Source: Parabacteroides chongii
GTDB lineage: Bacteria > Bacteroidota > Bacteroidia > Bacteroidales > Tannerellaceae
Length of the DNA: 64,000 nt
Reading direction: 5' to 3'
Assembly: GCF_029581355.1 (NCBI RefSeq)
Contig: NZ_CP120849.1
Span: 1,334,501 to 1,398,500 of the forward strand
Shown here: positions 1-64,000 of the stretch, piece by piece
Layout of the letters: every line of letters begins with the position of its first letter
How positions within the stretch are numbered: position 1 is the stretch's first letter
Notes under the pieces: model-generated
The model's input: the letters and a program-made list of their open reading frames with translations, nothing else
Databases searched by the model: none
What the model was told of the DNA's origin: nothing
Program-made: the position numbers and the translations under genes

Positions 1-84
1 CGGAGGATACAGGTTTTTATCAAAACTAAAATAGCGTATCCATCTGTTTCATGGGAGTACACATATAATCTAACGAAAAAGTAA
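1..84 (+). CDS. Possible 3' end of an upstream gene (partial)
   Basis: Frame 1 is open from the window edge to a TAA at 82-84, giving 27 residues that end in YNLTKK. A terminator-like hairpin starts 14 bases later, which is the usual place for the end of a gene. The other two forward frames also run a short way and stop at 32-34 and 25-27, so the frame is not proven. The product cannot be recognised from so short a tail. Confidence 0.3.
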   Translation, partial: RRIQVFIKTKIAYPSVSWEYTYNLTKK

Positions 85-97
85 CTAAAAAACAAAT

Positions 98-127
98 AAA
101 GAGGATAAAGTCATCCTCTTTTTTTAT
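98..127 (+). terminator. Rho-independent terminator of the upstream gene
   Basis: AAAGAGGAT (98-106) pairs with ATCCTCTTT (113-121) around a 6-base loop, and a run of T follows. It separates whatever lies upstream from the PUL1 regulator, whose putative -7 box begins within the T-run. Confidence 0.75.
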
Positions 128-132
128 CTTTG
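125..132 (+). promoter_or_regulatory. Bacteroidetes -7 box for the PUL1 regulator
   Basis: TATCTTTG matches the Bacteroidetes -7 consensus TAnnTTTG and lies 26 bases before the ATG at 159. No convincing -33 TTTG is seen at the expected distance because the terminator stem occupies that position. Confidence 0.45.
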
Positions 133-158
133 ATCCGTAAACCTTAAATCAGACAACA

Positions 159-1871
159 ATGTATATCAGGATAATACTATTATTTATCATTCCTTCATTC
201 GTTTGTTCAGGATATGCCAACGGGCAATCAGTATCCGAAAACATCGAAAAAATGCTGCAAAGCCTTGACTCGCTTCTTGCTGAAAAAGAGACTTTTGTCG
301 TTGCCAAAGAGAAACGGATCGAAGAACTGAGAAAAATGGAACAGAAAGTTCAGACGGAAGAAGAGCAATACTGGATGAATAAACTGTTCTATGAAGAATT
401 TATGGTATACGACAGCGATTCGGCATTAAGTTACATACATAAAAACCTGAATATCGCCCGGAAACTGAACAATCCACAGTGGATCGCACAATGGAATATC
501 GAACAATCTTTTATATTATCGGCTACCGGATTCCTGAAAGAAGCACTGGATGCTTTGAATGAGATAAATGTAGATAATCTGTCATCTTATGCCAAAACGG
601 ATTATTACGGACAGATGATGTATCTTTATTCGCATTACGGCCAATATTCCGGGGAAGATTCCCAGCAAAGTATACTTTATTATGCCCAGGAAAAGATATA
701 CCGGGATTCTATTTTTTCCAGTATACCGGATAATCATCCCTATTATTTATGGTACAAAGGATGGCAGTATAACGGAACTCCTATGGCAGAAGAGGCAAAA
801 GAACAGTTGAGATTATCGCTTGCTTCTGCTTCGTTCGATTCCAGAAAGGAGGCCATGAATGCATATATTTTAGCAATAATGAATAGAGACGAAGGTAACG
901 AAGAGGAATATCTTCGTTACCTCATCTTATCAGCCATGGCTGATATCCGGTCGGCAAATCATGATATCGCATCATTGGAAGAACTGGGAAAAACCCTCTA
1001 TGAAAAGGGAGCCACAGACCGCGCCTATTCGTATCTTAACTATTGTCTTGGATGTGCACAGCTATATAAAAACAGGATACGTATGATCGGTATTTCCTCT
1101 GCATTGGACGCCATCCATAAAACCTATGAACAAAGAAATAAAAAACAGGAAGCCGATTTACGCCGCTATCTATTCATTGTAAGTACGTTATTGTTGGTTC
1201 TGCTTGCAGCCATATTCTTCATCGGATTACAAATGAAACGGCTGAAAGAGTCACGAAAGAAACTGAACAAAGCCAACCAGAGCCTGAATAAACATGTCGA
1301 AGAACTGGAGCAGGCTCATGAACAACTGGCTGAAGTGAATAATCAGCTCCAATCATTGAACGAACAATTATTGGAAACCAACAATAAACTGACGGAATCA
1401 AACTATGTCAAAGAAGAATATATCGGTTATGTATTCAATATATGTTCAAACTATATCAGTAAACTCGATGAATACAGGAAAAATATAAACCGGAAGATCA
1501 AAACCGGTATGATAGACGAAGTGAAAAAGATGACGGATAGTTCTTCAATGGCTTCCAATGAACTAAAAGAATTTTACCGCAATTTCGACGCCATCTTCCT
1601 GCATATCTATCCGGACTTTGTTTCCGACTTTAATGCATTGCTCGAACCGGATAAACAGATCATACCTAAAGAAGGAGAATTATTAAATACCGAACTACGT
1701 ATCTATGCATTGGTCCGTCTGGGAATCAGCGACAGTGTAAAAATAGCCGAATTCCTCCATTGCTCTGCCCAGACAGTCTATAACAACCGGCTGAAAACAC
1801 GTAGCAAAGCAATCGTACCCAAAGAACATTTTGCAGAAATTGTAAAATCTTTAGGAAAAATAGAGCGCTAA
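159..1871 (+). CDS. Membrane-anchored DUF6377-type regulator of PUL1
   Basis: This is probably the transcriptional regulator of the SusC/SusD locus that follows. The 570 residues show an N-terminal signal peptide (about 1-22), a helical TPR-like sensor region (about 40-320) and one transmembrane helix (about 336-356). A long heptad-rich coiled coil follows (about 360-425), and the C-terminal segment (about 510-550) looks like a LuxR-type helix-turn-helix: [15 protein letters not shown], then [17 protein letters not shown]. This layout matches the DUF6377 family often found beside susC genes. It implies a periplasmic or lipoprotein-processed sensor joined to a cytoplasmic DNA-binding end, as in one-component membrane regulators. 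It has its own promoter and is separated from susC by 187 bases. That it regulates PUL1 is inferred from position; the signal it senses is unknown. Confidence 0.75.
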
Positions 1872-1997
1872 AACAAACTTGAAAGCCTCCTTAACCTGAT
1901 AAAATAACTTACTTTTTACAGGCTCATAAAATCCATAAAATGCTATTTATCAATAATATAATAAATACCACGACTTACTTCTGCTGTTTACCAGACT

Positions 1998-2028
1998 ATT
2001 GAAGCCCACGAACCACACTTTACTTTTG
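1998..2028 (+). promoter_or_regulatory. Promoter of the PUL1 susC operon
   Basis: TACTTTTG (2021-2028) is an exact TAnnTTTG -7 box. ATTG (1998-2001) lies 19 bases upstream and is a near match to the -33 TTTG. Transcription would start near 2035, ahead of both candidate ATG codons. Confidence 0.7.
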
Positions 2029-2085
2029 CAAATACAATAAAAGTAAAAAACGATTAGTATGTTAACTTTAAAATGTATTTATCTT

Positions 2086-5000
2086 ATGAAGAACATTTTA
2101 TTTAAACGGAGGTATTATGGAGGTATCATCCCCATCTTATGCCTGTTATTATTATTCCCGACACTTGCATTCGCCCAGAAGTTCACGATCAGTGGACAAG
2201 TAAAAGACACTCAGGGCGAACCAGTCATCGGTGCAAATGTTATTATAAAAGGAACGACCAACGGGACCATTACAGACCTGGATGGTATGTTCTCTATTCC
2301 TGACGTTGAGCAAAGCTCCGTCCTGGAAATCTCTTTTATCGGTTATACCCCCCAACTGGTGAAAATTTCTGATAACAAACCGTTAATCATAACACTGGCA
2401 GAAGACAGCCAGGCACTGGACGAAATTGTCGTTGTGGGTTATGGTGTTCAGAAAAAGAGTGTGGTAACAGCGGCTATCAGCCGTGTAACAGCCGACGAAC
2501 TGAATGCAGCCAAACCTTCCCGTGTGGAAGATGCGCTGAAAGGAAAAGTTTCCGGCGTACAGATCACACAAAGTTCCGGCCAGCCGGGATCAGACTCTAA
2601 AGTGCGCATCCGCGGTATCGGAACGGTCAACAACAGCGATCCGTTATATATCGTAGACGGTATGCCGGTAGACGGTGGTATCAACTACCTGAACCCGGTG
2701 GATATCCAATCTGTCGAGATCCTGAAGGATGCTGCATCGGCAGCTATTTACGGAGCCCGCGCAGCCAATGGTGTTGTACTTGTAACGACCAAGAGCGGTA
2801 AAAGCGGTAAAGCGACGATCAACTACGATTTCAGCTACGGATGGCAGAATCCCTGGAAAAAGAAAGCAGTCCTGAACGCACGCGAATACATGACTATTAT
2901 GAACGAAGCACAGGTGAACGACGGAAATGCTGCTCTTTACTCGCAGGAAGAAATTGCTTCCGCAGGTAACGGAACCGACTGGCAGGATGCCACTTTCAAC
3001 TATGACGCTCCGGTTCAGCAACATCAGGTAAGTATTAACGGCGGTAGCGACAAAATGCAATATTTCCTTTCTTTAGGCTACTTCAATCAGGAAGGTATCG
3101 TCGGCGGTGACTACGGTAAATCAAACTACGACCGCTGGAGCCTTCGTTCTAACTCTACCTATGAAGTGTTTGAAGCACAAGACCGTAAATTCCTCAACAA
3201 ACTGAAGGTTGGTGTCAATATAGGTTACTCGAGAGGTACGAATTCTACTGTCGAATCCAACTCGGAATACGGTTCTATCCTGGGTAGTGCCATCACGTTC
3301 TCTCCCCTGGTTCCTGTTTATGCCAATGAAAAAGAATCGGCTGAAATCTTGGCAAAATATCCGACGGCTGTCGTAGACAAAAACGGACGTGTATTTTCTT
3401 TGCCGCCTTCCGGTTATCAGGAATTGGCCAACCCGGTTGCCCAGTTGAATGCTCCTTCCGTAACAAAAAATAATGAAGACAAGTTCGTCGGCTCTTTCTG
3501 GGCTGAACTGGATGTACTTCCCGGACTGAAGTTCAAAAGCAGCTATGGTGCCGACCTGGCATTCTGGGGTGCCGACGGATATGGTTTCGAATATTATATG
3601 GGCTCCATGAAGAAAAACGAACAAAGCTGGGTACAAAGCGAAATGAACCGTGGCTACAGATGGCAGGTAGAAAACGTATTGACCTACAATAAAACATTCT
3701 TTGAAAAGAACAACCTGACAGTCGTTTTAGGACAGTCTGCACAAAAATACTCAGTTCGTAAACTGGGTGGCAGCGACTACGACCTGCTTGAAACAGACCC
3801 GAACAAGGCTAATATCAACTCTGCTACCGGCAGCCGCGACGACGAACGTACATGGGGTGGCACGGATGGTTACAACTTTACTGCCCTGGCTTCTTATTTC
3901 GGCCGTATCGATTATAACTACGACGAACGTTATATGTTGCAATTCACAATGCGCCGCGACGGTTCTTCCCGCTTCGGACCCAATCATAAATGGGCTACAT
4001 TCCCGGCATTGTCTGTCGGTTGGAATGTGTTGAACGAACCTTATATGCGACAATTCCAGAGCGACGTATTCAATTCTATGAAGGTACGTTTCAGCTGGGG
4101 TAAGAACGGTAACGAAAATATCGGTAACTTCCGTTATACAGCCCTAATGGATGGCGGACAAAACTACTATTTCGGTGGAGGTTATAGCGTAAAAGATAAC
4201 GGTAAAACCGGAACAATGCAATACGGTTCTTCACCGGCAGCTATTGCCAATCCTAATATCAAATGGGAAGAGTCGGAACAGATCGACCTCGGTTTCGATG
4301 CCCGCTTCTTCAATAACGGTTTGAATTTCGGTTTCGACTATTTCAAGAAGAAAACAAACGGAATGTTAATGGACAAACCGATCCCAAGCTACGTAGGACA
4401 AAGCGCTCCGATGAGTAATGCCGGAAAAATGCAGAACTGGGGACTTGAATTCGAACTGGGCTGGAAGTCTTCTGTCAAAGATTTCAACTATTCAATCAGC
4501 GCCAACGCTTCTTACCTGAAAAACAAGCTGATCGACCTGGGTAATGCTTCCGGTCTGGCTACTTACGAAAGTGCCGGTGCATCCGGAGTAGGTGAATATG
4601 TACGGGCAACCAACGGGGATGTCTGGCCTTACTTCTACGGGATGAAAACGGATGGTATCTTCCAGACTTGGGACGAAGTAAATGCCTATACGAACGATAA
4701 AGGCGAACTCTTACAACCGAAGGCACAACCCGGTGACGTTCGCTTCGTGGATACGAATAAAGACGGAGTGGTAGACGATACCGACAGAACAAAGATCGGT
4801 AAAGGGATGCCCGACTGGACATTCGGTTTGACACTGGGCGCAGACTGGAAAGGATTCGACCTGAATCTCTTCTTCCAGGGAACTTTCGGAAACGATATAT
4901 TCGACTTCGCACAACGTGGCGATATCCCGGCAATGAACCGTCCGACATGGATACTCGACAGATGGATGGGTGAAGGTTCTTCCAACTCTATCCCCCGCAT

Positions 5001-5295
5001 GACAGCCCAGAACCCGAACGGAAACTGGCGTTCTTCCGACCTGTATGTAAAGAACGGATCTTATGTTCGCCTGAAAACAGCCCAGCTGGGATATACCCTG
5101 CCTACTATATGGACTAAGAAAGCGTCCATACAAAGACTAAGAGTATACGTATCGGCAGAGAACCTGTTCACATTCACCGGTTACGACGGTTTCGACCCGG
5201 AACTGGCCTCCGGCAATTATACTACGATCGGCGTGGATAAAGGTATCTATCCGCAATCGAGAACGATCTCTTTAGGAGCTAATATCACTTTCTAA
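2086..5295 (+). CDS. SusC-type TonB-dependent outer-membrane transporter (PUL1)
   Basis: Imports oligosaccharides across the outer membrane using TonB energy, with the SusD lipoprotein as its lid. After a signal peptide ending at AFAQ comes a carboxypeptidase-regulatory-like domain (GQVKDTQGEPVIGANVIIKG onward). Then come the DEIVVVGYG motif, the plug (LKDAASAAIYGARAANGVVLVTTK) and a beta-barrel ending in aromatic LGANITF. It has no STN domain, in line with control by a DUF6377-type protein rather than by a sigma/FecR pair. I chose the ATG at 2086 because it gives a standard signal peptide; an in-frame ATG at 2059 would add nine residues. The susD gene follows after 21 bases. Confidence 0.95.
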   Translation: MKNILFKRRYYGGIIPILCLLLLFPTLAFAQKFTISGQVKDTQGEPVIGANVIIKGTTNGTITDLDGMFSIPDVEQSSVLEISFIGYTPQLVKISDNKPLIITLAEDSQALDEIVVVGYGVQKKSVVTAAISRVTADELNAAKPSRVEDALKGKVSGVQITQSSGQPGSDSKVRIRGIGTVNNSDPLYIVDGMPVDGGINYLNPVDIQSVEILKDAASAAIYGARAANGVVLVTTKSGKSGKATINYDFSYGWQNPWKKKAVLNAREYMTIMNEAQVNDGNAALYSQEEIASAGNGTDWQDATFNYDAPVQQHQVSINGGSDKMQYFLSLGYFNQEGIVGGDYGKSNYDRWSLRSNSTYEVFEAQDRKFLNKLKVGVNIGYSRGTNSTVESNSEYGSILGSAITFSPLVPVYANEKESAEILAKYPTAVVDKNGRVFSLPPSGYQELANPVAQLNAPSVTKNNEDKFVGSFWAELDVLPGLKFKSSYGADLAFWGADGYGFEYYMGSMKKNEQSWVQSEMNRGYRWQVENVLTYNKTFFEKNNLTVVLGQSAQKYSVRKLGGSDYDLLETDPNKANINSATGSRDDERTWGGTDGYNFTALASYFGRIDYNYDERYMLQFTMRRDGSSRFGPNHKWATFPALSVGWNVLNEPYMRQFQSDVFNSMKVRFSWGKNGNENIGNFRYTALMDGGQNYYFGGGYSVKDNGKTGTMQYGSSPAAIANPNIKWEESEQIDLGFDARFFNNGLNFGFDYFKKKTNGMLMDKPIPSYVGQSAPMSNAGKMQNWGLEFELGWKSSVKDFNYSISANASYLKNKLIDLGNASGLATYESAGASGVGEYVRATNGDVWPYFYGMKTDGIFQTWDEVNAYTNDKGELLQPKAQPGDVRFVDTNKDGVVDDTDRTKIGKGMPDWTFGLTLGADWKGFDLNLFFQGTFGNDIFDFAQRGDIPAMNRPTWILDRWMGEGSSNSIPRMTAQNPNGNWRSSDLYVKNGSYVRLKTAQLGYTLPTIWTKKASIQRLRVYVSAENLFTFTGYDGFDPELASGNYTTIGVDKGIYPQSRTISLGANITF

Positions 5296-5316
5296 CATTT
5301 AAACGTATTTATCATT

Positions 5317-6846
5317 ATGAAAAGATATAAATTATTCGCTTTTGCATCTCTTTTGGCAACTGCCGTCATGACCACTTCCTGCGGTGACGATTTCCTGACA
5401 GCCGGGCCGACGGAAAAGCCGGAAGCCGGTGCAGCCGCAACCGAAGGAACGATCCTGTCCAGTTTGGGTTCGGCTTATCAGATCCTGATGTTTGACAGCT
5501 ATGCAAACAACAATTATAATGCTGTGTTACTTATGTCCGACCTGCGTTCCGACGACTTGTTCAAAGGGGGAGGCGATGCCGGCGACCAGCATCAATTATA
5601 TGTACTGTCGCAATTCAGTTCCAGTGCGGCAGAAACTCTCGACGGATTGTGGAGTATCTATTTTACCGGCCTGGCACGCGCGAACAATGCAGTTATTGCC
5701 TGTAAGAATGCAGTGAATGTGACGGAAGAAAAAGTAGCCCAGTATACGGCAGAATCCCATTTCCTGCGTGCTTACTATACTCATCTGTTATGGAAATTCT
5801 GGGGAAATATTCCTTACTTCGAAGCTCCGCTGGACGATCCTTACCTGGCACCTCAGATGAGTGCGGACGAAATATACCAAAAAATAATGACCGACCTGGA
5901 AATAGCCTGCGGAGAAGGTATGCCGATGAAAGTCAGCGGAGCCAACCTGGGACGTGCCAACAGAGCTGCCGCCCTGATGTTGAAAGCACGCGTAGTGATG
6001 TATCAGAAAGATCAGTCTAAATATACCGAAGTAGCCAACGATATGGCCACAATCATCAAAAGCGGCGATTACGAACTGATGGACGATTTCGATGCCATGT
6101 GGTTGGACGAAAATGAATTCTGCAAAGAATCCATCTTTGAAAGCAACCAGTTGCCGGAAGGTAAAACCTGGGATACAGGCTGGCAGGGATATGGTACGAA
6201 CTTACCGGCATTTATCTCTCCGAATGAACTGAAAGATCCTGACGGAGTGTTCAAAGGAGGCTGGGGATTTGCTCCTGTCCGTTTGTCCGCTTACCAGATG
6301 TACGAAGAAGGTGACCTGCGTCGTGATGCCTCTATCAACGACTGGCGCGAAGGCAGTTATTCAAAACGTTTCCAGGATACAGGCCTGTTCCAGCGTAAAT
6401 ATGCTGCCCGAGAAGGATATAACCCTCCTCCAGGCGACCAGGATCTGAATTACTGTAATAACCTGCGTATTTTCCGTTATGCCGAAACACTGTTGAACTA
6501 TGTGGAATTGGTGAAGATGGGAGGTGCTCCCGAAGCTCAGGGCGTAAGTGCAGATGAATGTTTCAACCAGATACGTCGCCGTGCCTTCGGAACCGACAAA
6601 CCGATCGCTATCACAGCACAGAATATCAAGAACGAACGTCGTAAAGAATTTCTGGGTGAAGGAATGCGCTTCTGGGATCTGGTTCGCTGGGGAGATGCTC
6701 CGAGTGTGCTGACAGAAAACAACTCCGAGTTCAACTCTGTCCGTACCTTTGAAGAATGGATGAAATATCTTCCTATTCCCCAGGGAGAAATGACAAAGAC
6801 GCTGGGAACCGAATTCGAATTGAAACAAAACGGTAACTGGAAATAA
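5317..6846 (+). CDS. SusD/RagB-family glycan-binding lipoprotein (PUL1)
   Basis: Surface lipoprotein that binds glycan and caps the SusC barrel. The lipobox is in the N-terminus (VMTTSC), so the mature protein would be lipid-anchored at about Cys22. The 509 residues show the helical SusD fold: early TPR-like helices, then the conserved C-terminal signature RRKEFLGEGMRFWDLVRWGD at about residues 440-460. Length is typical. It lies 21 bases after susC and 33 bases before a further surface lipoprotein, so the three are almost certainly co-transcribed as the binding and import module. Confidence 0.93.
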   Translation: MKRYKLFAFASLLATAVMTTSCGDDFLTAGPTEKPEAGAAATEGTILSSLGSAYQILMFDSYANNNYNAVLLMSDLRSDDLFKGGGDAGDQHQLYVLSQFSSSAAETLDGLWSIYFTGLARANNAVIACKNAVNVTEEKVAQYTAESHFLRAYYTHLLWKFWGNIPYFEAPLDDPYLAPQMSADEIYQKIMTDLEIACGEGMPMKVSGANLGRANRAAALMLKARVVMYQKDQSKYTEVANDMATIIKSGDYELMDDFDAMWLDENEFCKESIFESNQLPEGKTWDTGWQGYGTNLPAFISPNELKDPDGVFKGGWGFAPVRLSAYQMYEEGDLRRDASINDWREGSYSKRFQDTGLFQRKYAAREGYNPPPGDQDLNYCNNLRIFRYAETLLNYVELVKMGGAPEAQGVSADECFNQIRRRAFGTDKPIAITAQNIKNERRKEFLGEGMRFWDLVRWGDAPSVLTENNSEFNSVRTFEEWMKYLPIPQGEMTKTLGTEFELKQNGNWK

Positions 6847-6879
6847 CCGAATGGCTAATACGATAAAACAGACAATAAT

Positions 6880-8316
6880 ATGATAAGAAATATATTCAAA
6901 TCAGGAATCATCGTCCTAATGGCCATTTTGGCCATGACCTCTTGCGACCCGCAAGACAATGACGACCATTCATTGGGTGCAATGCCCGAAGAAAGCCAGC
7001 TCGCTTTCTCCGCCACACCGAAAAGTGAACAACCGAACGTGATCGCACTGAAAAATGAATCGAGCATAAAAGGTGTCGTCACCTGGGATATGGGAGACGG
7101 ATCGACCGCCAAAGGAGAAACGGCAGATGCGAAATATCCGTTTAAAGGAACTTATGTGATCTCGATGACCATGTATACTACCGGAGGATCGGCAACGATC
7201 ACAAAGGAAGTCACGGTTGCACAGGACGATATGTCCCTATTGAACACTCCTATGTACAACGCCCTGACAGGAGGTGCCGAAAATCTGCAAGGTAAAACCT
7301 GGGTATTCGACCAATATCATAGCGGACACTTCGGAGTCGGACCGAGTACGGACGAAGCGCCTTCATGGTGGTCATGCCCGGCCAACGGCAAACTGGAATC
7401 GAGTCTTTATACCCAGGAGTTTACATTTATCCAGGTGGGAGTAAAAATGATCTGGAAAAACAATGGGTATATCTATACGAACGAAGCGGGTAAAAACGCA
7501 TTGGGAGGTACATCTGTTGTTCCCCCCGCCGGAGACTTTGACGTAAAGTATGAACCTAAAGACGCATATACTTTTACATTGAATGAAACGGGTAAGACAA
7601 TCACACTGAACAACGGTGCTTTCTTCGGCCATTATGCAGGAACATCCACTTACGAGATCCTGAGCCTGACAGACGACGAACTGTATTTGAAATGCACCAG
7701 TACCGTTGAAAGCGGTAATGGTTGGTGGTATCGTTTCATTCCGAAAGAAAAGAACGTAAAACCCGAAGTGGAAATTAAACCTGTTACATTGGTTGAAGAT
7801 TTTGAGAAAGATAAATTATCCGTAGAATTCATCCCTGAAAAGATGGGAGATATGGGCCCTGTCTACTCGAATCCGGCACCGGTCGGCATCAATACGTCTA
7901 AAAAAGTATATCTCTATCAGAAATCGGAAGAGTTCTACTCCAATATCTCATGGGTATCGGAAGATACTAAGTTCGACCTGTCGGAAAATAACAAGATCCG
8001 TATGAAAGTATATATTCCGTCTTACAACGATTATACGACTGCCGCAGCTGTTGCAGGCGATTGGATCACAGTCAATAAGCTGCAGAAACAGGTTACTGTC
8101 AAATTGCAGAACACCGAAGCAGGCGATAATGCATGGGAAAGCCAGACTGAAATTGTAAAAGCAAATCTGGAGACCGATAAATGGATCGAACTCGAATTTG
8201 ATTTCAGCACGGTAAAAGACCGTACCGATTATAACAAGGTTGTTATCCAGTTCGGTGCAGAAGGCCATGCCGCCCCGGGAATCTTCTTCTTCGATGATTT
8301 CTCTTTCAATAAATAA
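6880..8316 (+). CDS. PKD-domain surface glycan-binding lipoprotein (SusE/F position)
   Basis: Likely a surface glycan-binding protein that works with SusC/SusD. It has a lipoprotein signal (MAILAMTSC). A PKD-like domain follows at about residues 35-110, with the typical VTWDMGDGS motif. A middle beta-rich region (about 120-290) holds many tryptophans and aromatics. The C-terminal beta-sandwich (about 300-478) begins LVEDFEKDKLSVEF, resembling a carbohydrate-binding module, and ends in FFFDDFSF. No catalytic motif was recognised. Its place directly after susD and before the enzymes is that of a surface glycan-binding protein in beta-glucan loci. The ligand is not determined; binding of beta-glucan is inferred from the neighbouring GH3 and GH5 enzymes. 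Confidence 0.72.
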   Translation: MIRNIFKSGIIVLMAILAMTSCDPQDNDDHSLGAMPEESQLAFSATPKSEQPNVIALKNESSIKGVVTWDMGDGSTAKGETADAKYPFKGTYVISMTMYTTGGSATITKEVTVAQDDMSLLNTPMYNALTGGAENLQGKTWVFDQYHSGHFGVGPSTDEAPSWWSCPANGKLESSLYTQEFTFIQVGVKMIWKNNGYIYTNEAGKNALGGTSVVPPAGDFDVKYEPKDAYTFTLNETGKTITLNNGAFFGHYAGTSTYEILSLTDDELYLKCTSTVESGNGWWYRFIPKEKNVKPEVEIKPVTLVEDFEKDKLSVEFIPEKMGDMGPVYSNPAPVGINTSKKVYLYQKSEEFYSNISWVSEDTKFDLSENNKIRMKVYIPSYNDYTTAAAVAGDWITVNKLQKQVTVKLQNTEAGDNAWESQTEIVKANLETDKWIELEFDFSTVKDRTDYNKVVIQFGAEGHAAPGIFFFDDFSFNK

Positions 8317-8328
8317 GAAACAAACAAC

Positions 8329-8363
8329 AGATAGAGAGTTGGCAATACAGCAGCTCTCTATCT
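8329..8363 (+). terminator. Intra-operon hairpin between binding and enzyme genes of PUL1
   Basis: AGATAGAGAG (8329-8338) pairs perfectly with CTCTCTATCT (8354-8363) around a 15-base loop. No T-run follows, so it is more likely an RNA-stability or attenuation element than a full terminator. Confidence 0.5.
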
Positions 8364-8402
8364 ACTCATTCAAAACGGGAAGATGAAACACTCAATCACA
8401 TA

Positions 8403-10664
8403 ATGACCACCATGAAAACATACAAATTAAATATCTTCTATGCCGGATTACTGGCTCTCTCCATGATGGCATGTAGCCAGCCTTCCGGATCAGGGAAAGG
8501 AGACGCTGTTGAAAAACAAGTGGAAGCATTGCTCGGGAAAATGACTTTGCAGGAGAAAATCGGACAGATGAACCAACTGAGCCCGTTCGGCCCCCCGGAA
8601 GAGATTGCCGGACAAATCCGCAACGGAGAAGTAGGCTCCTTACTGAACATTACAGATCCGGCCATTGTCAATCAGATACAGAAAGTAGCGGTGGAAGAAT
8701 CCCGGCTGGGTATCCCCCTGTTGATGTCGCGTGATGTCATTCACGGATATAAAACAATATTCCCAATACCCCTGGGACAGGCCGCTACTTTCAATCCTCA
8801 GATCGTGCAGGACGGTGCCCGCGTAGCCGCTATCGAAGCATCTGCCGACGGTATCCGCTGGACGTTTGCCCCGATGATCGATATCTCACGCGATCCCCGC
8901 TGGGGACGAATCGCAGAGAGTTGTGGTGAAGATCCGTATCTAAGTTCCGTCATGGGTGTAGCCATGGTAAAAGGGTTTCAGGGCGATTCCCTGAACGATC
9001 CGACCTCCATCGCAGCCTGTGCCAAACACTTTATCGGCTACGGAGCAGCAGAAGGGGGACGCGATTATAATTCGACATTCATTCCTGAACGCCAGCTACG
9101 TAACGTCTATTTCCCTCCGTTCGAAGCGGCGGCAAAAGCCGGATGTGCCACCTTTATGACCTCTTTCAACGATAATGACGGTATTCCTTCGACAGGGAAT
9201 AGCTTTATCCTGAAAGATGTATTGCGCGATGAATGGAAATACGATGGTATGGTCGTTACCGACTGGGCTTCGACAGCCGAAATGATTTCCCACGGCTTCT
9301 GCAAAGACGAAAAGGAAGCAGCCTTGAAATCGGTTGATGCCGGCATCGATATGGAAATGGTCAGCGGTACCTTTATCCGCCACCTGGAAGAACTTGTAAA
9401 AGAAGGGAAGATATCGGAAGCGGCTATCAACAATGCGGTACGCAACATCCTTCGTCTTAAGTTCCGTCTGGGACTGTTCGATAATCCTTATGTAAACACA
9501 GACCAACATGTAAAATATGCACCTGAACACCTCGCCAAAGCCAAAGAAGCAGCAGAGCAATCGGTTATCCTGTTAAAGAATGACCGGGAGACCTTACCTT
9601 TCACCGATAAGATCCGTACCATTGCGGTCGTAGGTCCGTTGGCGGATGCCCCTCACGACCAAATGGGAACCTGGGTATTCGACGGAGAAAAAGCACATAC
9701 CCAAACCGTACTGGCAGCCTTGAAAGAGATGTATGGCGACAAGGTACAGTTTATCTACGAACCCGGATTAGGTTACAGCCGCGACAAGAACACAGGCAAT
9801 ATCACCAAAGCCGTAAGTGCCGCCACACATGCGGACGCCGTACTGGTATGCGTCGGGGAAGAGTCTATCCTCTCGGGGGAAGCCCATTCTTTAGCAGACT
9901 TACACCTGCAGGGAGCGCAAAGCGAACTGATTACCGCCCTGGCAAAGACAGGAAAACCCCTCGTAACGGTTATCATGGCAGGTCGTCCGCTGACGATCGA
10001 GCAGGAAGTAAACCAGTCGGATGCCGTTCTCTACGCTTTCCACCCGGGTACTATGGGTGGCCCGGCTATTGCCGACCTGCTTTTCGGAAAAGTGGCTCCG
10101 AGCGGTAAAACGCCGGTTACCTTCCCGAAGATGGTAGGACAAATACCCGTTTACTATGCCCATAACAATACAGGCCGCCCCGCTTCCCGCCAGGAAACAC
10201 TGATCGACGCTATTCCGCTGGAAGCCGGACAGACCTCACTGGGCTGTACCTCTTTCTATATGGATGCCGGTTTCGATCCTCTGTTCCCCTTCGGTTACGG
10301 ATTGTCGTACACCACATTCAGATACGACAACCTGCAACTACCAACCGATAAGTTGACCGCCAACGGAACACTGGAAATCAGTTTCGACCTGACTAACACC
10401 GGTAAATACGACGGAACAGAAGTAGTACAATTGTACGTACAGGACATCTTCGGCTCTGTTACCCGTCCGGTCAAAGAACTGAAAGGTTTCCAACGCGTTT
10501 CCCTGAAGCAGGGTGAAAAGAAAACCGTCACCTTTTCTCTCCCGGTCGAAGAACTGGCATTCTGGAACATAGATATGCAGAAAGTAGTAGAGCCGGGCGA
10601 GTTCAACCTCTGGGTCGGCCCCAACAGTGCAGAAGGATTACAAACAACATTCACAGTAGAATAA
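8403..10664 (+). CDS. GH3 beta-glucosidase-like lipoprotein (BglX type)
   Basis: Exo-acting glycoside hydrolase of family 3, probably releasing glucose from beta-gluco-oligosaccharides. The N-terminus carries a lipobox (LSMMAC), so the enzyme is membrane-anchored. The N-terminal TIM barrel shows RWGRIAESCGEDPYL, KHFIGYGAAEGG and MVVTDWAS, with D287 as the predicted nucleophile. The alpha/beta sandwich follows, and a C-terminal fibronectin-III-like domain (about 650-750) contains RPVKELKGFQRV. Full length at 753 residues resembles BglX. A second in-frame ATG at 8412 may be the true start. It is followed after 5 bases by the GH5 gene. Family assignment is strong; beta-glucose specificity is inferred from the family and context. 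Confidence 0.88.
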   Translation: MTTMKTYKLNIFYAGLLALSMMACSQPSGSGKGDAVEKQVEALLGKMTLQEKIGQMNQLSPFGPPEEIAGQIRNGEVGSLLNITDPAIVNQIQKVAVEESRLGIPLLMSRDVIHGYKTIFPIPLGQAATFNPQIVQDGARVAAIEASADGIRWTFAPMIDISRDPRWGRIAESCGEDPYLSSVMGVAMVKGFQGDSLNDPTSIAACAKHFIGYGAAEGGRDYNSTFIPERQLRNVYFPPFEAAAKAGCATFMTSFNDNDGIPSTGNSFILKDVLRDEWKYDGMVVTDWASTAEMISHGFCKDEKEAALKSVDAGIDMEMVSGTFIRHLEELVKEGKISEAAINNAVRNILRLKFRLGLFDNPYVNTDQHVKYAPEHLAKAKEAAEQSVILLKNDRETLPFTDKIRTIAVVGPLADAPHDQMGTWVFDGEKAHTQTVLAALKEMYGDKVQFIYEPGLGYSRDKNTGNITKAVSAATHADAVLVCVGEESILSGEAHSLADLHLQGAQSELITALAKTGKPLVTVIMAGRPLTIEQEVNQSDAVLYAFHPGTMGGPAIADLLFGKVAPSGKTPVTFPKMVGQIPVYYAHNNTGRPASRQETLIDAIPLEAGQTSLGCTSFYMDAGFDPLFPFGYGLSYTTFRYDNLQLPTDKLTANGTLEISFDLTNTGKYDGTEVVQLYVQDIFGSVTRPVKELKGFQRVSLKQGEKKTVTFSLPVEELAFWNIDMQKVVEPGEFNLWVGPNSAEGLQTTFTVE

Positions 10665-10669
10665 CAGAT

Positions 10670-11935
10670 ATGAAAAAGAATATATATTTAATGATCCTGC
10701 TTCTGCTGGTATCCTTTACCGGATGCCGGCAGGACGCAGCAACAGCAGGTACGGATACGACCGATATGCCCCCGGAAGCATTTATGCGTATCTCCGGTAC
10801 CGGCCTGGTCACTCCCAAAGGACAGAAGTTCTTCATCCAGGGAACCAATCTCGGGAACTGGCTGAACCCCGAAGGTTATATGTTCGGCTTCAGCAAAACG
10901 AACTCACCGGGACGTATCAACCAAATGCTGTGTGAAATGGTCGGCCCCGACTTTACCGCTGAGTTCTGGAAGGCTTTCAAAGACAATTACATCACCCGCG
11001 ACGACGTACGGTTCATTGCCGGGACAGGAGCCAACACCATCCGTCTACCTTTCCATTACAAACTCTTCACCGATGAAGATTATATGGGACTGACTTCCAA
11101 CCAGGATGGATTCGCCCGCATAGATAGTGTGGTCAGCTGGTGTCGGGAGACCGGGTTATACCTGATCCTCGATATGCACGATGCACCGGGCGGACAGACC
11201 GGCGATAACATCGACGACAGCTACGGTTATCCCTGGCTCTTTGAAAGCGAAGCCAGCCAGCAACAGTTCTGCGACATCTGGAAGAAGATCGCAACGTATT
11301 ACAAGAATGAGCCAGTAATCCTGGGTTATGAATTGATTAACGAGCCTATCGCCCCCTATTTCAGTAATATGGAAGAACTAAACGGCAAACTGGAGCCGTT
11401 ATACAAACGGGCTACAGCCGCTATCCGTGAAGTGGATACCAACCATATCATCTTGCTGGGCGGTGCCCAGTGGAACGGCAATTTCCGACCGTTCACCGAT
11501 TCCACCTTCGACGATAAGATCATGTACACCTGCCACCGTTACGGCGGAGAAGCGACAAAAGCCGCTATCCAGGAGATCATCGACTTCCGCGACCGCGTGA
11601 ACTTGCCCATGTACATGGGAGAGATCGGACACAACACGACAGCCTGGCAAAATGCTTTCTGCCACGTCATGCAGGAAAACAATATCGGCTGGACCTTCTG
11701 GCCTTATAAAAAGATCGATGAGTCCTCTTTCGCCGGTATTAAAACTCCTGAGAATTGGGACCGTATCGTTGCTTTCTCGGAAGCTCCCCGGGGTACTTAT
11801 CAGGAGATACGCGAAGCTCGTCCGGATCAGGAAGAAGCTAAAGCTGCCCTGATGGAATTTATAGAGAACAGCCGGTTACAAAACTGTATCATTCAGAAAG
11901 AATATATCCGCTCACTAAGTTTAAAAGCACAATAA
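10670..11935 (+). CDS. GH5-family glucanase lipoprotein
   Basis: Cellulase-family (GH5) enzyme likely to cleave a beta-glucan. The lipobox (VSFTGC) predicts lipid anchoring, plausibly at the cell surface. The TIM barrel starts with the F-I-Q-G-T-N-L-G-N-W strand typical of the family. The acid/base is predicted at E225 in YELINEPIAP and the nucleophile at E318 in MYMGEIGHN; other conserved residues appear in DMHDAPGGQ and WTFWPYK. At 421 residues there is no accessory binding module. It sits between two GH3 genes with gaps of 5 and 6 bases, so it should supply oligosaccharides to those exo-enzymes. The subfamily, and hence linkage preference (beta-1,3, 1,4 or 1,6), cannot be fixed by eye. Confidence 0.85.
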   Translation: MKKNIYLMILLLLVSFTGCRQDAATAGTDTTDMPPEAFMRISGTGLVTPKGQKFFIQGTNLGNWLNPEGYMFGFSKTNSPGRINQMLCEMVGPDFTAEFWKAFKDNYITRDDVRFIAGTGANTIRLPFHYKLFTDEDYMGLTSNQDGFARIDSVVSWCRETGLYLILDMHDAPGGQTGDNIDDSYGYPWLFESEASQQQFCDIWKKIATYYKNEPVILGYELINEPIAPYFSNMEELNGKLEPLYKRATAAIREVDTNHIILLGGAQWNGNFRPFTDSTFDDKIMYTCHRYGGEATKAAIQEIIDFRDRVNLPMYMGEIGHNTTAWQNAFCHVMQENNIGWTFWPYKKIDESSFAGIKTPENWDRIVAFSEAPRGTYQEIREARPDQEEAKAALMEFIENSRLQNCIIQKEYIRSLSLKAQ

Positions 11936-11941
11936 AACGAT

Positions 11942-14143
11942 ATGAAACTGATTAAGTATATTGCTTGCTCCCTGTTGATGCTTCCTGCATTTGCCCAGGC
12001 ACAACAAAGCGATCCGGTGGAAGACGCCTTATCGCGCCTGACACTCGAAGAGAAAGTAGCATTGACACACGCGCAATCCAAGTTTTGTTCGCCGGGAGTG
12101 GCTCGTCTGGGTATTCCTGAATTTTGGATGACCGATGGCCCTCACGGTATTCGTCCCGAAGTTTTATGGGATGAATGGGAGCAAGCCGGATGGACCAACG
12201 ACTCTTGCGTGGCTTTCCCGGCACTGACCTGCCTGGCTGCTACCTGGAATCCGAAAATAGCTTTATTGTATGGAAAGAGTATCGGGGAAGAAGCCCGCTA
12301 CCGTAACAAAACAGTATTATTGGGCCCCGGCGTAAACATCTATCGCTCACCCTTGAACGGACGTAACTTCGAATATATGGGCGAAGACCCCTATCTGGCC
12401 GGAAAGATGGTAGTCCCCTATGTACAAGGCGTTCAACAAAATGGCGTGGCTGCCTGTGTGAAACATTATGCACTGAATAACCAGGAAGTAAACCGCCATA
12501 CAACCAACGTCATTGTAGACGACCGTGCCCTGTATGAAATTTATCTGCCCGCTTTCAAAGCCGCTGTCCAGGAAGGGAAAGCCTGGGCAATCATGGGTTC
12601 TTACAACCTATACAAAGACCAGCACGGTTGCCATAACCAGTATCTGTTGAATGATATCCTGAAAGGCGAATGGGGTTTCGACGGCGTTGTCATTTCCGAC
12701 TGGGGAGGCGTTCATAATACACAACAAGCCATAACCAACGGACTCGATATGGAGTTCGGTAGCTGGACCAACGGATTATCCAACGGGGCAAGTAACGCTT
12801 ACGATAATTATTACCTGGCAGACCCCTATCTTCAGTTGATCCGGGAAGGCAAAGTCGGCACAAAAGAACTGGATGATAAGGTTAGACGTATCCTTCGCTT
12901 GGCTTATCGCACGAATATGGATAGAAACCGTCCTTACGGCTCACTTTGCTCGGATGCACATTTTGCCGCAGCCCGCCAAATCGGCGAAGAAGGTATCGTC
13001 TTATTGCAGAACAAGAATAATGTACTTCCTATCGACCTGAACCGTGCAAAGAAAATAGCCGTTATCGGTGAAAATGCCGTCAAGATGATGACCGTAGGCG
13101 GTGGTTCTTCTTCCCTGAAAGTGAAATACGAACTCTCTCCGCTGGATGGTATCCGCAAGCGAGTGGGCGACAAAGCCGAAGTCGTTTATGCACGTGGTTA
13201 TGTAGGCGATCCGAGTGGTGAATACAATGGAGTAAAGTCCGGACAGGATCTGGAAGACAGCCGTTCGCCGGAGGAATTGATAGCCGAAGCCGTGGCTGTA
13301 GCCAGGGAGGCCGACTATGTGATCTTTATCGGCGGTCTGAACAAGAGTGCGCATCAGGACTGTGAGGATGCAGACCGCAAGGAACTGGGTCTATCTTACG
13401 GACAGGATCAGGTAATAGCTGCCCTGGCTCAGGCGAACAAAAACCTGATCATGGTTAATATTTCCGGAAATGCCATCGCCATGCCATGGGTGAAAGAAGT
13501 TCCGGCCATTGTACAGGCGTGGTATCTGGGCTCGGAAGCGGGAAATGCTATTGCTTCGGTATTGCTGGGAGATGTAAATCCATCCGGTAAGCTACCGTTC
13601 ACTTTCCCTGTCTCTTTACAGGATGTAGGTGCACACCAGTTGGGCGAATATCCGGGTACTCCCAGAAACGACGGCAGCAACCTGGTAGACGAGAAGTACA
13701 ACGAAAGTATCTTCGTCGGCTACCGTTGGGCGGACAAACAGAAAACCCGGCCGCTTTTCAGCTTTGGCCATGGCCTGAGTTACACGACATTCGAATACGG
13801 AAAAGTAACAGCCGATAAGAAAGCGATTGCAAAAGACGAACCTATCACGTTCACCCTAACCGTAAAAAACACAGGTGACCGCGAAGGGGCGGAAGTCGTA
13901 CAGCTTTATATCAGCGACAAGAAATCATCCCTCCCCCGCCCCGTCAAGGAGCTGAAAGGTTTCCAAAAGGTTTACCTGCAGCCGGGAGAAGTAAAACAGG
14001 TATCTTTCACCATCGGTACGGATGCACTGAGCTTCTTTGACGACGGTAAGCACGAATGGGTTGCCGAACCGGGACAGTTCGAGACATTAGTGGGAGCTTC
14101 CTCAACCGATATTCGGGGAAAAGTTGTGTTTGAATTAAAATAG
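11942..14143 (+). CDS. GH3 beta-glucosidase-like enzyme, periplasmic
   Basis: Second GH3 enzyme of PUL1. It has a plain type I signal peptide (ending AFAQA) rather than a lipobox, so it is predicted to be periplasmic, unlike the first GH3. The barrel shows WMTDGPHGIRPE, NGRNFEYMGEDPYL, KHYALNNQEVNRH and GVVISDWGG, with D253 as the predicted nucleophile. The C-terminal FnIII-like domain carries RPVKELKGFQKV. The two GH3 proteins differ widely outside the motifs, so they are not a recent duplication and probably act on different linkages or chain lengths. It is the last gene of PUL1, ending 2 bases before a strong terminator. Confidence 0.88.
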   Translation: MKLIKYIACSLLMLPAFAQAQQSDPVEDALSRLTLEEKVALTHAQSKFCSPGVARLGIPEFWMTDGPHGIRPEVLWDEWEQAGWTNDSCVAFPALTCLAATWNPKIALLYGKSIGEEARYRNKTVLLGPGVNIYRSPLNGRNFEYMGEDPYLAGKMVVPYVQGVQQNGVAACVKHYALNNQEVNRHTTNVIVDDRALYEIYLPAFKAAVQEGKAWAIMGSYNLYKDQHGCHNQYLLNDILKGEWGFDGVVISDWGGVHNTQQAITNGLDMEFGSWTNGLSNGASNAYDNYYLADPYLQLIREGKVGTKELDDKVRRILRLAYRTNMDRNRPYGSLCSDAHFAAARQIGEEGIVLLQNKNNVLPIDLNRAKKIAVIGENAVKMMTVGGGSSSLKVKYELSPLDGIRKRVGDKAEVVYARGYVGDPSGEYNGVKSGQDLEDSRSPEELIAEAVAVAREADYVIFIGGLNKSAHQDCEDADRKELGLSYGQDQVIAALAQANKNLIMVNISGNAIAMPWVKEVPAIVQAWYLGSEAGNAIASVLLGDVNPSGKLPFTFPVSLQDVGAHQLGEYPGTPRNDGSNLVDEKYNESIFVGYRWADKQKTRPLFSFGHGLSYTTFEYGKVTADKKAIAKDEPITFTLTVKNTGDREGAEVVQLYISDKKSSLPRPVKELKGFQKVYLQPGEVKQVSFTIGTDALSFFDDGKHEWVAEPGQFETLVGASSTDIRGKVVFELK

Positions 14144-14145
14144 AC

Positions 14146-14180
14146 AAGAAGAGGGAAGTTTGTTAAGCTTCCCTCTTCTT
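14146..14180. terminator. Bidirectional terminator between PUL1 and PUL2
   Basis: AAGAAGAGGGAAG (14146-14158) pairs perfectly over 13 bp with CTTCCCTCTTCTT (14168-14180), with a 9-base loop. T-rich sequence follows on the plus strand and the genes on either side converge, so it should stop both transcripts. Confidence 0.85.
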
Positions 14181-14200
14181 ATTTTATCAAAGATATAATA

Positions 14201-16678
14201 TCAATTTCCTGCCACAAAAGTATACACATTGCCACCGAAGTCGACAGCAATCAGTGCATTGCCTGAAACAGTTACCGAGCCGAATACCGGAGCACCTGTC
14301 GCATGTTTCCACACCAGTTTCCCGTCTTCTTTATTCACTCCGTAGATAGTTCCGTCGGAAGCACCTACATAGACTGTATTTCCTGCCAGTACCGGACTGG
14401 TTTCGATGGTGGCAGCCGGTTTACGGGAATAAGGAGAAGTGAAGACCAACGCGTCACCGGTTGCAAACTTCCATTTCAGCTCCAGTGTCTCGTTATCCAA
14501 AGCGATCAAACCGTCTTTAGCAGAGCCGAAGATGATTTCTTTATCCGTCAATAAAGGAGTAGAGGTAACATCCACGCTGAAAGGCAATTCCTTACGTACG
14601 ATCACACGCCCGGTATTGGCTTCCAGGATAAAGAAAGACTTATCTGAAATCAAATACAATAAATTACCATGAACAGCAGCCGAGGCACCACGATTACGCA
14701 GACCGTTGGTGTTAGCAGTCCATTTTAATGCTCCGGTCTTCAGGTCGTTGCCATAAAGGGCATTCCATTGGGATGAGCCGATCAGCTTGTCACCTGCAAC
14801 AGAGAAAGTTGTAGTTGTTCCTTCTCCCTGTCCCCAATCCTTATTCTGCCAAAGCACTTTACCGTCTTTCGTTTCGATAGCACATAGACCTTTACCTGTG
14901 CCGGCATAAACAATACCATCGGAGGCAACCAGACCTTCGATCAGAGCGGGCAGACCGTTTACAGGCAACTGTTTTTCCCAGCTAAGTTTACCACTCTCGG
15001 CATTAATAGCATACAAATAACCCTGTGCATCCTGTGCCAAAACCTGGCCGTTATCTATAACGATCGTATTCTTAATGGAGTTGCGCACCGGATATTTCCA
15101 GATCAGTTCACCGGTCTTACCGTCGAGGGCATATACATGAGCCTCCCCTTTCAGGTTCTCATCCACAGAAGCGATATAGATCTTTCCATTATAAACCAGA
15201 GGCGATGTCATATAAATATTTGCTCCTACATTCTTGATCCAGGCCATCTGTAAAGGCTGGTTCAATGCAGGCCCGGCAGGTGCGGCATGTTGAGGATTCT
15301 CCAACAGGTTCAGCCAGTTACCACCCAGTTCCACCTTCGCAGGAGCAGCATGATATGTAAAGGCACTTTCTGTTTCTGCCGTTTCCCCGTTATTGAAACG
15401 GGCTTTTATCTTTAAGGTAACAGCCTTTCCCTCCTGTTTGGCAGTCAAAGGGACTTCGGCATTCCAGCACCAGTCGGTAGCTTGTTGCAGTTTCTTGTTA
15501 TTGAACAGGGCTTTTCCATCTACAAGACAGGTATAAGTTACCTCTTTTACCGGAGTTACCGATGAATAAGCATTCACAGCCAAAGGCACGGCACCCGAAG
15601 CCAATACAGGAACCTGTCCCTCTACCGGGGAAGCGATCTGAATCTGTTTATCCAGATAAGTATAACGAAGTTCAGAAACGAAATCTCCTTTCTTATCGAC
15701 ATGCAGCACACGGAAAGCACTGGTCGAGTGATCGATACCACCTTTATCTAATGTTGCCGTAGAAATAGAATATACATCTCCCTGCTTCTTCATATAGTTG
15801 ATATGCCAGTGACCGTATACCCAGGCCTTCAGGTTATGTTCGTTCAGGTTGATCTGTTCCTGGTCGTTGATACCGAAAATAAACTGGTCGCCATACGTCA
15901 ACAGGTCATGATTGAAAACGACGACCGGCTTACCTTGCGGAACCTGTGCCAGGTCGTTCTTCAGCCAGCGATAGACATCTTCCTTCGTATAACCGGGTTG
16001 ATGATCGCCTCCTGCCATCGGAGTCACGATATAGTGCGTACTACCGGCATCGAAAGAATAATAAACAGGACCGTAGATATTTTCAAAAAGCTCCTCACCA
16101 TATTTCCCTTTCACCAGATCATGGTTACCGATAGCATAAAACATCGGGCAGTCCATATTGGCAGTATTCATTATTTGGATATGTGCCTTCAAGCCTTTTT
16201 CATAGCAGATATCGCCTGTGTGCATAATAAAAGCAACCTGTTCATTGGCTGCATAGTCACGTACGTTATTTACCCAGTCGCCATGATTCTCCGTATTGAA
16301 AATCTCGGTATCGGCGATATGGACATATTTATGGCTACCGTCTTTTTTAATACCGCCGCTATAAGGCTGCAAACCGAACTCATACGCTTTCTGTTCGCCG
16401 TCGATACGAATATAATGCTTGTTATCCGTCTTATATCCTGAAGGAGTGGTGATAAAGATAAACCGTTCGCGGGGATGTCCCGGTAAAGAAAACGAACCGT
16501 CGGAAGTCGTTTTCACGACATTCAGTCCGTCGGAAACAGCAACACCAGCCATCGGTTTCTCTCCCTTATCAAAAACTCCGTTATTGTTCTTATCTACAAA
16601 GACTCGTCCAGTATAGGCTGCGCTGGCAGAGAATGCCACGCAGCTTAACAGGGCGATGTTCAGAAATGTTTTTTTCAT
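14201..16678 (-). CDS. Calcineurin-like phosphoesterase with PQQ-type beta-propeller
   Basis: Secreted two-part protein: a metallophosphoesterase joined to a repeat beta-propeller. After the signal peptide (ends at about 20) comes an Ig-like N-terminal domain (about 21-105). The phosphoesterase core shows D123, GDICYE (155-160), GNHD (184-187), NHD (256-258) and GHWH (289-292). A further beta domain covers about 350-450, then repeated propeller blades with motifs such as VYALDGKTGELIWKY run to the end (about 460-825). These blades resemble the PQQ/BamB-like family. Motif I reads DTE where DxH is usual, so metal ligation may differ. It lies 4 bases after the phosphatase gene and is the last gene of PUL2. 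The substrate is unknown; a phosphodiester or phosphomonoester is inferred. Confidence 0.85.
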   Translation of the reverse strand: MKKTFLNIALLSCVAFSASAAYTGRVFVDKNNNGVFDKGEKPMAGVAVSDGLNVVKTTSDGSFSLPGHPRERFIFITTPSGYKTDNKHYIRIDGEQKAYEFGLQPYSGGIKKDGSHKYVHIADTEIFNTENHGDWVNNVRDYAANEQVAFIMHTGDICYEKGLKAHIQIMNTANMDCPMFYAIGNHDLVKGKYGEELFENIYGPVYYSFDAGSTHYIVTPMAGGDHQPGYTKEDVYRWLKNDLAQVPQGKPVVVFNHDLLTYGDQFIFGINDQEQINLNEHNLKAWVYGHWHINYMKKQGDVYSISTATLDKGGIDHSTSAFRVLHVDKKGDFVSELRYTYLDKQIQIASPVEGQVPVLASGAVPLAVNAYSSVTPVKEVTYTCLVDGKALFNNKKLQQATDWCWNAEVPLTAKQEGKAVTLKIKARFNNGETAETESAFTYHAAPAKVELGGNWLNLLENPQHAAPAGPALNQPLQMAWIKNVGANIYMTSPLVYNGKIYIASVDENLKGEAHVYALDGKTGELIWKYPVRNSIKNTIVIDNGQVLAQDAQGYLYAINAESGKLSWEKQLPVNGLPALIEGLVASDGIVYAGTGKGLCAIETKDGKVLWQNKDWGQGEGTTTTFSVAGDKLIGSSQWNALYGNDLKTGALKWTANTNGLRNRGASAAVHGNLLYLISDKSFFILEANTGRVIVRKELPFSVDVTSTPLLTDKEIIFGSAKDGLIALDNETLELKWKFATGDALVFTSPYSRKPAATIETSPVLAGNTVYVGASDGTIYGVNKEDGKLVWKHATGAPVFGSVTVSGNALIAVDFGGNVYTFVAGN

Positions 16679-16682
16679 GTGA

Positions 16683-17624
16683 TTAATGTGTTATTTTGAA
16701 AGTTGTCAATACGAATCCATGATCGGAAGCATAGAAGAAATCATCTCCTTTGAAAGAGAATGTTTCGCCCAGGATATTATCATAGCATTGGGACTCAACC
16801 GCCTGTATCGTCTTACCCTGATAATAGATAAAGTCGATACGATCCTGACGGTTCACCGTTTCCAGCGAATCGGCATCTGTCAGCCAGGTCGTTCCGATGT
16901 TCTTCACCGGATCGGGATTAATCTCACGGAAACTGTCTTTGAAATTGGCAGCCTCCATCTCTTTAGATACCGTCCAGTTGACAACAGCGCCCCCATGATT
17001 ATACATATCCTTGGTCGCTTCGGTCCAGTCCAGGTGAGAATGACTGTTGAAATCGCCCCCCATAATGACCGGAATGCTATCAGCCTCGGCTATCACCGGT
17101 TTCAGGACACCTAATATTTTACGAATCTCATCGTCACGTGTACCGGCATCGTCCCAAGCCAGTATTTCTTCTTCCGACTTGTCGGTAGGTGCCAGACGCA
17201 TATCAGGCAGATAATGTATCCAAGTGTCAAACAAACGGACCGGTGTTCCATTCATATCTATTTCCACTCCTCCGAAATTGAATGTACCGATCACGTCAGG
17301 ATAAGTATATTTCTTTACAATCGGGTAACGGCTGTAGATACAAAGATTATCGGAAATCAGATAATGTTCATACCCGAGCGAATCGGCAACCATAGGTGCT
17401 GCCCCATATGTTTCAACCATCAGGACAACATCAGCCTGACTTTTCTTCAATACGCCAATAATGCCGTCACAGGCTTTTTGACCATAGGTTTTTGAATGGC
17501 CGCCATGCCAGATATTCCAGGCAAGGACAGTGAGTTCTTGTTCTTTTTCCTGTTCGGAGCAGGAAGTAAACAGATTGAGAAGCAATATTGCCGACACAAT
17601 ACAAGCGAGAATCTGTGTTTTCAT
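16683..17624 (-). CDS. Endonuclease/exonuclease/phosphatase-family lipoprotein
   Basis: Metal-dependent phosphodiesterase or phosphatase of the DNase I-like fold, secreted as a lipoprotein (lipobox LFTSC, Cys22). Visible motifs: WNIWHGG (36-42), metal-binding E71 in ETYG, GGDFNSHSH (189-197, with D191 and N193), RIDFIYY (262-268) and SDHGF (300-304) with the catalytic His302. At 313 residues it is a bare catalytic domain. The family also includes sphingomyelinases, inositol-phosphate phosphatases and nucleases, so the substrate cannot be named. It has its own likely promoter behind a hairpin, and the next gene is another phosphoesterase, so the two probably act on one phosphorylated nutrient taken up by the adjacent SusC/SusD. 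Confidence 0.85.
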   Translation of the reverse strand: MKTQILACIVSAILLLNLFTSCSEQEKEQELTVLAWNIWHGGHSKTYGQKACDGIIGVLKKSQADVVLMVETYGAAPMVADSLGYEHYLISDNLCIYSRYPIVKKYTYPDVIGTFNFGGVEIDMNGTPVRLFDTWIHYLPDMRLAPTDKSEEEILAWDDAGTRDDEIRKILGVLKPVIAEADSIPVIMGGDFNSHSHLDWTEATKDMYNHGGAVVNWTVSKEMEAANFKDSFREINPDPVKNIGTTWLTDADSLETVNRQDRIDFIYYQGKTIQAVESQCYDNILGETFSFKGDDFFYASDHGFVLTTFKITH

Positions 17625-17659
17625 GTGTATAACTTATCGATATTAATATAATTCTACCA

Positions 17660-17688
17660 CAAAGATAAAAAGATAAAAGCGATTCAAA
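17660..17688 (-). promoter_or_regulatory. Likely promoter of the PUL2 phosphoesterase pair
   Basis: On the minus strand TATCTTTG (17667-17660) is an exact -7 box, and TTTG (17688-17685) lies 17 bases upstream, slightly closer than the usual 19-21. The start codon at 17624 follows about 36 bases later. It would let the two phosphoesterases be expressed separately from susC/susD. Confidence 0.5.
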
Positions 17689-17690
17689 AA

Positions 17691-17744
17691 TATATCTCAA
17701 AAGTCTGTATCCGTTACAATGTCAGATACAGCTTTTGAGATATA
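17691..17744 (-). terminator. Strong hairpin between susD and the phosphoesterases of PUL2
   Basis: The arms 17691-17711 and 17725-17744 pair over 20 bp with one bulged base; the paired core includes CTCAAAAG/CTTTTGAG and the loop is 13 bases. On the minus strand a run of five T follows. It should terminate or attenuate readthrough from susD. Confidence 0.7.
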
Positions 17745-17783
17745 AGAATAATTTATTTTACCTACAAGTAAAAGCGTGATGAA

Positions 17784-19574
17784 TTATTGCTTCCAATATT
17801 GGTTCTGAACCAGATTCGGATTATAAATCAAGTCCTCTGTTGCAATCGGAGTATAGTAATATTTAGGTTCTATAAAATTCCAACGGCCAACCTGTGAAAT
17901 CATACGGACATATCCCTTATTCCCATTGGTCAGCGAATAAGTATTGCCTTCCAATATTTCAACTTGCAGATTGTATTTATCCTTATCTTCCTGCGGAATA
18001 GCATCTGCATCAGCCTTTGTAGCAACAATGGCATAATCCGGTTGTCCATCGCCGGTTACATCCAGATAACCAGGTTCCAGATAAACGCCTTCCGGCACAT
18101 TAGCCAGCAGTTTACCACAACCCCAACGTCTTAAATCACCATAACGGAAACCTTCACATGCCAGCTCAATACGGCGTTCGCGACGTATTTCATAAACAGC
18201 ACCCTTTTGTGAAGAAGCGACATTCGAATAACGGTTAGCCTGTACCGGATCGATGTTACTCAACCAGTCGGCTAACGAAGCACGCGGCATGCCGACACGT
18301 TCACGCAACAGATTGATTGTCCGATCCACGTCGTCCTGTGTCAACTCGCCCAGTTCAGCTTTCGCTTCAGCATACATCAACAAAACTTCGGCATAACGAA
18401 TCAGAGGAAGGTCTGTATAAGAATTACTCCAAGTGATTTGATCAGCCGTGCGAGGTGAGAACTTCACCTGCGGATAACCACCCATTGTCAACTTCGGACG
18501 ATAGGCATCTACTTTGTCTGCCCGAACAAAGCCCGGTGTCATAAAAGTCTGTCGCATACGCGGGTCACGATTTTCAAACACTTCTGTGAACTTCTTAGTC
18601 GCATAACCCGGCACATCCTGGAAACGTTTTGTCTTTCCATCTTCCACCACCAGATAATCCTCCATCAAATCACGTGACATACTGGAGTTGAAGTCGAACA
18701 ATGATCCTCCGGCATTATGAGTACGACCCAACGCCTTATCATAATCTTCGAAGATAATCATCTCTTTATTGCCACTCAAATCCTGGCTGCAGAACATTGC
18801 TTCATAAGCATCTATATCGCCAGACTTAGCAGTCGACAATTCGTACATACCCGAATCCATAATCTTTTGACAAGCATCTATCACCACCCGCAAAAAACGT
18901 TCGGAGTCATTCAGATTCAATTCCGGATGATATTTACGCCAGCAGCCTTCATCCAGGGCAATACGAGCCTGCATGGCCAAAGCGCCATTCTTAAACCAAC
19001 GTGTCCGGCTAGTTCCGGCTGTCATATTATTAACGGCAAACTCCAAATCTGCCATGATAGAGTCTACAACCAAGGCGCGAGGATCTTGTGTCTTATAGAG
19101 CAAATCCTTGTCTGTTGTCTGCAAATCACGACTATACCAAGGCACATCCGAGAAGGACAAAACCTTGTCATAATACAATTTCGCACGGAACATACGAGCT
19201 AATCCGATATAATGGTTGATTTCCGTAGGATCGCCCTGTGCCTTACCGGTTCTGGCCAACATAAAATTGACATCCCGAATATCTTCCCAATCCCAGGTGC
19301 TCCGGTTATCTGGATTCACCTCGCCACGCATCATGCTGTAAATATCCTTACTTTCCGTATAAATCATATTATCGGAAGGAGCATCCGAGTAGCCGGAAGT
19401 AATCTTTTCATACAAACCGTTTGTATAGGCTTCCAAATCGCTTGTGTTGTTGAAAAATCCGTCTTCCGTGATTGAAGTTTCCGGATGTTTTTCCAAAAAA
19501 GAGTCGTTACATCCGCTTAAACCTAAAAGACCGATGCACCCGAACATCCATATTTTTATATTATTCTTGATCAT
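17784..19574 (-). CDS. SusD/RagB-family lipoprotein (PUL2)
   Basis: Surface nutrient-binding lipoprotein partnering the SusC upstream. The lipobox is LLGLSGC, and the mature protein begins CNDSFLEKHPETSIT, a typical SusD start. The C-terminal signature YEIRRERRIELACEGFRYGD lies at about residues 455-475. At 596 residues it is longer than the canonical 500-550. It follows susC after 19 bases and ends before a strong hairpin, so susC and susD form a unit. The ligand is unknown; the phosphoesterases downstream suggest a phosphorylated compound. Confidence 0.93.
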   Translation of the reverse strand: MIKNNIKIWMFGCIGLLGLSGCNDSFLEKHPETSITEDGFFNNTSDLEAYTNGLYEKITSGYSDAPSDNMIYTESKDIYSMMRGEVNPDNRSTWDWEDIRDVNFMLARTGKAQGDPTEINHYIGLARMFRAKLYYDKVLSFSDVPWYSRDLQTTDKDLLYKTQDPRALVVDSIMADLEFAVNNMTAGTSRTRWFKNGALAMQARIALDEGCWRKYHPELNLNDSERFLRVVIDACQKIMDSGMYELSTAKSGDIDAYEAMFCSQDLSGNKEMIIFEDYDKALGRTHNAGGSLFDFNSSMSRDLMEDYLVVEDGKTKRFQDVPGYATKKFTEVFENRDPRMRQTFMTPGFVRADKVDAYRPKLTMGGYPQVKFSPRTADQITWSNSYTDLPLIRYAEVLLMYAEAKAELGELTQDDVDRTINLLRERVGMPRASLADWLSNIDPVQANRYSNVASSQKGAVYEIRRERRIELACEGFRYGDLRRWGCGKLLANVPEGVYLEPGYLDVTGDGQPDYAIVATKADADAIPQEDKDKYNLQVEILEGNTYSLTNGNKGYVRMISQVGRWNFIEPKYYYTPIATEDLIYNPNLVQNQYWKQ

Positions 19575-19593
19575 AACTTATGTCTTGCTAAAA

Positions 19594-22500
19594 TTAGAAT
19601 GTAACATTTAAACCGAAAGAATAGGAGCGCTGCAACGGATAAATCTGTCCGCCCAAACATTCCGGATCCATCTTATAGTATTTGTAGAGACCAGTGATTT
19701 CACACAGGTTATCGCCGGAGAAGAAAACACGAAGGCGGCTGATATTAACCTTTTCCACCCACTTCTGAGGAAGCGTATAACCAAACGTCAAGTTCTTCAG
19801 ACGGGCATAGGCCGCATTTTGCAAATAACGTGTCTGCGGAATAGCCAATCCTCTGTTAGCGACATAGGCCTGGTAAGACTTGACACGCGGGAAGAATCCA
19901 TTCGGATTTTCTGTTGTCCAATGGTCGTTATAGTTACCGTACGTGAGATTTGTCCACGGATCATAATACATACCCCAGAAATACGGGTCGCGGGTCGGAT
20001 AGTAATCCTTTTTCATAATACCCTGTATAAATATGCTGAAGTCGAATCCGTTCCAATCACCATTGGCTGTGAAACCGAAAGCATAACGGGCCTGATCATT
20101 ACCGATAACCTTATAGTCACCATGGTCGGCCAATGTGTTGGCACCTTTATTGATCTTGCCGTCGCCGTTCAAGTCCTTATATTTGACATCACCCGGAGCC
20201 ATAGGCGGCGTACCGGGATACGGATCGACTTCTGTATGGTCGGCACTGTTGTCAATATCTTCCTGAGAAGTAAAGAAACCATCATTCACCAATCCCCAGA
20301 TTTCACCCCATTCTTTACCTACATAATGATCGCCTAAACTACCTGTTTCATTGGCATATTTTGTGATCTTAGAACGACTGTCGCCGATATTAAAGCTCGC
20401 GCCATAGTTGAACGGCTTGCCTGCCAGTTTAAACTGGTCACGCCAGCTGATTGTCAAATCCCAACCGGTAGTCTTCAAGTCGGCCGCATTTTCCAGCGGA
20501 ACAGCCGTACCCAATACTGACGGCAGTTTCGCACCGCTTCTCAACATATCTTTCGTACGGCGGATATAACCATCGACAGTAGCCGTCAAGCGATTATTAA
20601 AGAAGTTGACATCCATACCCCAGTCGGAAGTCGTCACCGTTTCCCAAGTCAAATCGCCGGCTACCAACCCCGGAGAAGAAACATAGACAGGCTGTTTGCC
20701 ATCCAATATGACTTTCGACTTATCGGAACCCATTGTTGCCAAATAAGGATAATAGTTGTCTTTCAGATATTGATTACCCAAACTACCGTAAGAAAAACGT
20801 AATTTCAGGAAGTTAACCACATCTCTAAGAGGCTCAAAGAAACCTTCCTGTGAAATGACCCATGCAGCAGATCCGGACGGGTTGAAAACAAAGCGGGAAT
20901 CTGTCGGGAAACGTGAAGTGCCGTCATAACGGGCATTCACCGCCAGGATATAACGATTATCATACGTATAATTCAAACGGCCGAAAACACTTCGGAAAGA
21001 CAATTCTCTGATACGTTGAGTAACAGTCATGTCGCCCGTAGCCAAATTAGGTGTAGGCAGTCCGTCTGTAATTAGCTCCTTTCGCTGGGCATACTCATAA
21101 GATTCACTCCAGCTTTCCTGGTTGTAACCCACCATAGCCGTGAAATCGTGCTTGTCATTAAACAACTTATGGAAAGTTGCATACGCATCGAAAGTAACCG
21201 TTGACGCTTCCGTATTATCGAAGAAAGCAGAAGAAACCGAGTTCTGATACAGAATAGGAGTTTCCGGACCTTTCCGGTAAGGAACAGACAATTGCGCACC
21301 GTCCTTATTGTTCCGGTTAGCGACATAGGCAAACGAACCGTTTACAAAAAGAACATCTTTAATAATGTCCAGCTTAGTCGTAAACTGCGTTGTCAAAGTA
21401 GTTTTGTTTTCTTTCTTACGTCCGCCTTCCGCAAAACGTCCCATGATAGCGGCGCCGTCTTCAGTATAAGAACCATCCGGATTCTTTATAGGTACCAGCG
21501 CATTACGACGGTTTACAGCCCAATAATAATCATCCCCCAAAAAGTAAGGAGCATCATAATCGGAAATTACCAAACTGGTATTATTACCCAACGTCCACCA
21601 ATCAGTCAGTTTAAAATCCAGCTTGGAACGCAAATTGTATCGGTTAAACTTATCCGTCCCTTGCGAAACCATACCGTCCTGGAAGTTATAACCGGCAGAG
21701 AAATAGTAGTTCAAACGGTCGGTCTTTCCGGAGACATCGACAGTGTGGTTCGTTGAGAATGCCAGGTTCTTATAGGCTTCGCCAAACCAATCGGTCTGAC
21801 CGAAATAAGCATAAGTTCCATCCGGCTTCAGGAAATAAGGGGATACGCTCGGATCAGACGAAACACGCTTCGCATATTCCAATTCTTCCTGGTTGTGATT
21901 CACACCCCACGGATAATAGAAATCATTACGCGCCGTTGCCACCGTATAAGGATCTGTAATCACCTCTGCCATACTACTCAACTTACGCATGGCAAAATTG
22001 TTACTATAATTAACGGTCAGTTTTTCCTGTCCGGCCGTCTTCGTTGTCACCAAGATAACACCAAACGCAGCACGTGAACCATAGATAGCTGCCGAAGCAG
22101 CATCTTTTAAGACTGAAATACTTCCAATATCGGAAGGATTCATACGGTTTAACTCTTCCGAGGTAGAGACAACGCCGTCAATAACAATTAACGGGTCACC
22201 ACCATTGATAGAGGTTGTACCACGTATGTTAAAAGTAGGGGAGTCCGTTGCCTGACCGCTACCAATCGAAACAGTCATGTTAGCTACTGAACCCTGCAAG
22301 GCTTGTCCGACTGTCAGAACCGGACGGTTTTCCAGTACTTTTGTTGAAACAGTAGCCACAGCTCCGGACAAGTCCACTTTCTTCTGTGTACCATAACCGA
22401 TAACGACAACTTCATCCAACGATTCGCTATCTTCACTCAAGGTAATATTCACTGCACTTTTCCCTTTCAATGCAATATCCTGTGTCCTATAACCGATATA

Positions 22501-23058
22501 AGAGACACTGATCGTCGCATTAGGATCCACATCCGACAACGAAAAATTACCATCTATATCCGTGATCCCCCCAATGGTTGTACCTTTCACCAATACATTC
22601 ACACCGATCAGCGGTTCGCCGGTTGCATCTTTCACATTTCCTGTTACAGTAATCTTCTTTTGCTGCTGAGACTCAGCAGCAAAAGTAACAGATCTGTTAC
22701 TTTTTTCGTTTCTACGTACAATAATCTGGCGATCATTGATAATATACTCAATATCTGTTCCTGCGAACATATTACTCAGTATTGTCTCAACCGTCTGGTT
22801 GTGAACGTCCACACTTACTTTCCTGTTCAAATTGATATTTGAACCGTGATACACAAAAATAAATTCACTGTTCTTTTCGATGTAATTAAATACATCTTTT
22901 ACGGTCCGGTTGTTCATACGAACGGTCAATGTGGTTTGCTCCGCATAGGCCGATGCTGCGTAGATGGCAGATCCTCCATAACTAACCAGACATAAGGCTA
23001 AACATGCACTTTTAAGAAAATGAGCCGGTTTTCGGCTGAATTCTTCATTCTTTTTCAT
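19594..23058 (-). CDS. SusC-type TonB-dependent transducer with STN domain (PUL2)
   Basis: Outer-membrane importer that also signals to the FecR anti-sigma factor. After the signal peptide it carries an STN domain (TVRMNNRTVKDVFNYIEKN through VETILSNMF), the periplasmic module that contacts FecR. Then come the carboxypeptidase-regulatory-like domain (GNVKDATGEPLIGVNVLVKG), LDEVVVIGYG, the plug (VLKDAASAAIYGSRAAFGVI) and the barrel ending in SFGLNVTF. I chose the ATG at 23058 rather than 23106 because it follows an ATTACAAAT leader also found before the other STN-type susC in this window. The sigma and FecR genes lie just upstream in the same direction. Confidence 0.95.
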   Translation of the reverse strand: MKKNEEFSRKPAHFLKSACLALCLVSYGGSAIYAASAYAEQTTLTVRMNNRTVKDVFNYIEKNSEFIFVYHGSNINLNRKVSVDVHNQTVETILSNMFAGTDIEYIINDRQIIVRRNEKSNRSVTFAAESQQQKKITVTGNVKDATGEPLIGVNVLVKGTTIGGITDIDGNFSLSDVDPNATISVSYIGYRTQDIALKGKSAVNITLSEDSESLDEVVVIGYGTQKKVDLSGAVATVSTKVLENRPVLTVGQALQGSVANMTVSIGSGQATDSPTFNIRGTTSINGGDPLIVIDGVVSTSEELNRMNPSDIGSISVLKDAASAAIYGSRAAFGVILVTTKTAGQEKLTVNYSNNFAMRKLSSMAEVITDPYTVATARNDFYYPWGVNHNQEELEYAKRVSSDPSVSPYFLKPDGTYAYFGQTDWFGEAYKNLAFSTNHTVDVSGKTDRLNYYFSAGYNFQDGMVSQGTDKFNRYNLRSKLDFKLTDWWTLGNNTSLVISDYDAPYFLGDDYYWAVNRRNALVPIKNPDGSYTEDGAAIMGRFAEGGRKKENKTTLTTQFTTKLDIIKDVLFVNGSFAYVANRNNKDGAQLSVPYRKGPETPILYQNSVSSAFFDNTEASTVTFDAYATFHKLFNDKHDFTAMVGYNQESWSESYEYAQRKELITDGLPTPNLATGDMTVTQRIRELSFRSVFGRLNYTYDNRYILAVNARYDGTSRFPTDSRFVFNPSGSAAWVISQEGFFEPLRDVVNFLKLRFSYGSLGNQYLKDNYYPYLATMGSDKSKVILDGKQPVYVSSPGLVAGDLTWETVTTSDWGMDVNFFNNRLTATVDGYIRRTKDMLRSGAKLPSVLGTAVPLENAADLKTTGWDLTISWRDQFKLAGKPFNYGASFNIGDSRSKITKYANETGSLGDHYVGKEWGEIWGLVNDGFFTSQEDIDNSADHTEVDPYPGTPPMAPGDVKYKDLNGDGKINKGANTLADHGDYKVIGNDQARYAFGFTANGDWNGFDFSIFIQGIMKKDYYPTRDPYFWGMYYDPWTNLTYGNYNDHWTTENPNGFFPRVKSYQAYVANRGLAIPQTRYLQNAAYARLKNLTFGYTLPQKWVEKVNISRLRVFFSGDNLCEITGLYKYYKMDPECLGGQIYPLQRSYSFGLNVTF

Positions 23059-23114
23059 ACATTTGTAATGTTTTTTCTTTGATACATAAATTAATAGATT
23101 AAACAAGAGACTTT

Positions 23115-23148
23115 AGAACCGAGTGATATGGCCGTATCGTTCGGTTCT
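23115..23148 (-). terminator. Hairpin between fecR and susC of PUL2
   Basis: AGAACCGA (23115-23122) pairs with TCGGTTCT (23141-23148). No clear T-run follows on the minus strand, so termination may be partial. The same position in PUL4 holds a hairpin with a T-run. Confidence 0.45.
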
Positions 23149-23181
23149 TCTTTTTAATTTAATGTCTTTCACATAGGCATT

Positions 23182-24264
23182 TTATTTTGATATGATTATA
23201 TTATTATTCGCATCTGTTTTATACTGAAGGAATAGGGACTGGCAGAGGATACTGATCACATCCTCCATATTTTCTCGCAAGTCCAGCTTCCCGGAAATGG
23301 GGATATTCCCAATCTCTTCATTATACCAAATCTTACGTCCGTAATAACGAGACAACCGGTCCAGCGTCTCTCCTACTTTCCGGTCACTTAACATCATCAT
23401 GTTATCCTTCCAACAGATATATTCAAAAACATCTACCTCCTTTACATCCGTCCCTTTATCATTTATTTCAATCATTTGATTAGGAGAGAGTATAGATTTA
23501 GTATTCTTACCGGAGCTGACTTCTACCCGTCCATCGACCAAGACTACGGAAGCCGACGCATCTTCCTTATAAGCACAAACATTAAACTGTGTACCAAGCA
23601 CTTTGACATCGAAGCCGTTCGCTTTGACAATAAATGGCCGCGAAGGGTCTTTCGCCACATCCAGATAAACCTCGCCTTCGACGATAATCTCCCTTTTATC
23701 TTTTTTGAATACAGCAGGATAGAAAACACGTGTACCGGCATTTACATACATCCGCGTTCCATCCGAAAAAGTAATGTCCGCCCTTCTGCCTTTTGGTACA
23801 ATAATCTGGTTTATTTCTTCTTTTTTCTCTTTCCTATCTTCCGCCGTTTCTTTCTTTACAACGTGTTCTTCCACGTTCGACTTTCCTTCTGCATCGTATG
23901 TAATAGACGATTCGTCTTTCAGCTGCAACTTCTCTTTACTTTCAATCAGAACAATTTCATTACCGGACAAGGAAGATGTGTTATTTTCAAGCAAAGCTAG
24001 CGACATGGAAGAATCTTTATTTCCGTCTGTCCAAAAATAAAGACCGACAGAAAGAAGTACGGCTATTGAGGCTGCAACAGACCATATAAAGCGGGAGCGC
24101 AACCGGAATGAAGTATGTGGCCGACTCAAGCCAGCTTCTATCTCCTGCCAAGACGCCAATGCTTCCTGCCGACGATCGGGCTCTGCTTCATGTACTTTCC
24201 GGAGCAAGTCCTTACCGGCCTGTTCGAACGATTTCTTATCTGATATTTTTTGTTTTCTATTCAC
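23182..24264 (-). CDS. FecR-family anti-sigma factor (PUL2)
   Basis: Inner-membrane regulator that holds the ECF sigma factor until the STN domain of a ligand-loaded SusC signals. An N-terminal cytoplasmic part is followed by one transmembrane helix (FIWSVAASIAVLLSVGLYFW, about 64-83). The periplasmic FecR domain (about 155-260) starts IIVPKGRRADITFSDGTRM and includes GEVYLDVAKD. The C-terminal DUF4974-type domain (about 285-345) contains MMLSDRKVGETLDRLSRYYG. The charged linker (about 105-150) is long, giving 360 residues against roughly 320 for the PUL4 homologue. It lies 66 bases after the sigma gene. Confidence 0.93.
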   Translation of the reverse strand: MNRKQKISDKKSFEQAGKDLLRKVHEAEPDRRQEALASWQEIEAGLSRPHTSFRLRSRFIWSVAASIAVLLSVGLYFWTDGNKDSSMSLALLENNTSSLSGNEIVLIESKEKLQLKDESSITYDAEGKSNVEEHVVKKETAEDRKEKKEEINQIIVPKGRRADITFSDGTRMYVNAGTRVFYPAVFKKDKREIIVEGEVYLDVAKDPSRPFIVKANGFDVKVLGTQFNVCAYKEDASASVVLVDGRVEVSSGKNTKSILSPNQMIEINDKGTDVKEVDVFEYICWKDNMMMLSDRKVGETLDRLSRYYGRKIWYNEEIGNIPISGKLDLRENMEDVISILCQSLFLQYKTDANNNIIISK

Positions 24265-24330
24265 GAGTAACCTCTTTTTACTCCTATTACGGGAAAGAGT
24301 TCATTTGGTACTCACTTTTTTTGAATAAAA

Positions 24331-24879
24331 TCAATTATTTTTTTGATATAATTTCCGAAGACTAGATAATGACCTGAATAGCAGATTTTTACTAGATTGA
24401 TAATTTATTCCCATAATCTCGGCTATTTCATCATGCTTTAACTCATTCACGTAATACAAGTAAATAATCTCTTGTTGATGGGAAGATAATTGTGAAAAGG
24501 CCTGCATCAGATGTTTAGCTTGATTATCAGCCTCCGATTCATCAAAAGAAAGTAATGGCATCAGTTCGTCGGTCACGAACACTTCTTCATATAGGGAGAT
24601 ATCGTCGGTGGCTTTCTCTTTTTCGAGTGTATCATACAATTTATTACGTAAGGCTTTGATCAAGTACCCTTTCACGTTCGGAGTGGTGGAAAGAGACTGG
24701 TAGTTCTGAATTAGCTTTATGAAAATATCCTGGATGCAATCCTTTACTAAATCCTTATCCGAGACCAATTTGGAGCCATAATTATACAATAAAGAATAGA
24801 AGCGACAATAGATTTCTCTAAAAGCCTCTCTATCCCCTGTCAAACATAATCCCCATAATTTTTCATCGGATATTTGCAT
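24331..24879 (-). CDS. ECF RNA polymerase sigma factor (PUL2)
   Basis: Cytoplasmic sigma factor expected to direct transcription of the PUL2 susC operon once released by FecR. Region 2 is visible at about residues 20-85 (FREIYCRFYSLLYNYGSKL, then VKDCIQDIFIKL). Region 4 with its helix-turn-helix lies at about 125-175 (QEIIYLYYVNELKHDEIAEI followed by MGINYQSSKNLLFRSLSSLR). The 182-residue length is normal. It is the first gene of the unit; FecR follows. Confidence 0.93.
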   Translation of the reverse strand: MQISDEKLWGLCLTGDREAFREIYCRFYSLLYNYGSKLVSDKDLVKDCIQDIFIKLIQNYQSLSTTPNVKGYLIKALRNKLYDTLEKEKATDDISLYEEVFVTDELMPLLSFDESEADNQAKHLMQAFSQLSSHQQEIIYLYYVNELKHDEIAEIMGINYQSSKNLLFRSLSSLRKLYQKNN

Positions 24880-24933
24880 ATAAATATCTACTTATATAAT
24901 TATTGTAACAGTCTTTCAACAACAATTAGGGCG

Positions 24934-24941
24934 CAAAAATA
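24934..24941 (-). promoter_or_regulatory. -7 box upstream of the PUL2 sigma gene
   Basis: On the minus strand TATTTTTG matches TAnnTTTG, about 55 bases before the ATG at 24879. No -33 TTTG is present at the standard spacing. Confidence 0.45.
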
Positions 24942-25180
24942 AAAATGCATTATTACACTCATATTACATCAAAATTAAGTAAATATTAGTATCCGGATCA
25001 TATAATTTCATAAGCTCATAAATAGTATTACACTCTTAACGCATCTACCTCTTTAAAAATAAAAGGTCGGAAATAATCCTGCTAGAATTAACAACCTCAC
25101 GGATGCAAATATAGCTCATTTTGTATTACAATAGGTTAAATCGGGAAGAAGAATGTACGTCTTAAATTGTCATTAAAACT

Positions 25181-25276
25181 CCCCACTTATTTTCTTAAGT
25201 GGGGAATTTCCCCCATACTAGTGGGGAGTTATCCCCATTATAGTGGGTTCTTTTCCCCATTGCAGTGGGGAGAACT
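25181..25276. repeat. Palindrome array with 22-bp period (CCCCA...TGGGG)
   Basis: AGTGGGG recurs at 25198, 25220, 25242 (last base changed) and 25264, exactly 22 bases apart. Each copy is paired with an upstream CCCCA to form a short hairpin or palindrome; the first is the best, CCCCACTTA (25181-25189) with TAAGTGGGG (25196-25204). The sequence between copies is not conserved. Confidence 0.85.
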
Positions 25277-25303
25277 AAGTAGAAAAGGCTCTTCTACAAA
25301 CTA

Positions 25304-25337
25304 TTCAGGCACGGAATATATGAATTCCGTGCCTGAA
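25304..25337 (-). terminator. Long perfect hairpin after the YitT gene
   Basis: TTCAGGCACGGAAT (25304-25317) pairs over 14 bp with ATTCCGTGCCTGAA (25324-25337) around a 6-base loop. It begins 22 bases after the YitT stop codon. No long T-run follows, but position and strength suit a terminator. Confidence 0.6.
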
Positions 25338-25359
25338 AGAAAATGATTATAAGTCTTAT

Positions 25360-26250
25360 TTATTTTACTTTGATATGATCGAACCCTTCCCCATACACAC
25401 CGATAACGGCACTCTGTGAAACAAACGCTTCCGGATCTATATCTTTGATCAAACGGAAAATAGTAGTCGACTCCCGCTTTTTTGCCAATACGAACATCAT
25501 CTTCACTCCGAGCCCTGTATACAAGCCGGTTCCGTCTATAACCGTTACACCCCGATGAAGATCTTTATTGATACGACGTCCTATCTCTTCATGTTTCTTG
25601 GAGATTATAAAAAATTGTACGGATTGACGGGCGCTATTCACAACCTGGTCGAGTACAAAGCTGGAAATATACAATGTTGCAAAACCATAAACCACCTTTT
25701 CCCAATCATGCAGGACAAAATAACTGGAAGAAATAATGATCATATCCGTCATCAGAATAACACGTCCCAGAGTAATATCCCTGTATTTGTTGATAATGGC
25801 AGCAATAATATCCGTACCACCGGAACTACCGTTAGCAGAAAATGCAATGCCGATACCGCTACCACAGAAGGAAGCACCGATAACACAGGCCATGAACGGT
25901 TGATTACCCAGTAAGTGCAAACCTGCTGTTGCACTCTGGATGATCGGCAGAATAGTCGTCATGACCAATACGGCAAAAATGGTCTTTACACTGAATTTCC
26001 AACCCAAGACAATCAGGGAAGCGATCAATAACCCGCCATTAATTGCAAAATACGTGTACTGGACATTCAGTCCGGTAGCCCAATACACAATAGAAGCAAT
26101 ACCCGGCACCCCTCCGGTAGTAATGTCGTTGGGCAAAAGAAAAACTGTCCACCCAATAGCATAAAAAAGCATGCCCAGAGCGATCATCAGATAATCGTGC
26201 AGCTCTCTCAGCATTAACTGCCTTGAGGTAATCGATAAAGTTGATTTCAT
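25360..26250 (-). CDS. YitT-family (DUF161/DUF2179) membrane protein
   Basis: Inner-membrane protein with about five to six hydrophobic helices. The N-terminal half shows LGMLFYAIGWTVFLLPNDIT, TGGVPGIASIVYWATG, and a glycine-rich stretch GIGIAFSANGSSGGTDIIAA typical of YitT. The C-terminal cytoplasmic DUF2179 domain (about 205-290) contains RGVTVIDGTGLYTG and ends FVSQSAVIGVYGEGFDHIKVK. The family is widespread; its function is unknown, though some members have been linked to transport or stress. A terminator lies between it and the PUL3 operon, so it is probably an independent housekeeping-type gene rather than part of the glycan system. Confidence 0.9.
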   Translation of the reverse strand: MKSTLSITSRQLMLRELHDYLMIALGMLFYAIGWTVFLLPNDITTGGVPGIASIVYWATGLNVQYTYFAINGGLLIASLIVLGWKFSVKTIFAVLVMTTILPIIQSATAGLHLLGNQPFMACVIGASFCGSGIGIAFSANGSSGGTDIIAAIINKYRDITLGRVILMTDMIIISSSYFVLHDWEKVVYGFATLYISSFVLDQVVNSARQSVQFFIISKKHEEIGRRINKDLHRGVTVIDGTGLYTGLGVKMMFVLAKKRESTTIFRLIKDIDPEAFVSQSAVIGVYGEGFDHIKVK

Positions 26251-26299
26251 TTCAAATGTTTATTTTATATCGTTATAATGATCACCATGCCTAAAAACA

Positions 26300-26335
26300 A
26301 ATTTTGCAGCCTCACCAAAACGAAGCTGCAAAATT
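26300..26335 (-). terminator. Terminator of the PUL3 operon
   Basis: AATTTTGCAGC (26300-26310) pairs perfectly with GCTGCAAAATT (26325-26335), with a 14-base loop. On the minus strand it is followed by TTGTTTTTAG. It lies after the GH43 stop codon and before the YitT start. Confidence 0.8.
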
Positions 26336-26421
26336 AATGAAGATTAAATCAATTTATCAGTATGATCCGATGAATTTATAAAAAAGGGATTGTTAAATTT
26401 CTATTACAATGGACCAGCCGG

Positions 26422-27564
26422 TCAGTAACTCCATTTATCATGCCATTCTATAATCGGTTGATCGCCCTCGAAACGGATAGGCAGCCAGATATAACGACCA
26501 TCTATTGCATTGTCGGGAGTCCAGCGGTCACCCATATAAATGAATTGTCCCGGTTTACCGGGAGTCGGTAAAACATAGGTGCTTTGGGAATGGAAGGAGA
26601 GATCGGCATCAGCCCCTACAAACGGATTTTGCAGTTCTTCCCAGGGTCCCCAGATAGAAGATGCCACAGCCGAGCGTCCGGCATTCGGAGCCCATCCTGT
26701 ACAACCGGACATGATCAGATAGTATTTCCCGTTACGTTTGAACATAGCCGGTGCTTCCATAAAACGACCCGGAAAGAAACGGGCATAGGTTCCGGAATAA
26801 TTCGTATAGTCATCTGTCAACTGAGAAATATGTAAAGTACTGTTCTCTTCAGAAGAATAGATATGGTACGCTTTACCATCGTCATCTACAAAAAGATTCA
26901 TATCACGCGCCATCTGTCCGCCTTCCATATCACGTCCGAGCAGATTCAGACTGTCCGGATGAGCAGGTAAACTACCACCGGTGAACTGGCTTCTATCCGA
27001 TTCAGGAACGCCCTGTTTATGAATCTCCTGTACATTGATCGGCCAATGACCCGCATTAGGACGTACGGCACGAAGAAATTGATAAGGACCTGTCACCTTA
27101 TCACTTACAGCAATACCGCTAAGTGCACCGGAGTATCCCGCCCCTTTCGGTTCCAGGTGAAACCACATTACATAATTGTTATTCTTCTTGTTATAGATCA
27201 CTTTCGGACGTTCCAGGATACACCCCTCTGCAATGCTATGCGAAGGATCGTCTTTCACAACAGATAAAGCAACACCTTCGTCTTTCCAGTTATACAGGTC
27301 TTTGGAAGAATAACAATGAACACCGACCAGGGCATTATTACCGGCGGTTCCTTCCGTCTTATGTTCGCCAAACCAGTAATAAGTATCTCCGGCATAAAGG
27401 ATACCTCCTCCATGAGCGTTAATATGCACACCTTGATTATCCGGCCATAGTTCTCCCGGAGTAAAAACTCCTCCTGACTGCTCCGTACCTGTTTTACTTT
27501 TACAACTCACAAAAGTAAAAGCAAACAACAATGCACATATCTGTATAAACCGAACTTTCTTCAT
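26422..27564 (-). CDS. GH43-family five-bladed propeller glycosidase
   Basis: Exported glycosidase of the GH43 type, likely an exo-acting galactosidase, arabinofuranosidase or xylosidase. The lipobox FTFVSC indicates a lipoprotein. Propeller motifs include HINAHGGGILYAGDTYYWFG, ILERPKVIYN, MARDMNLFVDDDGKAYHIYS and FMEAPAMFKRNGKYYL. The Glu of MEAP suits the general acid. The usual base Asp position reads H-G-G-G-I, as in GH43 subfamilies such as 24, which contains exo-beta-1,3-galactanases. The ATG at 27564 was chosen because it begins 4 bases after the preceding gene's stop and gives a normal lipoprotein signal; the longer reading from 27648 overlaps that gene. It is the last gene of PUL3. 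Substrate not determined. Confidence 0.8.
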   Translation of the reverse strand: MKKVRFIQICALLFAFTFVSCKSKTGTEQSGGVFTPGELWPDNQGVHINAHGGGILYAGDTYYWFGEHKTEGTAGNNALVGVHCYSSKDLYNWKDEGVALSVVKDDPSHSIAEGCILERPKVIYNKKNNNYVMWFHLEPKGAGYSGALSGIAVSDKVTGPYQFLRAVRPNAGHWPINVQEIHKQGVPESDRSQFTGGSLPAHPDSLNLLGRDMEGGQMARDMNLFVDDDGKAYHIYSSEENSTLHISQLTDDYTNYSGTYARFFPGRFMEAPAMFKRNGKYYLIMSGCTGWAPNAGRSAVASSIWGPWEELQNPFVGADADLSFHSQSTYVLPTPGKPGQFIYMGDRWTPDNAIDGRYIWLPIRFEGDQPIIEWHDKWSY

Positions 27565-27568
27565 ACGG

Positions 27569-28453
27569 CTATACATCACAGATACGAATACATTTTTCAA
27601 GAGAAGCAATCTTATCCTCCTGGCGAGGCACAAATTCCTGACCGACAAATCCTTTATAGCCGGTTTCCACTATCGCTTTCATGATAGCCGGATAATAAAG
27701 TTCCTGTGTCTCATCGATCTCTGCACGTCCGGGGTTTCCTCCGGTATGGATATGGGAGAAATATTCGTGGTACTTCTGAATATTTTCAATGATATTGCCT
27801 TCCATAATCTGCATATGATAGATATCATACAGAAGTTTAAAGTTAGGAGAACCGATACGGCGGCACAGTTCCACCCCCCAAATAGTATGATCGCACTGAT
27901 AGTCCTTATGTCCTACGCTATTCAGCAGCTCCATTGTCAGGACGACATTATGTTTCTCTGCCAACGGCATCAAGCGTTTCAATCCTTTCTCACAGTTTTC
28001 CCATCCCTGAAGATCTGTCAGTCCGTTCCGTTTGCCGGAGAAACAGATCAGATTAGTCAATCCCGCCTCAGCGACCATAGGAATAACCTGCTCGTAGCTG
28101 GCTACCAGTTCATCATGCAACTTGGGATCATTGAACCCGCGGTCGATACCCAGTCCGGCCCCCTGGCACATAGCCACAGTCAACCCGTGTTTTTGTACGA
28201 CCGGCCAGTCCTTCGGATCAAGTAGTTCGATCGATTCAATCCCTATATTCTTGCATATTCCGCAAAACTCATCCAACGGATAGCTGCCGAAGCACCATTT
28301 ACTAACGGAATGGCGGATATTACCTTTCAATGGTTCCTTTGTTTCTACTTTCTTCTTTTTCGCAGGATTGGCGGCATCCAGTCCGGATACGGCTAATGCA
28401 GCACCACCTACCAACGCGGTCTTAATGGCTGTTCTTCTTGAGATGTTTTCCAT
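27569..28453 (-). CDS. TIM-barrel sugar isomerase/epimerase, exported
   Basis: Xylose-isomerase-like TIM-barrel protein of the sugar phosphate isomerase/epimerase or hydroxypyruvate-isomerase group. The N-terminus SRRTAIKTALVGGAALAVSG looks like a twin-arginine signal, so it may fold in the cytoplasm and be exported with its metal. Candidate metal ligands lie in LTMELLNSVG (Glu), LLYDIYHMQ (Asp/His), SHIHTGGNPGRAEIDE (His) and GFVGQEFVP (Glu). The 294-residue length is normal. It follows the esterase gene by 51 bases and precedes the GH43 by 4. An action on a free sugar released in the periplasm is plausible but unproven. Confidence 0.82.
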   Translation of the reverse strand: MENISRRTAIKTALVGGAALAVSGLDAANPAKKKKVETKEPLKGNIRHSVSKWCFGSYPLDEFCGICKNIGIESIELLDPKDWPVVQKHGLTVAMCQGAGLGIDRGFNDPKLHDELVASYEQVIPMVAEAGLTNLICFSGKRNGLTDLQGWENCEKGLKRLMPLAEKHNVVLTMELLNSVGHKDYQCDHTIWGVELCRRIGSPNFKLLYDIYHMQIMEGNIIENIQKYHEYFSHIHTGGNPGRAEIDETQELYYPAIMKAIVETGYKGFVGQEFVPRQEDKIASLEKCIRICDV

Positions 28454-28504
28454 GTTATTCAGAATTGATAATTAATTTAGATGGTACAAATATAAGAAAA
28501 GAAT

Positions 28505-29734
28505 CTATTTCAGCACCTTATCGATCCACGGTAACACCCATTCTTCTTTAAAATAATGATTCTTCGGATCGACATTGACCAGATCGAAATAGGTATCCCG
28601 ATCGATACCCTCCGGAACTTCTTCTATTTGCTTCCGGTCTTTCGGATCGGCAAACTTCTTATAATGATAGAACGTGAAGTTATCCGGTTTACCTGCTATC
28701 CGATAGGCTTTACCGATCAGGTCGAAATCGCGGTCGAGGCCACCTTCCGTACAAATAACCGGACGGGGAGCCAAAGCCGCAACCAAATCGGGAAAGTCAA
28801 ATTGCGTCAGAAAGCCAGGTATCAAATGCTCAATAGAATTCGGGAAAGGACGTGACCCTTTCGGATCCGGTTTCGTCATAACCAAAATCCTTTCGAGCGT
28901 ACGACACAGGAAATCATTATAAACAAATGCATAGATGGACGGATCCAAAGCACCCAATACCATTAACGGTTCGGTCCCCAAAGAGAAACCGCTGACGATG
29001 ATCCGCTCTTTATTCACAAAATCCTGTTCTTTCATCCAGTTCAGGACATTCCAATCCTGATAAGCGGTAAGTCCCAGATAACTCCATCCCATTTCCAGTA
29101 AAATACGGGATGTATTCAAATAATCAAAATAGCCGTTGTCTGAAAGCTCGGCGCAGGAGGTATTATCCACTGCAACAGCCACCAATCCTTTCTTCACATA
29201 ATGTAAAGCCATAGCCCCCTTCTTTACAGGCTCGACAGGGAGTGAAGTCAATTCATAATCCCCTTCGGTTTCACCCGCCAGCCCTTCTTTGCTACCTCCA
29301 AATCCGGGTATGCAAAGCACAGCCGGAGCTTTATGACCGGCATCGACACCATCCGGAATCAAGACAAGATAAGGAACGACACTGCCCGGCAACGGATAGG
29401 ACTCCCATTTCTCAATCCGATAGCCATCCCGCTGAACCGTTTTGATACAAACCGGAGCCGGTACATCCGACTGTTCCGGAAAATGCATCAACTCTTTCAT
29501 TGCTGTACGCAGACCGGATTGCCATTCCTTAAACTCAGCAGGTGTAAAGGACGGATCAAAGGCATAAGCCGGTTTCATTTGCTTCAACATATACTGAACA
29601 GAACCTCTCGAACTCAGGAAACGTCCGTCCTTACGACCGGTAGTTATTCCTGAAAGAGCATCCGGATTGGAAGTTTGTCCCACTACCGGCAAAACCAGTA
29701 GCAGAGTAAATAAAGTAGTAATTATTTTGTACAT
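28505..29734 (-). CDS. Secreted alpha/beta-hydrolase, acetyl-esterase-like
   Basis: Exported serine hydrolase that may remove acetyl or other acyl groups from a glycan. The signal peptide ends near residue 20 (LPVVGQ). The fold shows an oxyanion loop in CIPGFGGSKEG (141-151) and the nucleophile elbow GFSLG with Ser251. Asp and His candidates occur after RPVICTEGGLDRDFD and in NFTFYHYKKF or DPKNHYF. The 409 residues suit the dienelactone-hydrolase and Abhydrolase_7 group found in PULs. The gene follows a 23-bp palindrome array. Carbohydrate esterase activity is inferred from context; a peptidase or lactonase remains possible. Confidence 0.8.
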   Translation of the reverse strand: MYKIITTLFTLLLVLPVVGQTSNPDALSGITTGRKDGRFLSSRGSVQYMLKQMKPAYAFDPSFTPAEFKEWQSGLRTAMKELMHFPEQSDVPAPVCIKTVQRDGYRIEKWESYPLPGSVVPYLVLIPDGVDAGHKAPAVLCIPGFGGSKEGLAGETEGDYELTSLPVEPVKKGAMALHYVKKGLVAVAVDNTSCAELSDNGYFDYLNTSRILLEMGWSYLGLTAYQDWNVLNWMKEQDFVNKERIIVSGFSLGTEPLMVLGALDPSIYAFVYNDFLCRTLERILVMTKPDPKGSRPFPNSIEHLIPGFLTQFDFPDLVAALAPRPVICTEGGLDRDFDLIGKAYRIAGKPDNFTFYHYKKFADPKDRKQIEEVPEGIDRDTYFDLVNVDPKNHYFKEEWVLPWIDKVLK

Positions 29735-29756
29735 GATATTATTCAGTTTAGTCTTT

Positions 29757-29871
29757 TATATGATTACCGTATGCGCTCGTATACGATGACCGTATCCCCC
29801 CACATACGACGGCCATATACGGGAGCATACGATGGTCGTATACGAGAACATACGACCATCGTATAAAGATT
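29757..29871. repeat. Five-copy palindrome array with 23-bp period (ATACGA...TCGTAT)
   Basis: Five units start at 29757, 29780, 29803, 29826 and 29849. Each contains a palindrome of the form ATACGAnnnTCGTAT; the copies ATACGATGGTCGTAT and ATACGACCATCGTAT are perfect, and the rest have one or a few changes. The array fills almost the whole gap between the DUF5107 and esterase genes. Confidence 0.9.
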
Positions 29872-32800
29872 ATTGTACAGTTGAAAACAGACGAACGATC
29901 AGACCAAAATTAGAATCACGGAAAGATGCCTCCCAGGGCGTCGTATCCGTTTGGTCATTTCGCGACTGAAGCATTCCCGCAGCCTTTTCTTTTTCTCCCC
30001 GATAAATAGCCGTACACCATTGTGCTACACGATTTTCAGGGAAATCCGTACTCCAGGCAGCTACCATACGATCTGCTTCCTGTACTTTCCCCGACTCACG
30101 CAGAGCCAATGCACTTAGCAGGTTACCGGAACCAAAATGAGAACGGGATGTTTTATATCCGGCTACGGCAGATAATAAAGCGGATGCTTTCCGGCTATCT
30201 CCCTGTCCTGCCGCTGCTTTCGCTTCCAGATAATCCTCCAGACGGCTGTCGATCATATCGTCATAAGGTTTTCCGACACCCAGATTCTCCGGCCACTCTT
30301 TAGAGGCTTCCACGCTCTTCATCACCTGTTTATAATTCTTATGACCCAGTTGTTCCATCGCCCGGTACAAATTTGCCTCACGGTAAACAGCGCGTCCCGC
30401 ATACGAACCTTCATTCGGAAGAACCTGCATCCGGCTCAACAGAGAGATACAGGGTTGATACTGGCCTGTCTCACACAAAGCCTTCGCATATTTCAGACCG
30501 ATATAATAGTTCGACGAATACTTCTTCGTATACTTCTTTCCCGTCTCAACAGCTTTCTGCCACTGGTTATTGGCGACATAGTGGTTGATCAAAGCAAATC
30601 CTGTACGCCATGACATCTCTATCTGCTCTGCTTTCAACAGGTCAGCCAACCGGGATTCGCCCTCTTTTAAAGAGGCACGGCTTAAATAGAATGGTGCATA
30701 GTCGGCTTCACCACAATTCTCCAACAGCTCCAACGCCTTTGCCTTATCCTGGTTAGCCCACCGGATCAAAGCTTCATAATAATCGATCTTCCAATCCGGC
30801 TGTACCCTCTTCGCCCATTCCAACGCTTTCAAAGAAGAAGGACGGAAAGGAAATACCATTGCCGGGGAGAGAGCTCCGGCGCGTTGCAACATTCCGCGGC
30901 TTTCATCATCGTTACCAGCCTGATGAAATAAATACGCCTGTTTGTAAAGAGCAATCGGATAGTTACCTGCGCACGACAGGAGAGACAATGCTTCTTCTGT
31001 GCAACCGACCGATTCATACCATTCAGCCAGCTCCATATAGGTTTCAAAAGGCAGCTCGTTGCGAATCAACGACTGAAGATCATCGATAGGATGACCGGAG
31101 CCTTCACCCTGGTAGAGCTGTTCAAAACGTGCCGCATGATACAGCGGAAGGTCTTCCAACAACGGATCGATAAGCGCTTTGGCTTTCTCCGGCTGGTTCG
31201 TCTTACGATAAACCACCATTAAAACATGGTCAGCACTCAGATTCATTTGATTGAACTCTTTACTTCTCAAGGCATAATGTTCAGCCTTTGCCCAGTTCCT
31301 ATCCATCAGGTACATTTCAGCTAATTTCTCATAGGCTGCACTACGGACTCCCGGAGAATAGGAAGCTACAGAAAAGCCGTCTTTGGCATCCGTATGATTT
31401 TCCAATGCCATGTTGCATAATCCATACAGATAGTTGACATCTCCATCGTACGTGTTAATGCTTAACGCCGTTTTACAACGAGCAAGCGCTTCGTCATAAC
31501 GTCCCTGGCGATAATAGAGAGAAGCTAGATCAGTCAGTGCAGGCACGAAATAAGGATCTTTTTCGAGGGAAGCCAGTAAAAACTTTTCTGCCTTGTCGAG
31601 TACTTTCTGATTCATCCATTGCTCTCCCTGCGTATAAAGACCATATACCGAGTTCCAGTCAAAATCGGCAGGCAGTTGTTTCGGGCGATTGGTGATGTTA
31701 TCCGAAGGTACTTCCGAATACACCAGCAAGTCCTCGCCTACCACGACTTTCAGCCGACCGGCGGCAACAGCCTTATTCAATGGGATAGAATCTTTCCAGG
31801 TTTCCAGTACACCGCAGTTCAACGGGATGGAGTTTACTTCCTTTTCTCCTTCATAGAGCTTTATGCTTGTAGATAATTTCTGCAAAGGAGAGAAATACAA
31901 CTTCAGAAAGCCGTCTTCCCTCAACACGTTAAGCGCTCCGACACGGCTTGCCTTTGAGACTCCTTTGATTCCTTTTACCGGAAACCAGTACTCAGTCCAC
32001 CTGTCGGTCGCCTGCGGACCGAATGCCGTATGTTTATAAGGAGTTAAGCTACTATTGGAAGCCGGCTGGTTATACATGCGACCTGATTGCAGTTCGATAT
32101 ATTGCCCGTCCGTATCCGTCAACAAATCTTCCCAAATACCTCCCTCGCGGGAAAGCCCCCAAAGGAAAATCTTCATTCCCAGCTTCTCGTCATAATCAGC
32201 ATGATGGATGGAGCCGAAATCGTTGTCATGCCAGTAAGCACCGTAGAAATCGTTATACTTCCCTACGATATGATACGATTTGGAATTACCGAAGTCGTTC
32301 TTTTCATACCAGGAGATATCCCGGCCCTGTTCATCCAAAGGAAACGAATGGAGTTCGCCTCCGTGTCCGATATAATTGGTTCCAGGATAGCAGAACTCGG
32401 CATTCCCCGCTGCCGGATAGCCGGCATTCATCCACTGATAGTAAGGCTGGTCAATGGATGAACTGTTATGCCAGGTCGTTGTCGTCGTAAAGTAAGCCTT
32501 ATCTTTCGGAAGATTCACCTCCACAGTCCACAGTGTCCGGGTAACCAGTTCATAGGAAGAGACATAACAACTCACGCTTCCGTCCGGTTTCTGCCGGGTC
32601 ACATAGTCGACCGGCGTACTGGAAGTCGGTGCATGACCGATGATACCGAAGTTGAACTCGATACCGCCTGATGTCCACGGACCACGCATCGCAATATCAC
32701 GGAATTTCACGACATGGTTGTTGTAGATAAACTCCTTACCGGTCGTTTTATCTACGGCTCCCCATATTTTTCCACCTATCTCGGGGAACAGGGTCAGTTT

Positions 32801-33031
32801 GATATAATCATTTTCAAGAGAGACTACTTTCCATTGCTTGTCGGTTCCTTTAGCAGAAAAACCATCAAAACGGAAATAAGGATAGAATAGATCGGAGGGA
32901 TCAGCCACCGGATCAGGATCAGAGAAAGGATAGGTTTTAACTGTCTCTACTGTCTCGGTTACAGTCGCTTGCTGTGCAAACAAGGGTTGCAACAAAGAGG
33001 TTGCACAAAGAAGGATGAGCATCTTTTTCAT
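29870..33031 (-). CDS. DUF5107 and TPR-repeat protein
   Basis: Large exported protein of 1053 residues with no assigned reaction. A signal peptide (ending PLFAQ) is followed by a beta-rich region (about 40-330) with WKVVSLENDYIKLTLFPEIG, GGKIWGAVDKTTGKEF, RGPWTSGGIEFNFG and PYYQWMNAGYPAAG. That pattern matches DUF5107 and resembles galactose-mutarotase-like folds that bind sugars. From about residue 455 to the end there are many TPR repeats, for example AEKFLLASLEKDPYFVPALT and YDEALARCKTALSINT. Such proteins occur within PULs next to hydrolases. A glycan-binding or glycosidase role is possible, but no catalytic pair is evident to me. It sits 102 bases after the DUF6067-type gene. Confidence 0.78.
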   Translation of the reverse strand: MKKMLILLCATSLLQPLFAQQATVTETVETVKTYPFSDPDPVADPSDLFYPYFRFDGFSAKGTDKQWKVVSLENDYIKLTLFPEIGGKIWGAVDKTTGKEFIYNNHVVKFRDIAMRGPWTSGGIEFNFGIIGHAPTSSTPVDYVTRQKPDGSVSCYVSSYELVTRTLWTVEVNLPKDKAYFTTTTTWHNSSSIDQPYYQWMNAGYPAAGNAEFCYPGTNYIGHGGELHSFPLDEQGRDISWYEKNDFGNSKSYHIVGKYNDFYGAYWHDNDFGSIHHADYDEKLGMKIFLWGLSREGGIWEDLLTDTDGQYIELQSGRMYNQPASNSSLTPYKHTAFGPQATDRWTEYWFPVKGIKGVSKASRVGALNVLREDGFLKLYFSPLQKLSTSIKLYEGEKEVNSIPLNCGVLETWKDSIPLNKAVAAGRLKVVVGEDLLVYSEVPSDNITNRPKQLPADFDWNSVYGLYTQGEQWMNQKVLDKAEKFLLASLEKDPYFVPALTDLASLYYRQGRYDEALARCKTALSINTYDGDVNYLYGLCNMALENHTDAKDGFSVASYSPGVRSAAYEKLAEMYLMDRNWAKAEHYALRSKEFNQMNLSADHVLMVVYRKTNQPEKAKALIDPLLEDLPLYHAARFEQLYQGEGSGHPIDDLQSLIRNELPFETYMELAEWYESVGCTEEALSLLSCAGNYPIALYKQAYLFHQAGNDDESRGMLQRAGALSPAMVFPFRPSSLKALEWAKRVQPDWKIDYYEALIRWANQDKAKALELLENCGEADYAPFYLSRASLKEGESRLADLLKAEQIEMSWRTGFALINHYVANNQWQKAVETGKKYTKKYSSNYYIGLKYAKALCETGQYQPCISLLSRMQVLPNEGSYAGRAVYREANLYRAMEQLGHKNYKQVMKSVEASKEWPENLGVGKPYDDMIDSRLEDYLEAKAAAGQGDSRKASALLSAVAGYKTSRSHFGSGNLLSALALRESGKVQEADRMVAAWSTDFPENRVAQWCTAIYRGEKEKAAGMLQSRNDQTDTTPWEASFRDSNFGLIVRLFSTVQ

Positions 33032-33057
33032 GGTAATTCATTTATATGGACAATAAT

Positions 33058-33088
33058 GTATATAAGGAGTTTAATCCTCCTTATATAC
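33058..33088. repeat. Perfect 12-bp hairpin between two PUL3 genes
   Basis: GTATATAAGGAG (33058-33069) pairs with CTCCTTATATAC (33077-33088) around a 7-base loop. It lies between the DUF6067-type and DUF5107 genes. No T-run follows on the minus strand, so an RNA-stability or processing role is as likely as termination. Confidence 0.65.
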
Positions 33089-33133
33089 GATTAAAGAGTA
33101 CATTCCCGGTAAATTATACTATATCGGAAGAGG

Positions 33134-36118
33134 TTATTTTGCAATAATTAACAAGCCCTTCCCTTTCGGAACAACAATCTCATCGCCGGGTTTCCAGGTT
33201 ACTTCCTGTTGGAAATTCTCGATAGCCGGGGCATGCAATGTCACTTTCGAAGGATCGAGACCCAGTTTAGCCCAGTCGATGGAAAGCTTCACTTTGGCAT
33301 CCGTATCTTCCCAGGTAGCCAATGAGATCAGTGCCTTATCACCCATGTGACTGTAAACGGTCGCCAACGTCTTTTCGCTGCCCGTCTTCACCGGATTGTC
33401 TTTCACCCAGTAACCGATCATTTCACTATTCTGCATACCGAAAGAATCCCACAGTTTCCACAGCGGTCCGTTATCCACACGAGGACTACGTCCTGTCATG
33501 CCATACAGCATGCCACGCCACGGATTACCGCCTCCTTCCAGCATCTCGCCCATCAAACCATAAGGAATACCGGAAACTTCAACCAGCCAAAACTCCGGCG
33601 GGAAATCATAATTGAAGTATTCACCGAACCACAGACGGTCGAGATAAGGGAAATGTTCCAAATACAAATTGGCACTATTGGCAAAACCGTCTTTCGGGTT
33701 ATACTGATTGGCAGAATGCAGGTCGATCATAGCACCCGGATTCGTACGGTTCATCACTTTGCGGATACGCTTCATCGTCATCCGGTCGAAAGCCAGGTCA
33801 TCGATATACAGCCCGTCGATACCGACGTTCTTCATCAGCCAGTCGAGACCTTCCAGATAATAATTATGCCAGCGGGAAACGCCACTGTTCACAATCGCCG
33901 CATCTTTCAGTCCGGGTACAAACCAGGCACCGATATAATTCTGATCCAAATGTTCCTGCAACCAGGAGAAGCCGCCGCCGGGACCTTCCGAGAATATCTC
34001 ATTCCCCAAACTACGCAAAGCAAACATTTCCACACAGCTGTTGGACAACTCACGAACGGTATTGTAAATTTTCACCTTCATGTCGCGGGCGTGAGCACCG
34101 TCGATGTACGCTTTCATCTCTTTGGTACGCAGGAACGGATAGTTGATGAACGGATTGATAGCATTGGCATGATGGATATTGATGACATTGGCACCTCGCT
34201 TTTGTATGCCATCCAGGAACTCATAGTTATGATGATAGCGTTCGCGCCATTGTTTATCCGTATCGATCGGACGGAACGGAGTCAACGCCAGGTTGAAATA
34301 ATAATACAGCCGGTCTCCTTTTTTCACGCTGCGCTTACCGGAATAAGCATTAATACGTGTTCCATCGGCAGCATTATGAATATCGATACCTCCATTTCCG
34401 GCATTACACCAGGATACCGGCATGTGCAACGGTTTTTGATGATAGAAATTGGTATTCAGCGGACGTTCGTATTTATTATCATACAGGCGGATCTGGATAC
34501 CGGCATTGACATCACCCACCCAAACAGCATCCTGGTTTTTCTCTACATCCCATTTCCAGCGAAGATCATTCGGACAATAACCGCCTTTCTCTCCCAAACC
34601 CATCATATAACGTCCGACACCGGATGCTAAATGTGTCCGCAACGCAACATCCTCCACAGAAGCATCTTCACGGGCGACCAATGTCACTTTATATGCTATG
34701 TTTCCATCCGATTCCATCTCTCCTTCCAGGTCCATCAGGAAACGGCTGTTCTGGTTAAGGGCTTTCCAGGCGATTGCACCTTGTTTATGTTTGGTGATTT
34801 CGAAGTTCAGGTTTTCCCATGCACCGCCATCGGCAGCCAGTTCCATAGGAGCAGCCAATACACTACGGCCATTCGTACCGATGCCCGTCATAGTCTCTTT
34901 GAAATAACTGGTAATATGTTCCGGCAAACCTAAGTCAGAGAGTTTAACCTCGCGTCCCAGGCAGCTGATCGTTTTATCCTTCATCACCAGCGGCGTATAA
35001 GGGGCAATCACCTCATCATCAAAACCGATCTGCGAGTTCAGCCAACGCAGACGGGAATGACGCCAAGGTTCATTATCTCCATGATTGGCAATTACATTTT
35101 CCGAAACATTCAGAGAGACTTGTACGGCTTTGCTTTCGGCATTGGCGGCAGAGACAGTCACTGTTCCCTGATAAGTGCCTGCAGAAAGATGCTCCGGCAA
35201 CTGGGTTCCAACCCATAATGCCTGTACCTTACCCTTATCCACAGAGCAATTCTTTTCAAAAACGGTACCGGTCACATCCGTCCCTTCCGTATTGAAACAG
35301 GTAAATGAGGAGGCCGGTATCTGCTCGCCGGTCGCTTTATTCGTAAGGGCAGAGAAATCGACATGCAGATTCTCTACATTCGAACGTGCCGCCCAGACAC
35401 CTAACTGAAAGACATAATACTCTCCCTTATCCGCCTGCCCGTTAAAGAAATCATGCCGGTTGTCGGCAATCCATTTATAAGGAATATCCGTTGTCATGCG
35501 GATGGGGAATTTGCGATCTTCCGTAAAGAGAATATATTTTTCCCCAGGACGTTCTTTTAATAAGCGGGCAGTCTCGTTCGATGTAGCGATCACTTCCATC
35601 GGATAGAAGCTGTTCAGCTCATTGATTGCCTGGAACTGTACGACTTTAGCAGCCGGAAGGGCAGGTGCTTTCTTCCCGGACAGTTTATTTTTCTTTACCC
35701 AGTCAGCCGAAGCCGTATTCTCGAAAGCAGGATAATTAACGGTCGGATAGTAAGGACTGCCGCTCATTACATTCTTCAGATAATAGATATAATATTCTCC
35801 CGGAATAGTCTGCGGCTGAAAAGCGACCTCTCCCCGCTCCCGGTCGACAGTAAAGCGGCATACATTCGTAATACGTTCACCGGTTGCAGCATCCACAACG
35901 ATCAGATTTTTTGCTTCCGGGTTCAGATCGCGGCGACGCCAGTCGATCGTTGCCAATACAGCATCGGCCGGTTTATCTACAGCGACAACCACCCGATGGT
36001 TTCCCAATGAATCGGCATTCCATGTACCCACCCCATAAAGTTCGTCTGTGGGTACAGCCTGTGCCTGCAAACTACTATAGGTAAACAGGCAAAAAAGTGT
36101 AAATAGCAATTGTTTCAT
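33134..36118 (-). CDS. DUF6067-type putative glycoside hydrolase
   Basis: Exported protein of 994 residues. A signal peptide (ending LQAQA) is followed by beta-rich N-terminal domains (about 20-340). A middle beta-sandwich covers about 400-640 (DVALRTHLASGVGRYMMGLG). A TIM-barrel-like region covers about 650-900: ANVINIHHANAINPFI, MKVKIYNTVRELSNSCVEMF, GIDGLYIDDLAFDRM and IDLHSANQY. A small C-terminal beta domain ends in KGKGLLIIAK. The carboxylates in GLYIDDLAFD are the best catalytic candidates. The family is annotated as a glycoside hydrolase domain of unknown specificity, related in plan to GH123-like proteins. It follows the sulfotransferase by 18 bases. Confidence 0.75.
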   Translation of the reverse strand: MKQLLFTLFCLFTYSSLQAQAVPTDELYGVGTWNADSLGNHRVVVAVDKPADAVLATIDWRRRDLNPEAKNLIVVDAATGERITNVCRFTVDRERGEVAFQPQTIPGEYYIYYLKNVMSGSPYYPTVNYPAFENTASADWVKKNKLSGKKAPALPAAKVVQFQAINELNSFYPMEVIATSNETARLLKERPGEKYILFTEDRKFPIRMTTDIPYKWIADNRHDFFNGQADKGEYYVFQLGVWAARSNVENLHVDFSALTNKATGEQIPASSFTCFNTEGTDVTGTVFEKNCSVDKGKVQALWVGTQLPEHLSAGTYQGTVTVSAANAESKAVQVSLNVSENVIANHGDNEPWRHSRLRWLNSQIGFDDEVIAPYTPLVMKDKTISCLGREVKLSDLGLPEHITSYFKETMTGIGTNGRSVLAAPMELAADGGAWENLNFEITKHKQGAIAWKALNQNSRFLMDLEGEMESDGNIAYKVTLVAREDASVEDVALRTHLASGVGRYMMGLGEKGGYCPNDLRWKWDVEKNQDAVWVGDVNAGIQIRLYDNKYERPLNTNFYHQKPLHMPVSWCNAGNGGIDIHNAADGTRINAYSGKRSVKKGDRLYYYFNLALTPFRPIDTDKQWRERYHHNYEFLDGIQKRGANVINIHHANAINPFINYPFLRTKEMKAYIDGAHARDMKVKIYNTVRELSNSCVEMFALRSLGNEIFSEGPGGGFSWLQEHLDQNYIGAWFVPGLKDAAIVNSGVSRWHNYYLEGLDWLMKNVGIDGLYIDDLAFDRMTMKRIRKVMNRTNPGAMIDLHSANQYNPKDGFANSANLYLEHFPYLDRLWFGEYFNYDFPPEFWLVEVSGIPYGLMGEMLEGGGNPWRGMLYGMTGRSPRVDNGPLWKLWDSFGMQNSEMIGYWVKDNPVKTGSEKTLATVYSHMGDKALISLATWEDTDAKVKLSIDWAKLGLDPSKVTLHAPAIENFQQEVTWKPGDEIVVPKGKGLLIIAK

Positions 36119-36136
36119 GTGTACTAGTATTTATCT

Positions 36137-37144
36137 TTAATATTGCTTTATACGATTGATCAATTCATCCTGCGGACGTCTTTTCGCCAGATCGGCCGGA
36201 TCAGCCTCACGAATAAAATCATTCTTCAGACGAATATTCTCTTCATTAAAATAAGTGATCTCCTTGTCAGAAAAGCTATCTCTCAGTAAATCAGCCGGTG
36301 TACATAAAGAATACCCCAGTTGCTGCAATAGATCTCCGGCTACGGATTCAAAGATAGCAATATCTTCGGAAGATAATTCACGCAGAAACTTTTTTGTATT
36401 GTCTTTCAGGATCGGTTTGGTTACATTTGCCCACATTTTGCCTGCAACCGCTGTATTTTCAGACTCGCGGCTCTTATAATAATCCATCACCCTATCAGAA
36501 TAAGGAAGATGCAGGAAATCGCAAAGCTGCCGCATCACTTTTTCCGGACTGGAAATAAGTGTTTCGTAATTCAGCATAAAGAAATGATCGGCCGCCGTCC
36601 TGTCTTTCAAACGGAGAGCAACTTCCTGATCCTTTTTCCAATTTTCAGCCAGTGCATAAATATGTTTCTCTCCGACAATAGCCTTTTTAAACGAAAGAGC
36701 GACATCACGACCGTCCCGGTATAGATAGATATAATAAGGAGAAATCCCGGTAGATTCAATGCCTTCTGCATACAGCATATTTTTCATGCTTTTACATAGC
36801 CAGAAAGAAGCTCCGGTCTGACGGGCTGCTGATTCATAAATCACCCGGAACAACTCATACAACGTTTGTTGCCTGCAGGCTGCTACCACTTCATCTGCAC
36901 GAATCGTAATACCTTCCCAGGGAACCGGATTCACTGTGACTAACTCGCACACATCCTGTGCCAACCGATAAAAATTAGACTGATCCGTTAAATCGCCATA
37001 TTTGGGAAGCAACGGTAAGAAACGCTGAAGAATATGCGGAGGATGGGGAGCAGCAATCTCCCGGATTCCGTCCAGCATGACACGCAACAGATTGGATCCG
37101 GATCGCTGGGTTCCAATCATTTGTATACCTTGTATTGTATTCAT
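36137..37144 (-). CDS. PAPS-type sulfotransferase
   Basis: Cytoplasmic sulfotransferase-family protein with no signal peptide. The 5'-phosphosulfate-binding loop is visible as GTQRSGSNLLR (11-21), and the 3'-phosphate-binding motif as LYRDGRDVALSF (141-152). The remainder is the usual P-loop fold; the 335-residue length is normal. Such enzymes move a sulfuryl group from PAPS to a hydroxyl or amine on a carbohydrate, lipid or small molecule. It lies 4 bases after the ChrA-family gene and directly before the DUF6067-type hydrolase. Sulfotransferases are unusual in catabolic PULs, where sulfatases are expected. The acceptor is unknown; sulfolipid or capsule modification are alternatives to glycan modification. 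Confidence 0.82.
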   Translation of the reverse strand: MNTIQGIQMIGTQRSGSNLLRVMLDGIREIAAPHPPHILQRFLPLLPKYGDLTDQSNFYRLAQDVCELVTVNPVPWEGITIRADEVVAACRQQTLYELFRVIYESAARQTGASFWLCKSMKNMLYAEGIESTGISPYYIYLYRDGRDVALSFKKAIVGEKHIYALAENWKKDQEVALRLKDRTAADHFFMLNYETLISSPEKVMRQLCDFLHLPYSDRVMDYYKSRESENTAVAGKMWANVTKPILKDNTKKFLRELSSEDIAIFESVAGDLLQQLGYSLCTPADLLRDSFSDKEITYFNEENIRLKNDFIREADPADLAKRRPQDELINRIKQY

Positions 37145-37148
37145 AGAA

Positions 37149-38327
37149 TTAGAATAAGATAAAGCCCGCCACGCCTGCTCCGATGATCAGGTAAACCGGA
37201 CTGATTGTGTATTTTAGTGAAATAAAAAATGTAACCAGGAAGATAATAACCGAAACAACCGACAGCGTAATCGTCTGTCCGATCGTAACGGCTGAAGCAA
37301 AGATCATTCCGATAACAGCCGCCCGTATCCCTTTCATGGCTGCTTTTACAACGGATGACTGATTCAGAATCTTTACAAAACGGGATAATAAGACGGTTAA
37401 TACAGCCGGCGGAGTAAACATCGCCAACGTTGCCAGCAACGCCCCCGTGATACCTGCCACTTTATACCCGATGAAGGTCGCTGTAATAAATATCGGTCCG
37501 GGAGTGATCTGCCCTATCGCTATCCCGTCGGCAAACTCAGCCGAGGTCAGCCAGTTCAAGTTCTCCACAAACAACTCATGCAAAGCAGGGATAACAACAT
37601 ATCCCCCTCCGAACAAAGTCAGGCTGATACCGGAGAAGGTCGATACAATCTGAATACCTTCTGGAGCACCCGGATATTGTCCTCCCCAAAGTAAGATACA
37701 GAGTAATAGCAAAAGAACAATCCCGGAAGTCATCAGCTGCCTGCTACCCGTCCGCTTCTCCCCATCTGATATCAACCCTTGCCCCACAGGCTGGCGAAAC
37801 AGGAAACCGCCGACTATCCCGCTACCGATAATCAACAGAAAAGTAACCGTAAAACCACCGATAAAAATCAGCAACAAAGCCGCCAGCAGGCAAAGAGCCC
37901 ATTGGGCTGGCAATTTGATCGTCTTACGTGCCATCCCGATAGCCACCGTAACGATCAAAGCGGTAATAGCCGGAGTGATTCCGCTGAACACATTCTTTAC
38001 CGCAGGTATATTTCCATAGGAGAAATACAACCACGAAAGAAATATAACCAGTAAAAACGAGGGAATAATGATCCCGGCAAAAGCTACAACCGCCCCCGGT
38101 ATCCCCCTTAAATGGTACCCGACATAGGCAATCGTATTTACGGCTACAGGCCCCGGCAATACGGAGGTCAGAGAAATCCCATCCAGCAAATCTTCTTCTT
38201 TCAGTTTCTTGTCTACTTCTACTAACTGCTTCTGTACGATAGCCACTAGCGACATATAACCGCCAAATGCCGTAGCTCCCAATTTCAGGAATGTAAAGAA
38301 GATATAGGATAGCGATGCACGTTCCAT
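37149..38327 (-). CDS. ChrA-family (chromate/anion) transporter
   Basis: Inner-membrane transporter of 392 residues with about ten to twelve hydrophobic helices and two homologous halves. Each half shows the family signature: FGGYMSLVAIVQKQLV with SVLPGPVAVN (about 21-64), then FGGGYVVIPALHELFV with GQITPGPIFI. ChrA proteins export chromate, but chromate is a structural analogue of sulfate, and most genomic members lie where no chromate is expected. It is translationally linked on both sides (1 base after the ASST-like gene, 4 bases before the sulfotransferase), so sulfate, sulfite or another oxyanion is a more likely natural substrate here. That last step is inference. Confidence 0.88.
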   Translation of the reverse strand: MERASLSYIFFTFLKLGATAFGGYMSLVAIVQKQLVEVDKKLKEEDLLDGISLTSVLPGPVAVNTIAYVGYHLRGIPGAVVAFAGIIIPSFLLVIFLSWLYFSYGNIPAVKNVFSGITPAITALIVTVAIGMARKTIKLPAQWALCLLAALLLIFIGGFTVTFLLIIGSGIVGGFLFRQPVGQGLISDGEKRTGSRQLMTSGIVLLLLLCILLWGGQYPGAPEGIQIVSTFSGISLTLFGGGYVVIPALHELFVENLNWLTSAEFADGIAIGQITPGPIFITATFIGYKVAGITGALLATLAMFTPPAVLTVLLSRFVKILNQSSVVKAAMKGIRAAVIGMIFASAVTIGQTITLSVVSVIIFLVTFFISLKYTISPVYLIIGAGVAGFILF

Positions 38328-38328
38328 A

Positions 38329-39816
38329 TTACTTGATTTCTTTAAAATATTTATCCCAGGTTTCTACCGGGACATACACTGCCCGATAAGGGGCAAAATG
38401 CAGGATACTTTCCCAAAGAACCTTTCCTTCCTTGTCCGTCACCATCACCGAACCGGTCTTCGAGCTACATTGTAGCAGATTCCCATTCGGCAGCATAGAT
38501 ACATTTCCCATACGGGAAGTATATTTATCGGCAGGCAATAAGGCATTTATCGTTGTCTCGGCCGTACGGTTCTCTTCATCCAACCGGAATGCTTTGCCTC
38601 CGGAACGCTGATTGTGTAAACCGTTGTCGAAAAGCATCAGATCGCCATTCTCCATAATATAAGGTGAATGTTGGAAAGAGAAATAAGCCGTTGTATCCAT
38701 CTGAAAATCACCGTCTCGTCCAAAACGCCAGACCAGTTCACCACTTTGGGCATCCACTTTCCAAATCTGGTCTTCGATAGGAGCCGACAATAAATAATTG
38801 CCATCTTTATCAAAGCAAAGCCCGTTGATATGGAAACGGTCATAACGGTATTCTGCGATATACGGGTCCTTCTCAATGTCCCATACATCCCAGGCAGACC
38901 ATTTTTTCAATACATTCCCCAATGTGTCGATGACCATAATGCCATCTCCCCCCAACGTATCCGTCTCCATTTTACCATTGACTGGAATCGTTGCCACTTT
39001 CTTCGGGCGGTACAATGTATGTATATGATGATCCTCATCCATTAATATATCATGATGAATCACTTGATAATCTTTCTCTTTTTCGACCTTATCCAAGTCA
39101 AGACGCCACATCGTTTCACCCGTTAGCGACACTTCCGCCAATCCGGTTCCACCGGCAAACCCGATCGAACCGCGACGCATCGGTTTTTTATGTTCATCGT
39201 TGCGTACTTGTTCAGGTGTCATCACATAATCATCAACAAAGTCTTTTACAAAGGGACGCAGCATCGCCAGGAAAGTTCCCCGTGGTGTAAGAGAAACTGC
39301 ACGCACGCCAATATCATCCACTTGCCAATACCAACGAACTTCGCCTTCGTTGTCAATCAGCATCATATAGCCGGGCAAGCGTCCAAAACAAAGTAATATC
39401 ATTCCATCTCCTAAAGCGGTTTTATCATGAGGTCGTTTATCTGTAAACCAACGGTTGACCAACCAGGACGATTGTTCACGGGTTTTAAAGGTCAGCTCTT
39501 TAGAATGCTGTTGAAATAGGTTATCTATGATTACCTGATAAGCATATTCTGTATTTGCTTTCAGAAGCAACAAATCAATATGATGAAGCGTATCGGCTGG
39601 AGAAGTACGCGTACGATACGATTTCCCGGTGCTTTTATCAGTATATTCCACATACACCGGTGCAGGTTTGGCCAACGATACATCCACTCTATTATACATA
39701 GCCGTATTACGCGGCGAAGTCAGCGTAACAGCAAGCAAGCTATTCCGTGTGTTCCAATAGAGAAATGCGGACACTCCGCATACTAAGACAATTACAAAAC
39801 TTATCAAACACCTCAT
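38329..39816 (-). CDS. Arylsulfate sulfotransferase (ASST)-like protein
   Basis: PAPS-independent sulfotransferase family member, which in characterised enzymes moves sulfate between phenolic compounds through a sulfo-histidine. The N-terminus (about 1-22) is a signal peptide or anchor, so the propeller is periplasmic. It has an N-terminal beta domain (about 28-115) and a six-bladed propeller. Histidines in the expected motifs are H255 (in IHHDIL), H329 (in RFHINGL) and H383 (in FQHSPYI, followed by GDLMLFDNG), the last matching the catalytic His of E. coli ASST. I chose the ATG at 39816, which starts a normal signal sequence; the longer reading from 39876 has none. It is the first gene after susD and is separated from ChrA by 1 base. 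Donor and acceptor are unknown. Confidence 0.82.
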   Translation of the reverse strand: MRCLISFVIVLVCGVSAFLYWNTRNSLLAVTLTSPRNTAMYNRVDVSLAKPAPVYVEYTDKSTGKSYRTRTSPADTLHHIDLLLLKANTEYAYQVIIDNLFQQHSKELTFKTREQSSWLVNRWFTDKRPHDKTALGDGMILLCFGRLPGYMMLIDNEGEVRWYWQVDDIGVRAVSLTPRGTFLAMLRPFVKDFVDDYVMTPEQVRNDEHKKPMRRGSIGFAGGTGLAEVSLTGETMWRLDLDKVEKEKDYQVIHHDILMDEDHHIHTLYRPKKVATIPVNGKMETDTLGGDGIMVIDTLGNVLKKWSAWDVWDIEKDPYIAEYRYDRFHINGLCFDKDGNYLLSAPIEDQIWKVDAQSGELVWRFGRDGDFQMDTTAYFSFQHSPYIMENGDLMLFDNGLHNQRSGGKAFRLDEENRTAETTINALLPADKYTSRMGNVSMLPNGNLLQCSSKTGSVMVTDKEGKVLWESILHFAPYRAVYVPVETWDKYFKEIK

Positions 39817-39840
39817 ATCAACACAGATTAATTTAGTAAG

Positions 39841-39878
39841 AAAAAAGAAGGGAGTGCCACCTATTCGACAGCACACCC
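39841..39878 (-). terminator. Terminator or attenuator between susD and the ASST gene of PUL3
   Basis: On the minus strand GGGTGTGC (39878-39871) pairs with GCACTCCC (39857-39850), with one mismatch and a 13-base loop, followed by TTCTTTTTT. It probably lowers expression of the downstream genes relative to susC/susD. Confidence 0.6.
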
Positions 39879-39892
39879 TCTCCAGTGTTTTA

Positions 39893-41428
39893 TTATGGTA
39901 AACGAGAAGCGTTCTCGGCTGCCATTTTTGAATTTAATTGCGCATCATTCAACGGGTACGGGAAATAGCGCAAGCTAGGTGTCACATTCGTCGGCTGGGC
40001 AATACCCAGTTTTTTCAGATGTGCATTAACCACCTCTTCATACTTACCGAAACGGATCAAGTCTGCACGACGCTGAAATTCGAACACCAGTTCATAACCA
40101 CGTTCCTTCAAGATAGCCTCATTCATCGCTTCTTTACTTGCCGGAGTCTGGAAACGATCGTGCTTGCCATATTCCGGAGCACCGGCACGGGCACGAATCT
40201 GATTCAAATATGGAAGGGCTGCAGCCGGACCATTCAAATTGTTTTCGATTTCAGCCTTACACAAAATAACATCCGACAGACGGAAAAGACAGATGGTACG
40301 ACCATCATAGTAAGCTTCCGAAAGCATATCGTACGTATATTTCATTGTAGAAACATTCTGCATGTATTTTGTCGTATCATTCGGAACCACGGTCACACCC
40401 TCTTCCGGTACCATATAACGGAAACCATATTCAGACTGGTCATCACGAGCAGCAACACCCGTATAGTCATAATAAAAGAATTCACGACGTGGGTCTTCTT
40501 TATCATAGCTACGCCAGAACGGGAGAGATACGCCATAATATTGCCAACGTCCCGGTACATCCGGATGGTCACTCGGACCGAAATGGTTGGCAATCTCACC
40601 TCCGTTTTGAGAAGATTCATGCAAAATAGCAAAGATCATCTCCTTACCATACTTATTATTCTCAGACCATACATATTTAAAATCACTTTCCAACTCATAC
40701 TGGCCACTGTTCAGCACCATATCAATATAAGTCTTCGCATTAGTATAGTCATGATTACGTAAATAGATCTTACCCAGCAATGTAGCAGCTGCTCCACTGG
40801 TAGCACGTGCCAAATCCTGACCTTCCCAACTTACGGGCAACAAATTGATACATTCCTTCAAATCGGCAATTATTTTTTCTTCAATCTGTGCAACCGGTGT
40901 CAGATCAACATCATTCATTGAAAAAGGATCATCCACCAAAGAGGTAAAGAAAGGTACCGCACCAAAAGCATCTGTCAGGTCACGGTAACAAAAAGCACGT
41001 AAAAACATAGCCTGCCCCTTTACCAGATCCTTTTTCTCTTCTGACATGTCTACGGCATCCACCTTATCCAAAATAACATTGGCATTAGAAATGACATTAT
41101 ACAAATCACGCCAGTTATTACTGAAATAACGGTTGTTGGCATCATACGTCATATTACTCAACTTCGCCGGATCGCCAGCGGCAGTCGAATACCCCATATC
41201 AGTTGCATAATCAGTCATCATGATCATATAACCGCCATACAGCAACCAGGCATCTCCCGGATAAGGAGTCATGTCTGAATACAATCCGACAACGGCCGCT
41301 TCAATATCCGACTCCGTGCCATACGCATTCGCACTCGTCAGGTTGCTATATATTTCCGGATCCAGATCGGTACAAGCAGAAAACAACCCTGCTGCCACTA
41401 AGCCTAACAAATATCTTTTTATTTTCAT
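39893..41428 (-). CDS. SusD/RagB-family lipoprotein (PUL3)
   Basis: Surface glycan-binding lipoprotein paired with the SusC upstream. The lipobox is GLFSAC, giving a mature start CTDLDPEIYSNLTS. The helical SusD fold is apparent, with the C-terminal signature LKERGYELVFEFQRRADLIR at about residues 435-460. At 511 residues its length is standard. It lies 21 bases after susC, and a terminator-like hairpin follows before the ASST-like gene. The substrate is unknown. Confidence 0.93.
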   Translation of the reverse strand: MKIKRYLLGLVAAGLFSACTDLDPEIYSNLTSANAYGTESDIEAAVVGLYSDMTPYPGDAWLLYGGYMIMMTDYATDMGYSTAAGDPAKLSNMTYDANNRYFSNNWRDLYNVISNANVILDKVDAVDMSEEKKDLVKGQAMFLRAFCYRDLTDAFGAVPFFTSLVDDPFSMNDVDLTPVAQIEEKIIADLKECINLLPVSWEGQDLARATSGAAATLLGKIYLRNHDYTNAKTYIDMVLNSGQYELESDFKYVWSENNKYGKEMIFAILHESSQNGGEIANHFGPSDHPDVPGRWQYYGVSLPFWRSYDKEDPRREFFYYDYTGVAARDDQSEYGFRYMVPEEGVTVVPNDTTKYMQNVSTMKYTYDMLSEAYYDGRTICLFRLSDVILCKAEIENNLNGPAAALPYLNQIRARAGAPEYGKHDRFQTPASKEAMNEAILKERGYELVFEFQRRADLIRFGKYEEVVNAHLKKLGIAQPTNVTPSLRYFPYPLNDAQLNSKMAAENASRLP

Positions 41429-41449
41429 ATTTAAAATCTCCTCTTTTTA

Positions 41450-44400
41450 TTAGAATGTAATATTCAAACCGACCGTATAAGTACGTGTAGACGGATACGC
41501 ATTGAAGTCAAGACCGGCACCGGCATTTGCTGTCTGCTGGCTACCACCAGACTGAGTCGCTTCGTTAGCCTTAGTATCCACTTCAGGATCCCAGCCGGAA
41601 TATCCCGTGATAGTGAATAAGTTTTCAGCAGAGAAATACACACGGCAGGAACTTACCACCTTCTTAAACGGAATCGTATAGCCCAATGTCAAATTTTTCA
41701 AACGCAGGAAAGAAGCGTCTTCGATAAAATGATCATTGATATAACCACCGTACTGAGAATAGTAGAAACCATTACGCGGAATATCTGTATTGGTATTCGT
41801 CGGAGTCCAACGGTTCAGTGCATCCGGTGTACGTTTCCATTCCAGATTCATACGAGTCATATTCAACAAGTCGTTACCGATTGATCCCTGGAAGAAGATA
41901 GAGAGATCAAAACCTTTCCAGGCAAAGTTATTCGTCAAACCGAAAATCACATCCGGATTTGCATTACCGATGATTGTACGGTCGTCAGAATCAATCTTAC
42001 CATCCTTATTCACATCTTCGAACTTCGGATCACCCGGTTTGGAGTTAGGTTGCGGAGCGTATGTTTCACCTTCTTGCAATACACCTATATATTTATAACC
42101 GAACAAAGAACCTAATGATTCACCTTCGCGAACAACGGCATAAGCCTCTTCCGACACAGTACCCATCGGCTTGGAAGATGTGATATAAATATCTGTGCTG
42201 CTACCTAAATCCAACACTTTGTTACGGTTAACGGCCAAGTTAAACTTCGTATCCCAAGTAAAATCACCTGTCAGGTTATGAGAGGTAATGTCGATTTCGA
42301 AACCACGGTTCTGTATAGCACCGATATTACGCTGCCCGGAAGTAAAACCTGTATAATAGGGTAAAGATACTTTCAGCAGCAAGTCTTCTGTTTTTTTCCA
42401 ATAACCATCCAATGTCACAGACAAGCGGTTGTCAAAGAATCCCATATCCACACCGACATTATACTGAGAAGTTGTCTCCCATTTCAAACTGGCATTCTCC
42501 GGACTGCTTTGGTTCAGATGCGTACCCGGCTTGTTGCTTGAACCGTCCAGGGTGATCCGGTTGGTTGAAATCAATGCATAAGATGCGTAATCACCAATAC
42601 GTTCATTACCTGTCACACCATAACCGGCACGAACCTTCAAGTTGCTGAAAAGATTCAAATTCTTAATAAAATCTTCCTCACTGGCACGCCAAGCCAACGA
42701 TCCGGAAGGGAAAGTACCCCAATGGTTGTTTACACCGAAACGGGAAGAACCGTCGCGACGAACCGTCACCGTTGCCAGATACTTATCCTTGAATGTATAA
42801 TTCACACGTCCAAAGAAAGAAGCCAAAATATTCTCTGTCTTATTAGACATAATATCTTTCGTAGAAGCAGCACTCAAATTGTTCCACTGGAACAAGTCGG
42901 TTGAGAATCCTTTTGCTTCAGTCTGACGATATTCTGAATTATATTTTTCATAAGAATATCCCAACATCACATTCAGATCGTGCATATTATTGAAGGTCTT
43001 CATATAATTCAAGATACCTTCAAATACCTGACGGGTAGCTCTGAAATCGTATGTTGTTGCCACACCACCTTCAATTTCTCCTTGATAAGTCGATTTCGGC
43101 AGATAAGTCCCTTTGAAATTATTCAACAACTCCACACCGGCAGTCGCCTTGGCTGTGAAACCTTCGAACGGGTGTACTTCAAGGAAAGCAGTACCGTTAA
43201 ACTTATCGTTGGTCATATCATTCTTACGTTCCAACAAGTTAGCCAATGGGTTATCGCCACGACCCCCCGGTACACGACCATAAGAACCATCTTCATTATA
43301 AGGCTTCACTGTCGGATCATAGTCCATAATACTCAACAATACGTTTGAGTTGACAATACTTCCGCTATACATCTGATAATTTGACTGTTCGCGATGTGCA
43401 TACATCGTAGCTCCCGCCTTGATGTAATCGTTGATTGTCTGATCGACATTGATACGTCCGGAAATACGATTAAAGTCAGTATTCTTCAAGACACCTTCCT
43501 GCTGATAGAAGCCCAGGCTGGTCAATACCTTTGTTTTCTCCGTACCACCACGGAATTGAATATTATGGTCATGTACCAAACCGACACGCGTTGTTTCTTT
43601 CAACCAATCCGTATCTACGTCAGACTGCAACTGAGAAGGGGTATAGGCTCCATTCGGATTACCTTCCTGTCCTTCAATTTCCTGATACAACGCATTCTGT
43701 AAATTCATATAATCCTTCGCATTGATAAATGTAAATGGATTATCAATCTTTTGAGCACCCATATAACCGCTGTAAGAAATCTTATTCTCACCGGCTTTAC
43801 CCCGTTTAGTCGTAATCAATACGACACCATTGGCACCACGGGCTCCATAGATAGCTGTTGCGGAAGCATCCTTCAAAATCTGCATAGATTCAATATCATT
43901 CGGATTGATGTTCAAACCTTCAGAAGAGGGGAAACCGTCCACTACATACAACGGTTCGTTGGTAGACGAAATAGAGTTGCTACCACGAACACGTACCGAA
44001 ATAGTACCGCCCGGAGCTTTAGAACTCTGTGAAACCTGCACACCGGCAGTCTTACCCTGCAAAGCCTGAGCTGCATTACTTACCGTACCGCCCATTACCA
44101 TATCATCAGCCGATACAGTAGAAACAGCACCTGTCAAGTCTTTCTTCTTTACATAACCATAACCAATGGCTACAACCTCATTCAGACCAATTGCCTCTTC
44201 AGCCAAACTGACATTCAGCACTGACTGACTACCTACCTTTACTTCTTGCGTAGTATAACCAATAAAAGAAACAACCAGAGTTGCATTATTAGGTACATCC
44301 AGGGTATACTTACCGTCCAGATCGGTAACTGTACCATTTGTGGTTCCTTTCTGCACAACATTAGCACCTGGTATAGGCTCTCCGGCACTGTCCGTTACTA

Positions 44401-44605
44401 CACCCGACACCTTTTTAGCCTGTTGAGTGATCATAACACTTTCATTCTTTGCTTTCGCTGCATCCACTCCGCCCGGAATAGCATACGAAGAAACGAGGGA
44501 AGATATACATAATCCAGCTATAAGACCGGACCTGGATAACACCTTCCGCGTCTGAGAATCCACTGCTCTTGCAGCAAGATTGTCTTTCAGTAAAGCGTTG
44601 TTCAT
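41450..44605 (-). CDS. SusC-type TonB-dependent transporter (PUL3)
   Basis: Outer-membrane importer of PUL3, 1051 residues. The N-terminus is unusual: about 25 charged residues precede the hydrophobic signal segment (GLIAGLCISSLVSSYAIPGG). It has no STN domain. The carboxypeptidase-regulatory-like domain begins KVSGVVTDSAGEPIPGANVV, then come LNEVVAIGYG, the plug (ILKDASATAIYGARGANGVV) and a barrel ending in TVGLNITF. No sigma/FecR pair or DUF6377-type gene lies beside it. Instead the upstream 80-280 bases hold a segment bounded by inverted repeats and a promoter-like element, so control by DNA inversion is likely. The long N-terminus could mean a later start, but no better ATG precedes the signal. 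Confidence 0.94.
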   Translation of the reverse strand: MNNALLKDNLAARAVDSQTRKVLSRSGLIAGLCISSLVSSYAIPGGVDAAKAKNESVMITQQAKKVSGVVTDSAGEPIPGANVVQKGTTNGTVTDLDGKYTLDVPNNATLVVSFIGYTTQEVKVGSQSVLNVSLAEEAIGLNEVVAIGYGYVKKKDLTGAVSTVSADDMVMGGTVSNAAQALQGKTAGVQVSQSSKAPGGTISVRVRGSNSISSTNEPLYVVDGFPSSEGLNINPNDIESMQILKDASATAIYGARGANGVVLITTKRGKAGENKISYSGYMGAQKIDNPFTFINAKDYMNLQNALYQEIEGQEGNPNGAYTPSQLQSDVDTDWLKETTRVGLVHDHNIQFRGGTEKTKVLTSLGFYQQEGVLKNTDFNRISGRINVDQTINDYIKAGATMYAHREQSNYQMYSGSIVNSNVLLSIMDYDPTVKPYNEDGSYGRVPGGRGDNPLANLLERKNDMTNDKFNGTAFLEVHPFEGFTAKATAGVELLNNFKGTYLPKSTYQGEIEGGVATTYDFRATRQVFEGILNYMKTFNNMHDLNVMLGYSYEKYNSEYRQTEAKGFSTDLFQWNNLSAASTKDIMSNKTENILASFFGRVNYTFKDKYLATVTVRRDGSSRFGVNNHWGTFPSGSLAWRASEEDFIKNLNLFSNLKVRAGYGVTGNERIGDYASYALISTNRITLDGSSNKPGTHLNQSSPENASLKWETTSQYNVGVDMGFFDNRLSVTLDGYWKKTEDLLLKVSLPYYTGFTSGQRNIGAIQNRGFEIDITSHNLTGDFTWDTKFNLAVNRNKVLDLGSSTDIYITSSKPMGTVSEEAYAVVREGESLGSLFGYKYIGVLQEGETYAPQPNSKPGDPKFEDVNKDGKIDSDDRTIIGNANPDVIFGLTNNFAWKGFDLSIFFQGSIGNDLLNMTRMNLEWKRTPDALNRWTPTNTNTDIPRNGFYYSQYGGYINDHFIEDASFLRLKNLTLGYTIPFKKVVSSCRVYFSAENLFTITGYSGWDPEVDTKANEATQSGGSQQTANAGAGLDFNAYPSTRTYTVGLNITF

Positions 44606-44689
44606 AAACTTGAATTATTAGATTTATATCTGCATTACAATTGTATCACCCTTTACAGTAAACTTGTCAGAATACCAATAATTGACCTG

Positions 44690-44711
44690 AGTTCGATAAG
44701 AACTCATTCAA
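44690..44711 (+). repeat. Left inverted repeat of a putative invertible promoter
   Basis: A 22-base element with core CGATAAGAACTCA. It matches the reverse complement of 44860-44881 at 20 of 22 positions. GAGTTC and GAACTC flank GATAA at 44689-44705, so the element is itself nearly palindromic, as recombinase sites often are. Confidence 0.8.
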
Positions 44712-44843
44712 AACAGATAGATCTTAAAAAAGGAAATATGTAAAAAAGGCTTTAGAGGAGTTCTATTCATAAAGATTTGAGTGGGGAGAGTGTTAAATTC
44801 TTATTTTTTTTAATATGAGAAACCGATATTAGTGTATTTTTTA

Positions 44844-44851
44844 TATATTTG
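44844..44851 (+). promoter_or_regulatory. -7 box inside the invertible segment, pointing away from susC
   Basis: TATATTTG matches TAnnTTTG on the plus strand, while susC is read on the minus strand. No CAAAnnTA (a leftward -7) is found in the segment. No good -33 TTTG is seen at the standard distance. If the segment is flipped the box would fall near 44720-44727, directed at susC. Confidence 0.5.
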
Positions 44852-44859
44852 GCAAAAAA

Positions 44860-44881
44860 TTGAGTGAGTTCTTATCGGACT
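44860..44881 (-). repeat. Right inverted repeat of a putative invertible promoter
   Basis: Partner of 44690-44711 in opposite orientation, identical at 20 of 22 positions, including the 13-base core CGATAAGAACTCA. The two enclose 148 bases. Confidence 0.8.
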
Positions 44882-45228
44882 AAATCAGTTGCTTAAGAAA
44901 GGTTATAACGTGTTCTTATCTTGATATTCAAATAACAGACTGATATAAAGTACGTTTTACACAAATAGAATATTTACCTATTTAACCTTAAAATGCGTTT
45001 ATTGATCTATTTTACATAAAACAAAATGTTCCCGATTAAGACAAATCATCATTCAACTATCATAAAACGATCTATTTAAGGTAAAGCATCGTAAAAATAG
45101 ACATAAAAAACTATCAGACACAGACCATTTTTTCCATAGCACCCTATATTTTTTACTCAACTATACCTACTTTTTTCACGAAAACAACTAATTTTTCTCC
45201 TTCAGCCCCCCATTTTATATCCTTTTAC

Positions 45229-45297
45229 ACCCGGGTTTAAACGATGCTAAGACCCGGGTCCCGACACCCTTTACACCCGGGTCTCAAAAAAGATAAT
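45229..45297. repeat. Three-copy palindrome array with 23-bp period (ACCCGGGT)
   Basis: The perfect 8-base palindrome ACCCGGGT occurs at 45229, 45252 and 45275, exactly 23 bases apart. The intervening 15 bases are not conserved. Confidence 0.85.
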
Positions 45298-45351
45298 TAG
45301 TTACTTTGCTGAAAATAAGTCCTATAGACAGGAAGTTTTGTCAGGCAGTTT

Positions 45352-45455
45352 TATGATAGTATGATAGTAGAAAAATGGAACTATCACACTAACTATCATA
45401 GCCTTTACATATTGATATTCAACATATATAAAGCCATAAATGATAGTATGATAAT
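45352..45455. repeat. ATGATAGT direct and inverted repeats
   Basis: ATGATAGT occurs in tandem at 45353 and 45361, inverted at 45380 (one change) and 45392, and again in tandem at 45440 and 45448 (one change). TATGATAGT (45352-45360) can pair with ACTATCATA (45392-45400) around a nested TGATAGT/ACTATCA stem. It lies just after the PUL4 operon end. Confidence 0.7.
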
Positions 45456-45488
45456 TATATTAAACAATATTGATGTAAAGGAGCCTAT

Positions 45489-48320
45489 TTATTTCTCTAT
45501 CACCAGCCAGGTATTTCCACGGGCAGGAATAGTCACCGTAATATCTACCGTATAATCGCGATTCAGCTTATAAGTAACCGGAGCATTCTCTTTTTCCCTG
45601 ATCTTCGCTACATCGGAGATACCGGTGTAATAAAGTGGAAGCCGGATCGTACGGGTGATAGCCTGGTCAGTCGGGTTGAACAACAAGGCAAAGCCTTTCT
45701 CCTTGCCTTGCGGGTCCACATGCATGAAGCCATCCCAGTCACGTCCGTCGGCACGGCGCAGGTGGATCAGTTCGCTGTTGAGGATAGTCCGGTATTTCTT
45801 GTACCAGTTGATCACCTCTACCACGGCTGCTTTCGTTTCGGGGGTATCGTATAAACGGGGACCACGATAACAAGCCTGTACACCGGCTCCATAGTTCTGG
45901 ATCATGTGCGCCTTATAGTCGGGGATGTGATCTTTCAAAGGTTCGAGGGTCGCAGCGGCACCACCACCATGATATTGGGTGAGCGGAACGAATGTCCAAC
46001 ACATACCCGGCAGACGTTCCCACAGGCCGTCATACATTACTTGACGTCCCAACACAAGCTGGCGTTCACGGGGAAGCGACCAGTTCACTTCACGATAACC
46101 GATACCGACCTTCGTTCCGCCATTCAGCATGTAACCGAAGTCGGGAATATTGGTATAAATGCCATTTTCACACATCCACTGATAAAGGTTTACAATCTGT
46201 TGGCGTTGTTTCCACTGGGAGTCTTTCAAACCTTTATGATGGGCATGACTGGTCGAGGCACAGACGTTGCCCGGATAAGAACCATCGTTTTCAAAGACCG
46301 TCATTCCTGTCTTCTCGTAGAAAGAGCGTATCTTACGGAAGTAGTCATATCCCCACTCGCTGGAAAGACAAGGCGAACTGCCGAAGATCATGCCTCCGCG
46401 CTTCCCTGTTTCCGGGTTAATAACGTCCACTTCGTCGCTGATCCAGCGGCTTGACAACAGGGAATAACCTCCCAGTTCGATACCTTTGGAGTTGGCATAT
46501 TCGGTAAATTCCTTGAACTTGGCGATGTTCGCTTCACTCTCATCTTCCATATTCAATCCCGAACCGAAGCTGAGGATAACCATCTCATAACCGGTTTCTG
46601 CACATTGGTCGATAGCTGTCTTCACCACCTTCGGGTCTGACGATACGCAATGCAGGAAGATCGGGTTTTCAGTAGTCCAGGGAGCGATCTTCCGGTACAT
46701 CCGTTTCAGGAAAAAACCTTTCCGGTCACGGTCGTCGCTGTCGAAAGGCATCAGCCAGGTACGAAAACTCCGGAACTTGCCACCGGCAGCAATATCTTCA
46801 TCCGGTCCCATCGGGAGCTTTACCTCCAGCAGGCAGGGGGTGAGCAAGGGGTAGTTACATTGGGAGGTGTAACGCGGATCGGTATTCCAAAACTCAGTAC
46901 GGTCGGCTTCCCGTTCAGTGAATCCTAGAAACGCCCAGTCACTTTCGACATGGATATTGGGTTTCAGGAATTGTTCGGGGCGTTTGGCTTCCACCGGAGA
47001 TTCGGGTTCCGCCATAGCCAACTGCTCCAGGGTGAACTCGTCGAGCGTAATGTTCATGTCACTCTCGTTTTCTATCTCCATCCATTTACTGATACAGGGG
47101 ATACCGTCATACAAAGCATAATTCAGTTTTACCTTTACGCCTTTCAGGTAATCCGGTCCTTCGAGATAAAAAGAGAGCACCTTACCCGTCGTTTCACCCG
47201 GCTTTACCAGCGACCAGCGTTTATTCGCCCAATCGATACGGGGAGTCAACTCAGTGATATCGAATCCTGTCACCCGGAACGAGTTCGGCAGGATGGTCAG
47301 ACTGTCGACCCATTTGTATTGCGTATATCCGTATTCAAACTGCCCGTCGAGGCCGCCTAACGTATATACTTTATCGTCTATCTTTAGAATACCTTCATTG
47401 CTGACGGCACGCAATAGACTTTCGCCAGTCATCTGATTAATCAGATCGACCGTTGCCAAATTGGGGAAGATACGGAAGATACGACTTACCAAGCCGTTGG
47501 AAAGAACGATATCTTTCCCGTTATGCGTCTGATAAACGCCAGCTTTCACGCCTTCAGCATCGAGCAGCCAGTCCTTTTCGGAACGTGCCACTGGCAGATG
47601 AATGACAGGCAATTCGACAATCTTGTTCTTCAATTTCTTTTCTACTTCCGACGGCATCGTTTCGACGGCTCCTTTGTAATCGGCATTCACCAACGACGGC
47701 TTGATTTCGAAATAAGAGAAAACTGGATCGATCCAGTCGGCATGATCACCGCTGGCACCGTCACCACCGTCTTCCACAATCAACTCCAATACATCCACAC
47801 CGGATACATCCAGCGATATGTCGCGCGCCTTTTCACCACTACGCACCATTCCGCTGTTATACATTTCCTTTCCATCACCCATCAGGCGGAAAATAACGCT
47901 GCCTTTCCCCAGCGAGCCGTCGCCGGAACCTACTCCGACAAACTGTTTCTTTCCACCTGCACCGTCCGTACGGTAGAACAGCATGGTGCCGTCCGTCATC
48001 GGTATCTTATTAAAATCTCCATTCTTATAATCTATAGACTGGTCGTTCACTCCAATCTTGCAGGTAAATGTACTGGTCTTTTTCCGTAAACTCAGCTTGA
48101 ACTTACTACCTGCCTGAACACCAATACCGCGCTCAAACGACTTGCCGGCAATCGTTAGACGCTCACCAGTCACTGCCGCATTCTTCATAGGCGAACCATA
48201 CTGCTGATAGGCCAAAGATAAATCCATATCTGAAAGAGAAACAGCATCCTGCGCATGCACTCCCCCGCTCAAGAACAAAAGCCCTCCAACAAGGGCAAAC
48301 AAAGAAATTGTCTTTTTCAT
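45489..48320 (-). CDS. NPCBM-domain alpha-galactosidase-like hydrolase
   Basis: Exported hydrolase of 943 residues. After a signal peptide (ending GVHAQ) comes an NPCBM/NEW2 carbohydrate-binding domain (about 25-200; SFERGIGVQAGSKFKLSLRK). A beta-sandwich with LVSRIFRIFPNLATVDLINQ follows (about 265-480). The TIM barrel starts near 560 (YEMVILSFGSGLNMEDES) and carries MTVFENDGSYPG, whose Asp is the best nucleophile candidate by analogy with clan GH-D alpha-galactosidases (GH27/GH36). A C-terminal beta domain closes the protein. I chose the ATG at 48320 over 48350 for its clean signal peptide. It is the last gene of PUL4. Family number and specificity remain open. Confidence 0.72.
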   Translation of the reverse strand: MKKTISLFALVGGLLFLSGGVHAQDAVSLSDMDLSLAYQQYGSPMKNAAVTGERLTIAGKSFERGIGVQAGSKFKLSLRKKTSTFTCKIGVNDQSIDYKNGDFNKIPMTDGTMLFYRTDGAGGKKQFVGVGSGDGSLGKGSVIFRLMGDGKEMYNSGMVRSGEKARDISLDVSGVDVLELIVEDGGDGASGDHADWIDPVFSYFEIKPSLVNADYKGAVETMPSEVEKKLKNKIVELPVIHLPVARSEKDWLLDAEGVKAGVYQTHNGKDIVLSNGLVSRIFRIFPNLATVDLINQMTGESLLRAVSNEGILKIDDKVYTLGGLDGQFEYGYTQYKWVDSLTILPNSFRVTGFDITELTPRIDWANKRWSLVKPGETTGKVLSFYLEGPDYLKGVKVKLNYALYDGIPCISKWMEIENESDMNITLDEFTLEQLAMAEPESPVEAKRPEQFLKPNIHVESDWAFLGFTEREADRTEFWNTDPRYTSQCNYPLLTPCLLEVKLPMGPDEDIAAGGKFRSFRTWLMPFDSDDRDRKGFFLKRMYRKIAPWTTENPIFLHCVSSDPKVVKTAIDQCAETGYEMVILSFGSGLNMEDESEANIAKFKEFTEYANSKGIELGGYSLLSSRWISDEVDVINPETGKRGGMIFGSSPCLSSEWGYDYFRKIRSFYEKTGMTVFENDGSYPGNVCASTSHAHHKGLKDSQWKQRQQIVNLYQWMCENGIYTNIPDFGYMLNGGTKVGIGYREVNWSLPRERQLVLGRQVMYDGLWERLPGMCWTFVPLTQYHGGGAAATLEPLKDHIPDYKAHMIQNYGAGVQACYRGPRLYDTPETKAAVVEVINWYKKYRTILNSELIHLRRADGRDWDGFMHVDPQGKEKGFALLFNPTDQAITRTIRLPLYYTGISDVAKIREKENAPVTYKLNRDYTVDITVTIPARGNTWLVIEK

Positions 48321-48347
48321 GATAAAGTCAGAATAAATATAAGTTCC

Positions 48348-48355
48348 CAAAGATA
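48348..48355 (-). promoter_or_regulatory. Possible internal promoter for the last PUL4 gene
   Basis: On the minus strand TATCTTTG matches TAnnTTTG, 27 bases before the ATG at 48320 and within a 77-base gap. No -33 box is seen, so a chance match is possible. Confidence 0.35.
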
Positions 48356-48397
48356 CAGAAATATATATCCGAGGGTGCTATGATTTTTCGATTGTTT

Positions 48398-49633
48398 TTA
48401 TTTTCCGGCAATTCTCTTCAATGGAATCTGTACATTAAAACACCCTCCATCTGTCCGGGGATTTATGTTGATAACCGAGCAAGCTGCATATAATATCTGC
48501 GGATTGCCTATATCGTCTAGCAGCAACTGCGGACGCTCCAGGCGATCTACCCGAATGGTATCGCCGGAGTTCAGTATCAGTTCTTTTTTGAGGAATTGAG
48601 AATGTTCGGGCAGCAGCCAGTCGATACCGTCTTTCGAATACATAAGGGCCAGCGAGGGTTCTCCTTTCGTAAACTTCCCGGTAAAGTCTTTGAATATGGC
48701 ATAAAAGAGCTGATCATCCTGACTATACCAGACATAAGGATCTTCGGCAGATAACTTTCCACCATCCGTTGTTTCCACAGTAAATATCTCACGGTCGAGA
48801 GGAACGAACGGTCCTGTCGGTGAGTCGCTGATAGCCACTCCGTGCACCCCCCGCCAAGTAGGGTCATAAATATTCCCCTTAAAATAAAGCAGATACTTCC
48901 GGTCGGACGGACGGTAGACGACGGAAGGATTCACTACGATAATATTATCCGGCAACGGTTGCGTACCCTTCGGAGAAGGATCTACGATAGCATCCTCCTT
49001 CACCCGGGTGCGGGGAGTCAGTAAAGGCTGAGTGGAATGTGTATAATCTCCATTCAACAGCTGGTCGAATGAGTCGAACACAATCACGCCGATTTTCAAA
49101 CTCTGCTGAATACGGCTACGTCGGTCAAGCTCACCGGAAGAGCAGCGGATAGGAACCAGTCCGATAGGATCTGCCCCACCTATATAATACAGATAATATT
49201 TGCCATCAAACTTACGAATATGCGGATTATGCACGGTCTGCGCATCCCAGGAAGAGGTATCGGGAGCATATCCGTCCTGATTCAAAAAAAATCCGAGGAA
49301 ATGATACCCTCCGTCAGGGTTGTCAGATACGGCCAGCCCCAACTTGGAGCCTAGCACCCAAGCATCGGAAAAACGATACGTTCCCGTCTCAAACCCGGCA
49401 AAAACCAGATAATATTTACCATCTTCCCCCTGAATAGGAGAAGCCCCCCAAACGAAATGATTATCTACCTGAAAACAAGAATGTCCGGCTACTCGCGAAC
49501 TATCAGCCGATACGATCTGTAAGTCAACTGCCTCCGACCGATACCGGCAGTCCTCTTCCGGAGACAAAGACCGGCAACTGCTGCCCAGTAGCAGGCCGAT
49601 CCATGCTATTATGAATAAACTCCTTTTTTTCAT
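48398..49633 (-). CDS. GH43/GH32-like five-bladed propeller lipoprotein
   Basis: Exported propeller glycosidase-like protein of 411 residues with lipobox LGSSC. Blade motifs include NHFVWGASPIQGEDGKYYLV, VHNPHIRKFDGKYYLYYIGG, VVNPSVVYRPSDRKYLLYF and SAEDPYVWY. These resemble clan GH-F or GH-J enzymes, but I cannot assign a subfamily or name the catalytic triad with certainty; the Glu in SAEDP is the best acid candidate. The ATG at 49633 overlaps the stop of the preceding GH92 gene as ATGA, implying translational coupling. A TTG three codons upstream is less likely. The two enzymes are probably made together. Confidence 0.75.
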   Translation of the reverse strand: MKKRSLFIIAWIGLLLGSSCRSLSPEEDCRYRSEAVDLQIVSADSSRVAGHSCFQVDNHFVWGASPIQGEDGKYYLVFAGFETGTYRFSDAWVLGSKLGLAVSDNPDGGYHFLGFFLNQDGYAPDTSSWDAQTVHNPHIRKFDGKYYLYYIGGADPIGLVPIRCSSGELDRRSRIQQSLKIGVIVFDSFDQLLNGDYTHSTQPLLTPRTRVKEDAIVDPSPKGTQPLPDNIIVVNPSVVYRPSDRKYLLYFKGNIYDPTWRGVHGVAISDSPTGPFVPLDREIFTVETTDGGKLSAEDPYVWYSQDDQLFYAIFKDFTGKFTKGEPSLALMYSKDGIDWLLPEHSQFLKKELILNSGDTIRVDRLERPQLLLDDIGNPQILYAACSVININPRTDGGCFNVQIPLKRIAGK

Positions 49634-52389
49634 TTTCCCCAATCCTTATTCGGCGTATCTCCCAGCCATAGCTCCAACAGTCCTCCGTTTGCGAAAGCTG
49701 TGTGAGGTATCCGGAAAGAATTATACTCTTTCCCGTTCAGACGGGCACGCTGGATATAACAATTTGTCTTCGAGTTATTATACGTCTTTATTTTAAAGGT
49801 TCCTCCCTGATAATAATCCGGATCCAGCGAGATAGTCACCTCATCGAATACAGGGCTTGTCAGATCATATTGCGGATCGCGGGAAGAACCGCCGTCCAGT
49901 GCAAATAATCCGATCGCCATCAGAGAGCTTACTCCGCCCATCTGCCCCTGATCCTCATCATGTCCGCCATACCCTCTGTCGGGAGTTACCGCCCCATAAG
50001 CCTGCTCTTTCACACGGCGTACCCAGTATTGGGTCAGCCAGGGTTTTCCGGCATGCGAGAAGACATGAGCATTCGAGCATCCCGGCTGGTTCGCATAACT
50101 GACATAGCCGCTGCCGTATCCATAGACAAAATCCGTCGACTCCGACTCCCTGAAAGCAAAATCCAGCTTACTGCAAAGACTGTCGTTCCCTCCCATCAGC
50201 TTTGCCAATACAGGGATATCGTGCGAAAGTCCGAACGTCGCCTGCCAGGCGTTAGCCTCCACATATCCGTTTCCGCTCAAAGGATCGGTATGCAGCCACT
50301 CACCGTTGGCTTTCTTCGGCAGGATCAGTCCCAGTTCCTTATTGAAAGAAGCCGGCCAGCCTGTAGCCCGTTTATGGAAGTAGTTATAATCTCCTTTCTT
50401 TTCCATTTTAGCGGCCATTTCAGCCAAAGCCCAGTCCTCGAAAGCCCACTGGATGGTCAGACCGGCATTACCGGGACAATAGCCGTTACGGACATAGAAG
50501 TCCAGCTCCTTATCCATTCCCAATGCCAGCATTCCTCCTTTGGAATGATTTCGTTTCATAGCCTTGAAAGCCTTTTGCGGATCCCATTTCCGGACAAGTC
50601 CTTTCTGGAAAGCACTCGTGATAAGAGAGGTAGCAGGACATCCGGACATGATATACGAATATCCGCCGGCACAAGGTCCGCGGGGAAGCAGGTTTCCATT
50701 CACATCATACTCCAGCAGAGAAGCCGCAAAGTCATCCAATACGGACGGATAAGCCAGTCCCCAAAGCGTATTCAGATTCCACTGTGTCAACCAGAATGCA
50801 TCCGAGTTGTACATATGATGTTTCACTTTTCCCTGTCCGTCTTTCTCCAGCTGACGCACATGGAAACGGATATTTTTCGTCTGTGCCCCTTCCCGGGTTC
50901 CATCCGTATAATCCGGATATTCGCCGTTGGCATCGTCCAGTTTATGCCTTCCCAGTAAAGAGTGCCATAAGTCTGTATAGAACTTCATCTGCTGATCATG
51001 ACTGCCTCCTTTCACGTCGATCCGGCCTAACCATTCATTCCATTCCTGCTGGGATGCCTGCCGTACCCGGTCAAAATCCCAATGGTCGCAATCCTGCTTC
51101 AGGTTATCCCAGGCATTCTCCGTGCTTACGTAAGAGATAGCCACCTTCATCTGCAACTGTTCCCCCGACTGGACGCTGTAATTTGCTTTCACGCCGGAAA
51201 CAGGAGCATCATGGTAACTCATTCCCGGATTTCTCGGCGTACTCTCTTTTGCTCCCTGCAATTCATCGATATCTTTGAACTGCTTCGAACCTACCCAGCC
51301 ATCCAGTGACTGAAAAGGCGTATCGAATGTAACGGCAAAATAGATCCTGACCACATCGGGCCCTCCCCACAAGCGTCCGGTCGTATCAAAATATCCATCC
51401 ACAGCATGAGTTCCTTTTTTATTGACGTGCGCATTGACCATGGTCGAAGTCCCGACATAACCGCCGAGGTTCAGCAATATATCCGCCACGTCTTCTTCCG
51501 TATAAGTGAACCGGTAGAAGCTGACACGATCGGTAGCCGTCTGTTCCACCCATACGTTATATTTATCCAGAAAAAGTCTGTGATAACCAGGTTGAACGAT
51601 CTCCCCCTCATGCAGGAAAGGAGATTTCCAGGCTTGTTCGCCGCCTGTCGGGTCTACCTCTCCCGTCACCGGCATCACCGTCAGCCCGGAAAGCATCCAG
51701 CAATGGATCTGCGGAAAGCCCAGCACTTCCGAAGAGTTGTAATTGTAACCGCCGCCGTACTGATTTTTATTTCTCGTCAGCGGTGCAGCTCCTATCATCC
51801 CATACGGCTGATTGCCTGTGATAAAGAAAAAATAGCGTCCCCGGGCAGTCTCGATATACGGATTGACCCAGGATACATGATCCGTATAATCTTCAGGAGA
51901 AGGAAAGACCTCGATCTCCGAAAGACCGACCTGCGTACCGGCAGCATCCGTCACTTCGAACCGTATCCATTCCACTTTCCGCGATTCGAACTCGATCTCT
52001 TTGGGAGTTCCGTCATTCGCCATCCCCCAGACGTTGAGCTTACTACCGTCACTGAAATGCAACACGCCTCCGGCAATATGTGCCTCCATAGACGGCCGGT
52101 CATATAAAATAACTTTATTGATATTCACGGGACGTTCCCAGTCCAGCTGTATCCAGGGATAATCGATCTGCCCCCAGAATGTTTCGGTACTGGCAGACAC
52201 CCATTCGCCTTTTCCCTGTACGCGTATCACTCCGTCGGTCGCCTTTGCCGCATCATGACCGGCATCAATCGAAGAAGAGGCCGATGCCCGTGCCTGCGGG
52301 GCGATATTATAGGGCGTTGCCCGGCATATAGCCGGACAACAACCTAACAACATAATAAATAGTGATAAGAAACATATCTTTTTTCCCAT
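49630..52389 (-). CDS. GH92-family alpha-mannosidase-like enzyme
   Basis: Exported exo-glycosidase; most GH92 enzymes are calcium-dependent inverting alpha-mannosidases. A signal peptide (GCCPAICRA, possibly lipid-modified at GC) is followed by a galactose-binding-like F5/8C domain (about 25-165: EWVSASTETFWGQIDYPWIQ, VGLSEIEVF). The N-terminal GH92 beta-sandwich (about 175-440) comes next, then the (alpha/alpha)6 barrel, with GYCPGNAGLTIQWAFEDWAL, ANAWQATFG and HDEDQGQMG. The last motif supplies the base Asp/Glu region. The usual mannose-contacting NEP motif reads NQP here, so sugar specificity may be altered. The start at 52389 was preferred; 52401 is also possible. It ends in an ATGA overlap with the next gene. 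Confidence 0.87.
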   Translation of the reverse strand: MGKKICFLSLFIMLLGCCPAICRATPYNIAPQARASASSSIDAGHDAAKATDGVIRVQGKGEWVSASTETFWGQIDYPWIQLDWERPVNINKVILYDRPSMEAHIAGGVLHFSDGSKLNVWGMANDGTPKEIEFESRKVEWIRFEVTDAAGTQVGLSEIEVFPSPEDYTDHVSWVNPYIETARGRYFFFITGNQPYGMIGAAPLTRNKNQYGGGYNYNSSEVLGFPQIHCWMLSGLTVMPVTGEVDPTGGEQAWKSPFLHEGEIVQPGYHRLFLDKYNVWVEQTATDRVSFYRFTYTEEDVADILLNLGGYVGTSTMVNAHVNKKGTHAVDGYFDTTGRLWGGPDVVRIYFAVTFDTPFQSLDGWVGSKQFKDIDELQGAKESTPRNPGMSYHDAPVSGVKANYSVQSGEQLQMKVAISYVSTENAWDNLKQDCDHWDFDRVRQASQQEWNEWLGRIDVKGGSHDQQMKFYTDLWHSLLGRHKLDDANGEYPDYTDGTREGAQTKNIRFHVRQLEKDGQGKVKHHMYNSDAFWLTQWNLNTLWGLAYPSVLDDFAASLLEYDVNGNLLPRGPCAGGYSYIMSGCPATSLITSAFQKGLVRKWDPQKAFKAMKRNHSKGGMLALGMDKELDFYVRNGYCPGNAGLTIQWAFEDWALAEMAAKMEKKGDYNYFHKRATGWPASFNKELGLILPKKANGEWLHTDPLSGNGYVEANAWQATFGLSHDIPVLAKLMGGNDSLCSKLDFAFRESESTDFVYGYGSGYVSYANQPGCSNAHVFSHAGKPWLTQYWVRRVKEQAYGAVTPDRGYGGHDEDQGQMGGVSSLMAIGLFALDGGSSRDPQYDLTSPVFDEVTISLDPDYYQGGTFKIKTYNNSKTNCYIQRARLNGKEYNSFRIPHTAFANGGLLELWLGDTPNKDWGK

Positions 52390-52472
52390 ATGGTAGTGCA
52401 TGATATTTAATACAAAAATAGACTTTCATATTCCTTCCGGAAATAGCAAAAAATTGCCTATTCCGTGGATTA

Positions 52473-54449
52473 TTATTGTTTACCGCTTACAGATATACGC
52501 GCAACAAAGCCTCCTCCCGACATCAACTCCTCTTTTATTCGATGTCCGGAACGCACTTTGCTCTTCTTCACCTCTATCTGCTTCCGATTGCCGGGGGCAT
52601 CCGAAGCTATCTCTATCAGATATTTTCCTTTAGGCAAAAAATTCAGCTTCGCATCAAACGTGCGGGCTGTTTCTCCGTTGAGAACGGTCAGATACCAGAC
52701 ATCTCCCTTCCGCCGTGCCAAAGCAGCCAACTGACCGATCTCGCTTTCCGGCAAAACGATCGTTTCATCCCAGGTTACCGGTACACTTTCTATGAATGAC
52801 CGACCCGGGCACGACAGCATATCTTCCATGTCTGCCGCAAAGATTAACATCGGGGAAGTGAACATATAGATCGATGACAACTGATGTCCAAAGGTCACAG
52901 ACGGATGACAAAAGCCGCGGAAGTTCAAAGGTGTATAATCGGCAGCTCCTACCAGCCAGCGGGTAAACGGCAATACCGTATTATGATAAGGCCAGGGCGG
53001 ACCCGGAGCCCAGCTATCCTCTCCGCCAACACATTCCAGTCCTCTTACAGCTTCTTTCGCCAGTAGGTTCGGATAGGTATACGAGTCGCCGGTCGGTTTA
53101 TTTACACCATGAAAGATAACCATGAGTTTCTCTTTGGCAGCAGCTTTCAGAATATTCTCCATCAGATTGACCGTAAAAGCATTCTCCGTATGGAAAAAGT
53201 CGATCTTCAGACCTTTCACTCCTACTTCCGCACACTTCTTCATAAAATCGGCACGCTCTTCCGCATCTACCAGACCCACATCTGATTTATTTCCAAACCG
53301 GGGAGACGAAGAACGCCATACCCAAATATCCACATTCTTTGCTTTGGCATAATCGACCAGGTCTTTCAACATCTCCCACTTGGTCCGTCCGTTTGCCTCT
53401 TTTTCCGTTTGCTGCCACAACTCCCAGCCGTCGTCCACCACAACAGACTCAATACCCAGTTCGGCACACCCGTCTACATATTTTTTATGATTGGCAACAC
53501 TCAGCCGGTCATTGCCTTCCACCAACCAGGTAAACGTCGCTCTGCCGGGTTTGATCCAGTCGGTCTTCGCCCCATCCGGGAAAAGCGTTTTATCCGGCTG
53601 GTCGGATACCTGAGCGATAATCCGGTTATTCACCAGGCCATTTAGATCTTTAGCCAGCATAAGAACGCGCCAAGGAGTTACGATTTCCTGACTCCGCTCT
53701 TTCGGAGATGCAATCCACGGGACATTACGAACTTCTTCATGCCAGAATTTTGTAGGTGGAAGGCCGGTTATTATCCCCGTTTCCATATGTCCTTTATTCT
53801 CTACATAACCGAATTGTACCTTGTTCGGAGCTGTTCCAAATAGTACGGCTCCATGAAAATTGAACAGATTCGCTTCCGTGATTGCTGCATAAATCCCATT
53901 CGGCAGATGGAAAGTGGCAGGCGGCGCCAGTAGTTCACCCTCTATACGATCGGTCTCCCGCTCCTGGTACTCTTGTAACCAGCCATATTGGAAAGGGCCG
54001 CTGGCATACCAGACTTTCGTCTGTGACGGAAAGATAAATGATGTTTCCTCTCCGTAAATACAAACTGGTTCCTCTGCCGGGATACGGTAACGCAAGGCAA
54101 TCCCGTCCGGGAATATTCGGATATCCATATGAAAACGACTTCCATCGGCTTGCTGTAACTCATAGACAAGTGTATTGTTTTCCTTTTTTTCCTTGTTAAG
54201 CAGCTGAACGTCTTTCCCCAGCTGACGGTGGTCGACATTCAAACCCAAAGGGGCTTCCCGGATAACTGAGTTTTCCTCATAAGAGACATCCAGCACCAAT
54301 TGTTTATCGGCATTCGCCTCTACTTTCAACTTTACAGGGGTAGCACCAGACATGGCATCAACTCCCTCTGCATTCTTCCCTTTTACGAGCTGATTAACAC
54401 TTAGTAAAAGTAGTGCTATCACTAGAATTTTCGATACATGATTATTCAT
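52473..54449 (-). CDS. GH97-family enzyme of the retaining (alpha-galactosidase) type
   Basis: Exported GH97 glycosidase of 658 residues with an N-terminal signal peptide (VIALLLLSVNQLVKG). The N-terminal beta-sandwich (about 30-285) is followed by a TIM barrel (about 290-560) with ESVVVDDGWELW, VDIWVWRSS and GVKGLKIDFFHTEN, and by a C-terminal beta domain. Inverting GH97 enzymes such as SusB use glutamates. Retaining ones such as the B. thetaiotaomicron alpha-galactosidase use an Asp nucleophile near 415 and a Glu acid/base near 470. Here D417 and E472 fall at the matching positions, so a retaining alpha-galactosidase is likely. The gene follows a 197-base gap that holds an imperfect hairpin. 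Confidence 0.87.
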   Translation of the reverse strand: MNNHVSKILVIALLLLSVNQLVKGKNAEGVDAMSGATPVKLKVEANADKQLVLDVSYEENSVIREAPLGLNVDHRQLGKDVQLLNKEKKENNTLVYELQQADGSRFHMDIRIFPDGIALRYRIPAEEPVCIYGEETSFIFPSQTKVWYASGPFQYGWLQEYQERETDRIEGELLAPPATFHLPNGIYAAITEANLFNFHGAVLFGTAPNKVQFGYVENKGHMETGIITGLPPTKFWHEEVRNVPWIASPKERSQEIVTPWRVLMLAKDLNGLVNNRIIAQVSDQPDKTLFPDGAKTDWIKPGRATFTWLVEGNDRLSVANHKKYVDGCAELGIESVVVDDGWELWQQTEKEANGRTKWEMLKDLVDYAKAKNVDIWVWRSSSPRFGNKSDVGLVDAEERADFMKKCAEVGVKGLKIDFFHTENAFTVNLMENILKAAAKEKLMVIFHGVNKPTGDSYTYPNLLAKEAVRGLECVGGEDSWAPGPPWPYHNTVLPFTRWLVGAADYTPLNFRGFCHPSVTFGHQLSSIYMFTSPMLIFAADMEDMLSCPGRSFIESVPVTWDETIVLPESEIGQLAALARRKGDVWYLTVLNGETARTFDAKLNFLPKGKYLIEIASDAPGNRKQIEVKKSKVRSGHRIKEELMSGGGFVARISVSGKQ

Positions 54450-54546
54450 CTTCAGTTATATTAGGGTTCCAAACTTTGAAATGGTAAAAATAGGAAACAA
54501 ATCCGGTTGAGACTTTTATAAAATACGAGATTTATTTTGCATAATC

Positions 54547-54586
54547 CGAGATTAGAGATACTAATTACATTTTCACTCTAATCCCG
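54547..54586. repeat. Imperfect hairpin between GH31 and GH97 genes
   Basis: CGAGATTAGAG (54547-54557) pairs with CTCTAATCCCG (54576-54586) at 10 of 11 positions, with an 18-base loop. No T-run follows on the minus strand. The rest of this 197-base gap shows nothing I can support. Confidence 0.5.
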
Positions 54587-54646
54587 AATGTATGATATTT
54601 TAGATTTACATCTTGATCACCGAAGAACTATTATTTCTATCAATAT

Positions 54647-56797
54647 TTATTGAGATGTCATAAAACGGAAATTATAATCACTGAATGACCAGACTTTAGC
54701 CCCTTCTGGAATGACGGCTTTTCCCGTTTTATTTCCATCCGCATCTACATCTACTTTCAGAACAATACGGGAAAAATCACCTTTTTCATAGTCAAAACTT
54801 TTGCCGTCATCATCATACAAATTATAAGAAGAAGAAGTTTTACCATAATGACGTACTTCCAGCGGTAGCTTTTCATCCTTCACCTTTGTCACAGCAGGCC
54901 ACAAAGGGATAATCCCTCCTTCTTTCACATACACCGGAATTTTTGACAAACCGGGAGAAACAGTTATCACCTCACCTTCTCCAGCAAATTCTCCTGTATA
55001 AAAATCATACCATTTACCTTGTGGCAGGATTACCTGGCGTTCTTTTTCTCCTGCAAATAAAGGAGCGATAAGCAGGCTCGGACCTACCATAAACTGGTCC
55101 TTCACCTCTTTCCTTACAGCCATCGCATACGGATTAGCAGTTGCATCCAACACCCCTTTTTCTGTTTGCGAATCCGCCTGATAACCTTCTTCCAGATTCA
55201 TAGCACGAATAGGAGGAGTCCCTTCAAAGGCATAATCAGCAAAAGCAGTATAGAGGTAAGGGATTAGTTGCATACGTAATTGTGCGATCGCACGCACCTC
55301 TTTTTCCACTTCCGGAAAACTCCAGGGCTTCGTTCCATCTGCCCAGGCATCCAATTGAGCCACAGGAGAAAAACAAACTGTCTGCATCCGTCTTAACCAC
55401 TCTTCCCCCGTCGCGGAAGATCTTACCTCCGGCGTCCAAAGAACACCGATAAAGGAACTGTTTATCAATGCTGTTATAAAATCACGATGGGCATAATAGT
55501 CGTTATAAATAACATAAGGATACGAGCTGGTCCCTGCATTCCCGGCACGAACCAATCCATACGTTCGTGTATTGCGTTTACGGAACATGTCCATCGTAAC
55601 ACTCTGCATCATCGAACCATATATCTGACGCATCTGCTCCGCCGATATTCCGGAAGGGAAAGATGCGACATCCGGCCAAAGCCATGAATCATAGCCATCA
55701 TTTTCATCCATCTTATATCCACTGACACCTTTATCCAGCTGATGCTTCTCAAAATGCTTCACCATGATCTTCTGTGCTGCTGGCATCGAATAATCGGGAA
55801 CAATCCCACACCATACCGTATGCGACCCGGTATAGGGTTCGATTTTACTGTACAGCTCGCCATCCGGTGAGATATAAGGATTAATCCATACATTCGTTTT
55901 TATATGCTGGTCATTCAAGCCTTTCACAAAATTATCCGGATCCGGGAAACGGGTGTTGTCCCATTCGTAGGTACACGGATAAGAACGGCTCATCCAGCCG
56001 GGTTCAAGTCCCACCACACTTAACGGAAAACCCCGCTTTTCAAACTGAGATACTTCTTCATTGACTTCTTTATCGGAGAACAAGGAAGGCACACGATGCC
56101 AAAAACCAAGCCCCCACCTCGGAGGTAATGCCCCGCCGCCATTATACAAATTAAAACGACGTACGACATCCAGCATAGTCGGCCCGGCAAACAGGACAAC
56201 CTCAACCCCTTCTGCAGGAACCAGGAACTCCAGATTATCCGAATAAGGTTGGGCTTCCCAATGCTTATCCGTATTCCTATCCCTAATGACTGGTGGATTT
56301 TTACTGTCTTTCCGCACACTCGTACCCACCCAGGTATCAATATAACGGGCTGAATTTATAAATGCACCATACCCTCTCGACGAAACAAAGAAAGGAACCG
56401 GTGTATGCGTACGCCCATCATCTTTTCCAGTATAATGATCGACATGCAGCCGCATAATACGTCCTCTTTGTTCAACCGTCTTGAAATTCAGCCCTAGACC
56501 GAATATCTTTTCCTCCTTTTCAAGCGGGAAACGGATATAGGTTTTTCCGTCTACTACTTCAAAAGTGATATCTTCCCGAGATATAGGTAAGGAAGCTTCC
56601 CCCATTTTTCCGATAGCATCAAGTTTGGGAGTTATATTCAATTCACTCAGCAAGTTCACCTTCTCAGGAGTACCTACAGATACATTCCATACCCCTGCAG
56701 TCTCTTCTTTCCACTCGACTCCCCCTTTTCGTTGAGGAGAATTATTACATGCACTCAAAATACAAAGAGTACAGATTACTACAAAATATTTTCTCAT
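54647..56797 (-). CDS. GH31-family alpha-glycosidase lipoprotein
   Basis: Exported alpha-glycosidase of family 31, which includes alpha-glucosidases, alpha-xylosidases and alpha-galactosidases. The N-terminus carries a lipobox (LSAC). An N-terminal beta-sandwich (about 25-215) is followed by the barrel: PPRWGLGFWHRVPS, VVGLEPGWMSRSYPCTYEWD, and GYKMDENDGYD with D364 as the predicted nucleophile. The distal C-terminal beta domains contain LYDDDGKSFDYEKG. The KMDE nucleophile motif is standard. At 716 residues it is typical of compact GH31 proteins. It lies 56 bases after susD, behind a hairpin. Substrate within the family cannot be decided; alpha-galactose or alpha-glucose are both possible. 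Confidence 0.88.
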   Translation of the reverse strand: MRKYFVVICTLCILSACNNSPQRKGGVEWKEETAGVWNVSVGTPEKVNLLSELNITPKLDAIGKMGEASLPISREDITFEVVDGKTYIRFPLEKEEKIFGLGLNFKTVEQRGRIMRLHVDHYTGKDDGRTHTPVPFFVSSRGYGAFINSARYIDTWVGTSVRKDSKNPPVIRDRNTDKHWEAQPYSDNLEFLVPAEGVEVVLFAGPTMLDVVRRFNLYNGGGALPPRWGLGFWHRVPSLFSDKEVNEEVSQFEKRGFPLSVVGLEPGWMSRSYPCTYEWDNTRFPDPDNFVKGLNDQHIKTNVWINPYISPDGELYSKIEPYTGSHTVWCGIVPDYSMPAAQKIMVKHFEKHQLDKGVSGYKMDENDGYDSWLWPDVASFPSGISAEQMRQIYGSMMQSVTMDMFRKRNTRTYGLVRAGNAGTSSYPYVIYNDYYAHRDFITALINSSFIGVLWTPEVRSSATGEEWLRRMQTVCFSPVAQLDAWADGTKPWSFPEVEKEVRAIAQLRMQLIPYLYTAFADYAFEGTPPIRAMNLEEGYQADSQTEKGVLDATANPYAMAVRKEVKDQFMVGPSLLIAPLFAGEKERQVILPQGKWYDFYTGEFAGEGEVITVSPGLSKIPVYVKEGGIIPLWPAVTKVKDEKLPLEVRHYGKTSSSYNLYDDDGKSFDYEKGDFSRIVLKVDVDADGNKTGKAVIPEGAKVWSFSDYNFRFMTSQ

Positions 56798-56811
56798 ATA
56801 TCCTATTTAAA

Positions 56812-56841
56812 AGAAGGCAGAAACACAGGTCCCTGCCTTCT
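56812..56841 (-). terminator. Hairpin between susD and the GH31 gene of PUL4
   Basis: AGAAGGCAG (56812-56820) pairs perfectly with CTGCCTTCT (56833-56841), with a 12-base loop. Only a short T-stretch follows on the minus strand (TTTAAAT), so it is probably an attenuator. Confidence 0.55.
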
Positions 56842-56853
56842 ATAATTATAAAA

Positions 56854-58566
56854 TCAATCTAACGGGTTGAATGTACCACCGCTCCAGCCTTGTGTCTGCT
56901 CCATCTTGGAGTTCGTTTCCAGATACTTGTTAGGTATCGCATAGAAATAGTAGTTATCTTTAAAATCAATAGCAAAGTTCTTATCCAGAATAACTAGCGA
57001 GTCTCTGAAGTAAGTAGCATAATTGTTATCAAAATCAGCCGTATCCTTTATCTTATTGAATTCTTCCTCCGGTATATTCAACTTGGGCAGAACCCCATGA
57101 CGGACTTTCCCGTTCAATTCTGCCTCAAACAAACGTCGGCGGCGCAAATCCCAATAACGTTTACCCTCGAAAGACAATTCCAGCTTTCTCTCCAGCATGA
57201 TCGCATCGATCATTTGCCCTGATGACAGGCCAGTCTTGAGCCCATACATGCCATTATCCCCCGCGAGTATACCAGCTCTTGCCCTGATCGCTTTCAATAC
57301 ATCATAAGCCTCCTCTGTTTTACCCATCATAGCTGCACATTCCGCATAATTCAGCAAAACTTCTGCATGCCGAATCTCAATCCAGTCGGTACTACTTCTT
57401 TCCGTATAATAAGATGTATAACTCGGATCAACAGCCTTTCTACAATAAAAACCTGTTGCCGTAGGAGCATTCAACTCAGCACCCACATACGTCCACTGCT
57501 TTCTTCCGGCTTTACCGCTCAACTCCCATGTACAGCTGTTATAAGCGATAGTCACATTAAATCGAGGATCTCTGTTTTTCCAATACAAAACAGGATCGTA
57601 CTCCTTAGATTCAGTAATAGGAACACCTGTTACCATCGGGTATGATTCAACCATTTCCAATGTCGGATGATTAGCCCCTGTATAATTCTGTGCCTCGGAC
57701 AAAGGACGAGTCGCCGCATTCCATTTGTTTGTAGCTCCCGGTTCCTGGTATCTGCGCCCCCAAATAACTTCCCGGTTCATCTCATCATACCATATCTTTT
57801 CATAACTGGCATACAATCCATAGCCGTTTGCTTCCAACTCTTCTTTTGCCTGTTTATTCACTTTATATGCAGCTTCCCAGCGGTCCATCCGGTTATCCGG
57901 ATTAAACTGAGGACTAGCATAATACAGTAGAACACGCCCTTTCAAAGCTAATGCAGCAGCTTTAGTTGCCCGTCCCAGATCATCACCAGTCCAGCTCCAA
58001 GGAAGATTTTCATAGGCATAATCAAGATCTTTAATAATAATATCAATACACTCAGACGTTTTATTACGTGACACCAACAAATCATCCGTAAGTTTCTGAG
58101 GCAATAATATCATCGGAACACCACCATAGACGCGTACCATGCAAAAATATCTCCAAGCACGAAGGATAGAAGCCTGAGCCTTTAAACTTGTACAAGTTTC
58201 TGTGTCTATCGCCTCATTATTCTCCAACTTTTCAAATAACATGTTTATATTACGAATATCTTCATAATACCAATAATCGCAGGAAGCCGTCGTCAACTGA
58301 CCATACATCACACCACCACCGCCATCGGCTTCATCCGAGTAAGAGGAATAAAAAATAGAATTCGCACCATCTCCATCTCTGTCTTGTTCTCCTTCCCATT
58401 TAGGTAGGTTCTTTTCATACAGTCTGTTTAGGTAAGCTGTCGCATACTTGGCATCTCCCCAAACCTGGTCATCTGTTACAGCTGATAAATCCTTCTTATT
58501 CAGGATATCCGAACAACTCACACTCATAGCCAACAGTGAGCCGTATAATAAATATTTGATAGTCAT
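56854..58566 (-). CDS. SusD/RagB-family lipoprotein (PUL4)
   Basis: Surface glycan-binding lipoprotein of PUL4. The lipobox is AMSVSC and the mature start is CSDILNKKDLSAVTDDQVWG, typical of SusD. The conserved C-terminal signature MLERKLELSFEGKRYWDLRR is at about residues 450-470. Length (570) is normal for the larger SusD group. It follows susC after 18 bases and precedes a hairpin and the glycosidase genes. Its ligand is unknown; the following enzymes suggest alpha-linked galactose, glucose or mannose. Confidence 0.93.
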   Translation of the reverse strand: MTIKYLLYGSLLAMSVSCSDILNKKDLSAVTDDQVWGDAKYATAYLNRLYEKNLPKWEGEQDRDGDGANSIFYSSYSDEADGGGGVMYGQLTTASCDYWYYEDIRNINMLFEKLENNEAIDTETCTSLKAQASILRAWRYFCMVRVYGGVPMILLPQKLTDDLLVSRNKTSECIDIIIKDLDYAYENLPWSWTGDDLGRATKAAALALKGRVLLYYASPQFNPDNRMDRWEAAYKVNKQAKEELEANGYGLYASYEKIWYDEMNREVIWGRRYQEPGATNKWNAATRPLSEAQNYTGANHPTLEMVESYPMVTGVPITESKEYDPVLYWKNRDPRFNVTIAYNSCTWELSGKAGRKQWTYVGAELNAPTATGFYCRKAVDPSYTSYYTERSSTDWIEIRHAEVLLNYAECAAMMGKTEEAYDVLKAIRARAGILAGDNGMYGLKTGLSSGQMIDAIMLERKLELSFEGKRYWDLRRRRLFEAELNGKVRHGVLPKLNIPEEEFNKIKDTADFDNNYATYFRDSLVILDKNFAIDFKDNYYFYAIPNKYLETNSKMEQTQGWSGGTFNPLD

Positions 58567-58584
58567 AATACTTTAATTTTATTA

Positions 58585-61500
58585 TTAGAAACTAAGGTTC
58601 ACACCAAAAGAATAACTCTTCATCATAGGATAATCGAATATTGTCGAACTTTCCGGATCATAATATTTTACCTTATTCTGAAGCAAACATAAGTTATTTC
58701 CTGTCAAGAAGAATTTCAACTGGGCAACCCCCAACTTTGTCAATACAGATTTAGGCAATGCATACGAAAGATTCACATTTTTCAGACGTAAAAAAGAACC
58801 GTTACGCATCCAAAATGTCGATTCCTCATCAGCAGCATTACGAGATGCACGTGGAAAAGCTGCATTCACATTCTCCGGTGTCCAGTGATCAGTCCAAAAA
58901 TCGAAGTTTGTTTCTTGCGGACGTGCCTGAGCACCTCTCATAGCGATCATCACATCATGCCCAGCTACTCCCTGCAAGAAAATATCCAAAGAAATGCCTT
59001 TCCATGAACCACCTAAAGAAATACCGTAATTCAAAGGAGGTGTCGTATGATTTATAATCCAGTCTTTATCATTATCATCAATCACACCATCCGGTTCATC
59101 ACTGTTCGCACCACGCAAATCTTTATAGTTCAGCATTCCCAGTTCAGGCTTCTGCCCAAAGATAGTATAACCTTCCGGCAGTGCATCCAGATCTGCTTGC
59201 GTACGGATAATACCTGTTGCGATATATCCCATTTTACGATCCGTGCTATAACCGATCTCGGACTTATAGGGGCGAAGATTCTCTGCTTCATCTTTCGTGA
59301 CCACTTTATTCACTGCATATCCCAAATTTCCTTTTACATAATACTTGAAATCGTCACCGATCTTATCATTATAGCCTAACTCCACTTCAAACCCTTTGGC
59401 ATCGATCACACCATAGTTTTCAGAAGGCATCTTCGCGCCGAAAGTGGCAGGAATACTGGCTGCTCGGTCTCCCAAAATATCATATGTATGCCGATAGAAA
59501 GCATCCACATTCATCGACAGCCTGTTATTCAGGAAAGTAGCATCAAGACCGAAGTTATATGTCAAAGACTTTTCCCAGGTTATATCGACATTGGGAATAA
59601 CATCTGCTGCAACACCGCTGCTCAACGAACCAAAATAAGCACCATTTACCAGATTATATCGCTGCATCCATTGCCATCCGCTGATCGCATTTTTATCCTT
59701 CAACACGATACCGTCATTCCCCAGCAATCCAATGGAAGTTCTTAATTTCAAATAGTTGATAAACTTAACATTTTCTTTGAAGAACTTTTCTTCCGACACT
59801 CTCCACGCCAATGAAGCAGACGGGAAGAATCCCCAACGGTTCTTGGGAGCAAAATTGACAGATCCGTCATAACGGAAAGAGGCTTCTACCAGGTACCTGT
59901 CATCGTAACCATAATTCAAACGACCTATATAAGAGATACGTCCTGTCTCTTCCCCTTTTCCATCCACGGTAGAGTTCTTCGAATCGGAACTACCGGCAAA
60001 TAATTGGTCGACTGCGGAAGATATGAAGTAATTTCTCACTCCGTTGAACCAATCGACCGTTCCTTCCGATTGCTCGTAAACAAACAGGGCACCCACATCA
60101 TGTTTTCCGAACTTATTGGCATATGTAATATATCCGTTCAACTGATAACTGTCTCTGGTATCATATTTTTCCTCCAGAAAATCACCGTCAGATCTTACTT
60201 TGACACGGTCTACCACATCTGTTATAATATGATTGTGGCCGCCTGTCATTTTATATTCATACAACGAATAAGGACGGTTGAACTGTTTAATAAATGTGTG
60301 CCTGTCGTATTTATTAAATAATAATTTAAGACTCAATCCCTTGATAAACGGAACATTATATTGTAAAGAAATATTCGCTTCATAATTGGAATACTTCTTT
60401 CTGTTATAACCGGTATTCCCTCCCAACAATTCTATCGGGTGCCATTCTACAAAACTTCCCGTCGGCTTCCCGTTAATATACGGAGGTACCTGCCCTGTCC
60501 GGAAAAGTAACCCTCTGTACAGGTTATCCATCTTATCTGAATCGTTGTCATATCTCCAATACGGTTTATCGTCATTTCTCGTATCCATATTCAGATTCAG
60601 GGAGACGATCAGGTCTTTCGTAATGTTTGCCTCCAGGTTACTTCTCAGATTATATTTCTTGAAGCTCAGATTATCGAAAGAACCTGTTTCATAATAGTAG
60701 TTACCTCCAATAAAATAGCGGACACGTTCGTTACCTCCGCTGACATTCAAAGAATGTCTCGTAAGCAGCGGTTGTTTCCATGCCTCATCCAGCCAATTAT
60801 AATTGTTCTTTTTGAAGTACTCTAACTCATCGTCCGTATAATAACTCAAATCTGTCGGATCGACATTTTCCACAATTCTATTGTCATTGATAAAGACTGC
60901 CTGGTTGTAAGCATTCTGTGTCTCAGGAATCATAGTTGCATCAGATATACCGATAGAGCCGGTATAAGCGATCGTCGGCTTTCCTACTTTTCCTTTCTTG
61001 GTAGTAACCAACACAACGCCGTTGGCCGCACGTGCTCCATAGATGGCAGCAGATGCTCCGTCTTTCAGTACAGACAGGTTTTCCACTTCACTCGCATCCA
61101 AACCGTCAAATGCAAATTTATCTCTGACAATCCCGTCAATCACATACAAAGGAGCTGAATCATTCCAGGTACCTTTGGAGCGCACCGTCATATCGGCACC
61201 AGCACCGGGTTTACCTCCGGATTGCGTCAGCAATACCCCTGCCATTTTACCGACAAGCGCACTGGACAAACTACCCGCCGGAGAATCCTGAATATCTTCT
61301 GCACTGACAGAAGAAACCGATCCGGTCAGGTTCACTTTTTTCTGGATACCGTACCCTACAACTACTACTTCTTCGAGCTTCTGAGTATCTTCCAGCAACT
61401 TTACATTAACGGGAGAACCGTCATGTACAGGTACTTCCTGGCTGATATAACCGATATAAGAGATTAGGAGTGTTTTTCCGGAAACATTATTCAAAGTATA

Positions 61501-62019
61501 TTTACCATCGATATCCGTAATGGTTCCGTTCGTAGTTCCTTTCTCCACAACGTTAGCACCGATAATCGGCTCACCGCCAGCATCAGTAACTATACCCGTC
61601 ACATTTCCTTTCTTTCCCTGTGCCACAACCGGCTTTCCCGAACTGTCACTCTTTTCCGCCGGGTTGATTAGAATAAGATTATTCTCTGTGATCTCATACT
61701 TGATCCCTTCCTTTGCAAACAGACGGTTCAAAATAGTTTCGACACTCTGGTCTTTCTCGCGGACAGAGACTTTCTTATCTAGGTTGATTTTTCCACTCTC
61801 ATAAATAAACCGGAACTCGGACTGGTTCTCTATCAAGTAAAGGATCTCCTTGATGGACTGATTATTGACATCCAACGACAGCTTCGTCTTTTGGGAATAA
61901 ACGGTAGCCGAAATATTAAGCGAGAAAGCAATTAAAGCTAATGTTGTCAATCTCATAATAGCGTATACCTTTTTAAGGACCGGATACGATTCCAGCCTTG
62001 ACATATTAAAAAAATTCAT
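58585..62019 (-). CDS. SusC-type TonB-dependent transducer with STN domain (PUL4)
   Basis: Outer-membrane importer and signal transducer of PUL4. A signal peptide (ALIAFSLNISATVYS) is followed by an STN domain (LSLDVNNQSIKEILYLIENQ through VETILNRLF). The carboxypeptidase-regulatory-like domain (GIVTDAGGEPIIGANVVEKG), LEEVVVVGYG, plug (VLKDGASAAIYGARAANGVV) and barrel ending SFGVNLSF come after. The STN domain and the adjacent sigma/FecR pair show trans-envelope control, as in the FecA/FecR/FecI scheme. I chose the ATG at 62019 because it directly follows the leader shared with the PUL2 susC; an ATG at 62061 would add 14 residues. SusD follows after 18 bases. Confidence 0.95.
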   Translation of the reverse strand: MNFFNMSRLESYPVLKKVYAIMRLTTLALIAFSLNISATVYSQKTKLSLDVNNQSIKEILYLIENQSEFRFIYESGKINLDKKVSVREKDQSVETILNRLFAKEGIKYEITENNLILINPAEKSDSSGKPVVAQGKKGNVTGIVTDAGGEPIIGANVVEKGTTNGTITDIDGKYTLNNVSGKTLLISYIGYISQEVPVHDGSPVNVKLLEDTQKLEEVVVVGYGIQKKVNLTGSVSSVSAEDIQDSPAGSLSSALVGKMAGVLLTQSGGKPGAGADMTVRSKGTWNDSAPLYVIDGIVRDKFAFDGLDASEVENLSVLKDGASAAIYGARAANGVVLVTTKKGKVGKPTIAYTGSIGISDATMIPETQNAYNQAVFINDNRIVENVDPTDLSYYTDDELEYFKKNNYNWLDEAWKQPLLTRHSLNVSGGNERVRYFIGGNYYYETGSFDNLSFKKYNLRSNLEANITKDLIVSLNLNMDTRNDDKPYWRYDNDSDKMDNLYRGLLFRTGQVPPYINGKPTGSFVEWHPIELLGGNTGYNRKKYSNYEANISLQYNVPFIKGLSLKLLFNKYDRHTFIKQFNRPYSLYEYKMTGGHNHIITDVVDRVKVRSDGDFLEEKYDTRDSYQLNGYITYANKFGKHDVGALFVYEQSEGTVDWFNGVRNYFISSAVDQLFAGSSDSKNSTVDGKGEETGRISYIGRLNYGYDDRYLVEASFRYDGSVNFAPKNRWGFFPSASLAWRVSEEKFFKENVKFINYLKLRTSIGLLGNDGIVLKDKNAISGWQWMQRYNLVNGAYFGSLSSGVAADVIPNVDITWEKSLTYNFGLDATFLNNRLSMNVDAFYRHTYDILGDRAASIPATFGAKMPSENYGVIDAKGFEVELGYNDKIGDDFKYYVKGNLGYAVNKVVTKDEAENLRPYKSEIGYSTDRKMGYIATGIIRTQADLDALPEGYTIFGQKPELGMLNYKDLRGANSDEPDGVIDDNDKDWIINHTTPPLNYGISLGGSWKGISLDIFLQGVAGHDVMIAMRGAQARPQETNFDFWTDHWTPENVNAAFPRASRNAADEESTFWMRNGSFLRLKNVNLSYALPKSVLTKLGVAQLKFFLTGNNLCLLQNKVKYYDPESSTIFDYPMMKSYSFGVNLSF

Positions 62020-62088
62020 ATATTTGTAATTTGATTGTTTGTTAACAATAGTGCTGAACACACTGTAAATTAATGATCAAAAAATAAG

Positions 62089-62115
62089 ACGGGAAGTGGT
62101 TGCAACATTTCCCGT
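62089..62115 (-). terminator. Terminator between fecR and susC of PUL4
   Basis: ACGGGAA (62089-62095) pairs with TTCCCGT (62109-62115). On the minus strand CTTATTTTTT follows. The sigma/FecR transcript should end here and susC should start from its own promoter. Confidence 0.7.
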
Positions 62116-62151
62116 TTTTCGTGTTTCATGGTTGTTACTTCATAGGCAAAT

Positions 62152-63132
62152 TTATTTAGAGGTTATACTTATATTTTTCCCTTTCACGTGATAGGCTATA
62201 TTACTTAAATAGGATAAGGCCTCCAACACATCCGCAATTGTTTCTTCCTGTATTACACCATTGTAATGTATGTTTTTACCTAAATCCCCCTGAATATGGA
62301 TATCGACATTATACCATCTTTCCAAATATTTACAGACATCCTCCAATGACATATCATCCATGTAAAGCTTATTATTCAGCCATCCATAAGAATGAGACAA
62401 ATCACCGCTAAGTTGTTTCAATGTATTAGTTCGTTTATCGAACTCAGCCATATCACCCGCTTTCATCTTCAGTTTGTCGTTATTATGTCCCAGTTCAATA
62501 TCTCCCTCCACCAATGATGCTTGTACAGTTGGGTCATCGGCATAAGCTTTCAGGTTAAAAGATGTGCCTAATACTTTCACCTCTACTCCATCAGCCATTT
62601 TCACAATAAAAGGGGTTTTACTTTTTGATACATCAAAATATCCTTCCCCCTGAAAACGGACTTCCCGAATTTTCTTCTTCGAATTATATACATAAGTAAT
62701 ATCCGACCCTGAATTCAACTTTACGACCGACCCGTCAGGCAACGCTATTTCCGAACGGTTCCCGTAATCGGCAGTCAAGCTGACAGAGATATCCTGCTCC
62801 TTATCAAATACTCCGGTAACAGAAAGAACGACCATCAATAAGACAGAGGCAGCAATACCCGATAAAGTATAATAAATATTATTCATACGTTTCCGAAGAA
62901 GAGTCTTCTGTCTGTTCGACGTATCCACTTTCTCCCAGGCACGATCCACATTGAAAATACCAGGATCCATATAATGTCCGGATTCCTCCCAGATCCTGCG
63001 GTACCGCTCCATTTCCTGCCGATTCTCCTCTTTTCGATCCAGCCATTCCTGTAGTACCGGATCGGTGATATCTTTTTCACCACTGAGCAGGTAATCTATT
63101 ATATGATCACTTATATGTTCTTTTTCTTCCAT
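62152..63132 (-). CDS. FecR-family anti-sigma factor (PUL4)
   Basis: Inner-membrane anti-sigma factor of 326 residues. The cytoplasmic N-terminus (about 1-80) contains WLDRKEENRQEMERYRRIWE. One transmembrane helix follows (YYTLSGIAASVLLMVVLSVT, about 87-106). The FecR domain (about 115-225) begins VSLTADYGNRSEIALPDGS and includes GEGYFDVSKSKTPFIVKM. The C-terminal DUF4974-type domain (about 250-322) has KLYMDDMSLEDVCKYLERWY. It follows the sigma gene by 64 bases, almost the same layout as in PUL2. Confidence 0.93.
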   Translation of the reverse strand: MEEKEHISDHIIDYLLSGEKDITDPVLQEWLDRKEENRQEMERYRRIWEESGHYMDPGIFNVDRAWEKVDTSNRQKTLLRKRMNNIYYTLSGIAASVLLMVVLSVTGVFDKEQDISVSLTADYGNRSEIALPDGSVVKLNSGSDITYVYNSKKKIREVRFQGEGYFDVSKSKTPFIVKMADGVEVKVLGTSFNLKAYADDPTVQASLVEGDIELGHNNDKLKMKAGDMAEFDKRTNTLKQLSGDLSHSYGWLNNKLYMDDMSLEDVCKYLERWYNVDIHIQGDLGKNIHYNGVIQEETIADVLEALSYLSNIAYHVKGKNISITSK

Positions 63133-63196
63133 GAATCTTCCTTTTATAATTAAGACACCCTAAAACAAAAAAGGTCCTATACGGACCTAAAAAAAA

Positions 63197-63739
63197 TTAT
63201 ATACCTTTTACCTCCAGGCACTTTTTCAACCTCTGAAGGGATGCCCATATCTGATTTTTAATTGTTTTGACTGAAATGGATAACTGGTCTGCAATCTCTT
63301 TCTGCTTCAGTCCTTTTACGCGGTGAAGGAGTAACACCTCTTTACACCTGCCAGGCAACAGGTTGATACAATCGTAAAGGGCCATGCGGAATTCTTCAGT
63401 CTCAAGCGGATTTTCTTCGTAATAAGAAAGTTGCTCTTCCCGGTTCTCTAAAACTGTTTTGTAATTCGTTTGCGTACGGATATGATTCAATGCCAAATTT
63501 CTAGCCATCTTATAAAGGTATCCGGAAACATTTTCGCCAATCGCTATTTTCTTCCGATTGTTCCAAAGCGTAAAGAATAAGTCCTGCACAACATCCTCAG
63601 CATCCTCCTTCTCTCCTAACAGACGATAGACATAACAACACAAGCGGCTGTAATATCGTACAAACAGCTTATTGTAACTGGTGTAATCATCATTTCCGAT
63701 TGCAGCAATTAGTTTTTCATCTGTAATAGAGGCATTCAA
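63197..63739 (-). CDS. ECF RNA polymerase sigma factor (PUL4)
   Basis: Extracytoplasmic-function sigma factor, 180 residues, expected to switch on the PUL4 susC operon. Region 2 is at about residues 22-90 (YNKLFVRYYSRLCCYVYRLL, EDAEDVVQDLFFTLWNN). Region 4 is at about 122-175 (LLPGRCKEVLLLHRVKGLKQ, KEIADQLSISVKTIKNQI). Compared with the PUL2 sigma factor, region 4 recognition residues differ, so the two should use different promoters. It heads the PUL4 unit. Confidence 0.94.
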   Translation of the reverse strand: MNASITDEKLIAAIGNDDYTSYNKLFVRYYSRLCCYVYRLLGEKEDAEDVVQDLFFTLWNNRKKIAIGENVSGYLYKMARNLALNHIRTQTNYKTVLENREEQLSYYEENPLETEEFRMALYDCINLLPGRCKEVLLLHRVKGLKQKEIADQLSISVKTIKNQIWASLQRLKKCLEVKGI

Positions 63740-63861
63740 TATATATTAAGTTAAATATTCAACAAGTATTATTCTGTAATTATCATAACTATTTCTTAAT
63801 GACATGGCTGTATGAGCTAATTAAAATCATTTTCTATATAATTGCACGCTATAATCCAATG

Positions 63862-63869
63862 CAAATGTA
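63862..63869 (-). promoter_or_regulatory. -7 box upstream of the PUL4 sigma gene
   Basis: On the minus strand TACATTTG matches TAnnTTTG. It lies about 123 bases before the ATG at 63739, implying a leader of roughly 110 bases. No -33 box is found at the usual spacing. Confidence 0.4.
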
Positions 63870-63901
63870 AACTTATTTTTGTTATAAAAAATAGTATAAA
63901 A

Positions 63902-64000
63902 CTACTTATTTGATGGATTATCCTCTGATTCACCAATCATCTTCTTACCGGAAGCTGTCACATATCGTAAAAATTCGCAATGCACGTCGATATCCATTAT
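63902..64000 (-). CDS. Possible 3' end of a gene entering from the right edge (partial)
   Basis: The minus strand is open from the window edge to a TAG at 63904-63902. The 32 codons include VHCEFLRYVTASGKKMIG and end ESEDNPSNK. It could be the tail of a neighbouring gene or a short chance frame. No family is recognised. Confidence 0.35.
   Translation of the reverse strand: MMDIDVHCEFLRYVTASGKKMIGESEDNPSNK

Follow-up and report, generated by a model that had tools for sequence, protein, structure and literature searches.

A probable invertible promoter upstream of a Parabacteroides susC operon and the AGTTC-N5-GAACT sites of its arms

Promoters that invert upstream of susC and capsule operons, the premise of the original prediction for this locus, are established (PMC4747536, PMC8375218, PMC12118408). 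For B. fragilis, PMC4747536 describes Tsr0667 and Tsr19/BF2766 together with invertible promoters of SusC/SusD and surface loci. The Mpi-type capsule promoters of B. fragilis carry the inverted repeat ARACGTTCGTN, and the Mpi-type segments of B. intestinalis measure 183-186 bp with the repeat GTTCGTTTAA (PMC8375218). Capsule loci of Bacteroides and P. distasonis contain GTTAC-N7-GTAAC-like and GCTACTYRGNRAGTAGC repeats (PMC12118408), and inversions have been noted in P. distasonis (PMC5903667).

The element described here lies at positions 44690-44881 of the window, by which we mean the whole 64 kb stretch of DNA that was analysed. Like the SusC/SusD promoters of Bacteroides, it consists of a short promoter segment between inverted repeats, with outer-membrane uptake genes among the targets. 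The Tsr0667 and Tsr19 systems, in which one recombinase serves distant sites, resemble the action in trans that we infer for this element; they have named recombinases, whereas none was identified here, and the comparison does not extend to the site sequences. With the Mpi-type promoters the element shares a similar segment length (192 nt from core to core, 183-184 in several relatives) and a promoter at the inner edge that is directed outward through the proximal repeat. It differs in the site itself, as the window arms do not contain ARACGTTCGTN and the spacer varies between elements while matching between arms. The targets differ as well: in contrast to the capsule loci governed by Mpi-type promoters, 11 of 20 products next to the elements described below are SusC-type, with no recognised capsule gene among the 20. 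The GTTAC-N7-GTAAC class is similar in having a palindromic site with an odd-length spacer, the form expected for tyrosine recombinases, but its arms and spacer length are different, and the window arms fit neither GTTAC-N7-GTAAC nor GCTAC-N7-GTAGC (5-base arms, 7-base spacer). A literature search for the string GTTACN7GTAAC gave no match. No description of AGTTC-N5-GAACT was found by motif or topic in a literature coverage that lies outside the key B. fragilis and PhaseFinder papers and includes the accessible portions of PMC12632263, PMC3090145, PMC8748976 and PMC10939037; the main text of PMC11892184, as far as available, mentions neither Parabacteroides nor GAACT. Invertible susC promoters are already a known kind of switch, and the class with arm-matched spacers is the more interesting result.

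The inverted repeat and promoter box before susC

In agreement with the predicted pair of 22-base inverted copies, the two arms match at 20 of 22 positions (91% complementary) and are separated by 148 nt. The 12-base core GATAAGAACTCA is exact in each arm, as is the C preceding it. Written as AGTTC-N5-GAACT, both cores have the spacer GATAA, and the right one departs at a single position, in its outer half, with AGTCC for AGTTC. The arms thus flank a short stretch of intergenic DNA next to the start of a gene, the arrangement of Bacteroidales invertible promoters. When 22-mer inverted repeats within 400 nt were scored over 44606-45488, the best score was 20/22, while 200 dinucleotide shuffles of the same interval reached a maximum of 18/22. 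The coordinates of the features are listed in Table 1.

Table 1. Features of the susC locus, with positions in the window
Feature	Position	Strand	Remarks
Glycoside hydrolase 123	33134..36118	-	GH123_N; same strand as susC
Sulfotransferase	36137..37144	-	Sulfotransfer_3
Chromate-transporter-family protein	37149..38327	-	Chromate_transp, two stretches
Arylsulfotransferase, ASST-type	38329..39876	-	Arylsulfotrans
susD	39893..41428	-	SusD_RagB, SusD-like_3
susC/RagA-type TonB-dependent receptor, first downstream gene	41450..44605	-	Plug, CarbopepD_reg_2
Fixed leader, left arm to susC ATG	44606..44689	-	Without TAnnTTTG
Left, susC-proximal arm	44690..44711	+	AGTTCGATAAGAACTCATTCAA; core AGTTC-GATAA-GAACT at 44690-44704
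Predicted invertible segment, OFF orientation	44712..44859	.	148 nt, between the two arms
-7 box TATATTTG	44844-44851	+	Ends 15 nt before right core; directed away from susC as assembled
Right, distal arm	44860..44881	-	AGTCCGATAAGAACTCACTCAA; core AGTCC-GATAA-GAACT on the - strand at 44867-44881

The original prediction held that the sole good -7 box of the segment points away from susC. Indeed, TATATTTG is the only TAnnTTTG on either strand of 44606-45488, and from its direction, away from susC, we take the assembly to represent the OFF state. After inversion the box would occupy 44720-44727 of the - strand. Its distance from the A of the start codon of susC (44605) would then be 115 bases, not far from the roughly 110 bases first estimated. 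Bacteroidetes promoters usually have 19-21 nt between the -33 and -7 boxes; inspection of the sequence at this spacing from TATATTTG revealed no TTTG, so that the segment carries an outward box of a predicted promoter without a -33 TTTG.

The downstream GH123 gene may be co-transcribed with susC. As an observation in its own right, 33134-44605 combines genes of sulfate transfer (ASST-type arylsulfotransferase and sulfotransferase) with a susC/susD uptake locus, a chromate-transporter-family gene and GH123, which is an unusual pairing. The scan of the window comprised 25 ORFs, exclusive of the large ORFs in 2059-14143, 19594-23106 and 58585-62061. It located a DUF6377 protein (159-1871) and two sigma/FecR pairs (24331-24879/23182-24264 and 63197-63739/62152-63132), and found neither kind of regulator among the 14 ORFs scanned in 25360-52401. 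For the ORFs scanned, the susC locus therefore does lack the sigma/FecR pair or DUF6377 regulator of the other loci, as had been proposed.

Further upstream, 45055-45200 is an intergenic repeat: the orthologous position of the genome G001 carries it at 97% identity, and four further copies in that genome are 77-78% identical (one of them over 72 nt only). A CCCGGGT-rich stretch follows it at about 45230-45285.

The same locus in related Parabacteroides

The susC product shares 92% identity with that of P. goldsteinii (G038), 90% with that of P. gordonii (G036) and 89% with that of P. massiliensis, and close relatives (77-92% identity) occur in 7 of 38 Parabacteroides genomes. The closest genome compared, G001, has 26% of sampled words in common with the window. 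P. goldsteinii, P. gordonii and G001 have arms at the same place upstream of susC, and the two arms change together. The spacer is GATAA in the window and in P. gordonii and AATAA in P. goldsteinii and G001, and the base after GAACTC is A in the window, G in P. goldsteinii and T in both P. gordonii and G001; in each case the two arms are the same. The P. goldsteinii and G001 elements have AGTCC instead of AGTTC in both arms and were therefore missed by the exact site pattern.

All three assemblies in which the orientation can be read (window, P. goldsteinii and G001) show OFF and none shows ON. In the fourth orthologue, that of P. gordonii, a run of 205 N starts and ends at the arms (CTCTTTCA|N...N|TGAAAGAG). 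The overlapping P. gordonii loci scanned, 158 kb in all, contain no other N run longer than 10 nt. Mixed orientations that could not be resolved in assembly are a natural cause of such a gap, although it may alternatively be a masked stretch.

No repeat arm was found near susC in P. massiliensis, and in P. faecalis (G012), G040 and G046 the contig with the susC relative contains no match to the arm when up to 3 mismatches are allowed. In P. massiliensis a fixed promoter, TTTG-N20-TATTTTTG, faces susC and ends 117 nt from the ATG, compared with the 115 predicted for the ON state of the window. Local alignment of this promoter favours ON over OFF in all three species by small margins (20.5 against 16, 22.5 against 20 and 21 against 20). 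We considered it as a fossil ON state, but neither the ON nor the OFF alignment beats chance when set against shuffles, and its likeness to ON is hence one of position and not of homology.

The AGTTC-N5-GAACT site class

The window arms belong to a Parabacteroides class of AGTTC-N5-GAACT sites. In the relatives with large genomes exact sites far outnumber those of a reversed control; the counts are 46 vs 2 in G001, 54 vs 2 in P. gordonii and 45 vs 2 in P. goldsteinii, and 25 vs 7, 24 vs 7 and 22 vs 9 in G039, G014 and G015, whereas G017 is not enriched (14 vs 23). Of 38 Parabacteroides genomes, 11 contain 10 or more sites with a count no less than double that of the control, and the same 11 carry close inverted pairs. 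Still higher numbers than in any of these 38 were counted in G051 (81 sites, control 2) and G072 (61 sites, control 6), which belong to other genera of the family. Loci L052-L059 of G086, from another genus of the family, differ from these paired sites in that ATAAGAACTC/ATAGGAACTC-like repeats are densely arrayed there.

A search for pairs in which both N5 were left free returned 16 loci in 11 of the 38 genomes. Together with the window, the spacers are equal within all 17 elements, and the similarity beyond the 15-mer often ends at once. Among the adjacent pairs less than 2 kb apart in P. gordonii, where 50 of the 54 sites are listed, 17 of 18 have the same N5 in inverted and none in direct orientation (chance about 0.2% each); in P. 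goldsteinii the N5 agrees in 13 of 13 adjacent pairs. Since a few spacers recur within P. gordonii (TTGCA twice, and TGTAT and its reverse complement ATACA in two elements), the spacer addresses are not strictly unique.

Orientation and -7 boxes were analysed on a list of 48 elements for which equal spacers had been demanded, so that the spacer equality itself was tested by the free-N5 search and the P. gordonii and P. goldsteinii pairs. The list required exact or near-exact cores and thus misses decayed elements, it includes orthologues that are not independent, and five fetched P. goldsteinii loci had no pair. An outward TAnnTTTG ending 12-18 nt before a core is present in 23 of the 48, compared with a mean of 0.6 and a maximum of 4 in 500 shuffles, while 25 lack a box at this distance. 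The window element, with its inverted cores of equal N5 and a distance of 15 nt, has the same layout.

Both orientations are found in a sibling element. The outer flanks of L096 (G039) and L104 (G014) match, with 88% identity over 43 nt and 99% over 108 nt. The intervening segment of 154 nt, from core to core, aligns in reverse at 99% identity, and the element thus lies in opposite orientations in two species. The AGTCC/AGTTC difference of the outer half stays with its flank in both, which places the crossover within the core or further inward. The window arms have the same asymmetry. The pair L186/L232 is a second, weaker inversion case (inner part 72% over 137 nt), and the remaining orthologous element pairs that passed the thresholds have the same orientation.

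The 20 neighbouring products were chosen for readable frames and not at random. Besides the SusC-type receptors they comprise two ECF sigma factors, FecR, Reg_prop, a sulfatase, an HU-like protein, DUF3575, a TPR protein and one without a match. L197 and L228 are elements of ~575 nt between two similar outward-facing genes, of which the one tested (at L197) is FecR; in elements of this type one promoter may choose between two regulators.

Candidate recombinases and competing explanations

The arm-matched spacers, the co-changing arms, the distance from -7 box to core, the inverted sibling and the N gap of P. gordonii support an invertible promoter, and 44690-44881 is very probably one. The original proposal of a phase-variable promoter for the susC operon, seen OFF, thus stands as the best reading, with inversion at this locus and the recombinase as its inferred parts. 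In this scheme a site-specific recombinase, whose gene probably lies at another place in the genome, would bind the paired AGTTC-N5-GAACT sites and exchange strands within the common spacer GATAA, flipping the 148 nt between the arms. In the OFF state, as assembled, the TATATTTG promoter would be directed away from susC, with no consensus -7 box toward the operon; in the ON state the box would face susC from 115 nt upstream, and susC, susD and the later genes would be on in a fraction of cells.

A recombinase was also sought near the element, as the original prediction had proposed, and none is present among the 25 window ORFs scanned. A PF00589 search, which covered P. gordonii and G015, gave 66 matches in P. 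gordonii, next to 4 to PF00239. On the two main P. gordonii contigs no recombinase match comes closer than 17.7 kb to a listed site (50 sites), and action in trans is therefore likely. PF00589/PF00239 genes are numerous in the relatives, and none could be tied to the AGTTC-N5-GAACT sites. Several integrases of ~410 aa are 89-97% identical between P. gordonii and G015; the core was not found in the recombinase loci compared between these two genomes, and a regex scan for tyrosine recombinases near elements, run without a positive control, gave no match and is given no weight. A serine recombinase (G036:C2:287971, G015:C1:1230235) tracked the site-rich genomes within the genus. As the driver it was rejected, given that G032 has an 86%-identical copy without site enrichment (11 against 10), and that no match at E<=1e-20 exists in G051 (81 against 2 sites, 94% complete) and G072 (61 against 6, 77% complete), the two genomes with most sites. 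Other repeats, of a CTTATTT type, adjoin 9 of the 13 shorter tyrosine recombinases compared from P. gordonii (L205-L217) and both of the two from G015 (L221, L222), which makes these enzymes unlikely drivers. Each of L207, L208, L210-L214, L216, L217, L221 and L222 lies beside a separate inverted repeat of this type, spaced about 400-550 nt, and these repeats with their short tyrosine recombinases are probably a second, locally driven class of switch. Strand exchange across an overlap needs the free positions to match between partners, and serine recombinases need only two central bases. As all five spacer positions are matched between arms and not between elements, a tyrosine-type enzyme is favoured over a serine one.

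The strongest competitor, which we nevertheless consider unlikely, is a locked relic that once flipped and is now fixed OFF in the lineage, through recombinase loss or the mismatched right core, with susC expressed weakly or from an unrecognised promoter. The OFF orientation in all three readable orthologues, the AGTCC of the right core and the fact that no recombinase was identified would fit such a state. Yet the AGTCC outer half is also present in L096/L104, which occur in both orientations, the arms and spacers are still matched across four species, which is unexpected for relics, and the N gap of P. gordonii starts and ends at the arms. It is highly improbable that the paired motifs are instead operator sites of a DNA-binding regulator acting by looping or repression. 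Each core is a near-palindrome (AGTTC/GAACT), as operators often are, and a partial third copy, GATAAGAACACG, lies at 44909-44920; this copy has an incomplete core, is not preserved in that form in P. gordonii or P. goldsteinii, and was dismissed as a site. Moreover, a regulator would not need the central five bases to be equal between arms yet different between elements, the P. gordonii pairs are inverted in 17 and direct in none of 18 cases, and L096/L104 are physically inverted. The arms are short and the region is AT-rich, but a chance inverted repeat in such intergenic DNA is extremely improbable, as no shuffle came up to the observed score, the repeat is kept in three relatives with arms changing together, and the 64 kb window holds only three sites within one mismatch, two of which are these arms.

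With the invertible promoter as the preferred reading, the locus turns from one suspected switch into a member of a testable class, with a recombination signal common to many similar switches in related species. Tentatively, we suggest as quite possible that Parabacteroides possesses addressable switches: one trans-acting recombinase would serve AGTTC...GAACT, with the spacer matched within and mostly different between elements, so that each promoter flips alone without chromosome rearrangement, and the class would mainly determine, for each cell, which SusC-type uptake systems are on, along with some ECF sigma/FecR and Reg_prop regulators. With the motif, candidate phase-variable promoters can be looked for in any Parabacteroides genome, and from the spacer rule one can predict the partners with which a site is able to recombine. 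Since the operon behind the switch includes genes for an arylsulfotransferase and a sulfotransferase, individual cells may differ in sulfation-linked metabolism. A stochastic choice among uptake systems would bear on the response to diet, the exposure of phage receptors and the persistence of strains in the gut.
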